A stretch of DNA of 64,000 bases from Bolinopsis microptera (taxonomy: Eukaryota > Ctenophora > Tentaculata > Lobata > Bolinopsidae). Below, piece after piece: positions 1 through 64,000 of the stretch. The notes beneath the pieces were generated by a model. It had not been told where the DNA came from and made no database searches. It saw nothing but the letters and a program-made list of their open reading frames with translations. The position numbers and the translations under genes were made by a program. Positions within the stretch are counted from its first letter, which is position 1, and each line of letters begins with the position of its first letter. The DNA is taken from positions 193,501 through 257,500 of the forward strand of contig NC_087072.1 of the NCBI RefSeq assembly GCF_026151205.1, in the 5' to 3' direction.

Positions 1-361
1 GGATGTCTGTTGAACCTGTTTCGATTTGGGTAATGTACTTTTCGAGCGACCGTTGAACACCGATGCATAGGCCTCCTGATCTTGAGGATACCCTGTTTTT
101 GTTAAAGCAGCGGTAGTTGGGCACCACTACTTCTCCCTTTGTTTCTTGTAGACAAAATATCGGTGACATCTCGATGATCTCACGAAACTCATCAATCTCG
201 GTCTTGTTTCCTAGTGAGTGGTGAGATATGTTATTGATGTTCCATGACACAACTGAGAGGTCCTGATCATGGTTTTGTGCTGCGGTGTGGGATAGTTCAT
301 CAACTTTACTGCTATTGTCTCTCTGCAGTTTTCCCACAATTACGCTCCCTGTATTATTCAT
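1..361 (-). CDS. LINE ORF2, N-terminal part of the endonuclease domain (cut by the window edge)
   Basis: This frame starts at an ATG (minus strand, 359-361) that overlaps the end of the upstream ORF1 by 8 nt and stays open to the window edge. The reading contains VVSWNINNIS, then FCLQETKGEVVVPNY and SGGLCIGV, which match the first blocks (catalytic Asn and Glu) of the apurinic-like endonuclease of non-LTR retrotransposons. That enzyme nicks target DNA to prime reverse transcription. The reverse transcriptase should lie beyond base 1. The family follows from these motifs and from the ORF1 next to it; the clade is inferred as CR1-like. Confidence 0.85.
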   Translation of the reverse strand, partial: MNNTGSVIVGKLQRDNSSKVDELSHTAAQNHDQDLSVVSWNINNISHHSLGNKTEIDEFREIIEMSPIFCLQETKGEVVVPNYRCFNKNRVSSRSGGLCIGVQRSLEKYITQIETGSTDI

Positions 362-2882
362 TATGATCGTTGCTTCGGGTGAACTCATGTAAAGTTTGCC
401 TAGTTAGGGTTGACGTTCTATTAAGGGCATCTCGGCATCTGAGCCATAGTTTAGCTAAACCCTTGGGCGAAAGTCTCAGTGCTTCACCGTCTTTTGTAAC
501 ATATCTCTCCAAGTAGCCGCTGAGGTTGTCATTACCGACTGTGCATATTCGGTCTTCATAGTAGTTCTCTTCTCTGAGCCATTTTATAAAGTCACCCATA
601 TATTGGTTGGCAGCTTGAATCTTTGTGTTGAGGTTAGGGTTACCTGGTGTTGGTATTATGAGCGAGTAACATATCTTGCAATTGGTTTCTTCTAAGGCCA
701 ATCGAAGGATACTTTTAAAGTTTCTTATGAAAGTGGGGAACGTTAGCCCCCTCTTGATGTCATTTATTCCCAAGTGAATAAAGATTATCTCAGGGTTGAA
801 GCTTTTGATTTCGGATATGAGCTTCTGTTTTTCCACTAAGTCACTAACTGAGCTGTATTGAACTTTTTTAATATCATAACTTCTGGAGAATTTTCGCTGG
901 TCGAAGTCTTCATGGTAAGAATCATACACTAGGAGTACTTTCTTTTTTCTTTGATACTCGTGACTTGACTTTGTGAGTGATGCTTGTTGTGGTTTATGAG
1001 TTACTTCGGGAGATGCTTCATGCAAATTCCCTTCAGCCTCGCTTGGAGGTTGGTCAGTTATCGACGCCGTAGGTTCCGCATTAACCTCTAATATCTCCGA
1101 GTACAACGTGGTAGATGATGAGCACTTATGAATGGTTTCATCGCGATTTGACTCAACTTCCTTTGATATCGCCTTTTCTTTATCTCTAGTTGCGCTTAAG
1201 AGTTGTTGCAGACAATTGATGGTATCATTTTGATTTGGCTCACAAGTAAAGTCGCTTAGCTGATCCATTATCATCTTTTCTTTATCTTTAACTGACTCTA
1301 TAAGTTGTTGCAGGCCAAAGGTGATTCTTTCAATGTCGTCAGCAGATGGTTCCTCCATATCGGCTGTTTCATTTGCACTGTTTAGAGAATGAGGGATCAT
1401 TTCTTCGGTTTGAGTTGCAATCTCGTACACAGTTGTTTCTGTCTGGGCGCAACTGTCCGTCGTCGACGGACTTGTAGATAAACTGTTTCTTAGGGTTTCT
1501 GTCTGGACGCCGATATCCACTGTAAATGGACCAGTTTCTTCATGGGTTAAAATTTCATTTGTTACAGTTTCTCGTTGAGAGTCGGCATCCTGTGAGCGGC
1601 AGATGGTTGCTGTTTTAAGGGGACTATTCATTTTTAAATCTCGGCTTTTTTCTGCATCACAGTGACAAGAGCAGAGGACAGGCTTTGGAGAGATGTTAAC
1701 CAAGGACTCCAACCTATCAACCGTTTGGGCTATTGAGTTAAATTTTTTCAGGGTCTCTTCAGAGCACCGTTGACTATCCGTATTTAGCGCTTTGATATTG
1801 ATGAATAGGGTCTTATCATTTTCTTCCAGAAGGTGGAAGCGTTCAGCGATTTCAGTGTTGTTTTTAAGTGGGTTTTGTATTATGGCATCCATCTTCTTCG
1901 ATAGTGCTGCAACCATACTTTCTTGCTTTAATAACCGATCATCTAGCTTCAGCATACAATTTTCCAGCGTTTTTAGGGGGCTTTCTACAACACTTAGTAT
2001 TGTTGCGTTAATATCATGAGACTCAGGTGTTTGCTTAATTATGGTTGTCTTTATTCCCGGGCCAGGCTGTGCACAGACCGGTTCTGTACTAGTATAGTCG
2101 TCTTTGTGGTTCTGGCCCAACTTCGTCTTTCCTTTCTTCCCATGTTTCCCCTTCTTAGCATTTTTGTTTTTGACCGGGCTTTTATTGGCACCGTATAGAT
2201 CAATGAACAGACCTGTGAGCTTGTTTTTTCTCTTTTCAGGCGTTCCGGCGATAGATGCACCTCGAGCGCTAAGTTCTTTCACTACTGCATCGTCTGTCAG
2301 GTATACGATCAGTTCTTTGATAACTTTCGGGTGAAGGGCATATCTATCACTTGTAACACTGTTTTGCAACGGAGAGTTACTTGATGCCACATTGCCCAGG
2401 TACTCAATGAAATACACTCGGCTCCAGTCTGCCGTTTTGTTGTAACATTTTATGTTGCACTCTTTTAGCCAACCTTTAACCACGGCCCCGTTCCTTAATC
2501 TGACAACTTCTTCGTGGGCGTTGTTTTGTAAGAATGGGGTCGGAATGGTAATGTTTGTAATCTTACTGTTATTGTCATTACTGCCAGGTAAAGAGTCAGA
2601 TTGCGGAGGGTTACCAACTCCTGCTGTTTCCTGCTCTGTCTCCTCCGGCAGATTGGTCACCTCTACCTTACCCATCTTAAGTTCGTCATTGACCTGTTTC
2701 TCATTTGGGGCCACAGCAATCTCAGCAACACTTCCCTCTCCTTTATCTGTTTCTGTTTCTGTATTGACTGCGATACCAACATTTGAAGAACGTTCTTGGG
2801 CGAGATATCCATCTTCATCATCTCTGTCGTTGGGTACATTGACATCATTTTCTGAAATAGAGTCAGTTTCAGAGTGATTCAT
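354..2882 (-). CDS. LINE ORF1 with C-terminal SGNH/GDSL esterase-like domain (842 aa)
   Basis: The first third is acidic and low in complexity. A lysine-rich stretch follows near residue 240, then a short predicted coiled coil (about residues 295-340) and an SGNH-hydrolase-like domain in the last 200 residues. Esterase block III is clear as HLGINDIKRG. Block I reads VYDSYHED, keeping the serine in place of the usual GDS, and the C-terminal block reads LRLSPKG where the catalytic His is expected, so the triad looks damaged. SGNH domains in ORF1 are known from CR1-type LINEs. The frame stays open upstream to about 3095 without an ATG, then meets a stop, so the element may be 5' truncated. ORF2 follows with an 8-nt overlap. 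Confidence 0.85.
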   Translation of the reverse strand: MNHSETDSISENDVNVPNDRDDEDGYLAQERSSNVGIAVNTETETDKGEGSVAEIAVAPNEKQVNDELKMGKVEVTNLPEETEQETAGVGNPPQSDSLPGSNDNNSKITNITIPTPFLQNNAHEEVVRLRNGAVVKGWLKECNIKCYNKTADWSRVYFIEYLGNVASSNSPLQNSVTSDRYALHPKVIKELIVYLTDDAVVKELSARGASIAGTPEKRKNKLTGLFIDLYGANKSPVKNKNAKKGKHGKKGKTKLGQNHKDDYTSTEPVCAQPGPGIKTTIIKQTPESHDINATILSVVESPLKTLENCMLKLDDRLLKQESMVAALSKKMDAIIQNPLKNNTEIAERFHLLEENDKTLFINIKALNTDSQRCSEETLKKFNSIAQTVDRLESLVNISPKPVLCSCHCDAEKSRDLKMNSPLKTATICRSQDADSQRETVTNEILTHEETGPFTVDIGVQTETLRNSLSTSPSTTDSCAQTETTVYEIATQTEEMIPHSLNSANETADMEEPSADDIERITFGLQQLIESVKDKEKMIMDQLSDFTCEPNQNDTINCLQQLLSATRDKEKAISKEVESNRDETIHKCSSSTTLYSEILEVNAEPTASITDQPPSEAEGNLHEASPEVTHKPQQASLTKSSHEYQRKKKVLLVYDSYHEDFDQRKFSRSYDIKKVQYSSVSDLVEKQKLISEIKSFNPEIIFIHLGINDIKRGLTFPTFIRNFKSILRLALEETNCKICYSLIIPTPGNPNLNTKIQAANQYMGDFIKWLREENYYEDRICTVGNDNLSGYLERYVTKDGEALRLSPKGLAKLWLRCRDALNRTSTLTRQTLHEFTRSNDHNE

Positions 2883-3099
2883 AATTCCAACTTTTTCTGT
2901 TCCAGAGTCCTCTGGTTCTTGATCGCATGAATCGTACTCACTGTCAGAGTCGGCATGATCAGGAGCTGAGAGTTTCTTCTCGTGAAAAGGTTCAGAGTCT
3001 GTCTTCTTTTGTATATCTTTTACGGTTTTTGCAGAAATTCGCGTTAAAGTTGATGCCGTGGTGTCAGTAAAATGGCACAGATAAATATATATATTTCAT

Positions 3100-3479
3100 G
3101 ACTGGACTTCTACACAATAAAAGAAAGCGGTTGTGATTAGATCTTCGAAAGTCTTTGCATCGTTTATTTACATCAATTCTGAGAAATTATATCATTAAAG
3201 TAACTACAACAAATACGAATCATATACAATTGAGAATAAATACAAACTAAAAGCAGTGGGAAAATCTGATGAACTGAAATTTAAAAAAGAAACTGAAAGC
3301 CGTTAAAAATGTACTCTTATCTTATCTCTTATCTAAATACTGATAACTGATTCTCGGAAAATCACTTAAAATCACAACAAAAACCTGTAAAATTTATACT
3401 TAAGTAAAAAATGTAATATGCACGTCTCTGGAATAATGGTATAACTAAATAAAATCTACAAAATATACTAAAACTAAAA
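3100..3479. other. AT-rich spacer between LINE ORF1 and the Penelope-like ORF
   Basis: No coding signal was seen. It probably holds the 3' non-coding end of the Penelope-like element, possibly with a remnant of the LINE 5' region. No target-site duplication was found by eye. Confidence 0.4.
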
Positions 3480-6400
3480 CTAAGCTCCGGCAGATTTAAA
3501 AAGTAGATGGTTACTATCAAGGGTGTTCATACCCCCAAACCGTTCAAGGGTTTTCAATTGGGTCTGGTAGAACCCCTCTCTAGCTTCCATAGCCTTTTCT
3601 TTGTCTGCTTTACTAATATTAGGCTCAAATACTAAAGCGTCTACTATAATGACAGAAAGGTGCTTACTAAGTGAGGAATTATAGCAGGCTATGGTACTAA
3701 AATCTAAATCATGATCAATATCTAAAAAATGGTTAACTAATTTACAACTTCTTATACCTTTCTTTATGTGACTCTTATGGTTAGAGAATCTCTTAGGGAG
3801 ATTTGAGGTAGTATAACCGACATACGACTGTTTACAAGTCTTACACTCCATTAAATAAATGAGGTTATATATATTATAACTCTGACAAGATATATACTTA
3901 GTTATAGGGAAAACTTGTTTAGAATGGTGACTACTAAAATTGGAACAGGGGGACAGGAAATTTTGCTTACAAACATAACATTTACCACAAGCATGGCACC
4001 CTGGGTCGACAGCCCCGGGAACCGCCCTTAGACTTTCGGAGTCTGGTTCCTGGATCTGGCTTGCAGTTGTTTCTCTCTCATTATCACAGTTTAAAGTTCC
4101 ACTGGCACGGTACTTATTGTGTACAAGCAAGCCACCGATAGTTTGATTCTTTCGATGACTCACGAATACACTGTCCGCACGTACCAGCTTCTTCAGGGCC
4201 GGATCAAGGTTGAGAAGGTGCTTATACTTATGGATAATGCCCCCCATGTTGGGAAGTGCTGGATTTTGATCCATCACCATGGGTATTAAACAGGCAGTCG
4301 ACTCATCCTTGTCTTTAAGGGTATACAAGTTTTTCCTATTAGCTATATCACTAAATTTGTTAAAGGCATCTTCTATAATACTGGAATGATAACCTCGGGC
4401 TAGAAGGTAACGTGTATAGACCTCTCTCTGCTCCAAGAAGTTAGTGTCTTCACTGTTGTTCTGTCTCACCCGCCTCGCCACTCCAAAAGGTATGTTTTTT
4501 ACAACATGGTTCCTATGGCATGACGTGGGGATAAGGTAGCAGTGGGTGTCACTAGGTTTAGAGTAGAGTTTGGTGTGGACAACATCACCAACAGCATAGA
4601 CATAGGTGTCTAGAAACTCAACGCCGTCCCTAGAGTAGTCGTAAGTAAACAAAAGGTTTGGGTGGATACTATTGAGCCATTCCATGAATTGTAATAATTC
4701 CTCAACAGTACCGGGCCAAGCCATATAAATGTCATCACGTAATCTACCCCAGAATGCTGGTCTATGAGGCGGGCCATATTCTAGATCTCCTTCGTTAACT
4801 AAAATATCAATCTTATCCATAGCACAATCAGCATACTCACATGAGTTCTTAGGACCCATCGCTGCTCCACGCTCCTGGCGGTATGTTATACCGTTAAATG
4901 AAGCAATGTTGTAATCAAGAGTAATTTCTAGTGCACTAATAATGCATTCTGTACTAAACAATTGATCACCACTACTCCTTTTATTCAGGTGCTTAGTGCA
5001 TTGTTGGATCCCCATATCCCTAGGAATGTTGGTAAACATGTTAGATATATCGATGGCAACATGTATAACCTCCTTTCCCAACAATATGCTAGACTCGTTC
5101 AGGCTATCAATCTTCCTCAGAAAGTGAGGGGTATCAATAATTCTATAATTCAAAGTAGCCTTCTTCAATTCATACGCAGTCAAGGCAGAAAGGTTTTCAA
5201 TGTATGAACCACAGCCGGTGGTAATCATCCTCCCAGGATACAAAGGTGGTTTGTGTGCCTTGGGATTCAGGTACATGTTTCCATGCTGGTTAAGCTCAGC
5301 ACATGGAATAACCCACTCCTTGACCTTCTTGGACATACCTAATTCATCTTTAAACTCAATTGTCCAATTCGAAATTTTATCAATCAATTCTACAACTAAA
5401 TCATCTACATTATTTACAATACTATATACAGATCTATCATTTAAATGTTCACCTATTCGTTGAATATAATCTTCTTCACTAAGAAGGAAGAATCCTACTC
5501 CTTTATCGAATGGTCTGATTACAATGTCTTTCCAACCTTTGACTTCTTTGAGAGCTGCTCTGATGGGCGCAGCGATGTTATCTGGTGAGACGAATTTCTG
5601 AGTTGGCCTGTGGAGGTCTACTTCTGCTCTGCAGCATTTTATAAATGCCTCAAGTGCAGGGTTTTTACAAGATTCGAAAGTACGTGATGCATCAGTCTTT
5701 ATAAGACAACGTTCCATGTCAGTAACTCTCTTATCTGCTTTGTTGGGTCCACATTTAAAGCTATCAAATACAACTTTAGCTCTCATTTTAGAAAACCATC
5801 TACACAGATCGTTCTCGAAGCGGCTTAGATCTGGTAGGGGAGGTGTAGGTGCAAACTTGTGAGACAAGAAAAAGACATAGAGTTGCTCTTTACTAAGCTC
5901 TTTGTCTGTAAGATTTACAACTGTTCTGGACATGTTTTCCATTGACAAGTCTTCAACCTTGGGAAGAGTACCTTTGATTAACGTCCTCTGATGTCTGTGG
6001 GATGTGGTACGATTAATCTTTTTTCTCTTCCTTCTTCTCCTCTTCTTCACAGGTTTAGCATTATCCACATATGAAGGTGCAACATAAATAGCATAGTCCT
6101 TATCTCTCTTCAACTTAGATTCATGACGCTTGGTTAGTTCAAGTTTCTCCTTGTGCATTAAATTAGATAAATGATTCTCTAAATTTTCATGATCTGATGG
6201 GGGAAGTGCAGATTTGATGCAGTTTTTGAAACTATAAAAGCTTTTACGCAAAGTCTGAGACCTGATTACTTGATTATCTATGACTAAGTCTAGCATTCTT
6301 GATTTCTGTAACTGATTAAGCGCTTTACAGGATTCTACATAAAAAGTGTCTTTAACTGCACACCTAAAATTGATTTGAGTAGCAATACCTCTAGGGATAT

Positions 6401-6497
6401 TACCGTGGTCTCTCGTAGTCTGTAAGTATCTCAATTGACAAGATGCCCTAACTGATCTAACTGCTAAGTTGTCCAATTTAGGCATCGGGGGACTCAT
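3480..6497 (-). CDS. Penelope-like element polyprotein: reverse transcriptase plus GIY-YIG endonuclease (1005 aa)
   Basis: The start is placed at the first ATG (6495-6497). After a basic N-terminal region (KKRRRRKRKK near residue 150) comes a reverse transcriptase with AIDISNMFTNIP (motif A), GAAMGPKNSCEYAD (motif B) and RLRDDIYMAW (motif C, the RxxDD form typical of Penelope-like elements). The C-terminus has a Cys-rich linker (CHACGKCYVC) and a GIY-YIG nuclease, seen as YNLIYLMECKTCKQSYVGYT followed by LPKRFSNHK. This order is diagnostic of endonuclease-bearing Penelope-like retroelements. The frame is uninterrupted, suggesting a young copy. Element ends were not resolved; AT-rich sequence flanks both sides and a strong palindrome lies at 6743-6809. 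Confidence 0.93.
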   Translation of the reverse strand: MSPPMPKLDNLAVRSVRASCQLRYLQTTRDHGNIPRGIATQINFRCAVKDTFYVESCKALNQLQKSRMLDLVIDNQVIRSQTLRKSFYSFKNCIKSALPPSDHENLENHLSNLMHKEKLELTKRHESKLKRDKDYAIYVAPSYVDNAKPVKKRRRRKRKKINRTTSHRHQRTLIKGTLPKVEDLSMENMSRTVVNLTDKELSKEQLYVFFLSHKFAPTPPLPDLSRFENDLCRWFSKMRAKVVFDSFKCGPNKADKRVTDMERCLIKTDASRTFESCKNPALEAFIKCCRAEVDLHRPTQKFVSPDNIAAPIRAALKEVKGWKDIVIRPFDKGVGFFLLSEEDYIQRIGEHLNDRSVYSIVNNVDDLVVELIDKISNWTIEFKDELGMSKKVKEWVIPCAELNQHGNMYLNPKAHKPPLYPGRMITTGCGSYIENLSALTAYELKKATLNYRIIDTPHFLRKIDSLNESSILLGKEVIHVAIDISNMFTNIPRDMGIQQCTKHLNKRSSGDQLFSTECIISALEITLDYNIASFNGITYRQERGAAMGPKNSCEYADCAMDKIDILVNEGDLEYGPPHRPAFWGRLRDDIYMAWPGTVEELLQFMEWLNSIHPNLLFTYDYSRDGVEFLDTYVYAVGDVVHTKLYSKPSDTHCYLIPTSCHRNHVVKNIPFGVARRVRQNNSEDTNFLEQREVYTRYLLARGYHSSIIEDAFNKFSDIANRKNLYTLKDKDESTACLIPMVMDQNPALPNMGGIIHKYKHLLNLDPALKKLVRADSVFVSHRKNQTIGGLLVHNKYRASGTLNCDNERETTASQIQEPDSESLRAVPGAVDPGCHACGKCYVCKQNFLSPCSNFSSHHSKQVFPITKYISCQSYNIYNLIYLMECKTCKQSYVGYTTSNLPKRFSNHKSHIKKGIRSCKLVNHFLDIDHDLDFSTIACYNSSLSKHLSVIIVDALVFEPNISKADKEKAMEAREGFYQTQLKTLERFGGMNTLDSNHLLFKSAGA

Positions 6498-6742
6498 AAT
6501 GATAAATGTTACTGAAAACAAACCAAAATCTCATAAAAAGATGTCGGATGACAAACGGAGCGTGGAGGCTCTGGGGATTCTGATGTGTACCGAGCTTGTA
6601 GCTGATAGATTGTATATCGTCTCGCTTTATATACAGTAAGATATATAGTAAGATATAAGTATAACGTTGCGTGCACAAATAATTTACAAAGTGAATGTTT
6701 TAAACTGAGTTTCCTTGGCACAAGTTGTATAAATGTAGAATT

Positions 6743-6809
6743 ACATGGTTATGACATGGTTATGCCATGTAATGGTTATGACATGGTCATAACCACGTCA
6801 TAACCATGT
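6743..6809. repeat. Palindrome built from ATGGTTATGAC units
   Basis: A 22-base left arm (6743-6764) pairs with 6788-6809 with one mismatch around a 23-base loop. Both arms are made of the short unit ATGGTTATGAC, so this is a tandem repeat that has inverted on itself. It lies about 250 bp upstream of the Penelope-like start codon. Confidence 0.85.
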
Positions 6810-9468
6810 CATTTACCCCAAATATTTTTTGAAGTGTCACTCAGTCGAGGACTATCATCAAATCTAATGAAAACGATGTTAATTTTTTCCAAATGAACGT
6901 TCATGTCCGCAGTTTTTATTTTTAATATATTTTTTTATGATTGGATAAGTCAAACTGTAACGGTTTTGTGCAGCCATCACGTGGTATCAGGTGATTGGGT
7001 TAGCATTAGGTTCACACTATTGGAATTAGCAAGCTATCACATGATTATCATTACCCAAAATCCTCGAATGAGTATTGCCCTCCTCAAAATTGAATGCAGA
7101 TAAACACACATACACATTATACATACATAAGAGACTTCAGCAAGATTAAGCGGAGGAATGCAATTAATCCGAGCCCCACGGAGGTTAGTCAACTTGGTAT
7201 GAGAATAAAAGTAATACAAGGAGGGGGGCAGAACGAATAAAGGAGTTAATGAAGGAGTAATGATGTTACTGTACTTTAGAAATGTTGATTGTTAACGTTA
7301 ATTGCGCAATAAGCGAGATGCCGACGACTTGGCCCCTGAGATCCGGGGTCTCGCAGGGAAGATTAAATCACCCACTCAGTGGGGATTAGTGATGTGATCC
7401 ATGGATGATGGATAGAATAGAAAAACGATTTTATAAGTTTAACTGTAAGAATGTAACATTATAAGTGTAAGAATGTAACATTTATAACTATGAATTCACT
7501 TTTCCTTTCAATTTAAGTTTCAATTCAGTTTCAAGTTCAGCCTCGTTTTTCAAATCACCGTTGATTCCTTGCATGTTCACTTTTCTTTTCAATTTCAATT
7601 TCAACTCAGTTTCAATTTCAGCTTCTCCATCCATATCCCCCTCATTTCCTTGCATAAGGTTCTTCAGATAGTCAGCCACACTTTTCAGCAGTTCGCTTCT
7701 TTCATTGGCACACTCGGGAGAGGCAGAGAACACCTTCATGATGTTTTGCAGTCCTGATATTTAAATTATATTATTAAACTGTGTACGTTGCTCTAACCAG
7801 AGCACTCTCGCTTGCAGTAGCGCGCGAAACTGTGTACACAATTTATTCTTTCATCTATATTGAAACTATTGCTTCAAAAAAGAATTAAGCTTATTATTAA
7901 AATCGGGCTACAAAGTCGTATTATTTGCAATTCTGGTTAATATTTGTGGTATTCTAAAAAGTTGATGTACTATAAATTCTATAAATCCCTAATTAAAATG
8001 TAACCTTGACAAGGAGAATGGTCCTGAGTTGGTTCAATGTCAGCAGCCTCTACAGCTGCACAGGTGATAACAATTACAACAAACGAGATCATCATCCCAG
8101 AAATAATGAGTTAGCCGGAATTATCAAAATATTTTTAATGCAGACCACGTTATACTTATATAGGGTTATATTAGCGTTATATTATGTTTAAGAAGAGTTC
8201 ATGGAACGTTTTAACGAGTTTCTCTTCTACTAATTAATCTTATCTAGTTTACTGCTCGTATTATCGCTAACATTACACTTATATGTGTGGTATGGGCACA
8301 GCCTGTGCCTTAAAATACAAATAACCCTATAATGACTAATAAAGAGCTCAATCGCTGTAGAGCCACTGGAAAGCGATCAGAAAAAATTGTAATTAAAATT
8401 TATAATCTCATCAACAGGACTGGAGAGAATTTCCAAAATTTCAAATTCGAAATTTTTGTTTTAAATATATTTAAAGTCACTATTGTGACGGTACATTAGA
8501 ACTAGACAGAAACAAAGTGTGAAGGGCCTGAACGGAACCCCTCGGTTTCAGTTTCTTGTTTAACACTGCCGTACAACAAGGACATTCGCCGGGTTCTCCA
8601 AGGATGAATCCCCCTTTACTAATTTATTAAGATCCTCATTAACCGTTTGATCCTGAAAACACTGAAACCCCCTCCGCTGCAATGGTATATAGCTATACAG
8701 TGGGTTCCATATCTTTTCTGTATAAACACTGAAGCTTTTAATAAGCAGCGTCTCTTTCAATTTGCCATTGAAGATGTGAGGAAACTACGATCCTTACTGC
8801 TCTAAATATAAATCGTAGTTTTATAGTTATCACTTTTTAGTAAAAAACCAGAAGAGATTTGAGTGCCTTATTTTAGTCCCTTCTGTTTTAATTTTGAGCA
8901 TACAATCATATGAGCGGGATATAAATACTCCATTTCATTTCATTGTTAGCGGTTCTATCTAATTTCGGGAAATCAAGATCTGGTCTAACAAAATATCAAC
9001 CCGAGATTTAATTATGTAGTATCTAAAAGATATTTTATAGACATGCTGTTATATATATATATATCTGTATAAATTACATACATATTATGTAATGACATTA
9101 ACTCATAATAACCTCATAACCGTTTTTTATCGTATATAACCTAGTATACTTTAACAAATATTATTATTCTGTTATTTGAGCTCAGTATCCAGTGCTTTAT
9201 AACCTATAGACTATAGACTATAGAGTAGACCCAATATAAATACGCCTACAATAGTGTACATTCACTACAACGTAACATTACTTTTCTGAAGAATTTTCCC
9301 GAACACGCAAAAAATATTTGAAATTTGATATCAATGTTTTATCAATCTGTTGCTTGAGTCTCATTCGTGTGTGTTTAATTGTTGGGTATGATTTACTTCG
9401 TACGATTTACTATCGATAAAACGTAGTAGGGCATTTGACTTGTACACTTTTATAATAAAACAGAGGTT
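6810..9468. other. Non-coding stretch with weak small ORFs
   Basis: No gene could be supported here. A minus-strand frame at 7488-7739 encodes an internally repeated Glu/Leu/Lys-rich peptide (two copies of ETELKLKLK) of unknown nature. A copy of a dispersed GC-rich repeat (TTGCTCTAACCAGAGC, then CTTGCAGTAGCGCGCG) sits near 7788-7832, and an AT microsatellite near 9050. Confidence 0.5.
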
Positions 9469-10182
9469 ATGGCCATCGGCAAGAATACATCACAGAGGCC
9501 GTATACTGAAGCATCAACGGTGGACATTACAGTAGGAGACACGGCTATCCAGCAAGTCAGCAACTTCACTTACCTTGGGTCGATTATATCAAGTGATGGT
9601 ACTATTAACCGGGACTTGTCTGCACGGATCCAGAAAGCCTCAGGAGCATTCAATCAGCTCGGTAATATTTGGAAGAATCGCAATATCCAAACTAACACCA
9701 AAATACGGATATATGTTGCAGCGGTTCTAACAATATTACTTTATGGAAGCGAAGTCTGGAACACTACTTCAAAGCAACTACATCGCTTCGAAGTTTTCCA
9801 TCAAAACTGTTTGAGGAGAATCCTTCGAATTAAGTGGTTCCACCGGACGAGCAATGTTCAAGTGTTGGAGCGGGCAAGAATAAACCCGGTTATAACCTAC
9901 ATCAGTGCCAACCGTCTACGCTGGTTTGGACATGTTTCTAGAATGCCGGACACCAGGCTACCAAAGTATCTACTTGATTGGACACCTGCTCACGGCCGAA
10001 GATCACGTGGGCGGCCAAGAAAGAATTGGCGAACCTGTGTCCTGGAAGACGCAGTAACATTTACAGGAGATTCAGACATTGTATTTGATAAGGTCCGTGA
10101 GTTGGCAGGAAATCGCAAGCACTGGAGAGAGATGATACGACATAAGCGGCAATTCCTTGGTGCAGGCCACTCGAATGATTGA
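9469..10182 (+). pseudogene. 5'-truncated LINE: C-terminal part of reverse transcriptase (237 aa)
   Basis: The reading contains FTYLGSIISSDGTINRDL, ILLYGSEVWNTTSKQLHRFE, CLRRILRIKW and RLRWFGHVSRMPDTRLPK, the post-catalytic thumb and C-terminal region common to many non-LTR reverse transcriptases in animals. The polymerase palm and any endonuclease are missing, so this is a dead 5'-truncated insertion. The frame itself is intact to its stop. A short copy of the same 3' end (GHSND-stop region) recurs in reverse at about 25397-25455. A copy of the foldback-MITE arm starts about 40 bp downstream. Confidence 0.85.
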
Positions 10183-10221
10183 GGAGACCTTATCAAGTAT
10201 CAAGTAAGTACTTTTATAATA

Positions 10222-10445
10222 GTTTTATTTGACCCTACCCATGATGTGGACCGCTGCCAGTGTCTCTCTTTCCCAAACAAAAGGAAATGATATTAATTTG
10301 ATTGACCGTCTGCAAATTCAAAATGATACCAAGAATGAAATCGGTCGCTCGCTTTTCCCATTCATTCACGGCTCACGAATTGTAATAAGTTTCGATTGAT
10401 TACATCAATCACATGCTGTACAAATCTCTTTGGGTTGCGTTCGGG
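10222..10445 (+). mobile_element. Half copy of the foldback MITE family
   Basis: From about 10222 the sequence matches the left arm and part of the interior of the foldback element at 33484-33962, including TGGACCGCTGCCAGTG and GGGTTGCGTTCGGGTCGAT. No second arm is present, so this is a partial copy. Confidence 0.7.
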
Positions 10446-10796
10446 TCGATACCTAGTAGTAGACTTGTACACTTTATTATATATTTCCTTGCATTATAAT
10501 AATATGATCTTGCTGCCAGATGGTATGATTAACACAGTAACCATGGTAACGTTAAGTAAACACAGTAAAGATAACAGACAAAAACAACTGCACAATTTTG
10601 ATCAAGCTTCACTTACTCTTTTTACTAAAGGTCCGACGTGGCACTAATAAATCTATAACAACATAAGTTTCTGAAGTAAAATTTATAAGTAAAATAAAGC
10701 AGGCTTTGTTAAACTTTATTTAGCTGTTGTGCATCTAAGGGTGTTTTACCAATTTATATATTGCACTGCGTGGTTTATCTGATATATTCCCACCAG

Positions 10797-11807
10797 ATGG
10801 CAGGAGAAGCCGAATATCCGGGGCGTGAGATTCTTTACAGAACTTTCTGCAGTGTAGACCCTCTGAACTGTGTGCTCGGTCTGCTGGTTCTCATCTTAAA
10901 CTCCATTCTGATAGTGCACTACCTCAAACACTGTCAGAAACTGACGAACCGGCTCTTTGTTCTGATCGCACTGGCGGACATCGTGGCAGCACTGGGACAC
11001 GTTCTCCCTTCCGTGGCGGAGATACTGTACTTCAAATACAGTAAAATAGGGATTCCAACTCTTTGGAACCTCAACCTCACCTACAGACTGTTCGGATTGT
11101 TTGCGTACTGCTGCTCTATTCATTTCAATGTGATTCTGTCTCTTCTCAGAACGATAAGGATCGTGACCCCGTTCTACCAGCCGAATCTGCTAATTCTACA
11201 CGTGATAATGATAAGCTACATATCTCTCCTCCTCTCCTTATCAGCTGTGGATGTGTACTACTTTCTACACAGCGTCCAGTTTGATGATCAGGAGAAGTTT
11301 TGGGAGGACATGGCACTTCCTCTGGCAGAGTTCTCGTTCCCTGGCGACAGTCTCCTAGCGATGAACAAGAATCTTCAGCACCATCTCAGAGACAACATAA
11401 AACTGCTGTGCCTCCTTTTCTACTATATACTTCCTGTCACTGTCGTTTTAATCTGTACAATAGTCCTAGTCCTCAGCGTCTGGTATAAAAACCGTAACCA
11501 TGACAACACAGACACACCTCGTTTTATAGATTGGAATCACGTGACCACCACAGTTTTAATCCTCTCCGTTCTCTTCTTCCTTTGCAACGGAACTATGACG
11601 GTCACTTGGTGTGTGTTGTTTGCGTACCCAATACCTGATCTTCAGATAATGATTACTAAAAGTTACCTTTGTCCACTGATTGGGGTCTCTATTTCAACTC
11701 TCCCTCTTCTTTACTCTCTTCTTTTTCCTCTTATAATAGTATGCAGGAGTCAGGGGTTGAGAAGAGACATAAGACGAGTTCTTTGCAGAAATTACCGTGA
11801 ATTTTAG
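10797..11807 (+). CDS. Rhodopsin-like (class A) G-protein-coupled receptor, intronless
   Basis: Start chosen at the first ATG of the frame (10797), giving about 336 aa. Seven hydrophobic segments are readable: around LNCVLGLLVLILNSILIV (TM1), LFVLIALADIVAALG (TM2), FGLFAYCCSIHFNVIL (TM3), IMISYISLLLSLSAV (TM4), LLCLLFYYILPVTVV (TM5), TTTVLILSVLFFLCNG (TM6) and ISTLPLLYSLLFPLII (TM7), with a short basic C-tail. The DRY motif after TM3 is replaced by RTIRI, and the TM7 NPxxY motif by LPLLY, so the receptor is divergent. The N-terminus is short and has no evident signal peptide. The ligand cannot be told. One exon is usual for lineage-expanded receptor families. Confidence 0.88.
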   Translation: MAGEAEYPGREILYRTFCSVDPLNCVLGLLVLILNSILIVHYLKHCQKLTNRLFVLIALADIVAALGHVLPSVAEILYFKYSKIGIPTLWNLNLTYRLFGLFAYCCSIHFNVILSLLRTIRIVTPFYQPNLLILHVIMISYISLLLSLSAVDVYYFLHSVQFDDQEKFWEDMALPLAEFSFPGDSLLAMNKNLQHHLRDNIKLLCLLFYYILPVTVVLICTIVLVLSVWYKNRNHDNTDTPRFIDWNHVTTTVLILSVLFFLCNGTMTVTWCVLFAYPIPDLQIMITKSYLCPLIGVSISTLPLLYSLLFPLIIVCRSQGLRRDIRRVLCRNYREF

Positions 11808-12307
11808 TTGTGGAGACTTTATTAATGATCATTAACCAATCGTATGAAGAGTCATTACAATTACTTAATTGAACTCTTATTTTATTCGGACAGTAACCAT
11901 GGTAACGTTAATAATAATTACTTTAGATACGCGTCAATCATATCATAAATCTTAATTTAAAAAATATTTGATCAAAGTTAAAACCCGAAACACAAGCATA
12001 AATTTGAGGTCAAGAATGTTGAAGTTTCAGTAAAATCTTTATAAATTGGTAGAATATTTTCTTTCATCATTAGTTATAATAATAAGCTTGCAGCTTTCGA
12101 TGTCAATATCTTGGCCAGGTCGATACCTATGTAGTTTTGGTCTTGTTTGTTATTTAAACTTTTAATATTTGACTTGACGGATGTTACTAGTCTAAATTCC
12201 TTCGAACTTGCCCGAGGCAAGTGCTACGAAATAAACTAAACTTAGAGGTTCAAATGACAAAAAGGAGCTAAGATCAAAATGGAACTTATAAACAAATCGG
12301 CTCTGCA
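11808..12307. other. Non-coding DNA with a dispersed-repeat fragment
   Basis: AT-rich. At about 12175-12235 a copy of the dispersed GACGGATGTTACT repeat is seen, followed by a GGCAAGTGCTACGAA motif that also recurs near 43190. Confidence 0.5.
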
Positions 12308-12400
12308 TTGATTGACGATGTCAACCCTTCCAAATCGTTGCTATTCCAGATCGTTGCTCGTCGGTGCGAAGCAAAAATGCTAGTTTGCGCGGCCTCTGCA
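12308..12400. repeat. Dispersed repeat, GATTGACGATGTCAA type
   Basis: The stretch GATTGACGATGTCAA followed by a GCGAAGCAA-containing segment and GCGCGGC recurs at 13561-13660, and a shorter form at about 31360-31380. It has no coding content. Confidence 0.6.
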
Positions 12401-12967
12401 CTGCCAGGAATAAACTTTAAATGTGAATATTTTGTGAACTCCGATCCCGCAGTCACAAATATTGTTTCAAGAGGGTATTATTGCATATTGACGTATTCTA
12501 GTGCGCTACTAAAACTAGAACTTATCGTCGCAACATCTTTTTCGTTCTAGCTTCACTCATTTTTTAAATTAGGTTAATGTGTACATAAAAATTATATTGT
12601 ATTGTAGATAAGATATTCGGCTATCGGAGTATAAGGTCAAAAAGCAAACAAAATTTTTAACAAAATATGATATTCGCAATTGAACTACTAATCTTTGACG
12701 CGTATTTGTTTAAAAAGTTGGTTATGTGCGGAGTCTTTTAATTATATTAACTTTAAAATTCTAACAATTTTTATGAATCTTTTACAGTAATGTTTGCCAA
12801 TTAATTTGCAATCACATTGTATCATAATTAATAACTCAAATAAAAATTTGTTATCTTCATTCGGCTACAAAACGTTTCCTATCAGAATAAGCAATAAAAA
12901 CGTCCAAAGGAGGTCCCATCTGCGCGCGCCAGGGTGAGTCAAGAAATCAACAAATTCAAAAAGCTAA

Positions 12968-13150
12968 AAACAGTTTGACGGATGTTACTCTTGTCATACG
13001 TTGTATGACCCGCCGCGCACGAAGTGCGCGGCTCCCCCTGTAGCGTCCGTGGGGGTCACCACGTGATACAATGGTACTCGTCTAAATTTTTTCGAAGTGA
13101 CGCGCGCCGCGCTTTCTTCTAGAATTAATGGCCCGAAGCAAGCCCAGGAA
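12968..13150. repeat. Dispersed GACGGATGTTACT repeat, interrupted by a MITE
   Basis: The repeat begins TTGACGGATGTTACT and continues after the inserted MITE (12991-13071) as CGTCTAAATTTTTTCGAAG and AATGGCCCGA. The uninterrupted arrangement is seen at 43021-43105, and another relative at 51879-51940. Confidence 0.8.
12991..13071. mobile_element. 81-bp MITE with 8-bp target-site duplication (copy 1)
   Basis: It starts TTGTCATACGTTG and ends CACGTGATACAA; the ends are imperfect terminal inverted repeats. Flanks are TGTTACTC (12983-12990) and TGGTACTC (13072-13079), an 8-bp duplication with one mismatch. A second copy at 32197-32307 is flanked by a perfect 8-bp duplication. The interior holds the hairpin CCGCGCAC-GAA-GTGCGCGG. 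Eight-bp duplications suggest the hAT superfamily, though P and some others also make them. Confidence 0.85.
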
Positions 13151-13560
13151 ATCTTATTGGCTGGGGCCTAACTTGGAAAGTAAAAGAAATAAAGACTTCC
13201 GGTTTTTTGCAAAATTGTCACCGTGTAAAAATAACGTTTCCTCCCCAGGAGGAAAATTAAGGATATTGTACATTGTAGATTTTAAGTTATCTCAAAATCT
13301 TCAGAATAGTCTTATTTTGGGCCGATCAAAAGTTAACGGGTGATACTCGTAAAATATCTGTTCCATGGACCGTCGACCCGCGCGCGTCCTGGTAGGTTGT
13401 AAACCTACAAATCAAAAGTTGCAACTTTAATTTTGCGGATTCCTGTCCTTTGATTGGCTGAATTGTGTCACGTGCTGGCGGCTTGAAAATTGGAATTTGC
13501 CATGCGTGCAAATCACCTAATGTCGCGCGCGAGCTCAAGCCATCTGTTTAAGCATTAAGT

Positions 13561-13660
13561 TGATTGACGATGTCAATCCGTCGAGATCGTTGCTCTGCGA
13601 AGCAGAGCAACGATCGTCGACGATGCGAAGCAAGAATGCTAGTTCGCGCGGCGCGTCGAA
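13561..13660. repeat. Dispersed repeat with a perfect 14-bp hairpin
   Basis: Second copy of the GATTGACGATGTCAA repeat. Positions 13586-13599 and 13603-13616 are perfect reverse complements separated by the three-base loop GAA. Confidence 0.8.
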
Positions 13661-14320
13661 GCGGCGAAGTCCTCCAAGCATTAAGTAAAACCACCTTTAG
13701 TAACACGGCCAGCCAGTAAGGTTTGCTGGTAATGGGAGTGCCATGCTACAAAGTAGCGCGTGCCGGGCTAGTCCATTAACAGCAAGCCCGTAGTCCACGA
13801 TCCTTTACATAACAAGTTTGGTCCCAGTTTATTAGTCATCGTATGCAGAAAAAATATTTTAACGTTTTGAATGTCTATCAGAATAAAAGTTGACTAAAAA
13901 TTTAACTTACAAACTGCGTTGCTCTAACCAGAGCCCTCTCGCTTGCAGTAGCGCGCGACTGCCGAAACAAGCGCGTCAAAAACATTATCCTATTTTTAAG
14001 TAAAATACAATTTTTATTTTCCACAGAAGAATCAATACATATTGAATTATAAATATCCGATAATTTCATTATTAACCATTAAAAGTTGCTTTGTCATTTG
14101 TAAAATCAAAAACGAAAAGCCCCACACTGAACGCAAGCGGCATTTTTTCTGCAGCTGCCTAGCTTCAAGCTTGTAGCCGCTAACATCAAAGCCGCCGCGC
14201 GCGCCCAGTGCTGGGGTGCATTCTCATTAACAATTAAACTTGGTCAAAGATATTTATATACAATTCCTAAATTAAATCAATAATCATGTTAATATGAGTA
14301 TTCAACACTACTCGACAACA
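13661..14320. other. Old repeat-derived, non-coding DNA
   Basis: It contains another copy of the TTGCTCTAACCAGAGC repeat (13919-13965) and a segment sharing GCTACAAAGTAGCG with 51970-51985. No gene seen. Confidence 0.5.
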
Positions 14321-14326
14321 AATATT

Positions 14327-14478
14327 TGCCGGCCCATCAACGATTCAGTCGCCGAAACAAAAATCAAATGTTTGCTTTTTCGTTTCGGGGACTGTTTGAA
14401 CTCAGTACTATATCCGACTAATCACACTTTATAATGGTTAAAATACAAAGTAAAAAGATTTTCCTCGATGGGCCGGCA
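14327..14478. repeat. Small inverted-repeat element
   Basis: TGCCGGCCCATC (14327-14338) is perfectly inverted at 14467-14478. A second inverted pair (CAGTCGCCGAAAC / GTTTCGGGGACTG, about 14347-14391) is nested inside. It may be a MITE, but no target-site duplication was found. Confidence 0.6.
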
Positions 14479-15291
14479 TTCGCAACCGCGAAACGTTTTG
14501 AGTACGACAAACGATGACACCACCACCAGCCGTTAATTGATAAGTCCATGGGTGACGGGATAAAGTTAAAGTAAGATGTGTAATTTCATATTGCCTATCA
14601 CCTATCACCTAAGTTACTTTGCATATACTGCTTCTAGTTACACGATAGCGATCTCAGTTCCCAATATCGTGTGACCCAACAGAGGGGATTGTGGAAGGAC
14701 ACGTACATTTTTCATTAACACGTGCCCTGATTACCCCCTCCGTTAAGCTACTAAACGGGGAACGTTGACCGCCAGTCTGTAGTCAGATCGTTAATAAATT
14801 ATACTTTAAAATTGGTTGCCAGGTGATGGTGTCAGTGAGAGACGTTAAGTTAGGTGAACATTGGTACAAAAATATAATAATCTAGCAGTTTATCTCAAAG
14901 TTAAAATCACTATTTGTTAAAGTATACAAACAGTTCTATTCAAAAGAACAAAGTCCGAGAGCAGAGAGAAGATTTGGAGACTATACACGCATATGTGGGG
15001 TTTAAATTTGGTATTAGTAATTTTAGGGTTCGACCGAAAATGTTGGTCGGTTGGTTAATAGGGAGCAGTCACTGTCATTAGAATTATCAGATTAGGAGCA
15101 ACAATTAGAATCAAATTGGACATATTGTGTATTGTGTATTGTGAAATCAGTGAAACCTAGAATGGCGCCAAAATGCTAGCGCGCCTTGTTATGCGCGCTA
15201 ACATACTAGCTGCTGAAAATAAAGAAGTATATGCATGATAATGTCGTTTGGCGGCAGCGCCTGCCGATACCTGGATTATATTGTGTTTAAC

Positions 15292-17280
15292 TTAGAATTC
15301 AGTGAAATTTTTGTCATTCCATTCAGCACCATACCTGTTTTGGGCATTCATCAATGACTTTTGTAATTTATTCTTAACAGAAGAACAAGAGGAATTAAAA
15401 TTAAATGAGCCAATTTTACAAAACTCATTCCACAGCCACGCTGATTTATAGATGAATTGTTTAGTTGGAGAAGGTGTGATTAACATATTGTCTTTCCTAT
15501 GAGATATGGTGAACAAAGAGAACATTGAAATTGGTACTCTTGTCTTAATTATCTTAAAAAATTCCATTAGGCAACGTAGTCTATATAGGTTCTCTACAGC
15601 TAGTAATTTATGTTTTGCAAATAGAGGTTTGGTAGACTCCTTAACATAAAAATCGCAACCCAAACGTTGGGAGCCGAACGGTCTAACTCTAGCACATGTT
15701 CTGAATTTGTCTACATACCTTTTATGGTCTCCGAATAGAATTCTTATACATTTCTTCTGAGTAATAAATAGTGGTTTTAACTGGATATTAGGAATACCTC
15801 CCCACACAGAAATAGCAAAACCGAGATGTGATTCAAAGAGAGAATGGTAAATTTGTTTATATAGTGATTCTGGTAAGCATTTCTTAATACGGTAGATACG
15901 TCCACAAGCACTGCTTAGTTTTTTGTTAAGAGATTGTATGTGTGGTTTCCAACTTAATTTGTCATCAATAATAACTCCAAGGAATTTAGTTTGACTAACA
16001 CGCTTGATTACCCTGTTATTCATGGATAGGTAATAGCTATCTATATCGGCGTCTAATTCATTATTGTTACGTTTATTTGGAGAGAAGTACATGTAACAGC
16101 ACTTTTTTACATTAATGTGTAGTAGGTTTACTATCATGTAATTATTAACAGCCTGCAGTATTTTGTTAGCCATGTCATATACCTTATCCTTTGAGTCGGC
16201 TGCAACAAATATATTAGTGTCGTCAGCAAATAGAACAAATTTACCTAGACTTGTTATATTACAAATATCATTTATGTACAGTATGAACAGTAGAGGTCCG
16301 AGCACACTCCCTTGGGGGACTCCAAATTCTACAGGTAATTCATCAGATTTTACATCAAGAACGTCCACAAATTGTTTTCTATTAGATAAATAACTAGAGA
16401 TAAGATTTAGAGCATTTCCTCGGATACCATAGTTATTTAATTTTGTTATTAGCTTAGAGTGGTCTAGGGTATCAAAGGCTTTAGAAAGATCTACGAAGAC
16501 ACCTAGTACGTGCTGCTTTTTGCTAGTTAACGATTCAATATGTTCTACAGAATAATTAAGTGCATGACTAGTGGAATGCCCTTTTCTGAAACCAAATTGG
16601 TTTTCATGAATTATTCCCTTAGAGGTTCAGAAACTATACAACCTAGCATATATCAGTTTTTCTAGTATTTTCCCAAAAACAGGTAGTGTCGATACGGGTC
16701 TATAATTTCCTAAAAGCTGTTCATCTTCCTTTTTGTAAATCGGACTAATTCTCCCTGTCTTAAGTTCTTCAGGAAATAGGCCTTCTTGTATGCATCTATT
16801 GAAATACTTCACTAAATACGGTGCAATTACTTGACACGACTTCTTAATTACATGAATAGGTATGTCGCTTGATTTACCATTTTTTAATTCGTTTATGGTC
16901 TCTATCATTTCAGCACTGTCACAGTCTTTAAGATAAATACTGGATGTGATGGATTTCGGGAGGTAGTCAGTAAATGTTGGTAAATCATTTATTCTTAAAT
17001 AGTCATGAGAATACACTTCATTAAGATTAGATGCAATGGAAGCAAAGTACTTGTTGAACTCATTTGCAATTACACGACGATTGGTTACACGCTCATTATC
17101 AATAATAAAGTTAGGTTTCGTCTGACGTCTCTTCTTACCACGTAATTCGTTAATTATCTGCCAAGTTTTCTTGCTGTCACCAATACATTCAGCAATCTTT
17201 CCCCCGTGATACTTATGTTTTGCACAATTAATGAGGTGGTTTAATAACTTCCGGTGTGCTTTAAATTCCTGATGACGCAT
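15292..17280 (-). pseudogene. CR1-like LINE ORF2 fragment (reverse transcriptase), one in-frame stop
   Basis: Read on the minus strand it begins in the linker before the polymerase (KTWQIINELRGK), passes LGNYRPVSTLPVFGKILEKL, QFGFRKGHST, VFVDLSKAFDTLDH, FGVPQGSVLGPLLFILYIND and FADDTNIF, and ends with a full C-terminal domain. It is clearly related to the intact ORF2 at 55228-58632, sharing the linker, palm and C-terminal motifs such as KFLGVIID and CIRILFGD. One TGA at 16627-16629 breaks the frame between YSF and TSKG; no frameshift was seen around it. The endonuclease half is absent, so the copy is 5' truncated and inactive. Confidence 0.9.
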
Positions 17281-17449
17281 TACTTTATTTGTACAGTGAT
17301 AACAAAGACAGTCTGATTGGTTGGGTGTTGAACTTCCCAGTGGAATAAAGATTTATAAACGCTTCTTTACCACATAACACAAGGATGGAACCGAAGATAA
17401 TTGTTATATTATGTTTTTCTTTATTACTGACATAACTGGCTCCCTCAAT

Positions 17450-17684
17450 TCTTAGAAAGCGCTTGCGCTTTGAGGTATTAAAGACAACGGTTATTTCGAT
17501 AAGGGGGGACAGAGGGCCCAAGTTGCGATATAAACCAGACAATATTGAAGATTTAGATTTAAATATTGAGCCCTTTGGCTAGAGAATACTTTCTTGAATA
17601 TTTTCGATAGTTTTTAATATTGGTAATATTAATGAATTGTAATTGATTGATATGTAATATTTAGGCCCGTGGCCAGTTTTCACA
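17450..17684 (+). mobile_element. Short 5'-truncated copy of the RLE-type LINE
   Basis: These 235 bp match, in the opposite orientation, the last part of the RLE-type LINE ending at 49582, including the final codons, the stop and the 3' untranslated region ending TTTTCACA. The flanks share ATTCTTA (17448-17454 and 17684-17690), a possible short duplication overlapping microhomology. Confidence 0.85.
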
Positions 17685-17690
17685 TTCTTA

Positions 17691-18330
17691 CTAAAACTTT
17701 ATTAGAAATATTCCAATAAAAGCAGTCATTTGTAATACTTTTGAGAAAAGACTATTTTTTTGAGAAAATCCTTCCAATTTAATTTTAAAACCTAAAACTG
17801 TCACAGTGTTCTTGACGTCCAGAGGGAGTTTGTTCCAATATGGAATAACTCGCTCCGGGAGAAAAGACTTCTGGATATACTTTATTTTAGTTAAACTTCT
17901 ACTACATCTATTGCTTGAAACAAGATTAAGACCGGATCTGCCAGTTCTAAACATCCCCGATCCATAATCAGTTAATCTAATTGTTACTTTAAAAGCTTCT
18001 ATGAGGTCCCCACGTATTCGCCGCTCTGCCAGCGTTGTCAAATTGAGGATTTCCAATCTACGGCTGTAGAAAAGAGTACCCACCTCATCAATCAGACGGG
18101 TAAACCGCCTCTTGACGCTCTCCAGCTCCAAAACAGTCCCCAACTTCCATGAGCCGCAGGTGGATTCTACAATTGGAAACAATACTCAAGATGAGGTCTT
18201 ATTAAAGCTTTCTATATAGCAATCATAACAACCTTTTCTCTAATAACTAAATTCCTTACAATCCAACAAATCATACGATTTGCCTTAGCGATACATGCTT
18301 TGATCTGTTCGTTCCAAACGTATATGGTGG
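17691..18330 (-). pseudogene. LINE reverse transcriptase C-terminal remnant with frameshift
   Basis: The minus-strand reading LESVKRRFTRLIDEV, YSRRLEILNLTTLAERRIRGDL and VIPYWNKLPLDVKN is the C-terminal region typical of CR1 and Jockey-like LINEs. Upstream, RKALIRPHLEYCFQ is readable in another frame, so at least one frameshift separates the pieces near 18180. A diverged relative lies at 49055-49260. Confidence 0.8.
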
Positions 18331-18484
18331 TCATCACTCCTTACCCAAAGTCTGGCAGCCATCAGTTGTGTTATCACTGGTTTTTAACTTCTTTTATACC
18401 TTGAGTAATGTAGGTGTTATACAAAGAACCATGTCAACAGTCATGATTTATGTGATGGAATGAGGTAAAAGGGGATAAATCCTA

Positions 18485-18570
18485 GTCGTTGCTTGAAGTG
18501 ACTCATAATTCGAAGATAGGGGGTTCGAGACCCACCATACTAGTAAAGCGCCATCAGGCATTGATCTTGA
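18485..18570 (+). mobile_element. Possible tRNA-derived SINE head
   Basis: GGGGTTCGAGACCCACC fits a Pol III B box. The A box upstream is unclear. Treated as a weak candidate. Confidence 0.3.
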
Positions 18571-18839
18571 AGTGCCATCAGGCCCTGGCCCTTGTAAAGC
18601 AGAATTATTTTATTCTTGATATTCTAATGTTAGCCTTTAGTACACTTGTAGTGCACTGTACTATGATTCTTATTATCTACATTGTCCTTTTAATGTTTGT
18701 GGGGAAATATGCATTATATATTTGTTCACATAGTGCGATGATATTTTGTAGACATGTATGATGATGTGATGTCATACATTTTACTTTACTTTACTTTACT
18801 TTACTTTTTTATTACAAATTACCCCAGCTCCTTAGACAG

Positions 18840-20168
18840 CCGGTGGTACTCTTTAACAGAATTGTGACTAAATTTGTTCCTAAACTAGATTCCTTGATAA
18901 TTAATAATTCCTTGATTAGTTCGGTGTGGTTGATACCTTCGTCTAGGAAAATATCAATGGAATCAATCGAACAGTTCCCTGTACAATGGTCTACCTTGCA
19001 ATTGTGGTTTTTACATCAACTCAAAGAAAAGAAAGTAAAGAAAATTAATGATACAGTCAATGAGATTGAGCTTATCTGTAGTGAAATGCCCATTCTCGGT
19101 TCATCAATTAAAGCTATTCAGCTAGAAGATGTAAAGTTCGATCGTCAAGGAAAATTCCGATATTGGTTTAAAGAATTACACAGAGTGTCCACAAAACCAG
19201 ATAACTCACTCATTGTCGAGGAGCTTTGGTCTAAAGTACTTCAATACACTAAAGGTAGTGTTACAGAGTTGGATCATACGTTTTCACAAGCATCTAAATC
19301 ATCTTTCAATGTGTCAGAACATTTTGTCGGATTACTTAAAAGAAATTCATTCCAAGTTAATTATAATCCCTGTTATACTCAAATTACAGAGCCCAATTTC
19401 TCTGACTTTAATCTAACTAAAAGTTTCAAAGTCGATGACTTCTCATGGAGCAGGTCATGTCAATCCACAGTCTCATTCATCAATAAACGCTCTATCAGAG
19501 TGGTCAATGTGTTTTTAGGACAAATCTCATACGAAACCTGCTCATCCTCCTCGTTGTGTTGCTTAAGGAGTAGTGAGCATGGACCTGACTTGTTGCTCAC
19601 TTCTGGACGTAACATGAAAATATGGGACGTGCGAAAAGAGGGGCCAGCTTTAGTGTCCCATGAAATACCGTCTCCTTGTTCCAGTTTTGTTAAACACTCA
19701 TCAAAATCTTCTTGCTTTGTTGAGAGGGACGAATTTTCCTGTGTTTTAGCAGGTAAGGATGGAAAGCTAAATTTACTAGACAAACGGAAATTCTCAGAGA
19801 TAGTGTCAGTAGTTGATACTAGATTCAGAGACATATTTAGTGTTGAAGTGAGCAGAGAGGGAGGAAGCCTCATTCTCCAGTCTGTCAATGGAGTGGTAAA
19901 AGTTTTAGATAGGCGCACTCTTGAAACTGTAGAATCAGGTTACTCCGCTCAAGCTCATGCAGACCCCATAAGCGGGCAATCTTTTGATGTTGATTTTTTT
20001 ATCCAATGTTCAAAAAAGTTAACTTTATTTTGTGAGCTTTTTCGGCTTCCAGTCCTAAGTGTTCAAATACCTGTGCAAACAAAGGTTTTATCTTCAGCTT
20101 TTTGTAGAGAACCCAAACAGTTATTTTGTTCGGGTGTTTCTAATGCTTTTTTGATATCATTTCATTGA
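18840..20168 (+). CDS. 3' exon of a WD40/beta-propeller-like protein
   Basis: The frame is open from a probable splice acceptor (CCTTAGACAG, ending about 18839) to the stop at 20168, about 440 aa. The first ATG in frame is at 18957, but residues before it (SLIINNSLISSVWLIP) look like part of a folded protein, so upstream exons are expected. The first part, about residues 35-110, is probably helical. The second half carries repeat-like segments: PDLLLTSGRNMKIWDVRK, FSCVLAGKDGKLNLLDKRK and GGSLILQSVNGVVKVLDRR, each resembling a WD40 blade ending. The family was not recognised. The upstream exons were not found in this window. The stop lies only 228 bp before the CDK start codon. Confidence 0.75.
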   Translation, partial: PVVLFNRIVTKFVPKLDSLIINNSLISSVWLIPSSRKISMESIEQFPVQWSTLQLWFLHQLKEKKVKKINDTVNEIELICSEMPILGSSIKAIQLEDVKFDRQGKFRYWFKELHRVSTKPDNSLIVEELWSKVLQYTKGSVTELDHTFSQASKSSFNVSEHFVGLLKRNSFQVNYNPCYTQITEPNFSDFNLTKSFKVDDFSWSRSCQSTVSFINKRSIRVVNVFLGQISYETCSSSSLCCLRSSEHGPDLLLTSGRNMKIWDVRKEGPALVSHEIPSPCSSFVKHSSKSSCFVERDEFSCVLAGKDGKLNLLDKRKFSEIVSVVDTRFRDIFSVEVSREGGSLILQSVNGVVKVLDRRTLETVESGYSAQAHADPISGQSFDVDFFIQCSKKLTLFCELFRLPVLSVQIPVQTKVLSSAFCREPKQLFCSGVSNAFLISFH

Positions 20169-20396
20169 GATTGTTGTTCTGTGACGTGTGATTATTAATT
20201 GTTTGCCTTAATTTTGATTGTACATCATTGCAAAAATCCACAAATTTCATTCAGCTTTGGACTAATTTTTTTATATCTTTTGACTCAATCATAAAACATC
20301 CATCAACCATCATTCAATTGATTTATATTGTATTTCTTGAGTGAACTAAAACAGTTGTGTATAATTCTTACTATGAATGATTATTATTTAGTAGGT

Positions 20397-23300
20397 ATGG
20401 AAAGTTACCGTAAGATAGAGAAAGTGGGTGAGGGTACATACGGCGTAGTTTATAAAGGAGAACATAAACCAACAGGGACTACTGTCGCTCTTAAGAAAAT
20501 CAGGTAATAAACCAACAGGGACTACTGTCGCTCTTAAGAAAATCAGGTAATAAACCAACAGGGACTACTGTCGCTCTTAAGAAAATCAGGTAATAAACCA
20601 ACAGGGACTACTGTCGCTCTTAAGAAAATCAGGTAATAAACCAACAGGGACTACTGTCGCTCTTAAGAAAATCAGGTAATAAACCAACAGGGACTACTGT
20701 CGCTCTTAAGAAAATCAGGTAATAAACCAACAGGGACTACTGTCGCTCTTAAGAAAATCAGGTAATAAACCAACAGGGACTACTGTCGCTCTTAAGAAAA
20801 TCAGGTAATAAACCAACAGGGACTACTGTCGCTCTTAAGAAAATCAGGTAATAAACCAACAGGGACTACTGTCGCTCTTAAGAAAATCAGGTAACGATTA
20901 GTGATCAGCTGTATTTAGACACTAACCTTGTCTTTATACCGAATACTAGAGTAGCAGGTTGTAGTTACTACACTCTGCTACTACAGTGAAATGCAGATTG
21001 CAGATGTATTATATATTTATTGCTTTATTGTGTCGTTTTAGCCAGGTCTATGAATTGTAAGAACATTAATTTTAATATCCGTTTCACTGAAACATATTGT
21101 TTCCTAGGTTACAAGCTGATGATGAAGGTGTTCCTTCTACAGCTATACGAGAGATCTCAATGTTAAAGGAACTCAAACACTGCAACATTGTCGGGTACTA
21201 CTAACTAACTTACTACTGCTGTCTTTTACTGTACTCTAGTAGTGTAGTTCAGTGTCTTTTATACTTCCCAAGGTCTCTGCTACTGGAGTAAATTTGATTG
21301 TCATTACATTGTATCATCACTAGGCTATGTGGTAATTAGAGCATCCGCCTTCTGCGCAGAAGGTTCAGTCTAGGGAGTAAGAGCTAAGGATCAATTGGAA
21401 CTATGCGATCTCCTCGGTCGACTCAGCCGAATGATGGGAAACTTAATTGAGGGTTAAATGAGGAGGGGTACCTGTTAGACTGTAAACATAGTACAATTAC
21501 TATTACTATAATTCTAAGTGCCACTAGTTAAGGGAGCTAAGGAGGTCTAGCCCGGTGGAAAATGAGGAGTATATCTGTGCAGGTTACTAGAGGTAGTGAA
21601 CGAGAACAATGTGCTGTACCTCGTGTTCTGGTTACTAGGTTACTAGCTGGTTACTAGGTTACTAGCTGGTTACTACCTGGTTACTGTGCAGGTTACTGGA
21701 GGTAGTGAACGAGAACAATGTGCTGTACCTCGTGTTCTGGTTACTAGGTTACTAGCTGGTTACTAGGTTACTAGCTGGTTACTACCTGGTTACTGCGCAG
21801 GTTACTGGAGGTAGTGAACGAGAACAATGTGCTGTACCTCGTGTTCTGGTTACTAGGTTACTAGCTGGTTACTAGGTTACTAGCTGGTTACTACCTGGTT
21901 ACTGTGCAGGTTACTGGAGGTAGTGAACGAGAACAATGTGCTGTACCTCGTGTTCTGGTTACTAGGTTACTAGCTGGTTACTAGGTTACTAGCTGGTTAC
22001 TACCTGGTTACTGTGCAGGTTACTGGAGGTAGTGAACGAGAACAATGTGCTGTACCTCGTGTTCTGGTTACTAGGTTACTAGCTGGTTACTAGGTTACTA
22101 GCTGGTTACTACCTGGTTACTGTGCAGGTTACTGGAGGTAGTGAACGAGAACAATGTGCTGTACCTCGTGTTCTGGTTACTAGGTTACTAGCTGGTTACT
22201 AGGTTACTACCTGGTTACTACCTGGTTACTGTGCAGGTTACTGGAGGTAGTGAACGAGAACAATGTGCTGTACCTCGTGTTCGAGTTCCTGACCATGGAT
22301 CTCAAGAAGTATATAGACACCATCCCACGTGACCAACAGATGGACGCTAAACTTCTCAAGGTTTGTCTTTCAGTATCAACATCGAAACTGGGGGGGGGGG
22401 ACGCTAAGCTTCTCAAGGTTTGTCTTTCAGTATCAACATCTATACTGGGGCCGGGGCGGCGGAGGGGGTACTGTACTGTATACTATGACACTATATTTTA
22501 GTCTTAGTTAGAAAATGCAGTGGAATTTCTAAATCCTGATAGTTTCCCGTTTGTTGCAGGCATGTTTTGTGAATTCGTCCTATGATCCCAATTTTATTCT
22601 ACACAAACATTCGAATGCTCTTAGCAATTATAAATTACTTGCAGTTTTAGAGAAATTGAGGTTATATTTGACTTCCTAAATACAAGCTAAATATTTATTT
22701 GTATCCAGATTTTACGTGACAGCGATTAGTAAATCAGCCTCAATCGCAGAAAAACTCTCAAAACGAACAAACAGGAGAGGGGGGGAACAAACAGGGGGGG
22801 GGGGGGGGCGGGGGGAAGTACACCTCACCAGTCACCTGTAGCACGTGTAACACATAATCAAATACTGACTTTAACACATTTCAGAGTTACACGTATCAGA
22901 TACTACTGGCTATCAAGTACTGTCACAGTCACAGAGTGCTACACAGAGATCTCAAACCTCACAACCTGCTCATAGACAAGAAAGGAATCCTCAAAGTTGC
23001 TGATTTCGGTTTGGCTAGGGCGTTTGGTGTTCCAGTTAGAGCCTACACCCACGAGGTATTTATAGTAGTATTAGTATCTGGTCACTTGGTTACTTGGTTA
23101 CTAGCTGGTTACTTGGTTACTAGGTTATTAGCTGGTTACTTGGTTACTAGCTGGTTACTTGGTTACTAGCTGGTTACTTGGTTACTAGCTGGTTACTTGG
23201 TTACTAGCTGGTTACTAAGTTACTAGCTGATTTCTTGGTTACTAGCTGGTTACTAACTGGTTACTTGGTTACAAGCTGGTCACTTGGTTACTAGCTGGTT

Positions 23301-24418
23301 ACTTGGTTACTAGCTGATTTCTTGGTTACTAGCTGGTCACTTGGTTACTAGCTGGTTACTTGGTTACTAGCTGGTAAGTTGTAAGAAGGTTATTTCAGAT
23401 AGTGAGTAATGACATTGTGTTTCTCAGGTAGTGACAGGTAGTGAGTAATGACATTGTGTTTCTCAGGTAGTGACAGGTAGTAAGTAGTGACATTGTGTTT
23501 CTCAGGTAGTTACGTTGTGGTACAGATCCCCGGAGATATTGTTAGGACAGTTGAGGTACAGCTGTCCGGTCGATATGTGGAGTGTGGGATGTATATTCGG
23601 AGAGATGGCCAACAAACGGCCTCTTTTCCACGGAGACTCTGAAATCGACCAACTCTTCAGAATTTTCAGGTGACTGTTTGCTTATTTATTAGTTAGACTG
23701 TTTGCTTGATGTAGATCAAATATTAATATAAACGTATTTATTTTATATTTATAACCTGCTGTAATTTCTAGCTTACTAGCTGGTTACTAGGTTACTACCT
23801 GGTTACTAGGTTACTGTAATTTATAACCAACTGTAATATTCTCCCCCAGAACTAAGGGAACTCCTAACGAGTTGACCTGGCCAGGAGTCACTGAACTGCC
23901 CGACTACAAACCTACGTTCCCGAGCTGGCCCATTTCCGCCCTGAAGAACGCCTGTCCACGTCTGGACGAACAAGGACTGGACCTTCTCGAGGTATGTTCA
24001 TTGTTAGTTCTTGTAAGTAACTAAAGTTCATGTTATGTTGACTGTAAGTTATTGTAAGTAACAAATGTTCAGGCAATGTTCATTGTTAGTTATTGTAAGT
24101 AACAGATGTTCAGGCAATGTTCATTGTTAGTTATTGTAAGTAACTAAAGTTCATGTTATGTTGACTGTAAGTTATTGTAAGTAACAAATGTTCAGGCAAT
24201 GTTCATTGTTAGTTATTGTAAGTAACAAATGTTCAGGCAATGTTCATTGTTAGTTATTGTAAGTAACAAATGTTCAGGCAATGTTGGAGTACCAGCCAGC
24301 TAATAGGATTAGCGCTAAACGAGCTATAAACCACGCTTACTTCGACGACTTAGACAAGAGCCAGCTCCCAGACGAAGAGATATCTTACTACCGGTCTCAC
24401 CTTCAAGCAGAGCATTAG
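20397..24418 (+). CDS. Cyclin-dependent kinase, CDK1/CDK2 type (7 exons, 311 aa)
   Basis: Exons: 20397-20503, 21108-21194, 22237-22360, 22885-23055, 23506-23669, 23850-23991, 24278-24418; all junctions are GT-AG and phases join without a break. The product starts [20 protein letters not shown] (Gly loop with the inhibitory Thr-Tyr pair), then PSTAIREI (cyclin-binding helix), [21 protein letters not shown] (HRD loop, His where Gln is usual), [24 protein letters not shown] (activation-loop Thr) and [14 protein letters not shown]. It ends [19 protein letters not shown], a slightly longer tail than CDK1 or CDK2. It should phosphorylate Ser/Thr in the cell cycle when bound to cyclin. HGDSEIDQ is CDK1-like, [15 protein letters not shown] is CDK2-like, so the paralogue is open. 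Five of six introns contain tandem repeats that cross a splice junction. An in-frame ATG also lies at 20373. Confidence 0.95.
20466..20895 (+). repeat. 43-bp tandem array (10 copies) spanning the CDK exon 1 donor
   Basis: Each unit contains the last 38 nt of exon 1 followed by GTAAT, so the 5' splice site is present ten times. The first copy is the true junction. In the reading frame, retention of any unit gives ATC AGG TAA, an immediate stop. Confidence 0.97.
21320..21490 (+). mobile_element. tRNA-derived SINE (copy 1), in CDK intron 2
   Basis: The head, GTGGTAATTAGAGCATCCGCC, resembles a tRNA A-box half and GGTTCAGTCTAGG a degenerate B box. The body motif TCGGTCGACTCAGCCGAATG recurs at 48108-48310 (with C-to-T changes), defining a family. 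Confidence 0.75.
21583..22280 (+). repeat. 109-bp tandem array (6 full units) ending in CDK exon 3
   Basis: Seven copies of the acceptor plus about 45 nt of exon 3 start at 21583, 21692, 21801, 21910, 22019, 22128 and 22237; the last is the true exon. Between copies lies a GGTTACTAGCTGGTTACT-type minisatellite. Upstream copies leave the exon sequence after GTGTTC and soon meet a TAG. Confidence 0.97.
22343..22442 (+). repeat. 57-bp duplication spanning the CDK exon 3 donor
   Basis: GACGCTAAACTTCTCAAG followed by GTTTGTCTTTCAG occurs at 22343 and, with one change, again from 22400, separated by a poly-G run. The first is the functional exon end. Confidence 0.9.
22780..22817 (+). repeat. Poly-G tracts in CDK intron 3
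   Basis: Long runs of G, broken by AACAAACA and a single C. They are potential G-quadruplex formers and a likely place for assembly error. Confidence 0.8.
23080..23380 (+). repeat. GGTTACTAGCT minisatellite in CDK intron 4
   Basis: Some 12-15 variants of a 20-25-bp unit combining GGTTACTAGCT and GGTTACTT. The same motif builds the intron 2 array and a short tract in intron 5 (23770-23815), so one sequence has been amplified in three introns of this gene. Confidence 0.9.
23400..23515 (+). repeat. 39-bp array with three copies of the CDK exon 5 acceptor
   Basis: GACATTGTGTTTCTCAG followed by GTAGT ends at 23427, 23466 and 23505. The third is the true 3' splice site. Each copy is an AG|GT site. 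Confidence 0.95.
23992..24290 (+). repeat. 41-bp array filling CDK intron 6, five acceptor copies
   Basis: TGTTCAG followed by GCAATGTT recurs with CAG ending at 24072, 24113, 24195, 24236 and 24277; the last is used for exon 7. A variant unit occupies the double-length gap. The array starts directly behind the exon 6 donor. Confidence 0.95.
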
Positions 24419-25640
24419 TTACCATGGTTACTTGTTACTCAGTAACCAAACTCCAACCAGGACACTCAAGATAGCTTCTTTTTCAGACAATTTTTATCGT
24501 TTTCAAATTACATATTTTGTATTTTGGGCAGGCCTAATTTAGCGTGTACATCTTTTTGAAGTATCTATTTTAGTAGGGAGATACTCCTGTAGTAGATAGA
24601 ATACTGTAACTCTGAGAATTAGATCTTTCTCAAGTAATAGAACAACAGTTAAATGCTTTAAACTTAAGTTTGGGAATGATCTTCAAACTGACGAAGTTAT
24701 CACATATAATGACATATTACACGCATTGTTTTTGTAAATTGTATCTTACATAATATATTATTGTTATTTGTTATAAATATTGAATGTTACATGAAATTTA
24801 TAAAAGTTTTGTAACATAAAACGCACTACTACGAGTCTCGAAACAGTCAAGTAGAAGAGATGTGGTGAGAAAACAAATTAGCGAAATCGTGTGATTGATA
24901 TGTATTTTGTTCTTGGCTTGATAAGTGTCTCTTGTCATTGCGATATTAGTCCCAGACAAAACAATACAAGTTAACTTGATTCTGGAGTTCATGTAAGAGA
25001 ACAGCTCTACTTGGTGTCCTATTTGATACCGCATTTTTCTTTCAGCTCTACTTCATACTGCAGTAAACTATAAAGTTATAATTTACTTTGTTTATTCCCC
25101 ATCATGTATCTCAAGAAGTGGCATGTAATGACCGTTGAATGTACTTTGTTTTGCCAACGTACACTGCGGACGTTGCCTCTTTTTCGACTAGCAGGATTTT
25201 GCAAAATTTACGTCCTAATCGGTGTTTGGCGCTTTTTTTGAAATGCCTGAGTCCGAGCACGCGCGTTTCTGTGACGAATTTGTAGAATTCACGACAATCT
25301 CAAACTTGCCACCAAATTTCAACTGGGTAGGTCGTTGGTTGTAATAGTCTATGTGGACAGTGTAGTCTGGACATGTTCTTTTCAATTTGAGGATATCGTT
25401 AAATTTAGGTACTTGATTAGGTCTCGTCAATCATTCGAGTGGCCTGCACCAATGAACTCTACTCAAATCTTAAACAGAAAAAATATATTTCAAAGCTATT
25501 TTAATTTAAAATGACACACACTACACAGTGAGACAAACACCTAGTCCTAAAATATATATGGGTTAAAATATATATGGGTTAATCTCAAACTGCAAGTAAC
25601 TGAAACAAACAAATTCCAGAGTACATGGTCAAAATCATTT
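24419..25640. other. CDK 3' region and non-coding DNA
   Basis: AT-rich, no gene seen. A reverse copy of the 3' end of the LINE found at 10149-10205 lies at about 25397-25455. Confidence 0.6.
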
Positions 25641-25649
25641 ATACAAGGA

Positions 25650-25740
25650 AAGCAGTCTCCTTGATTTCTGTAGGGGACATGTTTTGGGGTTAAATAGGAA
25701 GTACTTGTCCCTAACAATCACAAAAAACCGAGTATTGACC
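25650..25740. repeat. Dispersed TGTAGGGGAC repeat, interrupted by a MITE
   Basis: Related sequence occurs at 31190-31310 and 31595-31720, each continuing through TTTCGACCTCTTGACCCACTC. Here the MITE at 25741-25968 splits it, and the right part resumes at 25969. Confidence 0.75.
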
Positions 25741-25968
25741 CAGTGGCGTAACGTTGCCTGTTGGCGCCCCCTCCCCTTTTGGTGCCCTCCCTAAAATTGA
25801 ACAAATTAGGTGATTTTAGAGAATACGCCGGTAAAATCTTTAAAAAAGTGTATATCTAGAGCAAAACGCGCAGTTTTGCTAGTACTTGAGTTAAGTTTTT
25901 GAAATTTTCCCACATTCAAACGACGATTTGACGCCCCCCGCACGGCGGGGCCCTTTGTTACGCCACTG
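25741..25968. mobile_element. 228-bp MITE with CAGTGGCGTAAC ends and 8-bp target duplication
   Basis: It begins CAGTGGCGTAACG and ends GTTACGCCACTG, a perfect 12-bp terminal inverted repeat. Flanks are TATTGACC and TTTCGACC; the uninterrupted site (31270s and 31690s) reads TTTCGACC/T, supporting an 8-bp duplication. End sequence and duplication length suggest a hAT-type non-autonomous element. Confidence 0.88.
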
Positions 25969-26219
25969 TTTCGACCTCTCGACCCGCTCATGCCACTCAC
26001 AGGGACCACGCCCATCCCAAAATTACTGGAATCCAGGCAGTAGCTCAACGTTGCCTGCTGGCGCCCGCTGAAAAAGCGCCCCTCCCTAAAATTTTGATAC
26101 ATGTTTCGTATCCAAATATCGAGTTGATGAATCCAGATTTTTGGAACATTTTTGGAACATTTTTGGAACATGTCCCAAAATTGTCCCAAAAGTGTCCCAT
26201 GCATTTATTTGCCCTAATA

Positions 26220-28500
26220 AGCTCTAAATAGTGCCAAAAATAATTGTAAATGATGGATATAGGTAAAAACTAGGCCTAAGAGCCATCAAAACTCAAATAA
26301 CATTACCCAGGTTCATGGAATGAACGAAAATGAACAAAAATTAATATTGTCCTAAAAATGCTCAGAACGGTTTAAAATTGGTCGGAAAGTGTTTATATTG
26401 GTCCTATGACCACTCAAACCAAGTTTGGGAATCACTGCATGTCTAGAACCGATGTTACCTATGTTCCAAAATGTTCCAATTTTGGGACAATAATCCTCCT
26501 GAGAATCCAGATTTTTGGAACATGGACACATCGAAGTATTGGCTGTATTTAAGTGCTGGGAAGCCTCAATTCGGTTTTCTAAGATGGATATAGGTAAAGA
26601 CTAGGCCTAAGAGCCATCAAAACTCAAATAACATTACCCAGGTTCATGGAATGAACGAAAATGAACAAAAATTAATATTGTCCTAAAAATGCTCAAAACG
26701 GTTTAAAATTGGTCGGAAAGTGTTTATATTGGTCCTATGACCACTCAAACCAAGTTTGGGAATCACTGTATGTCTAGAACCGATGTGACCTATGTTCCAA
26801 AATGTTCCAATTTTGGGACAATAATCCTCCTGAGAATCCAGATTTTTGGAACATGGGCACATCGAAGTATTGGCTGTATTTAAGTGCTGGGAAGCCTCAA
26901 TTCGGTTTCTAAGATGGATATAGGTAAAGACTAGGCCTAAGAGCCATCAAAACTCAAATAACATTACCCAGGTTCATGTAATGAACGAAAATGAACAAAA
27001 ATTAATATTGTCCTAAAAATGCTCAGAACGGTTTAAAATTGGTCGGAAAGTGTTTATATTGGTCCTAGGACCACCCAAAGCAAGTTTGGGAATCACTGCA
27101 TGTCTAGAACCGATGTTACCTATGTTCCAAAATGTTCCAATTTTGGGACAATAATCCTTCTGAGAATCCAGATTTTTGGAACATGGGCACATCGAAGTAT
27201 TGGCTGTATTTAAGTGCTGGGAAGCCTCAATTCGGTTTCTAAGATGGATATAGGTAAAAACTAGGCCTAAGAGCCATCAAAACTCAAATAACATTACCCA
27301 GGTTCATGGAATGAACGAAAATGAACAAAAATGAATATTGTCCTAAAAATGCTCAGAACGGTTTAAAATTGGTCGGAAAGTGTTTATATTGGTCCTATGA
27401 CCACTCAAACCAAGTTTGGGAATCACTGCATGTCTAGAACCGATGTGACCTATGTTCCAAAATGTTCCAATTTTGGGACAATAATCCTCCTGAGAATCCA
27501 GATTTTTGGAACATGGGCACATCGAAGTATTGGCTGTATTTAAGTGCTGGGAAGCCTCAAATCGGTTTTCTAAGATGGAAATAGGTAAAAACTAGGCCTA
27601 AGAGCCATCAAAACTCAAATAACATTACCCAGGTTCATGTAATGAACGAAAATGAACAAAAATGAATATTGTCCTAAAAATGCTCAGAACGGTTTAAAAT
27701 TGGTCGGAAAGTGTTTATATTGGTCCTATGACCACTCAAACCAAGTTTGGGAATCACTGCATGTCTAGAACCGATGTGACCTATGTTCCAAAATGTTCCA
27801 ATTTTGGGACAATAATCCTCCTGAGAATCCAGATTTTTGGAACATGGGCACATCGAAGTATTGGCTGTATTTAAGTGCTGGGAAGCCTCAATTCGGTTTT
27901 CTAGGATGGATATAGGTAAAAACTAGGCCTAAGAGCCATCAAAACTCAAATAACATTACCCAGGTTCATGTAATGAACGAAAATGAACAAAAATGAATAT
28001 TGTCCTAAAAATGCTCAGAACGGTTTAAAATTGGTCGGAAAGTGTTTATATTGGTCCTAGGACCACTCAAACCAAGTTTGGGAATCACTGCATGTTACCA
28101 ATGTTCCAAAATGTTCCAATTTTGGGACAATAATCCTCCTGAGAATCCAGATTTTTGGAACATGGGCACATCGAAGTATTGGCTGTATTTAAGTGCTGGG
28201 AAGCCTCAATTCGGTTTTCTAAGATGGATATAGGTAAAAACTAAGCCTAAGAGGCATCAAAACTCAAATAACATTACCCAGGTTCATGGAATGAACGAAA
28301 ATGAACAAAAAATGAATATTGTCCTAAAAATGCTCAGAACGGTTTAAAATTGGTCGGAAAGTTTGGGAATCACTTCATGTCTAGACCCGATGTTACCAAT
28401 GTTGTCACAATAATCCTCCTGAGCATCCAGATTTTTGGAACATGGGGACATCGAAGTGCTGGGAAGCCTCAATTCGGTTTTCTAAGATGGATATAAAAAA
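26220..28500 (+). repeat. Forward array of a 330-bp unit (about 7 copies)
   Basis: The marker CTAGGCCTAAGAGCC (or a close variant) recurs at 26270, 26601, 26931, 27261, 27591, 27922 and 28241. Copies are nearly identical except at the inner edge (28240-28500), where they decay. Confidence 0.95.
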
Positions 28501-28734
28501 ACTAGGCCTTATAGAGGAGCCATCAAAAGTCGAATAATATTACCCAAGTTTATGGAATGAAGAACGAACATGAAAATTTTCCTTAAAGCACTCAGAATGG
28601 TTAACAAATGGTGGCAAAGAGTCAATATTTTCGTCCAACAGGGTCTTAAAGTTGCATTCAGAATTGTGTACAATTAAACAGAAATTATTTATTGGGCAAA
28701 TATTTTTGTTTTAATAATCCTCCAATATTTTGAT

Positions 28735-30725
28735 ATAAATGCTTCCCAGCACTTAAATACAGCCAATACTTCGATGTGCCCATGTTCCAAAAATCAGGAT
28801 TCTCAGGAGGATTATTGTCCCAAAATTGGAACATTTTGGAACATAGGTAACATCGGTTCTAGACATGCAGTGATTCCCAAACTTGGTTTGAGTGGTCCTA
28901 GGACCAATATAAACACTTTCCGACCAATTTTAAACCGTTCTGAGCATTTTTAGGACAATATTCATTTTTGTTCATTTTCGTTCATTACATGAACCTGGGT
29001 AATGTTATTTGAGTTTTGATGGCTCTTAGGCCTAGTTTTTACCTATATCCATCTTAGAAAATTCGAATTGAGGCTTCCCAGCACTTAAATACAGCCAATA
29101 CTTCGATGTGCCCACGTTCCAAAAATCTGGATTCTCAGGAGGATTATTGTCCCAAAATTGGAACATTTTGGAACATAGGTAACATCGGTTCTAGACATGC
29201 AGTGATTCCCAAACTTGGTTTGAGTGGTCCCAGGACCAATATAAACACTTTCCGACCAATTTTAAACCGTTCTGAGCATTTTTAGGACAATATTCATTTT
29301 TTGTTCATTTTCGTTCATTCCATGAACCTGGGTAATGTTATTTGAGTTTTGATGCCTCTTAGGCTTAGTTTTTACCTATATCCATCTTAGAAAACCGAAT
29401 TGAGGCTTCCCAGCACTTAAATACAGCCAATACTTCGATGTGCCCATGTTCCAAAAATCTGGATTCTCAGGAGGATTATTGTCCCAAAATTGGAACATTT
29501 TGGAACATAGGTAACATCGGTTCTAGACATGCAGTGATTCCCAAACTTGGTTTGAGTGGTCCCAGGACCAATATAAACACTTTCCGACCAATTTTAAACC
29601 GTTCTGAGCATTTTTAGGACAATATTAATTTTTGTTCATTTTCGTTCATTCCATGAACCTGGGTAATGTTATTTGAGTTTTGATGGCTCTTAGGCCTAGT
29701 TTTTACCTATATCCATCTTAGAAAACCGAATTGAGGCTTCCCAGCACTTAAATACAGCCAATACTTCGATGTGCCCATGTTCCAAAAATCTGGATTCTCA
29801 GGAGGATTATTGTCCCAAAATTGGAACATTTTGGAACATAGGTCACATCGGTTCTAGACATGCAGTGATTCCCAAACTTGGTTTGAGTGGTCATAGGACC
29901 AATATAAACACTTTCCGACCAATTTTAAACCGTTCTGAGCATTTTTAGGACAATATTCATTTTTGTTCATTTTCGTTCATTCCATGAACCTGGGTAATGT
30001 TATTTGAGTTTTGATGGCTCTTAGGCCTAGTCTTTACCTATATCCATCTTAGAAACCGAATTGAGGCTTCCCAGCACTTAAATACAGCCAATACTTCGAT
30101 GTGCCCATGTTCCAAAAATCTGGATTCTCAGGAGGATTATTGTCCCAAAATTGGAACATTTTGGAACATAGGTAACATCGGTTCTAGACATGCAGTGATT
30201 CCCAAACTTGGTTTGAGTGGTCCCAGGACCAATATAAACACTTTCCGACCAATTTTAAACCGTTCTGAGCATTTTTAGGACAATATTCATTTTTGTTCAT
30301 TTTCGTTCATTCCATGAACCTGGGTAATGTTATTTGAGTTTTGATGGCTCTTAGGCCTAGTTTTTACCTATATCCATCTTAGAAAACCGAATTGAGGCTT
30401 CCCAGCACTTAAATACAGCCAATACTTCGATGTGTCCATGTTCCAAAAATCTGGATTCTCAGGAGGATTATTGTCCCAAAATTGGAACATTTTGGAACAT
30501 AGGTAACATCGGTTCTAGACATGCAGTGATTCCCAAACTTGGTTTGAGTGGTCCTAGGACCAATGTTAACACTTTCCGACCCATTTTAAACCATTCGGAG
30601 CACTTTGAGAAGAATGTTCATTTTCGTTCATTTCTGGTCATTCCATGGGTAATTTTATGCGACTTTTGATGGCTCCTAGGCATAGCTTACGGCTATATCC
30701 ATCTTAGAAAACCGAACTGAGCCTT
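28735..30725 (-). repeat. Inverted array of the same 330-bp unit (about 6 copies)
   Basis: The reverse complement of the same unit repeats about every 330 bp from 28735. The outermost copy (30560-30725) is diverged. With the forward array it forms a palindrome of about 2 kb per arm around a spacer of about 240 bp. Confidence 0.95.
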
Positions 30726-31189
30726 CCGAGCACTCAAATACGGCCAATACTGCGATGTACCCATGTTCCAAATTTATGGATTCATCTACTGCAAATATCA
30801 GAGATTTTGACCATGTATTCTTCGGCGGCGCGCGCTTCGCGCGCGAAAAGTGGCATGCAACGTATGTCAACTAAAATTGAACAAATTAGATGATTTTAGA
30901 GGATACGCCGGTAAAATCTCTAAAAAAAGTGTGTTTCTACATTCTAGAGCAAAACGCGCAGTTTTGCTAGTCACCGTAGTTAAGTTTTTCTTACTGGGCG
31001 GCGCTCAGCCTGTCATTCCGCCGAATATTTATGAACATAATCGATATTGTCCCACATTCAAACGACAATTTGGCGCCCTCCTAAAATTGCCCCCCCCCCC
31101 CCCCCCCCCTCCGCACAGCGGGGTCCTTCGTTACTAGTTACGCCACTGAATCCAGGTCAAATCAAGACTGAGAATCTTTACCCCTGTAG

Positions 31190-31720
31190 GGGATTTATGT
31201 TCCCGGGTATTAGGAACGTGTTTAGATGGTTTAATTAAGTTAGTACCTGTCCCAAACCATCAGAAAAACTGAGTTTCGACCTCTTGACCCACTCAGGCCA
31301 CGCCCAGGAATGAGGAACAATGCGCAACTATTCATAGGGGATTTGACCCAGGACCCCTGATTCACGATGTCAATCCTTCGCATCTCGCCGACTTACACGG
31401 CCCAGTAATCGCATCGCGCTACAAATTTGACCCTTGTAGCGCGATGCGTTACTGGGCCGCGCATCCAATAATGCTTTTGGACAATAGATCGGTGAGATGT
31501 TAAATCGGCGAACGAAATGCGCTACTTTGCCTCGCCGAGCTGCGAATAATTGATATCGTCAATTAAATTTGACCCTTGTCAATTAAATTTGACCCTATGT
31601 AGGGGATTTGTGTTCCCGGGTATTTGAACATGTCTTAGTGGTTAAATAGGAAGTAACTGTCCCAATTAACTTTGAAACTATGAGAAAAACCAAGTTTCGA
31701 CTTCTTGACCCACTCATGCC
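31190..31720. repeat. Two dispersed-repeat copies and a strong hairpin
   Basis: TAGGGGATTTGTGTTCCCGGG-type sequence occurs at 31190 and 31598. Between them a 25-bp inverted repeat (31399-31424 with 31434-31458, one bulged base) surrounds ATTTGACCC. Confidence 0.8.
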
Positions 31721-32160
31721 AAAAATTGCTAAAATATTGATTACGTAATATGTGAACGACCCCTCACCCCTAACAGAGGGGGAGGGGAGAAGGATGTATT
31801 GAGCGGGCAAAATGGGCAGAAATAAGTGAAAAGAGGGAGATGCTCATCATTCAGACTTGCTCGTGACACAAAATGAATGTTATTGACACTCTTCACATGG
31901 AAGCCGGACTTACCCCTACCTCTAAACATACCAAAGCTTAAGCTTTAATTTATGAATAGTTTCAGTCGCTCCAATAACAAAAGAACAGAACAATAAATCA
32001 AATGATCCTTTGTGTAAGACTGTAACTATGTTAATGTACACTATATTTATGTTGCTCTATCCATAGCCTTCTCGCTTGCAGTTGCGCGTCACGCAGTACG
32101 CCGACGCGTAGACTCATGGCTAGGTGAAATATTGATATACACATTAATATAAACTATAAC
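31721..32160. other. Non-coding DNA
   Basis: No gene seen. A diverged TTGCTCTA...CTTGCAG repeat copy lies at 32053-32095. Confidence 0.5.
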
Positions 32161-32164
32161 TAAA

Positions 32165-32425
32165 TAGAAACTATCACGACACTATCACGGAACTGTTTGT
32201 CATACGTTGTATGACCCGCCGCGCACGAAGTGTGCGGCTCCCCCTGTATCGTCAGGACGATAAAGTGACCATAGTGAAACGACCGTGGGGGTCGCAACGT
32301 GATACAAGGAACTGTCACGAAACTATCACGACTTTTTCACGACACTATCACTATCACGACTCTGTCACGTTCACGACACTATCACGTGACAGTGTCGTGA
32401 TAGAGTCTGTCAGTGTCGTGAACTC
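32165..32425. repeat. ACTATCACGA-type minisatellite folding into a palindrome, with MITE inside
   Basis: Irregular units of CACGACACTATCACG run on both sides of the MITE. Near 32375-32420 the motif turns over (CACGTGACAGTGTCGTGATAG), giving a foldback. Confidence 0.75.
32197..32307. mobile_element. 111-bp MITE with perfect 8-bp target duplication (copy 2)
   Basis: Same ends as the element at 12991-13071. It is flanked by GGAACTGT on both sides (32189-32196 and 32308-32315). It carries about 30 extra bases near its right half. Confidence 0.92.
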
Positions 32426-32991
32426 CATCCCACTCGCGGCACCCGACTTCCGCGGCACCCGACTATCATGAGCCAAAAATTCTAAACGTTTTTTTCCAAA
32501 ACTTTAAATTCGAATGCTTTTTTCCTCCCGAATTTCCGAATGATCACTTGATCTGAAATATTCCCCCCCCCCCCCCCCCCAAGTTTTCATGGAGTTTATT
32601 GAAACTCCTCATGTGGAGAGACTGAGTTAGAAAAATAACACTTTCTAAAGCTTAGTGTGATGGAGTTCAGCCGGTAGTTTGAAACTTAAAGCTGCTCTAT
32701 ATAATTCTAAAGTCGCACTTTTATAATTCTAAAGTCGCACTTTACAGGCAGAATCAATCTCCACATCATCAACTTGAGCCACATTGCACCAACAATGCAC
32801 CTCGTCCAGCACGTTCTCAATGATCAACAAGTCATGAGAACAGCACGTGACACAAAATGAATGTAATTGACACTCTTCAGTGAGGCTACACACATGGGAA
32901 GCCGGACTAACTAAACCCCTATCTCTCTAAGTCTAACTCTAAGTCTAATACCAAAGCATATTTATTTATTTTGCCCACGTATATTGATAAA

Positions 32992-35900
32992 ATGATCATG
33001 CAGTGGGTTGCACTTGTTTTTAGTCTCATTGCCTTAGCGGCATCTGCAAATGATTTTATTGGTAAGTCTCTCCAGTTTTTGAAATATGAACGATTTTTTA
33101 CAGCTGATTTGGAAAAGTTGAAAATCACGTCGATAAATTAGGTGTACTCCAGCAAACAGTTTAGTTTTAGTGTCTTTGAAGTAGTGTCTGAGCACGTGAA
33201 GCAATAGCTTCACGTTGCTAAGCAACTAACGCTGCCCCTCAGTTGCTAAACAACTAACCCCTCAGTTGGAAGCACGTACTCCTGTTTCACGGGTTTCCAA
33301 TCTGTTTCTACGGACGGTTGCAAATCACGAGTTGAAGATGCGGAGGGAAATATTGTACAGGAAGCTAGCGCTAATTCTGACACTGATTTCTGTGTCTCTC
33401 AACTGATCTATGGACAAGCAAAACAAGGTACTATGCTGTTTGATATTATCAAGTTTATTGTGCGTCATTTTTATATATTTTTATTTGACCAAAACCCATA
33501 ATCATGGGTAGAGTGGACCGCTGCCAGTGTCTCTCTTTCCCAAACAAAAGGAAATGATATTAATTTGATTGACCGTTCTCAAATGCAAAATGATACCGAG
33601 AATGAAATCGGTTGCTCGCTTTTCCCATTCATTCACGGCTTACAATCAATCACATGCTGTAAAAATTCCTTTGGGTTGCGTTCGGGTCGATATACTTAGT
33701 TTTTCGGGATAAGGGTGGTACTGGTAGTTAGTGAATTAGCTGAAGTTTATTGAATCTTTATTGCTGAGTACAGCTGCCTTCGGGTAGTTCTTCTTAATCT
33801 ATTACAATTGTAAATTAATGAAAAAAGCGAGCGACCGATTTCATTCTCGGTATCATTTTGCATTTGAGAACGGTCAATCAAATTAATATCATTTCCTTTT
33901 GTTTGGGAAAGAGAGACACTGGCAGCGGTCCACTCTACCCATGATTATGGGTTTTGGTCAAATATCATCTCTTTTTGATTATAATGTCAGGGTACTTTAT
34001 AAAGTCGAAAGATAAACTGATGTCTTCATTAATAAGGAGGAAGTTTCAACGATTTCGAAATTTTTCCTTTAAAACATTTCCTTGTGTTTAAGTAAGCATA
34101 TCGGTCTATCACTGACTGAACATAAAACATTATAATCATTCAAGTTGGCATTAAATTCATATATAATGACATTGAACTGTCGTGCAGAATTTGTTCGAAA
34201 TCACGAATGAGCAAAATTCTCACCGTTCGCACGTGCAAACTTTTAGCGGACGTTGCGTGCGCATCCAATACTGAATCGCCGTAAATTTTTGCATAGCGGT
34301 ATTTTATATATAGTCTGATAAGCGTGCACAGTTTCAAAAGATTTCAAATAGAACTTGGATCACAACGGGACTCCAAAGTTGATAAAAATCGTGAAAACAC
34401 CAATTTTCAGTGATTTTAGCAATTTTTAATCAATTTGTGCGAGTCCCCACGTGTGCAACTTTTTGATTTTTAACTTTAAAACCAGCCTAATGCACAATTT
34501 ATACCTATAGGAAGCAGAACTGAGCTCCACAACCCAAGAGATAGCCCAACACCAGAGAATACTAAATCGCAAAATTGACGTTTTTACAAAATAATTTTTC
34601 AAAAAAGCACTAACTTCAAAGGCAAATATCTTTATGAAGGAGTAAGATAAGAAAACTTTCCGGTAGATTTTCAGAATGCTTGAACAATTATCTAAGTGAA
34701 AATTTCCTCAGATGTTGAAAAAAATTGCTTTTAAATGGTGTTAAATCAATTTTAAAAGTTATTACTTTGTCGAAAATCAAGTTTTAAAAACGGTTAACTT
34801 GATGACGTCATCAAGGGGTGTTTATGACGTCAAATAATTTTTTTATACAATGTAAACTGAAGTGTAAACAATTATTTTCAAGACCTGTGGTCGGAAATGG
34901 CTGTATCTTTTGTACTTTTGAATCTATGGACACTTAAATTTAGGATACAATTGACTAAATTTGACTGTCAAAGCGTCTATCCCTGAATATGTATATATCA
35001 CGACAATCTGTTGTAAAACAGGGGTTCCAGGAAACCCACTTCCCGTCTAGACGCCCTGCAAAGTTTCACATCTCTAACTCAATTTTAACATGGTTTTTAA
35101 GGCACCTGAATATGGCAATTTTCGGTTTTTTACCGAATTTCGTATAACATGCTGGCGCGAATTTTGCGCAAATTTCTTAAAAAACCTCCACATAACTATT
35201 TCTTATTCCTGTCATCTTTGACATTGAATTAGAATGTTTTGAACTTAAATATACCTGCTGAACTACTTTCGATGAGTCTTAATGCCTGAAAAACAATAAA
35301 GGGGTATAATAGTAAAGGGGGTATAATAGTAAAGGGGGTAAATAGTAAAGGGGGTAAATAGTATTGTGAATATAAAAGGCACGGTCATGCTTGCCAGCAT
35401 TGTGATTTGTATAATTTATTGCCTCCAAATCCATTAACCTTAAGGCCTAATCCCGCTGATCTATTCCGATGAAAGTAGTTCCACAGTACCTCAACCGTAA
35501 TACATTTATAATTAAGCTGCGCTCTCTAATTGTTATAATCTTCTGCAGTAAAGCTCTTAAGCTGCGCTCTCTAATTGTTATAATCTTCTGCAGTAAAGCT
35601 CTTAAGCTGCGCTCTCTAATTGTTATAATCTTCTGCAGTAAAGCTCTTAAGCTGCGCTCTCTATTTGTTATAATCTTCTGCAGTAAAGCTATTAAGCTGC
35701 GCTCTCTAATTGTTATAATCTTCTGCAGTAAAGCTCTTAAGCTGCGCTCTCTAATTGTTATAATCTTCTGCAGTAAAGCTCTTAAGCTGCGCTCTCTAAT
35801 TGTTATAATCTTCTGCAGTAAAGCTCTTAAGCTGCGCTCTCTATTTGTTATAATCTTCTGCAGTAAAGCTATTAAGCTGCGCTCTCTAATTGTTATAATC

Positions 35901-38900
35901 TTCTGCAGTAAAGCTCTTAAGCTGCGCTCTCTAATTGTTATAATCTTCTGCAGTAAAGCTCTTAAGCTGCGCTCTCTAATTGTTATAATCTTCTGCAGTA
36001 AAGCTATTAAGCTGCGCTCTCTAATTGTTATCTTCTTCTGCAGTAAAGCTCTTAAGCTGCGCTCTCTAATTGTTATAATCTTCTGCAGTAAAGCTCTTAA
36101 GCTGCGCTCTCTAATTGTTATAATCTTCTGCAGTAAAGCTCTTAAGCTGCGCTCTCTAATTGTTATAATCTTCTGCAGTAAAGCTCTTAAGCTGCGCTCT
36201 CTAATTGTTATCTTCTTCTGCAGTAAAGCTCTTAAGCTGCGCTCTCTAATTGTTATAATCTTCTGCAGTAAAGCTCTTAAGCTGCGCTCTCTAATTGTTA
36301 TAATCTTCTGCAGTAAAGCTCTTAAGCTGCGCTCTCTAATTGTTATAATCTTCTGCAGTAAAGCTCTTAAGCTGCGCTCTCTAATTGTTATCTTCTGCAG
36401 TAAAGCTCTTAAGCTGCGCTCTCTAATTGTTATCTTCTTCTGCAGTAAAGCTCTTAAGCTGCGCTCTCTAATTGTTATCTTCTGCAGTAAAGCTCTTAAG
36501 CTGCGCTCTCTAATTGTTATCTTCTGCAGTAAAGCTCTTAAGCTGCGCTCTCTAATTGTTATCTTCTTCTGCAGTAAAGCTCTTAAGCTGCGCTCTCTAA
36601 TTGTTATAATCTTCTGCAGTAAAGCTCTTAAGCTGCGCTCTCTAATTGTTATAATCTTCTGCAGTAAAGCTCTTAAGCTGCGCTCTCTAATTGTTATAAT
36701 CTTCTGCAGTAAAGCTCTTAAGCTGCGCTCTCTAATTGTTATAATCTTCTGCAGTAAAGCTCTTAAGCTGCGCTCTCTAATTGTTATAATCTTCTGCAGT
36801 AAAGCTCTTAAGCTGCGCTCTCTATTTGTTATAATCTTCTGCAGTAAAGCTATTAAGCTGCGCTCTCTAATTGTTATAATCTTCTGCAGTAAAGCTCTTA
36901 AGCTGCGCTCTCTAATTGTTATAATCTTCTGCAGTAAAGCTCTTAAGCTGCGCTCTCTAATTGTTATAATCTTCTGCAGTAAAGCTCTTAAGCTGCGCTC
37001 TCTATTTGTTATAATCTTCTGCAGTAAAGCTATTAAGCTGCGCTCTCTAATTGTTATAATCTTCTGCAGTAAAGCTCTTAAGCTGCGCTCTCTAATTGTT
37101 ATAATCTTCTGCAGTAAAGCTCTTAAGCTGCGCTCTCTAATTGTTATAATCTTCTGCAGTAAAGCTCTTAAGCTGCGCTCTCTAATTGTTATAATCTTCT
37201 GCAGTAAAGCTCTTAAGCTGCGCTCTCTAATTGTTATCTTCTGCAGTAAAGCTCTTAAGCTGCGCTCTCTAATTGTTATCTTCTTCTGCAGGATCCTTCG
37301 GAAAGTCTAAGAACTACGCTGTGTCCGCTACTTTCAAGATGGTTGAAATGGGAAAGTACTCCACAAGTTACGGTTATTTGGGGATTGCCTTCAATATGAT
37401 GGACTCCAATAACTACGATATTGCTTACGTCAGGTTACAACAATAACAGTAATTAGGTTGCTTAAGTCAGGTTTTTATCGATAATTTGATATTTTCCGAG
37501 CTCTTTTATTGACATGATATCTAAATTCTAATAATTTTAACCAAAACCCAAAATTGGTTGGAGTGAACCGTGGCTCCTTTTTCCAAACAAAAAAGAAACG
37601 ATATCAATTTATAAATTACCGTTCTCAAATGAAAAATGATACCGAGAATACTTATAATATATAATTATATATATATAATACTTATATGTATGATTGTAAT
37701 CATTTGTGGGACTGAGCTTTAACAGATTGAAATGAAATGAAAAATAAAACTGTAAAAGAAAGTTTTGCAACATGATAGTCAGGCTTCTATTAATAGCCAT
37801 TATTCTGACATTAGTTGCTAAAAAGCGTGATCAGACTCTGAAGATCAAATCAGCCCCAAATGGTAGTGATGTTAGTGGAGATAGGAGAGAAGTTAGAAAG
37901 ATTCAGAATAGCATTTCTAAGAGACTTGTGCAAATAAATAACATGAAGGCTGACGCTCTAGCGGAAGAAATAAATAACACTGACGATGCTAGAAAGATGT
38001 TTGAAGCTTCAAGATCTTTAGCTGGAATAAGAAAGTCGGGTAACATAGTGGTCAATGATATCAACAACAACCCTATTGGTACTGATTTAGGGAAAGCAAA
38101 CACAGCGAAATCTTTCTTCGAAAAACAACTAACAGAAGGAGTTGAAGCTGGCTTGCAACCTTTTACCTGCGATCCAAAACCACTTGATAACCCGATCACA
38201 CCAGTTGAAGTTAAACTTGCTGCAAGTAAACTCAAATCAAACCGTGCCAGTGGTCCAGATAATCTCCAGAATGAGCTGATAAAGTACGCCCATCCAATCA
38301 CTTTTGAGAAGTATGCTGAGGCAATTAACGAGTCATTTAGTGGGAACAAATACATAAGTTCGATAGGACAAGGTATTGTGACTCCTCTACAGAAGCCCGG
38401 TAAACCTAAGGGTCCCCTCACAAGCCTTAGACCACTTACACTGTTAAACGGATCGAGGAAGATGCTCACTCAAATTGCCTTAAAACGGGTTGAGAGTAGA
38501 ATTGACAACTACACCATGCCATGGCAGAGTGCTTACAAGAGAGGTAGGAGCTGCTCTGACATTGTGTGGGCTCAGAGAATGCTCATATCTGTTGTAATGA
38601 GGAAGAAATGGACATTTAGCAAAATGGGTATTGATATGAGTAGAGCTTTTGATACCGTGAAAAGGGACACTATCATCAATGTTTTGAAAGATGCTGGTTG
38701 TTCGGAGGACGACATTCGTTTAGTTCAATACCTTCTATCGAATACTCTCCTTAGAGTTCGTGTTAACTCCTCACTGTCGGAAGAGTTTGAAAGTTTACTC
38801 GGAGCCTTTCAAGGTGACAGTTTATCTGGAAAGCTATTCACACTTATTCTTGCAGCAGCCTTACACCACCTCAGAGCTGTATCTGGGAGACCAAACCCAC

Positions 38901-39960
38901 CAGTATCAGAACTAGGTTTTCCAACTGAGTGGGAATATTCAGACGATTGTGACTTTGCTGACGAGGACATCGAGAAACTGAGAATTTTCCTTCCTACAGT
39001 GAAGGAGATTCTCAAAGACTGGAACCTCCAAGTAAATGAAAGTAAAACTGAATTCAGTACCTTCTACCTAGCGACAAAATCTGATAAAGATACAAACGGT
39101 CAGCCATTAGCTAATAACGAACCATGGAGAAGTAACAAGTCACTAGGTTCCTTACTGTGTACTGAGAAGTACATTCAAAGAAGAAGAATCCTAGCTGAGA
39201 TTGCTTTTAAGAACTTTGAAAAAGTTTGGCTGTCTGGTAAGAAAATATCCCTTGAAAGAAAGCTGAGGTTATACGATGCTCAAGTTGTATCTGTATTGAT
39301 TTACAACTCAAATAGTTGGAGTCCTAAGAAAGCAACCATGGAGAAAATGGACACACTCCATCGTAGACACCTCAGGTCCATTTTAAACATCAAATGGCCT
39401 AAAGGTATGATAAGCAACAAAGCATTGTATGAAAGGTGCAAAGTTGAAAAGTTATCCAAGCGTATTGAACACCAGCGGTGGAAAATGTTTGGACACATTC
39501 TCAGGAGTATGGAGAACACCCCAGCCCAAACGGCTCTCTCATTTGCTATTGAATCAGATAATTTATTCATTGGAAGATTGGGGAGACCTAGAATGAACTT
39601 GTTATCGGTTTTAAGAAGTGATTTAAATAGTAGAAGTTTGCAAATGGACAACTTGTATGAATTGAACGAAATTAAAGATATAGCTGCATGCAACAGATGT
39701 TGGGAAAATCTTTTTCAAGGGTACAGTTTACCGCATTAAGGTATTTTTAAGAATCATTTTTGTCGGTAAGATCCTGTTTTATAATAATAATAATAATTCT
39801 GACAATGAAATAGACTTTGTTTCCAGGCCCCACGCAAAGGACCATTGTTGGGAGTTGGGATATGTAGAGGACGGTATGCTCTTTGGGAGAGGGTTTGGAA
39901 CTTGTAATGACAAGGTTATGAAGGAGTTCAACCTGGCCATCAAGATAGAGAATGGAAGAG
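32992..39960 (+). CDS. Secreted lectin-like (concanavalin/LamG-fold) protein, 4 exons seen, 3' end not found
   Basis: Exons: 32992-33061, 33266-33427, 37292-37433, 39827-39960, joined in consistent phases with GT-AG borders. Exon 1 encodes a signal peptide (MIMQWVALVFSLIALAASA). Exon 2 holds YSCFTGFQSVSTDGCKSR and several cysteines. Exon 3 reads YLGIAFNMMDSNNYDIAYV, and exon 4 continues RPHAKDHCWELGYVEDG and CNDKVMKEFNLAIKIENG. The order NNYDxxYVRPH...CWELGYV resembles extracellular jelly-roll (LamG or DUF1080-like) domains. This is inference from pattern, so the fold is probable and the ligand unknown. Introns 2 and 3 host a foldback MITE, a 40-copy array and a LINE. A possible further small exon (CAG-GTGAGC donor near 40133) could not be confirmed. 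Confidence 0.72.
33206..33265 (+). repeat. Duplicated splice acceptor before lectin-like exon 2
   Basis: CAACTAACGCTGCCCCTCAG and CAACTAACCCCTCAG follow each other, each after TTGCTAA. Both include a branch-point-like CTAAC and end in CAG (33242 and 33265). Confidence 0.85.
33484..33962. mobile_element. Foldback MITE (479 bp) with about 140-bp inverted arms
   Basis: The arms start TTTGACCAAAACCCATAATC and are near-perfect reverse complements. Flanking TA on both sides is compatible with a TA target duplication, as in Tc1/mariner elements. Relatives are at 10222-10445 (one arm) and 37538-37660 (diverged arm). It lies in intron 2 of the lectin-like gene. Confidence 0.88.
33963..35460. other. 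Intron sequence, non-coding
   Basis: AT-rich intron 2 interior without gene signals. A short minisatellite based on GTATAATAGTAAAGGGG lies at 35298-35365. Confidence 0.6.
35516..37291 (+). repeat. 45-bp tandem array, 40 copies, ending at the lectin-like exon 3 acceptor
   Basis: Unit: AAGCTGCGCTCTCTAATTG followed by TTATAATCTTCTGCAG and TAAAGCTCTT. Each unit has a branch-point-like CTAAT, a pyrimidine tract and CAG, that is, a complete 3' splice site. The 40th copy runs into exon 3 at 37291/37292. Most units are 45 bp, four are 42 bp. A four-unit (180-bp) pattern marked by TATTTG and CTATTAAG variants repeats in places. The open frame through it is a by-product of period 45. Confidence 0.97.
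37538..37660 (+). mobile_element. Diverged arm of the foldback MITE family
   Basis: TTAACCAAAACCCAAAATTGG through ATGATACCGAGAATAC parallels the arm of the element at 33484 with many changes. Confidence 0.65.
37811..39795 (+). mobile_element. 5'-truncated LINE with intact reverse transcriptase frame, 9-bp target duplication
   Basis: ATTCTGACA flanks the insertion (37802-37810 and 39796-39804). The frame runs to the stop at 39739 (about 643 aa from the element border) and ends in a TAA microsatellite tail. Motifs: RPLTLLNGSRKML, MGIDMSRAFDTVKRD, LGAFQGDSLSGKLFTLI and EYSDDCDFAD, then a C-terminal RRHLRSILNIKWP and RWKMFGHILR. The catalytic box is YSDD rather than the common YADD. The endonuclease is missing. 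The first 13 residues of the open frame before 37811 are host intron. It lies in intron 3 of the lectin-like gene, in sense orientation. The clade was not assigned. Confidence 0.88.
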
Positions 39961-40060
39961 GTACAGCATTTATTAGCATTTATTAGTATTTATTAGCATT
40001 TATTAGCATTTATTAGCATTTATTAGCATTAATTAGCATTTATTAGCATTTATTATAATA
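39961..40060 (+). repeat. 10-bp AGCATTTATT microsatellite after exon 4 donor
   Basis: About nine tandem units begin directly after the donor of lectin-like exon 4. Unlike the other arrays it does not copy the splice site. Confidence 0.9.
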
Positions 40061-40209
40061 CTGTACAGTCTCTGTAACGTGTATACTGTTAACTGTACAG
40101 TCTCGGCACTGTGTAAAGTATCGCCCCTTTGTCAGGTGAGCTGTGTAAAGTTGAATCTAATCCTAATTCTAATTCTAATTCCTATGTTTGATTCTGTTTG
40201 ACCAACATG

Positions 40210-40890
40210 ATGAAATAACCTTGATTGTAATGAGATAACTTCACAATCAAGGACGAGCAAAGAGGCACAAAATATCTTGGCTCTCTATTTCAAGAGCGGT
40301 AATTAAACTTCAAAAGCCATGTAGGATTACAACTTATTAGGAAGGGTCATGAGAGAGAATTGGTGCCATGGGATAGATGTAAAAGCACTGCTACCCATTA
40401 AATAAAGGACAAATGTTTGCAATGCACTCATGTTGCCACATGCGAGATCGATTAATTGAGACACGATCTATTGTAAGAGAGCTGGCAAGACAAAACTTGC
40501 ATGAACTTACACTCTGTACAAAAAGGTAGCCAAAATAGCTTCTCAACGTTCCATAAACAGAGAGCAGCCTAATGTTTAATAGAGACATGAAATGGTTACC
40601 ACTCCACTTAGCCGACAAATCCATCTGTCAAATTATATGTTTAGAATCATCCATGACAATGTCCCTACATAACGTTAATGAACAAATTAGTTACATATCA
40701 GGAGTTAGTAGGAGCGGCGAAAGCTAGCAACCTTTATGTTCAAATAGATCAACATACACATAAAAACTTTCAATACTTGGGGGCAAATGTTTGGAATAAA
40801 ATGTTCCAACAGATCTACGAAATCTCCCGATGTTAAAAGCTTTAGTTGAATCGTATAAGAAACAGCGACTACATCTTATTACAACAAACA
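40210..40890 (+). pseudogene. Decayed LINE reverse transcriptase C-terminus
   Basis: With several stops and shifts, KYLGSLFQ...LNFKSHVGLQLIRK (about 40285-40350) and NFQYLGANVWNKM (about 40766-40803) can be read. These match the YLG...H and RGxxLWN blocks of LINE C-termini. Confidence 0.6.
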
Positions 40891-41044
40891 GCCCAATTAT
40901 AACAGCACATTCATATGACAATTTTAACAATGCAATCATAGTCGCAGCTGATAACTACGAACTTCTATTCTTTTATCTGAGGCATTTTTTTTTACCACCT
41001 AACAGTCAGAATGAATTTTGCACATGGACTGACATGTTTTAAAA

Positions 41045-43015
41045 CTGAGAAGGTTCCCAAACAGTGGTAGTTTTATAACCACTTTTAATTATTGACCTAT
41101 TATACTTAGTGGTAGTTTTTAATAGACCACTTTTAATTTATTAACTTTTATCATACTTAAGTATTTTTTTTTTTGTGACTGTATCACCCACTTTTAACAT
41201 TTGATATATTGAAACAGTATTATTGACGACACAATTGACTAATGTATTTTATAATTAATTTAGATCTAGATATTTTATTATTTTACAACAGACGACAACT
41301 TCCTGTTTTTCTTCTATAATAGTTACTCAATCCTCTTGTACAGAACTTTTTTACAAGGACATTGACAAATGATACCACATTAGGCATTCATTATAGCATC
41401 AAAATATATCACTTGCATTAAGCTAGAAATTTAATATACTCTGTCAACAGATTCAAATGTTAATTGAATTTTGTAGTATGACAGAAGGTATATAAAAGTT
41501 ATTTTAATTTTGCTTGGGCTATAATATGGACTAGGTATTGAGAGGTTTAATGATGATATGGGATTTGAAGTCTATAATAAATTTTACACGAATGTGGTTG
41601 GCATTTTGCATATAAATATGTCACTACTCATATAGAACATATTATTTGATTGGTATTCGATTCCTGATTATTACTCTAGGAACTATGAATTATTATATCT
41701 CAATTTGGCTTTAGGTAGGTGGCCCCCGCTAAAAGAACTTGGATTCTTCCAGGAAGCATCCCGTGCACAGAGCTTGGTCTACATAATATTAAATTATTTA
41801 ACCATGCATTCTGTATGTGCACGAAAATTATTTCAATCAATTACGAGTAACATCGTAAGACTACAGAAAATATCCCCTCAATGGATTAAACGCTTTTTCC
41901 CACCCTTTTTAGGCCAATTTTGGACCCAAAACCGAAACCCTGATTTATACCCACAAACCTGATTTTACCACAAACCCTGTTTTACCACAGGTTTTAGAGC
42001 ATTCCCCAAACCCGCGGTAAATCAGGGTTTTTACTGTAACACATAGTAAATAATACAAAATACTATGTTAATTTCATTCTACTCAACTGGCACTACTCGA
42101 CTCTTATATTTAAACAGTATACTCCTCCTCAGAACATAAATTAAATTAAGGAAAGTACCTCAACTCCCATATTTCTTAACTTTTGGTGGATGGGGAATTG
42201 AATGCCACCTAATAAATTGCTGATAGAGAAAAGAACGAACTCTGATTAGATTAAATGTTATGGACAACTCACAACAAAGATTAATAAAATGTGCCTCCCA
42301 AGGACGTTTTCCTTCCTGTGGAGTTTTTGGGAATATCAAAGGGAACAAGCAAGCCACTACCATCTGTTGATATTACTCATTCCATGGAATGGAATGAACA
42401 ACGATCTAATCCACAACTAATCATAAACGCTACACATCTATTACTTCTTTAGGATGTTACAAAGATGAATATTTAATGCACAGTTTGAATTAATGGTCCT
42501 ACTAATATCATCACCCTCAAAAGCTGTCAAACATTAACTTAATCCATTTGGTAAATGTCTCACAGAAAGTTAATATATATCAGTTAACGGAATTTCCTCT
42601 GGCTGCTCTCCTGACTAATCATCCACAGCTACATGACTCATTTGGAGGTGGAAGAAAATCCCAAAGAAAGCTCTCCGACAGAATCTATTCAACCTAGTGA
42701 TTTTGCAGTGCAGAGTTTATATTAGAACTATGTTTGACGCGCACTGAAAAGAGTTTTCCTTTGTGTTTAACCATACCGATTCGAAATTTATCCGGTCTTC
42801 GACTGAGTTGTTTTATTTGAAAGAAAATTGCACAGGTTATTATTATCGAATACTAAGTTTATTATCGCGATCATTATTTTTAAAAACGCACGGCACAGGT
42901 TTTGATTGTTAATGTTTAGTTGTTATTTATTAATTAGTGTTTAACCTTTATTTAAAATTTGGCGCGGTCCCGATGGTGCAACCATGCAAATTTATTACAG
43001 GTGGTTGCAAGAAAC
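41045..43015. other. AT-rich non-coding DNA
   Basis: No gene, RNA or repeat could be supported here. Confidence 0.5.
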
Positions 43016-43200
43016 ATTTTTTGACGGATGTTACTCGTCTAAATTTCGTCGAAGTGCGCGCGCCGGCTCTAATTTCTCTCGAATGTTAATGGCCCGATTG
43101 CTCTAAACCGGAGCCCTCTCGCTGTAGTATTCAACTTGTGAAACAAGCGCGTTCACGCAGTACGCGTATACACGTGGCTATGTGAATGGCCCGATGGCAA
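43016..43200. repeat. Uninterrupted copy of the GACGGATGTTACT dispersed repeat
   Basis: TGACGGATGTTACTCGTC continues directly into TAAATTTCGTCGAAG, the empty form of the site occupied by the MITE at 12991. A TTGCTCTAAACCGGAGC segment follows, the same partner repeat found at 7788, 13919 and 32053. Confidence 0.8.
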
Positions 43201-44760
43201 GTGCTACGAAAGTATAAAACAAATTTTTAGTAAGACAAAATTAAAATTTCATTGCCATATACAATGAATTAATTATATCAAATAAATATACGTAGACATC
43301 CGATAATAACTGTTACATCCAGTACAACCCCAACGATTGTCCGCCGACTAAACAAAATTTTTTTAAGAAAGCTTGCATGTTCTTATAGTTTTTCTAACGA
43401 GCATACTATGAGGCCTGGTACGGAAAAGCATTAATTCACGTCATATTAAAAACTTTAACATCATTTTTTTGCGATACAAAAATAAATTTAAAATAAATAA
43501 ATTATAACTCTTTTGCTGCTTAGCGCGCACCGCGCTGACCCACATGCTATACTGCGTGTAGCAACACAGCGCTGAAAACAGAAATGAAGAAGCTATAATA
43601 CATATAACGTGCCCGCGCCTAAACCTAAAACATATATTTATAAGATATCGTCAAGATTTAAACGAGTTTTTGCGACTTAATTATGCAATGCTGACTTCGT
43701 AGGATATAATAATATTACGATTGTACCCGTGCCAGTTCCAAAAGTAGAGCTAGCGCCAAAAACCAAAAGCAGTTCGCAAAAAGGAGCCAGTTGCTGCATG
43801 AGCTTTACATAGCAACCGATTTTACCACTTTAGAAAGCACAAACTCAAACTAAACCGGCCGAGCACAAAAATATGTTTTTATCGCCACGATTGGGTGATT
43901 TGAATCCCAGAATATTTATTACAGGGGCACGCAGCACTAATTAATATAAATTCATTAATCGAATTTTAGATAGCCATGGATCGTTTAACACATATATGTA
44001 TATAAAAGGTTATTAAAGAATATTAATCATTAATGTCTGGTTCGTATAACATTCGATTAGTAATCAGATCATTTAAAAAAGTATTTGTGTTTGGTATATT
44101 AACTATCGAGTTACTTCGATTAAATATTAAAACACTACTTACAATACAATTCACAAAACAAAGCGACGGGGACACAGAAAGGAGAAGGACAACCCATCAC
44201 ACGGAAACTGCTGCTGTTGACGATAATCTGATATATTTAATTATGGGTTCTTTTGTTTCATTAAAATAAGTGTGATCATACTTCATAGTATATTGGGCTG
44301 ACACATTGCTGCAAGGTTAACATTGGGGTCCAAACCGGAGTGGGTGATACAACTTAATTCGAGCTATACCGTAGTATAGAATAGATAAATAATATAAAAA
44401 ATAAGATATAATAAACTGTAAGGTTCACGATATAGCGCGGCGTCATTTCATTATTCTGGACGCGGTAAAAATCACGCTGGGTAATGAAATGATAGAGTTA
44501 TACAATATTTAAATTTCGCGCCTAACGTTTTACACAAATATTTGTAGTCCTCCCACGTTCCAGAACCGCACACTCCAACTAGTCCCAGACGACAGTGTAG
44601 CGCGCGCTGGCCAGACCATTAACACTGGTCAATCTATCAAGTGATCTGCGACAATTTTTCGTCCAATATCTCGCCAGGCGAGCATTCTAACCTTATTCAC
44701 AGGAATGATTCGGAATCAGCGTCCGTAAATACATCTATTCAGCACAGGCAGGAAGCCAAA
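43201..44760. other. Non-coding DNA
   Basis: AT-rich with scattered GCGC-containing repeat debris. No gene seen. Confidence 0.5.
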
Positions 44761-44764
44761 GTGC

Positions 44765-45035
44765 AAAGAAACTGTCACTAACTGCTACAAAACTGCCACT
44801 ACTGCACAAACTAGCACTAACTGCCACAAAACTGCCACAACTGTTACAAACTGCCACTAACTGCTACAAACTGCCCACTAACTGCCACTGAACTGCCCTA
44901 AACTGCTACAATCGCGCACCGACGCACTGCGCGCGCAGTTGCAGCAGTTAGTGCAGTTTGTAGCAGTTAGTGGCAAGTTTGTAGCAAGTTAGTGGCAGTT
45001 GTAGCAGTTTAGTGGCAGTTTTCTGCAGTTGCGCC
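44765..45035. repeat. ACTGCCACTAACTGCTACA minisatellite folded as a palindrome
   Basis: Units run forward to about 44912 and as reverse complement from about 44940 to 45035, around a GC-rich centre (GCACTGCGCGCGCAGT). Confidence 0.88.
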
Positions 45036-45039
45036 CGAG

Positions 45040-47640
45040 CCCTTTTATGCAATTTGTCTTTGGCGCCTTACATGCCACAGGACTTATTGACATGTATAAA
45101 TGGTCCAAAAACAATATTGTATTATTAGAAATTATATGAATTGGACAAAATAATTTAACTAATCGAAGGAAAACAAATATTAACTTTTTGACAAGAAAAG
45201 CGATTACCAACTAGTACTACAGATACACAAACACTGCATGCAATACGATACAAATTGTTTAAATGTTAAATCGGGTATCGCTATTAGTATTGGCTATTGT
45301 GCCAAAATTACAATATTATATGTCTAATCGTAATCTTTGCATTTGGAAGACCCTCTGCTGATATTAAACGACTCCTTATACTAACTTGATTGTAGCAAAC
45401 CGCGTGATGTTTATTGATCATCATTCGATAGACGATCGTTATGAGAAAGCAACAAACTACAATTTCCATTACCAAAGTTTAGAACTAAACTGTAAACGCT
45501 TATTGAGGGTTCAAACTTTATTTAATAACAGGCCTCCCACGGATTGAACAGTTTTGTGCGGATAAAGAAGTGAAGAGAGTACGAAGCCAAAGAGATCTCC
45601 GACAATTATTCCAGCCAGCCTCGGCCGCAGCAACGCCCAACAGCAAGCAGGACGTATCCATGCAACATATATAAGGATATACAAACCTGACCCAGAATGG
45701 ACATGCCAACGGTACCACTAAAAATTTGCGTCGATTCTCCGTGATACTAGATAGCACTAGCAGTAGCAGAATTGCTGCTTGTAATTCCCTGGGCGTTTGC
45801 TGAAACCTGTCATTCCGCCCTATCTGCTATAGGACATATTTTAATCGGCCATAATATGTTCAATGTTAAATCACTGTGATTAACTTATAAATGCAAAAGC
45901 CCTGGAGGCGAGGTTACCCAGTTAAATTAATCTTGCAAGTTGAATTTGCGTTTCTGAAACTACTCTCTGCACTGGTAAATGGTATTTAAAAGGGAACACA
46001 AAATGATGTTCGTACCAAAATTATTCCTCCCCCAACCCCGAACGCCGATAAGATTCCTTTCAGCATTCCAGTTTTCAGTTAATTCTGGTATTACGCGCGT
46101 ACAACATATAGGCAACGTGTGCGTTCCATTTCCTCCTCAGAATTAGGCAACGGTAAGTCTATAATCTTTAACTTTAAAATCTGTTTGGAAACAGGTGTTG
46201 TTATTTTATGCTGGAAATCCCAAAAAGTGCTTGATCGGCCAGTTCATCATTGTGTCGTTCCTAAATACATGGCTAGTTTCATATATGCTCGTCAAGCATC
46301 ACTTTTTGGCTTGGGGATGTATTCAACTGTTGAGGGGCCTACTGTAACAGCATTAATACGCTTTTAGTTTTTCAGACAGCTACTACCGATATCCAATGGG
46401 TTTTCAGCCCATAGAATAATCAGGCCTCAATACGGTGGCACGCAAAAGTATAATCCTATAATATTGAAAGGTCTCATTGCGCAAATTTTTTACCCTAGTA
46501 TAGCCGTCATGATTAGGTACAGACCGGACGAATTGCGCATCAGCAGATCGTGCCGCTTCCGCAGCGTATCGTACGGCTGTGATCAAAGCAGTAAAGTCGA
46601 CGCTCCCATAAATTGCCAACAGGATGTCCCTGATTCTCCTAGGTTTCTGGATAAAAGACGACTATTTATGCTCAATTCTCGAGCCGATAATAGTCTGCTT
46701 AGATATCAGACAAAAGTCTTAAGATTCCTGTTGGTTTCACATCGTGTAATTTATTACAAATATTACTGTTCACCTTAAAGTTAGCAAATTTGGCTTTCGC
46801 ATTGGGAAACTATAAAAGCGATATGATTAGTCTTGCCAAACAAAAGCGGCTCGAGCTCCATTCCCCCTACATAAACATTCAGTAGGGTTTTGTGTTCGAC
46901 ACCGGCTTATATATCAGGAGAGATAAACACACGAATCAGGATGTCTGGAAGGAGTTTTCTAGAATGTCCCATGGACACGTGTGTGACGGCGCAACAAAGA
47001 AAAGATACTATCTTTCGTTACGCCACTGGGCCACTCTACATTACACTGTGCTACATTACACTGTGACAGTGTGTGCTACGGGTCCTCGTTTGCAAGTTCC
47101 GGTTTGTCGGGAATCCCTAACTAACTACGCACTAATGTGTTCCAGTAATTGTCACATAAAAAGTACGATACCCCGGAATATATATTACGTTACTGCCAAC
47201 TGTAATGAGGCTGGAATAAGCTTATACTTATATAATATATCTGCAATGTAAGAAAGATGGCTTCTTTAGAATTTAGGGAGTTGAAAGATGTCAATTAGGA
47301 TTATTAACTTGCTGGGACAAATGTTCATAAATGTACTGGGTAAAGGGAATGTAATTCTCAGCTATCTGTCAGTGTATTGACAAACATATTTGATAATTTA
47401 TGAGCATTTAGACACTTTCCAAGAAGCCAAACATAGCCTCTGAGATTCCACCAAAACATTACGGCGGAATTAGGGTTCCGAGGCCAGGGTAAAGGGTGTG
47501 GTAAGGGTCAAGGTTGGGTAAGAACAAGGGTTGAATTACACCCTAATGTGTTTCAGTGGAATTCCATGAAGCTGTGTTGGGTTTCTTGGAGACTACCTTG
47601 CAGCAGCATTTATAGGATATGTGCAATATGCTATGTACAC
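45040..47640. other. Non-coding or unrecognised DNA
   Basis: No gene could be supported. Several open frames under 130 codons show no recognisable motif. A CTGTCATTCCGCC motif at about 45808 also occurs at 31011 and, reversed, at 51745. Confidence 0.45.
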
Positions 47641-47642
47641 AC

Positions 47643-47786
47643 CTTGTAGACAGTGCCAAAGTTTCCATCACCAATCTCCTCAAACAGGTCCCACGTCTCA
47701 CAGGGATTCTGGTTTTTTAGGTTCTTCACTTTTGTAAGGATGGAGTTCTCTTGCTCTTTTTTCAACCATTTTGCGATTTTGCTCAT
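47643..47786 (-). CDS. First coding exon of a protein kinase (48 codons, partial)
   Basis: Minus-strand ATG at 47784-47786, followed by a Lys-rich N-terminus and WDLFEEIGDGNFGTVYK, a canonical kinase glycine-rich loop. A GTGTGT donor follows directly after TAC AAG. The loop and the preceding NPCETWDLFEEI resemble Ste20-type (GCK/SLK/myosin III) kinases. The remaining exons should lie at lower coordinates on the minus strand but none was recognised down to 42 kb, so either the intron is long or the exon is an orphan. Confidence 0.7.
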
Positions 47787-48104
47787 GTTTGTAATAAGTA
47801 ACTCATCTTCAGGGATTCATCTTCTCTAAAGAATTGCAATGGTTACCATAATGACGAAGTTAAAAACAACAGAGCTCATGAAATGGTCTATTCTCGAATA
47901 TACAAACACAATCAATAGCAAATTACCAATAATAATAATAAAAATATGTGGATGCTTGCTTAGACTGATCATAGCTGGAAAGGGTTGGCAATCAAATGTG
48001 GATACTGATGCATAAACATATTTGTTTTGACACATAAAAGTAATACCACTAGGTCAAGCAATAGGAAAGTAATTATGGGTTTATTTAATCTCAGTCACTA
48101 ATTG

Positions 48105-48310
48105 CTAGGTGACCACAGCCTCGTGAGCTGCAAAAGTGGTGAGCACTTCTGAAGCAGATGGTATTGGGTTCAAAACTCGGTGTCACTTAGTTTATGGAGC
48201 TAAGGAATCCGCTGGATTTAAGCAAAATTACACAGATCTGTGTGAAATCTCCTTGGTCGACTCAGCTGAATGATCAAGAAATCTGTGATTGAGACGGTAA
48301 TATACTATTC
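48105..48310 (+). mobile_element. tRNA-derived SINE (copy 2)
   Basis: The head has a B-box match (GGGTTCAAAACTC). The body TTGGTCGACTCAGCTGAATG matches the SINE at 21320-21490. Confidence 0.75.
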
Positions 48311-48439
48311 ACCCAGAAAATATAATTAATTATGCTTTCCACTACTATATAATAATGATGATGATGGGGATTAAACATAAGATATCCATCATACTCTATA
48401 TTATTAACAAACACAGTTGGTTCCATCAATTATTCCTAA

Positions 48440-48745
48440 ACATTCCAAAAATGTCACGCATTTAAAAACGTTTAGAAATCATAACTGTCTCAAAGTTCTT
48501 GTCATCTGGATGAAGAGGTCTCCTACATTTGTTTATGTACATTTTGTAGATATTTTACTGTACTATTATATAGTGTATAACGGACGGAATGATTCCAGGG
48601 GGGCCCAAAGTGGCCCTTGCTTGTGAACGGTGCTTCAACTACCCGCCGAAGCGGTGTGTTGGGAGTCCCCCCCCCTTTTTTTCCCGGATGAAGTTTGTCA
48701 CAACTATGGTCTAACTCCCTCCAGAAGAAAAGAACTGTGGAGATT
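48440..48745 (+). repeat. LINE-like 3' end with an inverted internal segment
   Basis: Flanks match 49255-49500 in the same orientation (GAGGTCTCCTA, GTTTATGTA, ACGGAATGAT). The central part, 48597-48668, matches the corresponding part of that copy only as reverse complement. Confidence 0.75.
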
Positions 48746-49054
48746 ATCAATATGAGTACCACTCAAACAACATCTATTCTTTGAAAACAGATTTAGGATC
48801 TGCTCATTCCAAAGATACCTGCTCCATGATCTGCCAAACCGCTTGTAAGTTGTAACCTTGGAAGCTTCAATAATGCGCGGCTTTGGCGGCCAGTTATTGA
48901 CTTGTACATAAAATTGAATTTTAAATAGAAATGTGAATGTATTAAAATTTAAAACTTTTAAAACGGAGGCTTATAAATATTATCATATTATGATTGTAAA
49001 ATAAAGGATAAAATTTTAAATTTGTTTCACTAAAAAAAAAAAAAATTTGTTTCA

Positions 49055-49500
49055 CTAATAAGATCGCCACGTATATGCTTCTCTACCAGTGTTGTAAAAT
49101 TGAAGATTTCCAGCTGTATGAATTACGCTACCTGTGAATCACACTACCCCTACTTTTTGCACTTCCAGTGTGACAAAACGAATGAAATTCGTTTTGAATG
49201 AGTACCGACCTCATCAATCAGACAGGTTATCGTCCCTCAGAAGACGAGCTATGAGGTCTCCTAAATTTTGAATTTGTTTATGTAAATTTTATAAATAATT
49301 TATTGTAGCTTTTATATTGTGTAAATTTGACAGACGGAATGATCCCAGAGGGGACTCCCAATCCACCGCTTCGGTGGGTAGTTGATACACCTTACACAAG
49401 CAAGAGCCACTTTAGTCTACTTGCTGTGAGGTGTCTCGGCTACATTGGTTGAGGGTCCCCTTTTTTGTTTTAAACCAGACTGGTAAACCCCCTTTGGATG
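49055..49500 (-). pseudogene. Decayed CR1-like LINE 3' end
   Basis: 49055-49260 resembles the minus-strand LINE C-terminus at 18000-18110 (CTCTACCAGTGTTGTAAAATT, CCTCATCAATCAGAC). The following 240 bp match 48440-48745 apart from the inverted segment. No frame survives. Confidence 0.6.
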
Positions 49501-49581
49501 CTATCCTGCCTAAACTTTCGTGCGCCGCAACTGGATCACACAATTGAAAACAATTTTCTGAATTTGGTCTTATCAACAATT

Positions 49582-51225
49582 GTGAAAACTGGCCACGGGC
49601 CTAAATATTACATATCAATCAATTACAATTCATTAATATTACCAATATTAAAAATTATCGAAAATATTCAAGAAATTATTCTCTAGCCAAAGGGCTCAAT
49701 ATTTAAATCTAAATCTTCAATATTGTCTGGTTTATATCGCAACTTGGGCCCTCTGTCCCCCCTTATCGAAATAACCGTTGTCTTTAATACCTCAAAGCGC
49801 AAGCGCTTTCTAAGATATGTAACTGAGTCTGAATAACGCTGACCCGTTGGAGATTCCATCTTTTGTGCAAGCTTTTTAATCAAGCGTTGCGCTTCGACTC
49901 CCATGCCTCCTGTTGTGGAGAAAACTAAAGGTGTAAAGGTAGCTTTTTCCACTTCTAGGACCCTTGCATTATATGCTCTTTTCTTCTCAGTCTCGTGAGC
50001 CAAATACATCATAGGAATTGGTTTAGCGGCGTTGGTTGGAGCAGGAGCGTGAAACACTCTTACATCAAAAAATGCTCTTTCCAACGCATTCCAAACTGAT
50101 CTTGCTGATATATCTAGTCGGGCTTGATCTCCAGTTACTGTACCTCGTGGTAACTGCATGCCGCTGACTGGAAGAAGAGGGGGCTCTGTCTGAACGTCTT
50201 TGCATTTGACTGTCCGCATGATATTAGCTATTGTATCTCGAAGTGAGTTATGCCTCAAGGTCACATAACCCCCAAGTTTACACGTGAGGGCATGGTTTGC
50301 GGAGTAGGAATCACCACAAGTACAAAGTTTTGGACAATCTTTCAGCTTCAGGTTATATCTTAAAGCTATAGCATCTGAAAACTGTTGCTTATTCAGGAGA
50401 TAACCATAGCTTTTGAGTGGTAAGGTGGTTAGCCAGGAACTTGCACCCTTCTCTGCTGCTAGCTGTAACATAAGTTTAGATGTTTGTGGCAGAGACTCCT
50501 GAATTGCCTCCTGTCTTCTGGTGTAATACTCATTGCGATCTTTACTGATGGATGTCTTGATTTCATGGCTTTTATCCTTGTCTTCAAGATAGTTTACCTC
50601 TTGGCTTAGTATAGCCGTTTTTAGCAAAACTGTAGCTTTGACTGAATACAGGAACTCTGAGTTGGCCAGTTCTGTTATAATAGGGATACCCAGCCCTCCA
50701 TACCTTGGTGGTAGAGAAAAGGTCTCTCTAAGAGTGTCAGTGCAACTAAATGCTCTATCAAGGATTGCTGGAATGAACTCCTCTCTGATGGTAAGTTCGA
50801 GTGGTTGAAGTCTATCTGCTATCTCAGGTGTAGTCCTACACACATAGTTCCATCTTTTCGAAAGTCCATATACAAATGCAGAGTATGCAACTTGAGGCTC
50901 TCTTGATGCAATTCCTGCTAATTGCTTCACGTCACGACACCATTCCTCCACTTTCTGGTCTATAAAGCTGTGATGCCCTTCTATTGACCCAATAAAACTG
51001 CCTAAATACCCTTTCCCAACCGTTGTGATGTTGACATCAGGAAACATCTCTTTTGCAGCTTGTTCAAAATCAGGCTTCACCACTATCCATGTCTTGGCAG
51101 GTTTTGGCTGGTATCCAAACCCTGGTCCATTGCGACACAAAGTTTTCCACCATTTTTGCAGCCCAACTAACTTTCCTCCTGCAGCTGAGTCATCAGCATA
51201 CCAAATCTGTTTGGTGCCTTCTATG
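49582..51225 (-). mobile_element. 5'-truncated RLE-type LINE flanked by a 14-bp target duplication
   Basis: TCTTATCAACAATT flanks it at 49568-49581 and 51226-51239. It contains one open frame (next entry) and about 100 bp of 3' untranslated sequence ending TTTTCACA. A shorter copy of the family is at 17450-17684. Confidence 0.92.
49683..51225 (-). CDS. Reverse transcriptase C-terminal half with restriction-like endonuclease domain
   Basis: The frame is open from the element's 5' break, where WYADDSAAGGKLVGLQKWW shows the catalytic YADD box, to the stop at 49683 (about 513 codons). After the polymerase thumb region comes CTCGDSYSANHALTC, a CxC...H...C zinc-binding pattern, then RHNSLRDTIAN and a PD-(D/E)XK-like nuclease: EPPLLPV, RLDISAR, FFDVRVFHA and VLEVEKATFTPLV. 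This layout (RT, zinc knuckle, restriction-like endonuclease) is that of R2/NeSL-type LINEs in the broad sense; the clade is not assigned. No in-frame stop is present, so the insertion is recent, but lack of the front half makes it inactive. Confidence 0.85.
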
Positions 51226-51239
51226 TCTTATCAACAATT

Positions 51240-53248
51240 TCAATTAATGATCAGTAAATGTCAAACTCTATAAAGACAACATTGGAAATAAATGTTGACA
51301 GTTTTAATGTTAGTGCTCGATTCATGTCTTAAAATGATAAAGCTGTAGTGACAAAAAAGTCCCTTTATCAATATTATTTCTATAAAAAACTCAATATAAA
51401 AATTCAATAAAAGTCTTAATAAATTTTATAAAAAACCCTTTAAGTAATAAAAATAGCCAATTCAATTTGTTGGCTCTAAATTTATATCTAAATCTGATAT
51501 TTTAACTGCACTACTACTTTTTATCCCCCTTTTTCCTCTAAGAGCAATAATTGTTGTTATTTGGTCTTATCCATGCTTTGTAGATGAGTATTTATATATA
51601 TATATATATCAGCACAGATCATAACAACATTTTTCACAATCGAAAGTACAATTTTGTAATCTTTAACAACTAAACCTTTAATAAATTTATATTTTACAGC
51701 TGGGGACCCCAGGCTAAAATTTGTATAAACGTAAAATAAAGATTCGGCGGAATGACAGGCTGAGTGCCGCGCGGCGCGCGCCCATACCAGTAATAATTTG
51801 TTTATTCAAAAGCAAAAATTTAAATCTTCTTTCAGAATAACTTCATTAATTAAATAACTTTTTTCATTCAATTGACGGATGTTACTTGCATATATTTCTA
51901 CGAAGTAGCGCGCACCGATTTTTTCTCGAAGTGTTCTTTTCCATTTTCGAAACGTAGCTCGAGGCAAATGCTACAAAGTAGCGTGCACCAAGCTAATCAG
52001 TAGTCCATTATATATATTAACGATAGACAAGTTTTTACCGTCCAAATTTTTACAAGCATAATTGACATCCCAAAAATCAAAAGTGTCCAAAAAATTGTAA
52101 AAACGTTTGGTAATTTTTTAATAAGTAATTTTCTCTTTTTCTAAACTCTCGAAAGTTTGTAGGTTTATATATATCCTACAAAAACTCCCGCCGAGTTGGA
52201 CTCACCGACGCCCGACGGTTTTATATTTGGAACAACTATTTTACGAGTATCACCCGTTAAACAAAACTTTGCGTTGTCTATAATGCATGCTATAGGACCT
52301 CAAAATAAGATCGAACTCTACAAATTCGATCTATTCAAAGAAAAATAGTATGACAAAACATTTTTATTTTATCTCTACACATTTGTAAATAACTAGAATT
52401 GTGTATTTCTAAATTATTTCAGAATTATAACTATTGTGAACTCAATAAAATAATTATAGCTTTTGTATCCTTGTATCCTTGTATCCTTGTATCCTTGTAT
52501 CCTTGTATCCTTGTATTCTTCGTCGGTACAGAGGAAAGAAGATTGACATCAAACATGAGACCCTTCTATCAGAAGTATCGTACAACCTCATCCTTGCCCC
52601 GATGATGGAGTAGATGATGTGTTTTAATACTTTCAACACTACTATATAACAAATAATTTGAGGATGTCCAATATGTCCATGGCTTGCTAAAGTCAACTGC
52701 ATCGGGGGTACTATGATGGTCCAGGGGGTGCTGAAACAGAAGACTGGCACTCTTAACATGTTAAGAAGTTAAGTAGTTGTAGTGAATAATGTTTCTGTTT
52801 GGCAATGTATAACTCCATTCACACCACAATCCACAATTGGACAATTGGACAACCCTGATTAATGTGTAGATAGTGTTGAAAGAATTTTAAACTTAAAACT
52901 TGAACTTCACTTCTGATAACTTTTGGGGCTGCGCTCCAAGAACAGGCTGACATATATATGGCTTATGGATTATATGTAATGTATTCTGATTAAATGATAG
53001 GGCTTGCCAGTCCAACCACCTCATATTTTTCATACTCACTCACTCTCTTGTCCCATGTGTCGTAGTCCGTCAGTCTGTTCAATTTTCCAATCTTTTGAAT
53101 CATTTTGACTAATCCAGTTTACACTTTCATTGTTTTCCACAACAGAACATTTCAAACTGCTTTCTGCTCTTCTTTCTTTTCAGTGAGTGTGCTAGTTGGA
53201 CGTGAAGGTGCCCCCTGGTCTGCCTGGTACCCCCATTGCCTCTTCACC
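51240..53248. other. Non-coding DNA; dispersed repeat, microsatellite and probable LINE 5' UTR
   Basis: A GACGGATGTTACT repeat copy lies at 51879-51990, a TTGTATCC 8-bp microsatellite (about 7 units) at 52461-52517, and an AT microsatellite at 51593. The last few hundred bases are probably the 5' untranslated region of the LINE that follows. Confidence 0.55.
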
Positions 53249-55231
53249 ATGATGGAAACCCCCACTGACACTCAAGAAAAGTGTGAGAAACCTCAACCTG
53301 TTGCAGACCAGACTTCATCCACTACGGTTCCCCATCAGGATACACCCACCACTTCCTCAGCTTCAGTCATTGAAAATATTGACGAAATGCTTAGAGATGT
53401 CGATAAACTAATTCATTCAGAAAATCAGGACTCAGAAGAAGACAAAAATGTCAGCAGTCTCCTTAGTTTCTTCTCAAATAGATCTGCTCCCCTCGACACC
53501 TATCTGTTAACCCACGCACAGAACCTACGCTCAGAGGTAGACTTAATCAAGATTAACATTTGCAGTATCCTGAAACTTGAAGTAAACAAGTTTGCGATCA
53601 TTACACCAGCCATGATCAAGAGTTGTTCATCCCTGAACAAACTAACTTTAGCAGAAGGTCTCCTATCCCTGCTAGGTCTTGCTGAAAGTGTTTGTGCTGT
53701 AGTAAGTGGACAGAGATGTGAAAACGAAGTCAAGTCCTCTTCCTACTTGTCAGCTCCCTGCAGCTTGAGCATGCCAATGGTTCACACTACCTCGGATGGT
53801 AGCTCTCTACAAGATTCTCTAGAAGCCATTCAGAAGTCCATCAAGAACCTTAAAGACAACGATAGCCATCTCAGAACTCTCGACTCCATCAACAGCAAGC
53901 TTGCTGAGCTCAAACTTGACATAAACTGTTTTAAAAACAGTAGGTCATCAAATGTTTCCACCCCTGATCTGCCCATGCCTCCTTTTAATATAGGGTCACC
54001 CGCACCATGTGAAATGGACCAAGAACAGCTTCTCCTAGATGCACAGAAGCATGCAAGTGTAGACGACCCTAAGTCCAAGCACATTCTGTCGTATGTCCCA
54101 GAATTTGTAGATGAAAAATTGAACTCTGAGCTTTCAGTTTTCTTAGACCAACAGAAGGAAGCCTTTGATAGTAACTCCGAAAATGGACATGGGGTTGTGA
54201 GCTTTGGCGAACCTTATCAGTACCCGGGGGCTAAAGCTGAAAAACCGACATCAACAGAATTTCCTGAGGTTCTTAATAAGCTTGTCTCCAAGATAAAGGA
54301 AGAATGTCCTAGTTCAACAATCAATCAGTGCTTGATAAATCGGTACACTGATGGGAACAGCTTTCTTCCTAAGCACTCTGATAACGAGCAATCACTGGTC
54401 CATGATAGTTCCATATTTACAGTATCCTTAGGTGGTGATTGCTCTGTAAAATTCACAAAAAAGGACCAGCTTGAAGGAGAGGTTGTAGAGACAATAGAGG
54501 GACGTAGTCTCTATGTCATGAGCAAACAGTCCCAGTTTCTTTGGGACCACCGAATTGATAAAAGCACAGAAAAGAGGGACTTAAGATACAGTATTACCTT
54601 CCGCTACGTAAGCAGGAGCATCAATGCGACCTTGATTGTCGGTGATTCAAACACCCGGTTCCTCAAATTTGGGGCTGGAAAAGGAACATTTGGACACAAG
54701 CTGCCTGGGAAAAGAATCGAATGTTTCACAATAGATCAGTTAGACCCTGTTCTTTGTGTTGGATACAAGAACGTTGTAGTACACTGTGGTATAAATAATA
54801 TCAAGAGGGGAGGGGGTGATGTTAAACATTGGGCTAATGAGCTGACGAAGAAGCTCAAGAATATTTGTGATATGTGTCCATATTCTAAAGTTATTGTCTC
54901 ACCCATCCTTCCAACTAGGTCCTCCTGGCTGAATGACAGAGCCATGGAGTTTAATAGTTTATTATTTGGGTACTGTAATACTAATACTAGAATAGGCACT
55001 TTAGATTTTGATAATTTTGTTGATGAGGAGGGTCTACTGGACAAGCAGTTTTGTAGATACAAGAAGCCGGATGACCCAATCCACCTGGGGTCAAGCGGTA
55101 TCTTTAAACTCTCCCGGGCAATTGCACATAAGATCCTAGGTAGCCCCGTTGATGGGAGGTTGTTCAGTGATGTTACCAAGGCCCAAAAAAGATTTTCCCC
55201 ACGTTCTCGTAGATCCGTAGTTATGTCATGA
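53249..55231 (+). CDS. LINE ORF1: AlkB-like dioxygenase domain fused to SGNH esterase domain (660 aa)
   Basis: The start is the ATG at 53249, the first in a frame that is open further upstream. Residues 1-300 are acidic and Ser-rich with a likely helical stretch. Residues about 310-452 fit an AlkB-type Fe(II)/2-oxoglutarate dioxygenase: NRYTDGNSFLPKHSDNE gives the HxD, FLWDHRI the second His, and RYSITFR the RxxxxxR signature. Residues about 460-640 are SGNH hydrolase-like: LIVGDSNTR (Ser), HCGINNIKRGGG (Asn block) and DDPIHLGSSG (Asp-His), so the full triad is kept. AlkB enzymes remove alkyl groups from nucleic acids; a role on the element's RNA or cDNA is my inference. ORF2 starts inside the stop codon. 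Confidence 0.88.
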   Translation: MMETPTDTQEKCEKPQPVADQTSSTTVPHQDTPTTSSASVIENIDEMLRDVDKLIHSENQDSEEDKNVSSLLSFFSNRSAPLDTYLLTHAQNLRSEVDLIKINICSILKLEVNKFAIITPAMIKSCSSLNKLTLAEGLLSLLGLAESVCAVVSGQRCENEVKSSSYLSAPCSLSMPMVHTTSDGSSLQDSLEAIQKSIKNLKDNDSHLRTLDSINSKLAELKLDINCFKNSRSSNVSTPDLPMPPFNIGSPAPCEMDQEQLLLDAQKHASVDDPKSKHILSYVPEFVDEKLNSELSVFLDQQKEAFDSNSENGHGVVSFGEPYQYPGAKAEKPTSTEFPEVLNKLVSKIKEECPSSTINQCLINRYTDGNSFLPKHSDNEQSLVHDSSIFTVSLGGDCSVKFTKKDQLEGEVVETIEGRSLYVMSKQSQFLWDHRIDKSTEKRDLRYSITFRYVSRSINATLIVGDSNTRFLKFGAGKGTFGHKLPGKRIECFTIDQLDPVLCVGYKNVVVHCGINNIKRGGGDVKHWANELTKKLKNICDMCPYSKVIVSPILPTRSSWLNDRAMEFNSLLFGYCNTNTRIGTLDFDNFVDEEGLLDKQFCRYKKPDDPIHLGSSGIFKLSRAIAHKILGSPVDGRLFSDVTKAQKRFSPRSRRSVVMS

Positions 55232-58200
55232 TAGCCAAACTAATATGCGAAATTTGCTGCTGCTGCAATAGACCTGTGCGTGCTGGACATCCATTCATAA
55301 CTTGTCAGATGTGTGACAAGATAATGCACAAAAAATGCAAAACTGATGATAACATAGTCAAATTTCGAGATGCAACATACTGCAAAATATGCACTGATGC
55401 CAATGATATCGTTCGGTATAACCCTTTCTACCAAGCTCCCCACTTTGCAAACAATGGCCTCATTGATGATGAGCCAGTTAATTATATTGAATCTATCTAC
55501 AATAGCTCAAAGATTCTTGAAAATTGCAAAACATTCTCAATAACAGAGTTGAATGCCACCATCCTACCTAAAAATTCAGCTAAATATTTGTCCAAATTAT
55601 TTCTAAATATTGATGGAAATGCATCAAACTTCGACAACTTTGCAGTTGAATTGTCTAGTATCGACCACAAATTCTCTGTTATCGGCCTTGCAGAAACAAA
55701 CACTAATCCCGAAAATGGAACTCTGTATCAGCTTAACGGATACTCCTCCTGTTACCAATCACGCTACTTTTGCCAAGAGAAAAACCAGTTCAAGGGTAAA
55801 GGGTCAGGAGTGTGTCTTTACCTACACGATTCCCTTAACTTTAACAAAATCACTGACTTATCTCTCTGTAATGAACACATAGAATCACTGTTTGTATCTA
55901 TCACTAGCTTGCAAGATCCAACTGTCGTAGGGGTTATATACCGTCCCCCAAACGCATCACTTGAGATGTTCAACAAAGCGTATGAATGTATTCTCTCAAA
56001 ACTGAATGGCAAAAAAGTATATATTCTTGGTGATTTCAATGTTAACATTTTGAACGACCCATCTCCATCAGAGGACAAATTCCAAGAAATAATATTCAAC
56101 AACGGCTTCATACCAACCATATCAGTACCAACTCACCAAATGCCTGGCTGTTCCAGGACCTGTATTGACAATATCCATACCAATGTCGTAGATCAATCCC
56201 TTATTTCTGGTGTGATATCTGACAAGATCTCCCACCATCACCCTATATTCACTCTTATTGAACTTTCCCCTGACTCTGTGCCAACACCTGATTCATCAGA
56301 CAAAATTACTATACACTACGACTATAGTAATGCTAACTTAGAGAAGCTCTGTCTTGAAATAGAAAACGATATAGATAGGTTCCACCACAGCTGTAACACA
56401 TTTGACTCTTTCGTGCAGTTATTTCAAGAAAAGATAGATTTGTCTTGCAAACTTCTAACTCCTAGAACCACTAAACGTAACAGCATAACCAACCCTTGGA
56501 TCACCCAGGGCCTCATTAACTCCATCGACAAGAAAGCTAGGTTGTATTTCGAATGGAAGAAGACTTGTACATTAAAACTACCTGATGGGGATCCAAACAA
56601 GCACATCTACTACAAGGAATTCGACAAGTTTCTCAAGAGCTCAATAAAGATGGCAAAGGCCATGTGCTATACTCAAAAATTCGAGAAGTACAGCATGAAC
56701 TCAAAAAAGACTTGGGAAATTATAAATGAACTCCGTGGCAAAAATTTGTCTAGATGTAAGGACGATTTTGTCATAGATGGCCAGAGAGTTACTTGCAGAC
56801 GAATAATTGCTAACAAATTCTGTGAATATTTTACATCTCTTGCAAGTAATCTCAATAAAAATGTACTGTCAAACAATAGTATTTCTCTGGAACCAGTAGA
56901 ATCATTTGCTCAGTTTATGTCTAATTCGGTATCTGACTCCATATACCTGGAAGAAACTAATGAAGAAGAAATTATAGAGGTGATCCGAGACTTTCAAAAT
57001 GGTAAGGCGAGTGACATACCTATAGTTGTTGTAAAAAAACCGGCCAAGCTCATTGCTGGTACCTTGGCTAGGCTTTACAACACATGTATACAAAGTGGTA
57101 CATTCCCAAGTATTTTTAAAACTGGTAAAGTTATTCCTATTTACAAGAAAGACAATAAAGAATGCATTGAAAATTATCGGCCTGTATCAATATTACCTTT
57201 ATTTGGAAAGATCTTCGAGAAGGTCATTTATAAACGCCTCTATAATTTCTTCACATCTAAAGGTGTACTAACAGACTCACAGTTTGGATTTAGAAAAGGC
57301 CATTCTACCACCCATGCTCTACACAAATCTATAGACTCCGTTACTAAGTCTCTGGCAAGCAATAAACATGTCCTAGGGATATTCATTGACTTGAGCAAAG
57401 CCTTCGACACCCTTGATCACGATATTCTTTTATGCAAATTAAATTCCTACGGTATTAGGGGCACAGCACTTACCTTACTAAAAAGCTATTTGACTAACAG
57501 AAAGCAGTATGTTATGTATAACGATGTACCATCAGAAACAATGGACGTGAAATTTGGAGTACCGCAAGGGTCAATTCTAGGGCCGTTACTCTTCCTATTG
57601 TATATGAACGATATAGTAAACTGCTTTTCAGACAGTGAGGTGAAATTTGTACTTTATGCTGATGACACTAATATCTTCATATCAGGACCATCTAGAGAAG
57701 CAACATACAAAAAAGCCAACTTAGTACTTAAACATGTCTCGATTTACATGAAATGTAATCTACTTCATATCAACATGTCCAAATGCTGCTACATACATTT
57801 TAAACCTGCCTCTGAATATGATGACACCTGTGCACGGACCAGACCATTTGCTATCCTGCTAGATGAATCTAGATCAATATTCATCAATGGTAAGGTTATT
57901 ACTAAAGTCAAGGATACCAAATTCTTAGGTGTTGTTATAGATAGTAAGCTAAACTGGATTGCCCACATGCACTACATCCGTAAAAAACTGAGATCTATGA
58001 CTGGTGCAATCTGCAGAATTCGGCACTCGATACCTTCTGAACTATATTTGAAAATATATAATGCTCTTTTTGAATCACATCTCAGTTATGGTATAAGTGT
58101 TTGGGGTGTTGTCCTCAAAGAACGGTCCAATGATAGTCTTTTCATCACACAGAAGCACTGTATAAGGATCCTTTTTGGCGACCTTGACTCATATTTAGAT

Positions 58201-58632
58201 AAACAATCAACATGTGCACGTACTAGACCATACGGTATGCAAAAACTAGACCATAAACACTTTGAAAAGGAGCATACAAAACCCATTTTTAATAGATTAA
58301 AAATTCTTACGGCTCAAAACTTGTACAAATATCACTGTATTTTAGAATTCTCTAAGATTATCAAGTACCACTGCCCATACTCCCTTTATGAGGCTATCAA
58401 CATTTCAAACCGTGCAACGAGTCTAATGGTTATTCTCCTAAATAAATCAAACACCTTTTTGTTTAATGCAGCCAAGCTTTGGAACGCTGTTCATAGAAAA
58501 ATTTTAACTTCAAGCAATTGCTTAGAAACGTCCATTAGCTTGATAAAACTGAGAACCAAAGCTCTATTAATACAAGCACAGGCAGCTGACTTAAAAGATA
58601 CTTGGACTCCAAACAATTTCAAATTGCAGTAA
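55228..58632 (+). CDS. LINE ORF2: zinc finger, endonuclease and reverse transcriptase (1134 aa)
   Basis: ATG at 55228 overlaps the ORF1 stop (ATGA). Residues 8-57 form a PHD/RING-like cysteine finger (CEICCCCNRP, CQMCDKIMHKKC, YCKIC). Residues about 110-345 are the apurinic-like endonuclease, with GLAETNT, GVIYRPPNAS, ILGDFNVNI and SDKISHHHP. Residues about 560-870 are the polymerase: YRPVSILPLFGKIFEKVI, QFGFRKGHSTTHAL, GIFIDLSKAFDTLDH, FGVPQGSILGPLLFLLYMND and LYADDTNIF. The C-terminal domain is complete and no stop interrupts it, so this copy could be active. Together with the ORF1 esterase it points to the CR1/L2 group. It shares a family with the broken copy at 15292-17280. Confidence 0.95.
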   Translation: MIAKLICEICCCCNRPVRAGHPFITCQMCDKIMHKKCKTDDNIVKFRDATYCKICTDANDIVRYNPFYQAPHFANNGLIDDEPVNYIESIYNSSKILENCKTFSITELNATILPKNSAKYLSKLFLNIDGNASNFDNFAVELSSIDHKFSVIGLAETNTNPENGTLYQLNGYSSCYQSRYFCQEKNQFKGKGSGVCLYLHDSLNFNKITDLSLCNEHIESLFVSITSLQDPTVVGVIYRPPNASLEMFNKAYECILSKLNGKKVYILGDFNVNILNDPSPSEDKFQEIIFNNGFIPTISVPTHQMPGCSRTCIDNIHTNVVDQSLISGVISDKISHHHPIFTLIELSPDSVPTPDSSDKITIHYDYSNANLEKLCLEIENDIDRFHHSCNTFDSFVQLFQEKIDLSCKLLTPRTTKRNSITNPWITQGLINSIDKKARLYFEWKKTCTLKLPDGDPNKHIYYKEFDKFLKSSIKMAKAMCYTQKFEKYSMNSKKTWEIINELRGKNLSRCKDDFVIDGQRVTCRRIIANKFCEYFTSLASNLNKNVLSNNSISLEPVESFAQFMSNSVSDSIYLEETNEEEIIEVIRDFQNGKASDIPIVVVKKPAKLIAGTLARLYNTCIQSGTFPSIFKTGKVIPIYKKDNKECIENYRPVSILPLFGKIFEKVIYKRLYNFFTSKGVLTDSQFGFRKGHSTTHALHKSIDSVTKSLASNKHVLGIFIDLSKAFDTLDHDILLCKLNSYGIRGTALTLLKSYLTNRKQYVMYNDVPSETMDVKFGVPQGSILGPLLFLLYMNDIVNCFSDSEVKFVLYADDTNIFISGPSREATYKKANLVLKHVSIYMKCNLLHINMSKCCYIHFKPASEYDDTCARTRPFAILLDESRSIFINGKVITKVKDTKFLGVVIDSKLNWIAHMHYIRKKLRSMTGAICRIRHSIPSELYLKIYNALFESHLSYGISVWGVVLKERSNDSLFITQKHCIRILFGDLDSYLDKQSTCARTRPYGMQKLDHKHFEKEHTKPIFNRLKILTAQNLYKYHCILEFSKIIKYHCPYSLYEAINISNRATSLMVILLNKSNTFLFNAAKLWNAVHRKILTSSNCLETSISLIKLRTKALLIQAQAADLKDTWTPNNFKLQ

Positions 58633-58890
58633 TCAAATCTAATTGCAGCCAGCGGCACACACTTACTATTACTATCATGATTGTACTATAGACAGAAAAT
58701 CTTTCAAATCGATTTTGGGCGCTTTTTAACCATTTGTTGTAATGTTTTTAGATAAGTTAAACATCTAAATTTATAAAAATTTTTATCGGAATGAATTAAT
58801 TGATATTTAATAATTTATTCGGTAGGTTTATCTGATATTGATATTGATTATATTGATATTGATTATATTGATATTGTTATTATTGAACGA
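58633..58890 (+). other. LINE 3' untranslated region with TGATAT-type tail
   Basis: AT-rich sequence after ORF2 that ends in tandem TATTGATATTGATTA units (58838-58886), a plausible microsatellite tail of a CR1-like LINE. Confidence 0.55.
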
Positions 58891-58931
58891 AGCTAACTCT
58901 AGACATAGTTAATACTACTTCTTTTAAGAAA

Positions 58932-59115
58932 GGGACTTGGAGTATAAACGACCAAGTTTGCATAAATTTCTATCCAACCAAGAACTCAGGAGGCAAAGGT
59001 GGGTGCGTAAACTTTTGGTCTGCACTCTCCGATCCTGTATCACCCTGGATTCTTCTCGACGTATCTTTGTAAAAGTTATATACCTTCTAGTCAATCTCTT
59101 GCTACTCCAAGTCCC
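58932..59115. mobile_element. Possible 184-bp MITE with 13-bp inverted ends
   Basis: GGGACTTGGAGTA at 58932-58944 is perfectly inverted at 59103-59115. The interior has no gene. AAGA occurs just outside both ends, too short to prove a target duplication. Confidence 0.5.
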
Positions 59116-61110
<1,995 letters not shown>

Positions 61111-63050
61111 ACTGAAACTAAATGTGAACCGCGTCCGGGAACCTACGCACGGTAGTCCGGGAGACTTAGTAGATCTAGCTCATCACAATGAATATTAGAA
61201 TTTTTACAAATTTTACTTTATTTGATACCTCAACTACAAAATTGTTTGTAAAATTTGATATCATCATTTATTAAGCAATTTCATCATTTTTTGGAGATCT
61301 TGTCGAAGCAATGGTACTTTTACCCACAAGCTTATTGTTGTCGGCATATTTATGGATAACATCACATTTATACAGTATTTTGTGCCACGAAATGTGATTT
61401 GTTTACAGTTCTTAACTTTATTCTGGTATGTACAGATAACTGGGCGAGTATAAGATATCATTATATATATCTGGTTGTATCTGGATTCTCGGTTTTATGG
61501 TGGACCTTCTTAGATTCTGCAGATTATAAAGGACTTTTCTGAAATGTGCAAATTGTAATTCTACAAAATATCATAATATGAACTTCAATTTTCAAATATA
61601 TGCTGCTATTTAAACCTTCAGTTAAAAATGATATGTTGGGAACCATTTTGGCCAGGGGTCAATAACAAACCCAATGTCTCTCTAAACCGGTAAAACGGTG
61701 CAACAGCCACGAACATTAGCCTAGTAATGATTTCCGCTCAAAATAGCCATTCATAGTTTATCAATTTGTTAGACAAAAGCGAAATTGGCAAGCCAAGAGT
61801 AAATCGCGGTATAATATAATGATTTATTTAATATTATAATGTTGAATTTCGAGGTCTATTGGTGATATATAACATACAGTATTAAATTTAAATATATAAT
61901 AGAGTTTTCGGTGTAGCTTAGTTGCTTTGAATGCATTATTAATATAACTGAGACGTCTATGAAAAACAGTAGCTTAGTAAGTTTTGAAATTTTTGTTAGA
62001 TCTTTTGCATGATGTGTTTGTAAGTGTGGACTATTGAATTTGTGCGGTTACCTTGGTAACAATGTTTAACGGTGGACCATATCTTTTTGAGAGGCTAATT
62101 TATAATATCTACAGTGATCTGCCAAAATCTTTTGTTTGAAAGCGAGGTTCGCTTCACACACACCTTTAACGTGTTACTCAATGTTTATATCATATTCTTT
62201 TGCTTTAATAATAATACTTTATTAAGTGTTTGTACATTTTACAAGGTTATGAAAGCTATCCTTATACTATATTCTAAGAGTCTACTAGCAAAGAAATTTA
62301 TTAGAAATTATAAAGAGTTAAAATTTAACTGTCCTTTCTTAAGAATGGAGAATGTGACAAGTAGAGCCTGGCAGGGTGCCAATTACTTTAATTGGTCACT
62401 TTGAAACACTGGACTACTCCAAATTATTTAATTGATCGAAGAAACGCTAAAAATAGTGTGCAAGTTTTGACTTTGGACAGGAAAATATATTGTGATCATA
62501 AGATGAAGGTTTGTTTGAATTTAAAGTTTAAGATTTCATCAGCCTATTTATAAGAATTTATCAACTGTCACTTAATCGCTAATAATACGGTTCTTATTAA
62601 GAGAGATTATGGTTTTTAAAAGAAAAGCAAGTACTACAAGGGTTATTATATAGTCTCATTAGAATCACAAATTTGTAATTTGCTTGATGATAGCATTAAT
62701 TAAAATTCCACTGTAGTTTAATTATATATAACCATGTTTTTGAATTTAAGATTCCTTTAGAAAAATTCGGATTTTATTCTCTTCAGACCCAAAAAAAACA
62801 TTAAACGATTGACTGGGGATATGAAATATTTTAAACAGTAGCTATATTAGTAAGATCAAAGTTTAAAAAAAACCACACACCACACTAATAATATTGAAGC
62901 ATATAATTTATATCAACATACCTTGAAAATGGAACTAGAAGTTTACAGCGGTCATGGCGTGGTAATCATAGTTGTGACGAAGTATCCCAAATTAACCGAA
63001 CAGTAGAACAGTTACACAATCCACATTTTCCAACCCTCGCATAACACGTG
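61111..63050. other. Rac 3' region and AT-rich non-coding DNA
   Basis: No second gene was found. The open frame at 62114-62404 shows no recognisable domain. Confidence 0.55.
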
Positions 63051-63094
63051 CATTGACGGTTTTAATTGAAATCTTTCAAATGGCTCATTACAAT

Positions 63095-63172
63095 TGCACG
63101 TGCGCCTTTACACATTACGATTGCACGTGCGCCTTTACAATTGCACGTGCGCCTTTACACATTTACACGTGT
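63095..63172 (+). repeat. ATTGCACGTGCGCCTTTACA short tandem repeat (3 units)
   Basis: Three units of 20-29 bp, each with the palindromic E-box-like core GCACGTGC. Confidence 0.8.
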
Positions 63173-63274
63173 ATTTGCGATGGTATTTATAAAGACACGC
63201 ACAAGTGCGAGCATTGCAATTACCTGCTGTCTAATAGTAATGATACTGTAAATGTTTGGAGAAGGAAAATGCCA

Positions 63275-63374
63275 NNNNNNNNNNNNNNNNNNNNNNNNNN
63301 NNNNNNNNNNNNNNNNNNNNNNNNNNNNNNNNNNNNNNNNNNNNNNNNNNNNNNNNNNNNNNNNNNNNNNNNNN
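63275..63374. other. Assembly gap of 100 N
   Basis: A run of exactly 100 N, the usual placeholder for a scaffold join of unknown length. Confidence 0.99.
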
Positions 63375-63475
63375 TTAGTCTAATTCTCGTTAGGGTTAGG
63401 TTTTCAGCATATGTTTTTGTTAAGGATTGGGTTAGGGTTTGGGTTGGGATCACATTAGAGGGTTAGGGTTTCGAA
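63375..63475 (+). repeat. Degenerate TTAGGG (telomere-like) repeats
   Basis: TTAGGGTTAGG and several GGGTTAGGGTTT-type units occur with interruptions directly next to the assembly gap. TTAGGG is the usual animal telomere unit. Confidence 0.7.
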
Positions 63476-64000
63476 AAGTCGTTCAGAACCAGCTAGAGAA
63501 TGGGTTAAAAAAGTCACGTGACAGTCGAGTGTAGAGTGATTAATCATTATCTTATGTTTAACATAAATGTTTAATTAATTTCATCATTATTCTTATCACA
63601 GTTGGATAATTATTAACAACTTTCAATATCCGACTATTATATTTTATTAAATTAAACAGTTGTTATAAATATAATTTTTTGTTACATAAATTTTTTCACA
63701 AAATAATACATACATTATGTTTAAACCAAAATTATCTTAATTAATTAATTTTGTTTTGGGTACAACCAAGTGTGATATTTATATTCATTACAAAATAATT
63801 TGTATATGAATAGGTATGAGGTATGGGCAAGAAACTGTCACGGAAAATATGTGATTCATGTTTATTACGTTATGTAAGAAATTGATTCGGGTTGCACTCT
63901 ATATAATTGGATTCACATGGTAGCTGTAGTCGGGATGTTTAACCTTTATCATGATTTCAAGCAGTCCTGCCAGGAGGTTGGTACCTGTACCCTCTCATAT
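63476..64000. other. AT-rich non-coding DNA
   Basis: No gene or repeat could be supported up to the window end. Confidence 0.5.

Follow-up and report, generated by a model that had tools for sequence, protein, structure and literature searches.

The window analysed here is a stretch of 64,000 nucleotides (C1:193501-257500); the assembly that contains it has 232 contigs and totals 264.65 Mb. A CDK1-like, a lectin-like and a Rac-like gene lie on its forward strand (+), and feature positions are counted from its first nucleotide. The CDK1-like gene (20397..24418) encodes a protein of 311 aa in seven coding exons (20397-20503, 21108-21194, 22237-22360, 22885-23055, 23506-23669, 23850-23991 and 24278-24418), and the same junctions were obtained in a splice-aware alignment with human CDK1. 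In a protein search the product was 70-71% identical to its counterparts in B. floridae and Limulus, and the five closest full-length CDK1 relatives among the matches listed reached 93-83%. The CDK1 proteins of five relatives are 310-312 aa long and carry no inserts at the junctions described below.

The six introns of this gene contain eight tandem arrays, five of which span a splice junction. An array copying a donor or an acceptor is present in five of the six introns (periods 43, 109, 57, 39 and 41 bp), hitting the donors of exons 1 and 3 and the acceptors of exons 3, 5 and 7, with 5-46 exon bases inside each array. The intron 1 array (20464..20894; 43 bp x 10.0) spans the exon 1 donor, holds 40 exon bases plus GTA and matches itself at 388/388 positions. 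In intron 2, an array of 109-bp units (21575..22282; x 6.5; self-matches 595/599) runs across the exon 3 acceptor, takes in 46 exon bases and supplies six extra acceptors; its units contain a GGTTACTAG minisatellite. The exon 3 donor is spanned by a 57-bp array in intron 3 (22342..22450; x 1.9; self-matches 49/52; 19 exon bases) and the exon 5 acceptor by a 39-bp array in intron 4 (23396..23510; x 2.9; self-matches 70/72; 5 exon bases). Nearly the whole of intron 6 is a 41-bp array (23993..24285; x 7.15; self-matches 222/252) that spans the exon 7 acceptor and includes 8 exon bases. These arrays, with their periods and copy numbers, and those of the lectin-like gene had been described in an initial annotation and were confirmed by the repeat scan; the five copies given there for intron 6 are those that retain the acceptor AG, out of 7.15. 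Three further CDK arrays, outside that description, touch no junction: one at 22765-22805, one of 19 bp x 15.2 in intron 4 (TGGTTACTTGGTTACTAGC; 23087..23375) and one of 19 bp x 2.5 in intron 5 (23768..23815).

The lectin-like gene (32992..39960) maintains one continuous frame through the four exons found (the first ending at 33061, 32992-33061, followed by 33266-33427, 37292-37433 and 39827-39960). No stop codon is reached, so the gene probably extends further downstream, and no Pfam family was matched at E 0.01. Direct reading of the sequence revealed two copies of a 23-28 bp repeat at the exon 2 acceptor (33214..33268), with about three exon bases in common. The exon 3 acceptor is preceded by 40 TTCTGCAG copies (35512..37291; 45 bp x 39.8 in the repeat scan), and this array stops exactly at the AG, with zero exon bases. 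A 10-bp array (39965..40055; x 9.1) starts 4 nt inside the exon 4 donor, and intron 3 contains a reverse-transcriptase ORF. As had been claimed, the Rac-like gene, which served as a control (59997..61107; four exons), has no array in any of its three introns (164-197 bp).

Searching the genome with the DNA of lectin exon 3 identified a paralogue, L030, that is 99% identical over this exon and lies 346 kb from the window gene in inverted orientation; the longer aligned blocks of the two genes are 90-100% identical. The 45-bp unit before exon 3 is present once in L030 and 40 times in the window gene, which supports the intron growth by tandem duplication that had been proposed, and the intron measures 199 bp against 3864 bp. 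The 40-copy array accounts for approximately 1.8 kb of the longer intron, and a further 1.9 kb or so is other sequence missing from L030. The window unit consists of the 37-bp L030 sequence and 8 extra bases, and filler of this sort between copies would be consistent with end-joining repair as the source of the duplication. The single copy in L030 might also be a contraction. Differences are also found at the other junctions: the exon 2 acceptor lies in a 28 bp x 9.6 array in L030, compared with two copies in the window gene, the 10-bp array at the exon 4 donor has 11.1 copies compared with 9.1, and only L030 has a second copy of the exon 4 acceptor, together with six exon bases. The reverse-transcriptase ORF of the window intron 3 is missing from L030.

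Introns might instead be born from the tandem duplication of exon pieces bearing AG/GT, an idea for which Zhuo 2007 is reportedly the reference cited. A tandem-duplication origin of introns has been published (PMC2891723, PMC2812944), and CDK intron 6, being almost entirely array, would suit it. Against this stands the lectin intron 2, which exists in L030 at 199 bp with a single unit and in the paralogues L034-L037 at 129-167 bp with no array at all; since it is array-free in these five paralogues, the intron gain raised as a possibility in the initial annotation is very unlikely. The CDK intron positions, presumably common to human CDK1 and CDK2, would point the same way.

Further genes were sought through conserved proteins and motifs, regardless of repeats: enolase, three AHCY-like genes, ATP synthase beta, EEF2 and MAT2A. 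One AHCY-like gene has a 13 bp x 7 array across a donor as well as a 35 bp x 17 array that copies an acceptor, and a second has a 57 bp x 2.1 array across an acceptor that includes about 40 exon bases. In enolase, (GTTA)70 begins at the first intron base, and in MAT2A one array ends 5 nt before an acceptor; neither crosses the splice site. No array was detected at the score limit in the counted introns of ATP synthase beta and EEF2. PCNA was matched in one piece and therefore contributed no intron, and human COX1 found no counterpart in the genome. Arrays cover 0-41% of 19 preset 10-kb stretches, in which open frames were ranked by codon use and the top of the list was judged by eye, and 14.6% of the window; L009 was omitted from these figures because half of it reads N. 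The median intron is 220 bp long, and 197 bp once arrays are stripped (45 introns). Short introns of this animal-like genome often carry young tandem repeats, and in some of these a splice site is copied many times over. A candidate core motif, GTTAC/GTAAC, was present in 11 of the 99 units taken from arrays in the 19 preset stretches; 500 shuffles averaged 6.0 such units and never exceeded 13, and this weak signal was dropped.

Ten identical 43-bp copies, as in CDK intron 1, are what an assembly artefact might look like. We consider this origin highly improbable for the arrays as a whole: internal variants recur along the 40-copy lectin array, arrays occur at many loci in an assembly with contigs of up to 26 Mb, and in the introns covered by both, enolase and its second haplotype contig agree in array copy number, with no array spanning a junction.

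The arrays themselves are far beyond chance expectation. Whether they favour junctions was assessed against a null model in which one unit is placed uniformly in array-stripped introns, using 66 introns from 17 gene segments with 31 arrays, related lectin paralogues included. Excluded from the counts were L049 (presumably GUF1-like), the final, doubtful EEF2 intron, the haplotig L041, L032 and L033 (the same loci as L034 and L035), L038, L039 and the upstream acceptor of L046, where the array spans but the intron is incomplete. The sample consists of repeats that reach a TRF score of 50, and thus omits the two-copy repeats at exon 2 of the window lectin gene and at exon 4 in L030 and L037, and likewise two-copy repeats below this score inside introns. 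In the CDK1-like gene taken by itself, five of eight arrays cross a junction, where 3.06 are expected (P = 0.11). A comparison of repeats over exon borders with random placement put crossing at chance level across the 66 introns (5/31, expected 5.39, P 0.67), and outside CDK only one of 23 arrays crosses (expected 2.82). CDK intron 6 was entered in the 66-intron test as a 123-bp row that ends short of the exon. Its 41-bp row would make a sixth spanning array; the expected value for this intron is already 0.98.

Junction-centred 20-mers are in fact duplicated more rarely than intron interiors would predict. Of 132 such 20-mers, 7 (six of them in CDK) have a copy within 1 kb, where the interiors predict 22.0; outside CDK the count is 1 of 120, against 14.7. 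Because RNA-like copies in the EEF2 introns inflate the interior figure, the comparison was rerun on the 59 introns remaining without EEF2, giving 5.9% at junctions and 15.4% in interiors (CI of the difference -0.158 to -0.037). The CDK intron 1 acceptor is among the seven duplicated junction 20-mers, yet lies inside no array. Repeat coverage is 13-23% in introns, 8% at junctions and 1.5-4% in exons, with no peak at junctions, and chance overlap with junctions is frequent since the introns are short. An excess of arrays crossing junctions is thus absent in this sample and is not supported.

Arrays that stop just short of a junction give a different count. Crossing or ending within 6 nt was observed for 11 of 31 arrays (6.47 expected, P 0.025), for 6 of 23 without CDK (3.61, P 0.12) and for 6 of 11 in the window genes, from which the finding came (2.93, P 0.019). 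With the limit widened to 16 nt, post hoc and after an offset of 15 had been seen, the figure rises to 16 of 31 (8.25 expected, P 0.0006), with 8 of 16 in genes not chosen for repeats (3.37, P 0.004) and 10 of 20 outside the window (4.83, P 0.005). A rival reading of these numbers is that tandem duplication starts preferentially at splice sites, for example through breakage or slippage at the ends of introns as they are transcribed, with arrays clustering at the edges even where they do not cross. The (GTTA)70 array at the first intron base of enolase and the MAT2A array 5 nt from its acceptor would agree with this, as would the lectin exon 3 and AHCY 35-bp arrays, both of which break at or beside the AG. 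The 16-nt limit, however, was fixed after the fact: of the genes fetched later, ATP synthase beta and EEF2 contribute zero arrays, and MAT2A gives 2/4 against 0.91 expected (P 0.21). With the 6-nt limit, 4/16 arrays count in the genes not chosen for repeats, against 2.44 (P 0.21); crossing is not in excess, and coverage does not peak at junctions. We regard a preferential start at splice sites as unlikely, although the strongest competitor. It is similarly doubtful that a founding duplication had one of its breakpoints no more than about 16 nt from a donor or acceptor, making splice sites the fragile spots from which introns lengthen. The mutational focus at splice sites that had been suggested is not borne out by crossing, and what remains of it is the post hoc excess just inside introns.

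The initial annotation knew of no named system of this kind, which proved mistaken. Junction-spanning minisatellites of amphioxus are called "mirages" in PMC3087553 and PMC3902484, which place them in Adh3 (Canestro 2002, as cited in PMC3087553), the globins BflGb6/BflGb9 and PGBD5 (PMC3087553, PMC3902484), with units of 10-160 bp (PMC3087553). As far as these accounts describe them, mirages resemble our arrays in being minisatellite-like copies that span donors or acceptors, with units of tens of bp and many copies with AG/GT signals. Copy number is unstable in mirages; here it differs between recent paralogues and is equal in the one allelic pair compared, enolase, where no array spans a junction. 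Units are of minisatellite length in CDK (39-109 bp) and in the lectin-like gene (45 bp), the five CDK arrays enclose an exon-intron boundary with its splice signal, and donors as well as acceptors are affected in the CDK1-like gene. The lectin exon 3 array, stopping at the AG, falls outside a strict definition by the boundary. The likeness is read from genomic DNA, and splicing of the copies is predicted. Unlike the amphioxus globin haplotypes, for which 6 and 3 copies are given, there are up to 40 copies here; five arrays lie in one gene, and the lineage is another one (CDK1 70-71% identical to B. floridae), although a setting in cephalochordates is a taxonomic and not a structural feature. 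A limited literature search returned no reports outside cephalochordates under the name "mirage", which does not establish that there are none. Minisatellites that vary in copy number between recent paralogues are also described from human segmental duplications, as internal tandem repeats at exon-intron boundaries (PMC2812944); they are reported there to yield alternative or new introns, whereas the inner copies here mostly lead to stops. Novel introns from tandem duplication, as outlined in PMC2891723, also consist of tandem copies with splice signals, but the lectin intron predates its array. Mirage-type splice-site repetition is real here, in a lineage other than amphioxus.

The arrays, the large copy-number gaps between recent paralogues, the junction copies in other genes and the stops on inner copies are direct observations. 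We consider it probable, at roughly three in four, that they reflect ordinary mirage-type minisatellite growth in short introns, which includes junctions about as random placement predicts and is tolerated. Tandem duplications would arise in short introns, enclosing a splice junction at roughly the rate of random placement, and the resulting arrays would then expand and contract by slippage or unequal exchange. The exon-proximal copy would presumably be the one used in the cell, and splice-site copies would be tolerated because each site keeps one intact copy next to its exon, with weak selection perhaps acting against junction copies. Such growth takes a little-known phenomenon of amphioxus into another lineage and offers a quantitative null, in which short introns and abundant minisatellites yield repeated splice sites from chance and tolerance. 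Mirage-type repetition is then plausible wherever both occur together.

Forty acceptor copies before one exon also offer a natural experiment on spliceosomal choice between almost identical sites. We predicted in silico the outcome of using 61 inner copies, drawn from CDK introns 1, 2, 3, 4 and 6 and lectin exon 3; the two-copy lectin exon 2 acceptor is outside this set. A premature stop results in 60 of the 61, and copies under no selection would likewise tend to produce one. These stops could feed mRNA decay, and the inner copies do bear donors or acceptors, both of which would speak for arrays selected as decoys that control how CDK1 and the lectin-like gene are spliced or expressed. Copy number nevertheless differs from 1 to 40 between paralogues, unrelated genes also hold arrays, and junction copies are scarcer than intron-interior copies; the decoy role that had been suggested finds no support and is most improbable. 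All nine inner donors of CDK intron 1 lead to a stop, each after 36 codons, as do the inner acceptors of CDK intron 2 (6/6), intron 4 (2/2) and intron 6 (4/4 with AG) and of lectin exon 3 (39/39). The sole exception is the second donor of CDK exon 3, in intron 3, which remains in frame and would add 19 aa.

An element of 120-170 bp is common to six of the seven introns counted in EEF2 (introns 1, 2, 3, 4, 6 and 7), a locus outside the window that belongs to the intron sample (C2:18791500-18797000). Copies are 84-93% identical to one another and have an H/ACA-like layout, and in intron 1 only, two sub-threshold Rfam matches were obtained, to plasmodium_snoR27 and SNORA35. The EEF2 elements are probably a family of intronic snoRNAs.

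The minisatellite motif of the CDK1-like gene, CTGGTTACTWGGTTACTAG (window 21628-23817), has 305 exact matches across the genome. Among the matches listed, its clusters are dispersed, with places on contigs C1, C2, C3 and C4 of the source assembly. The enolase locus appears to be represented by a second haplotype on a further contig of this assembly, C188 (15.5 kb), with 0.73% substitutions between the two; allelic comparison of other arrays might therefore be possible.

In the lectin paralogue L037 (C1:12004100-12005200), the intron preceding exon 4 carries a degenerate old copy of the exon 4 start, located upstream of the exon 4 acceptor. Intron 3 of the lectin-like gene itself contains a reverse-transcriptase ORF (RVT_1, window 37748-39736), which is absent from another paralogue, L030, the one that is 99% identical in exon 3. 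A second RVT_1 ORF lies at window 55213-58629, and a GIY-YIG ORF, Penelope-like in appearance, at window 3483-6530. Two arrays with a 331-bp unit, of 6.4 copies (window 26252-28362) and 6.2 copies (window 28741-30783), are separated by a short spacer and are apparently in opposite orientations.
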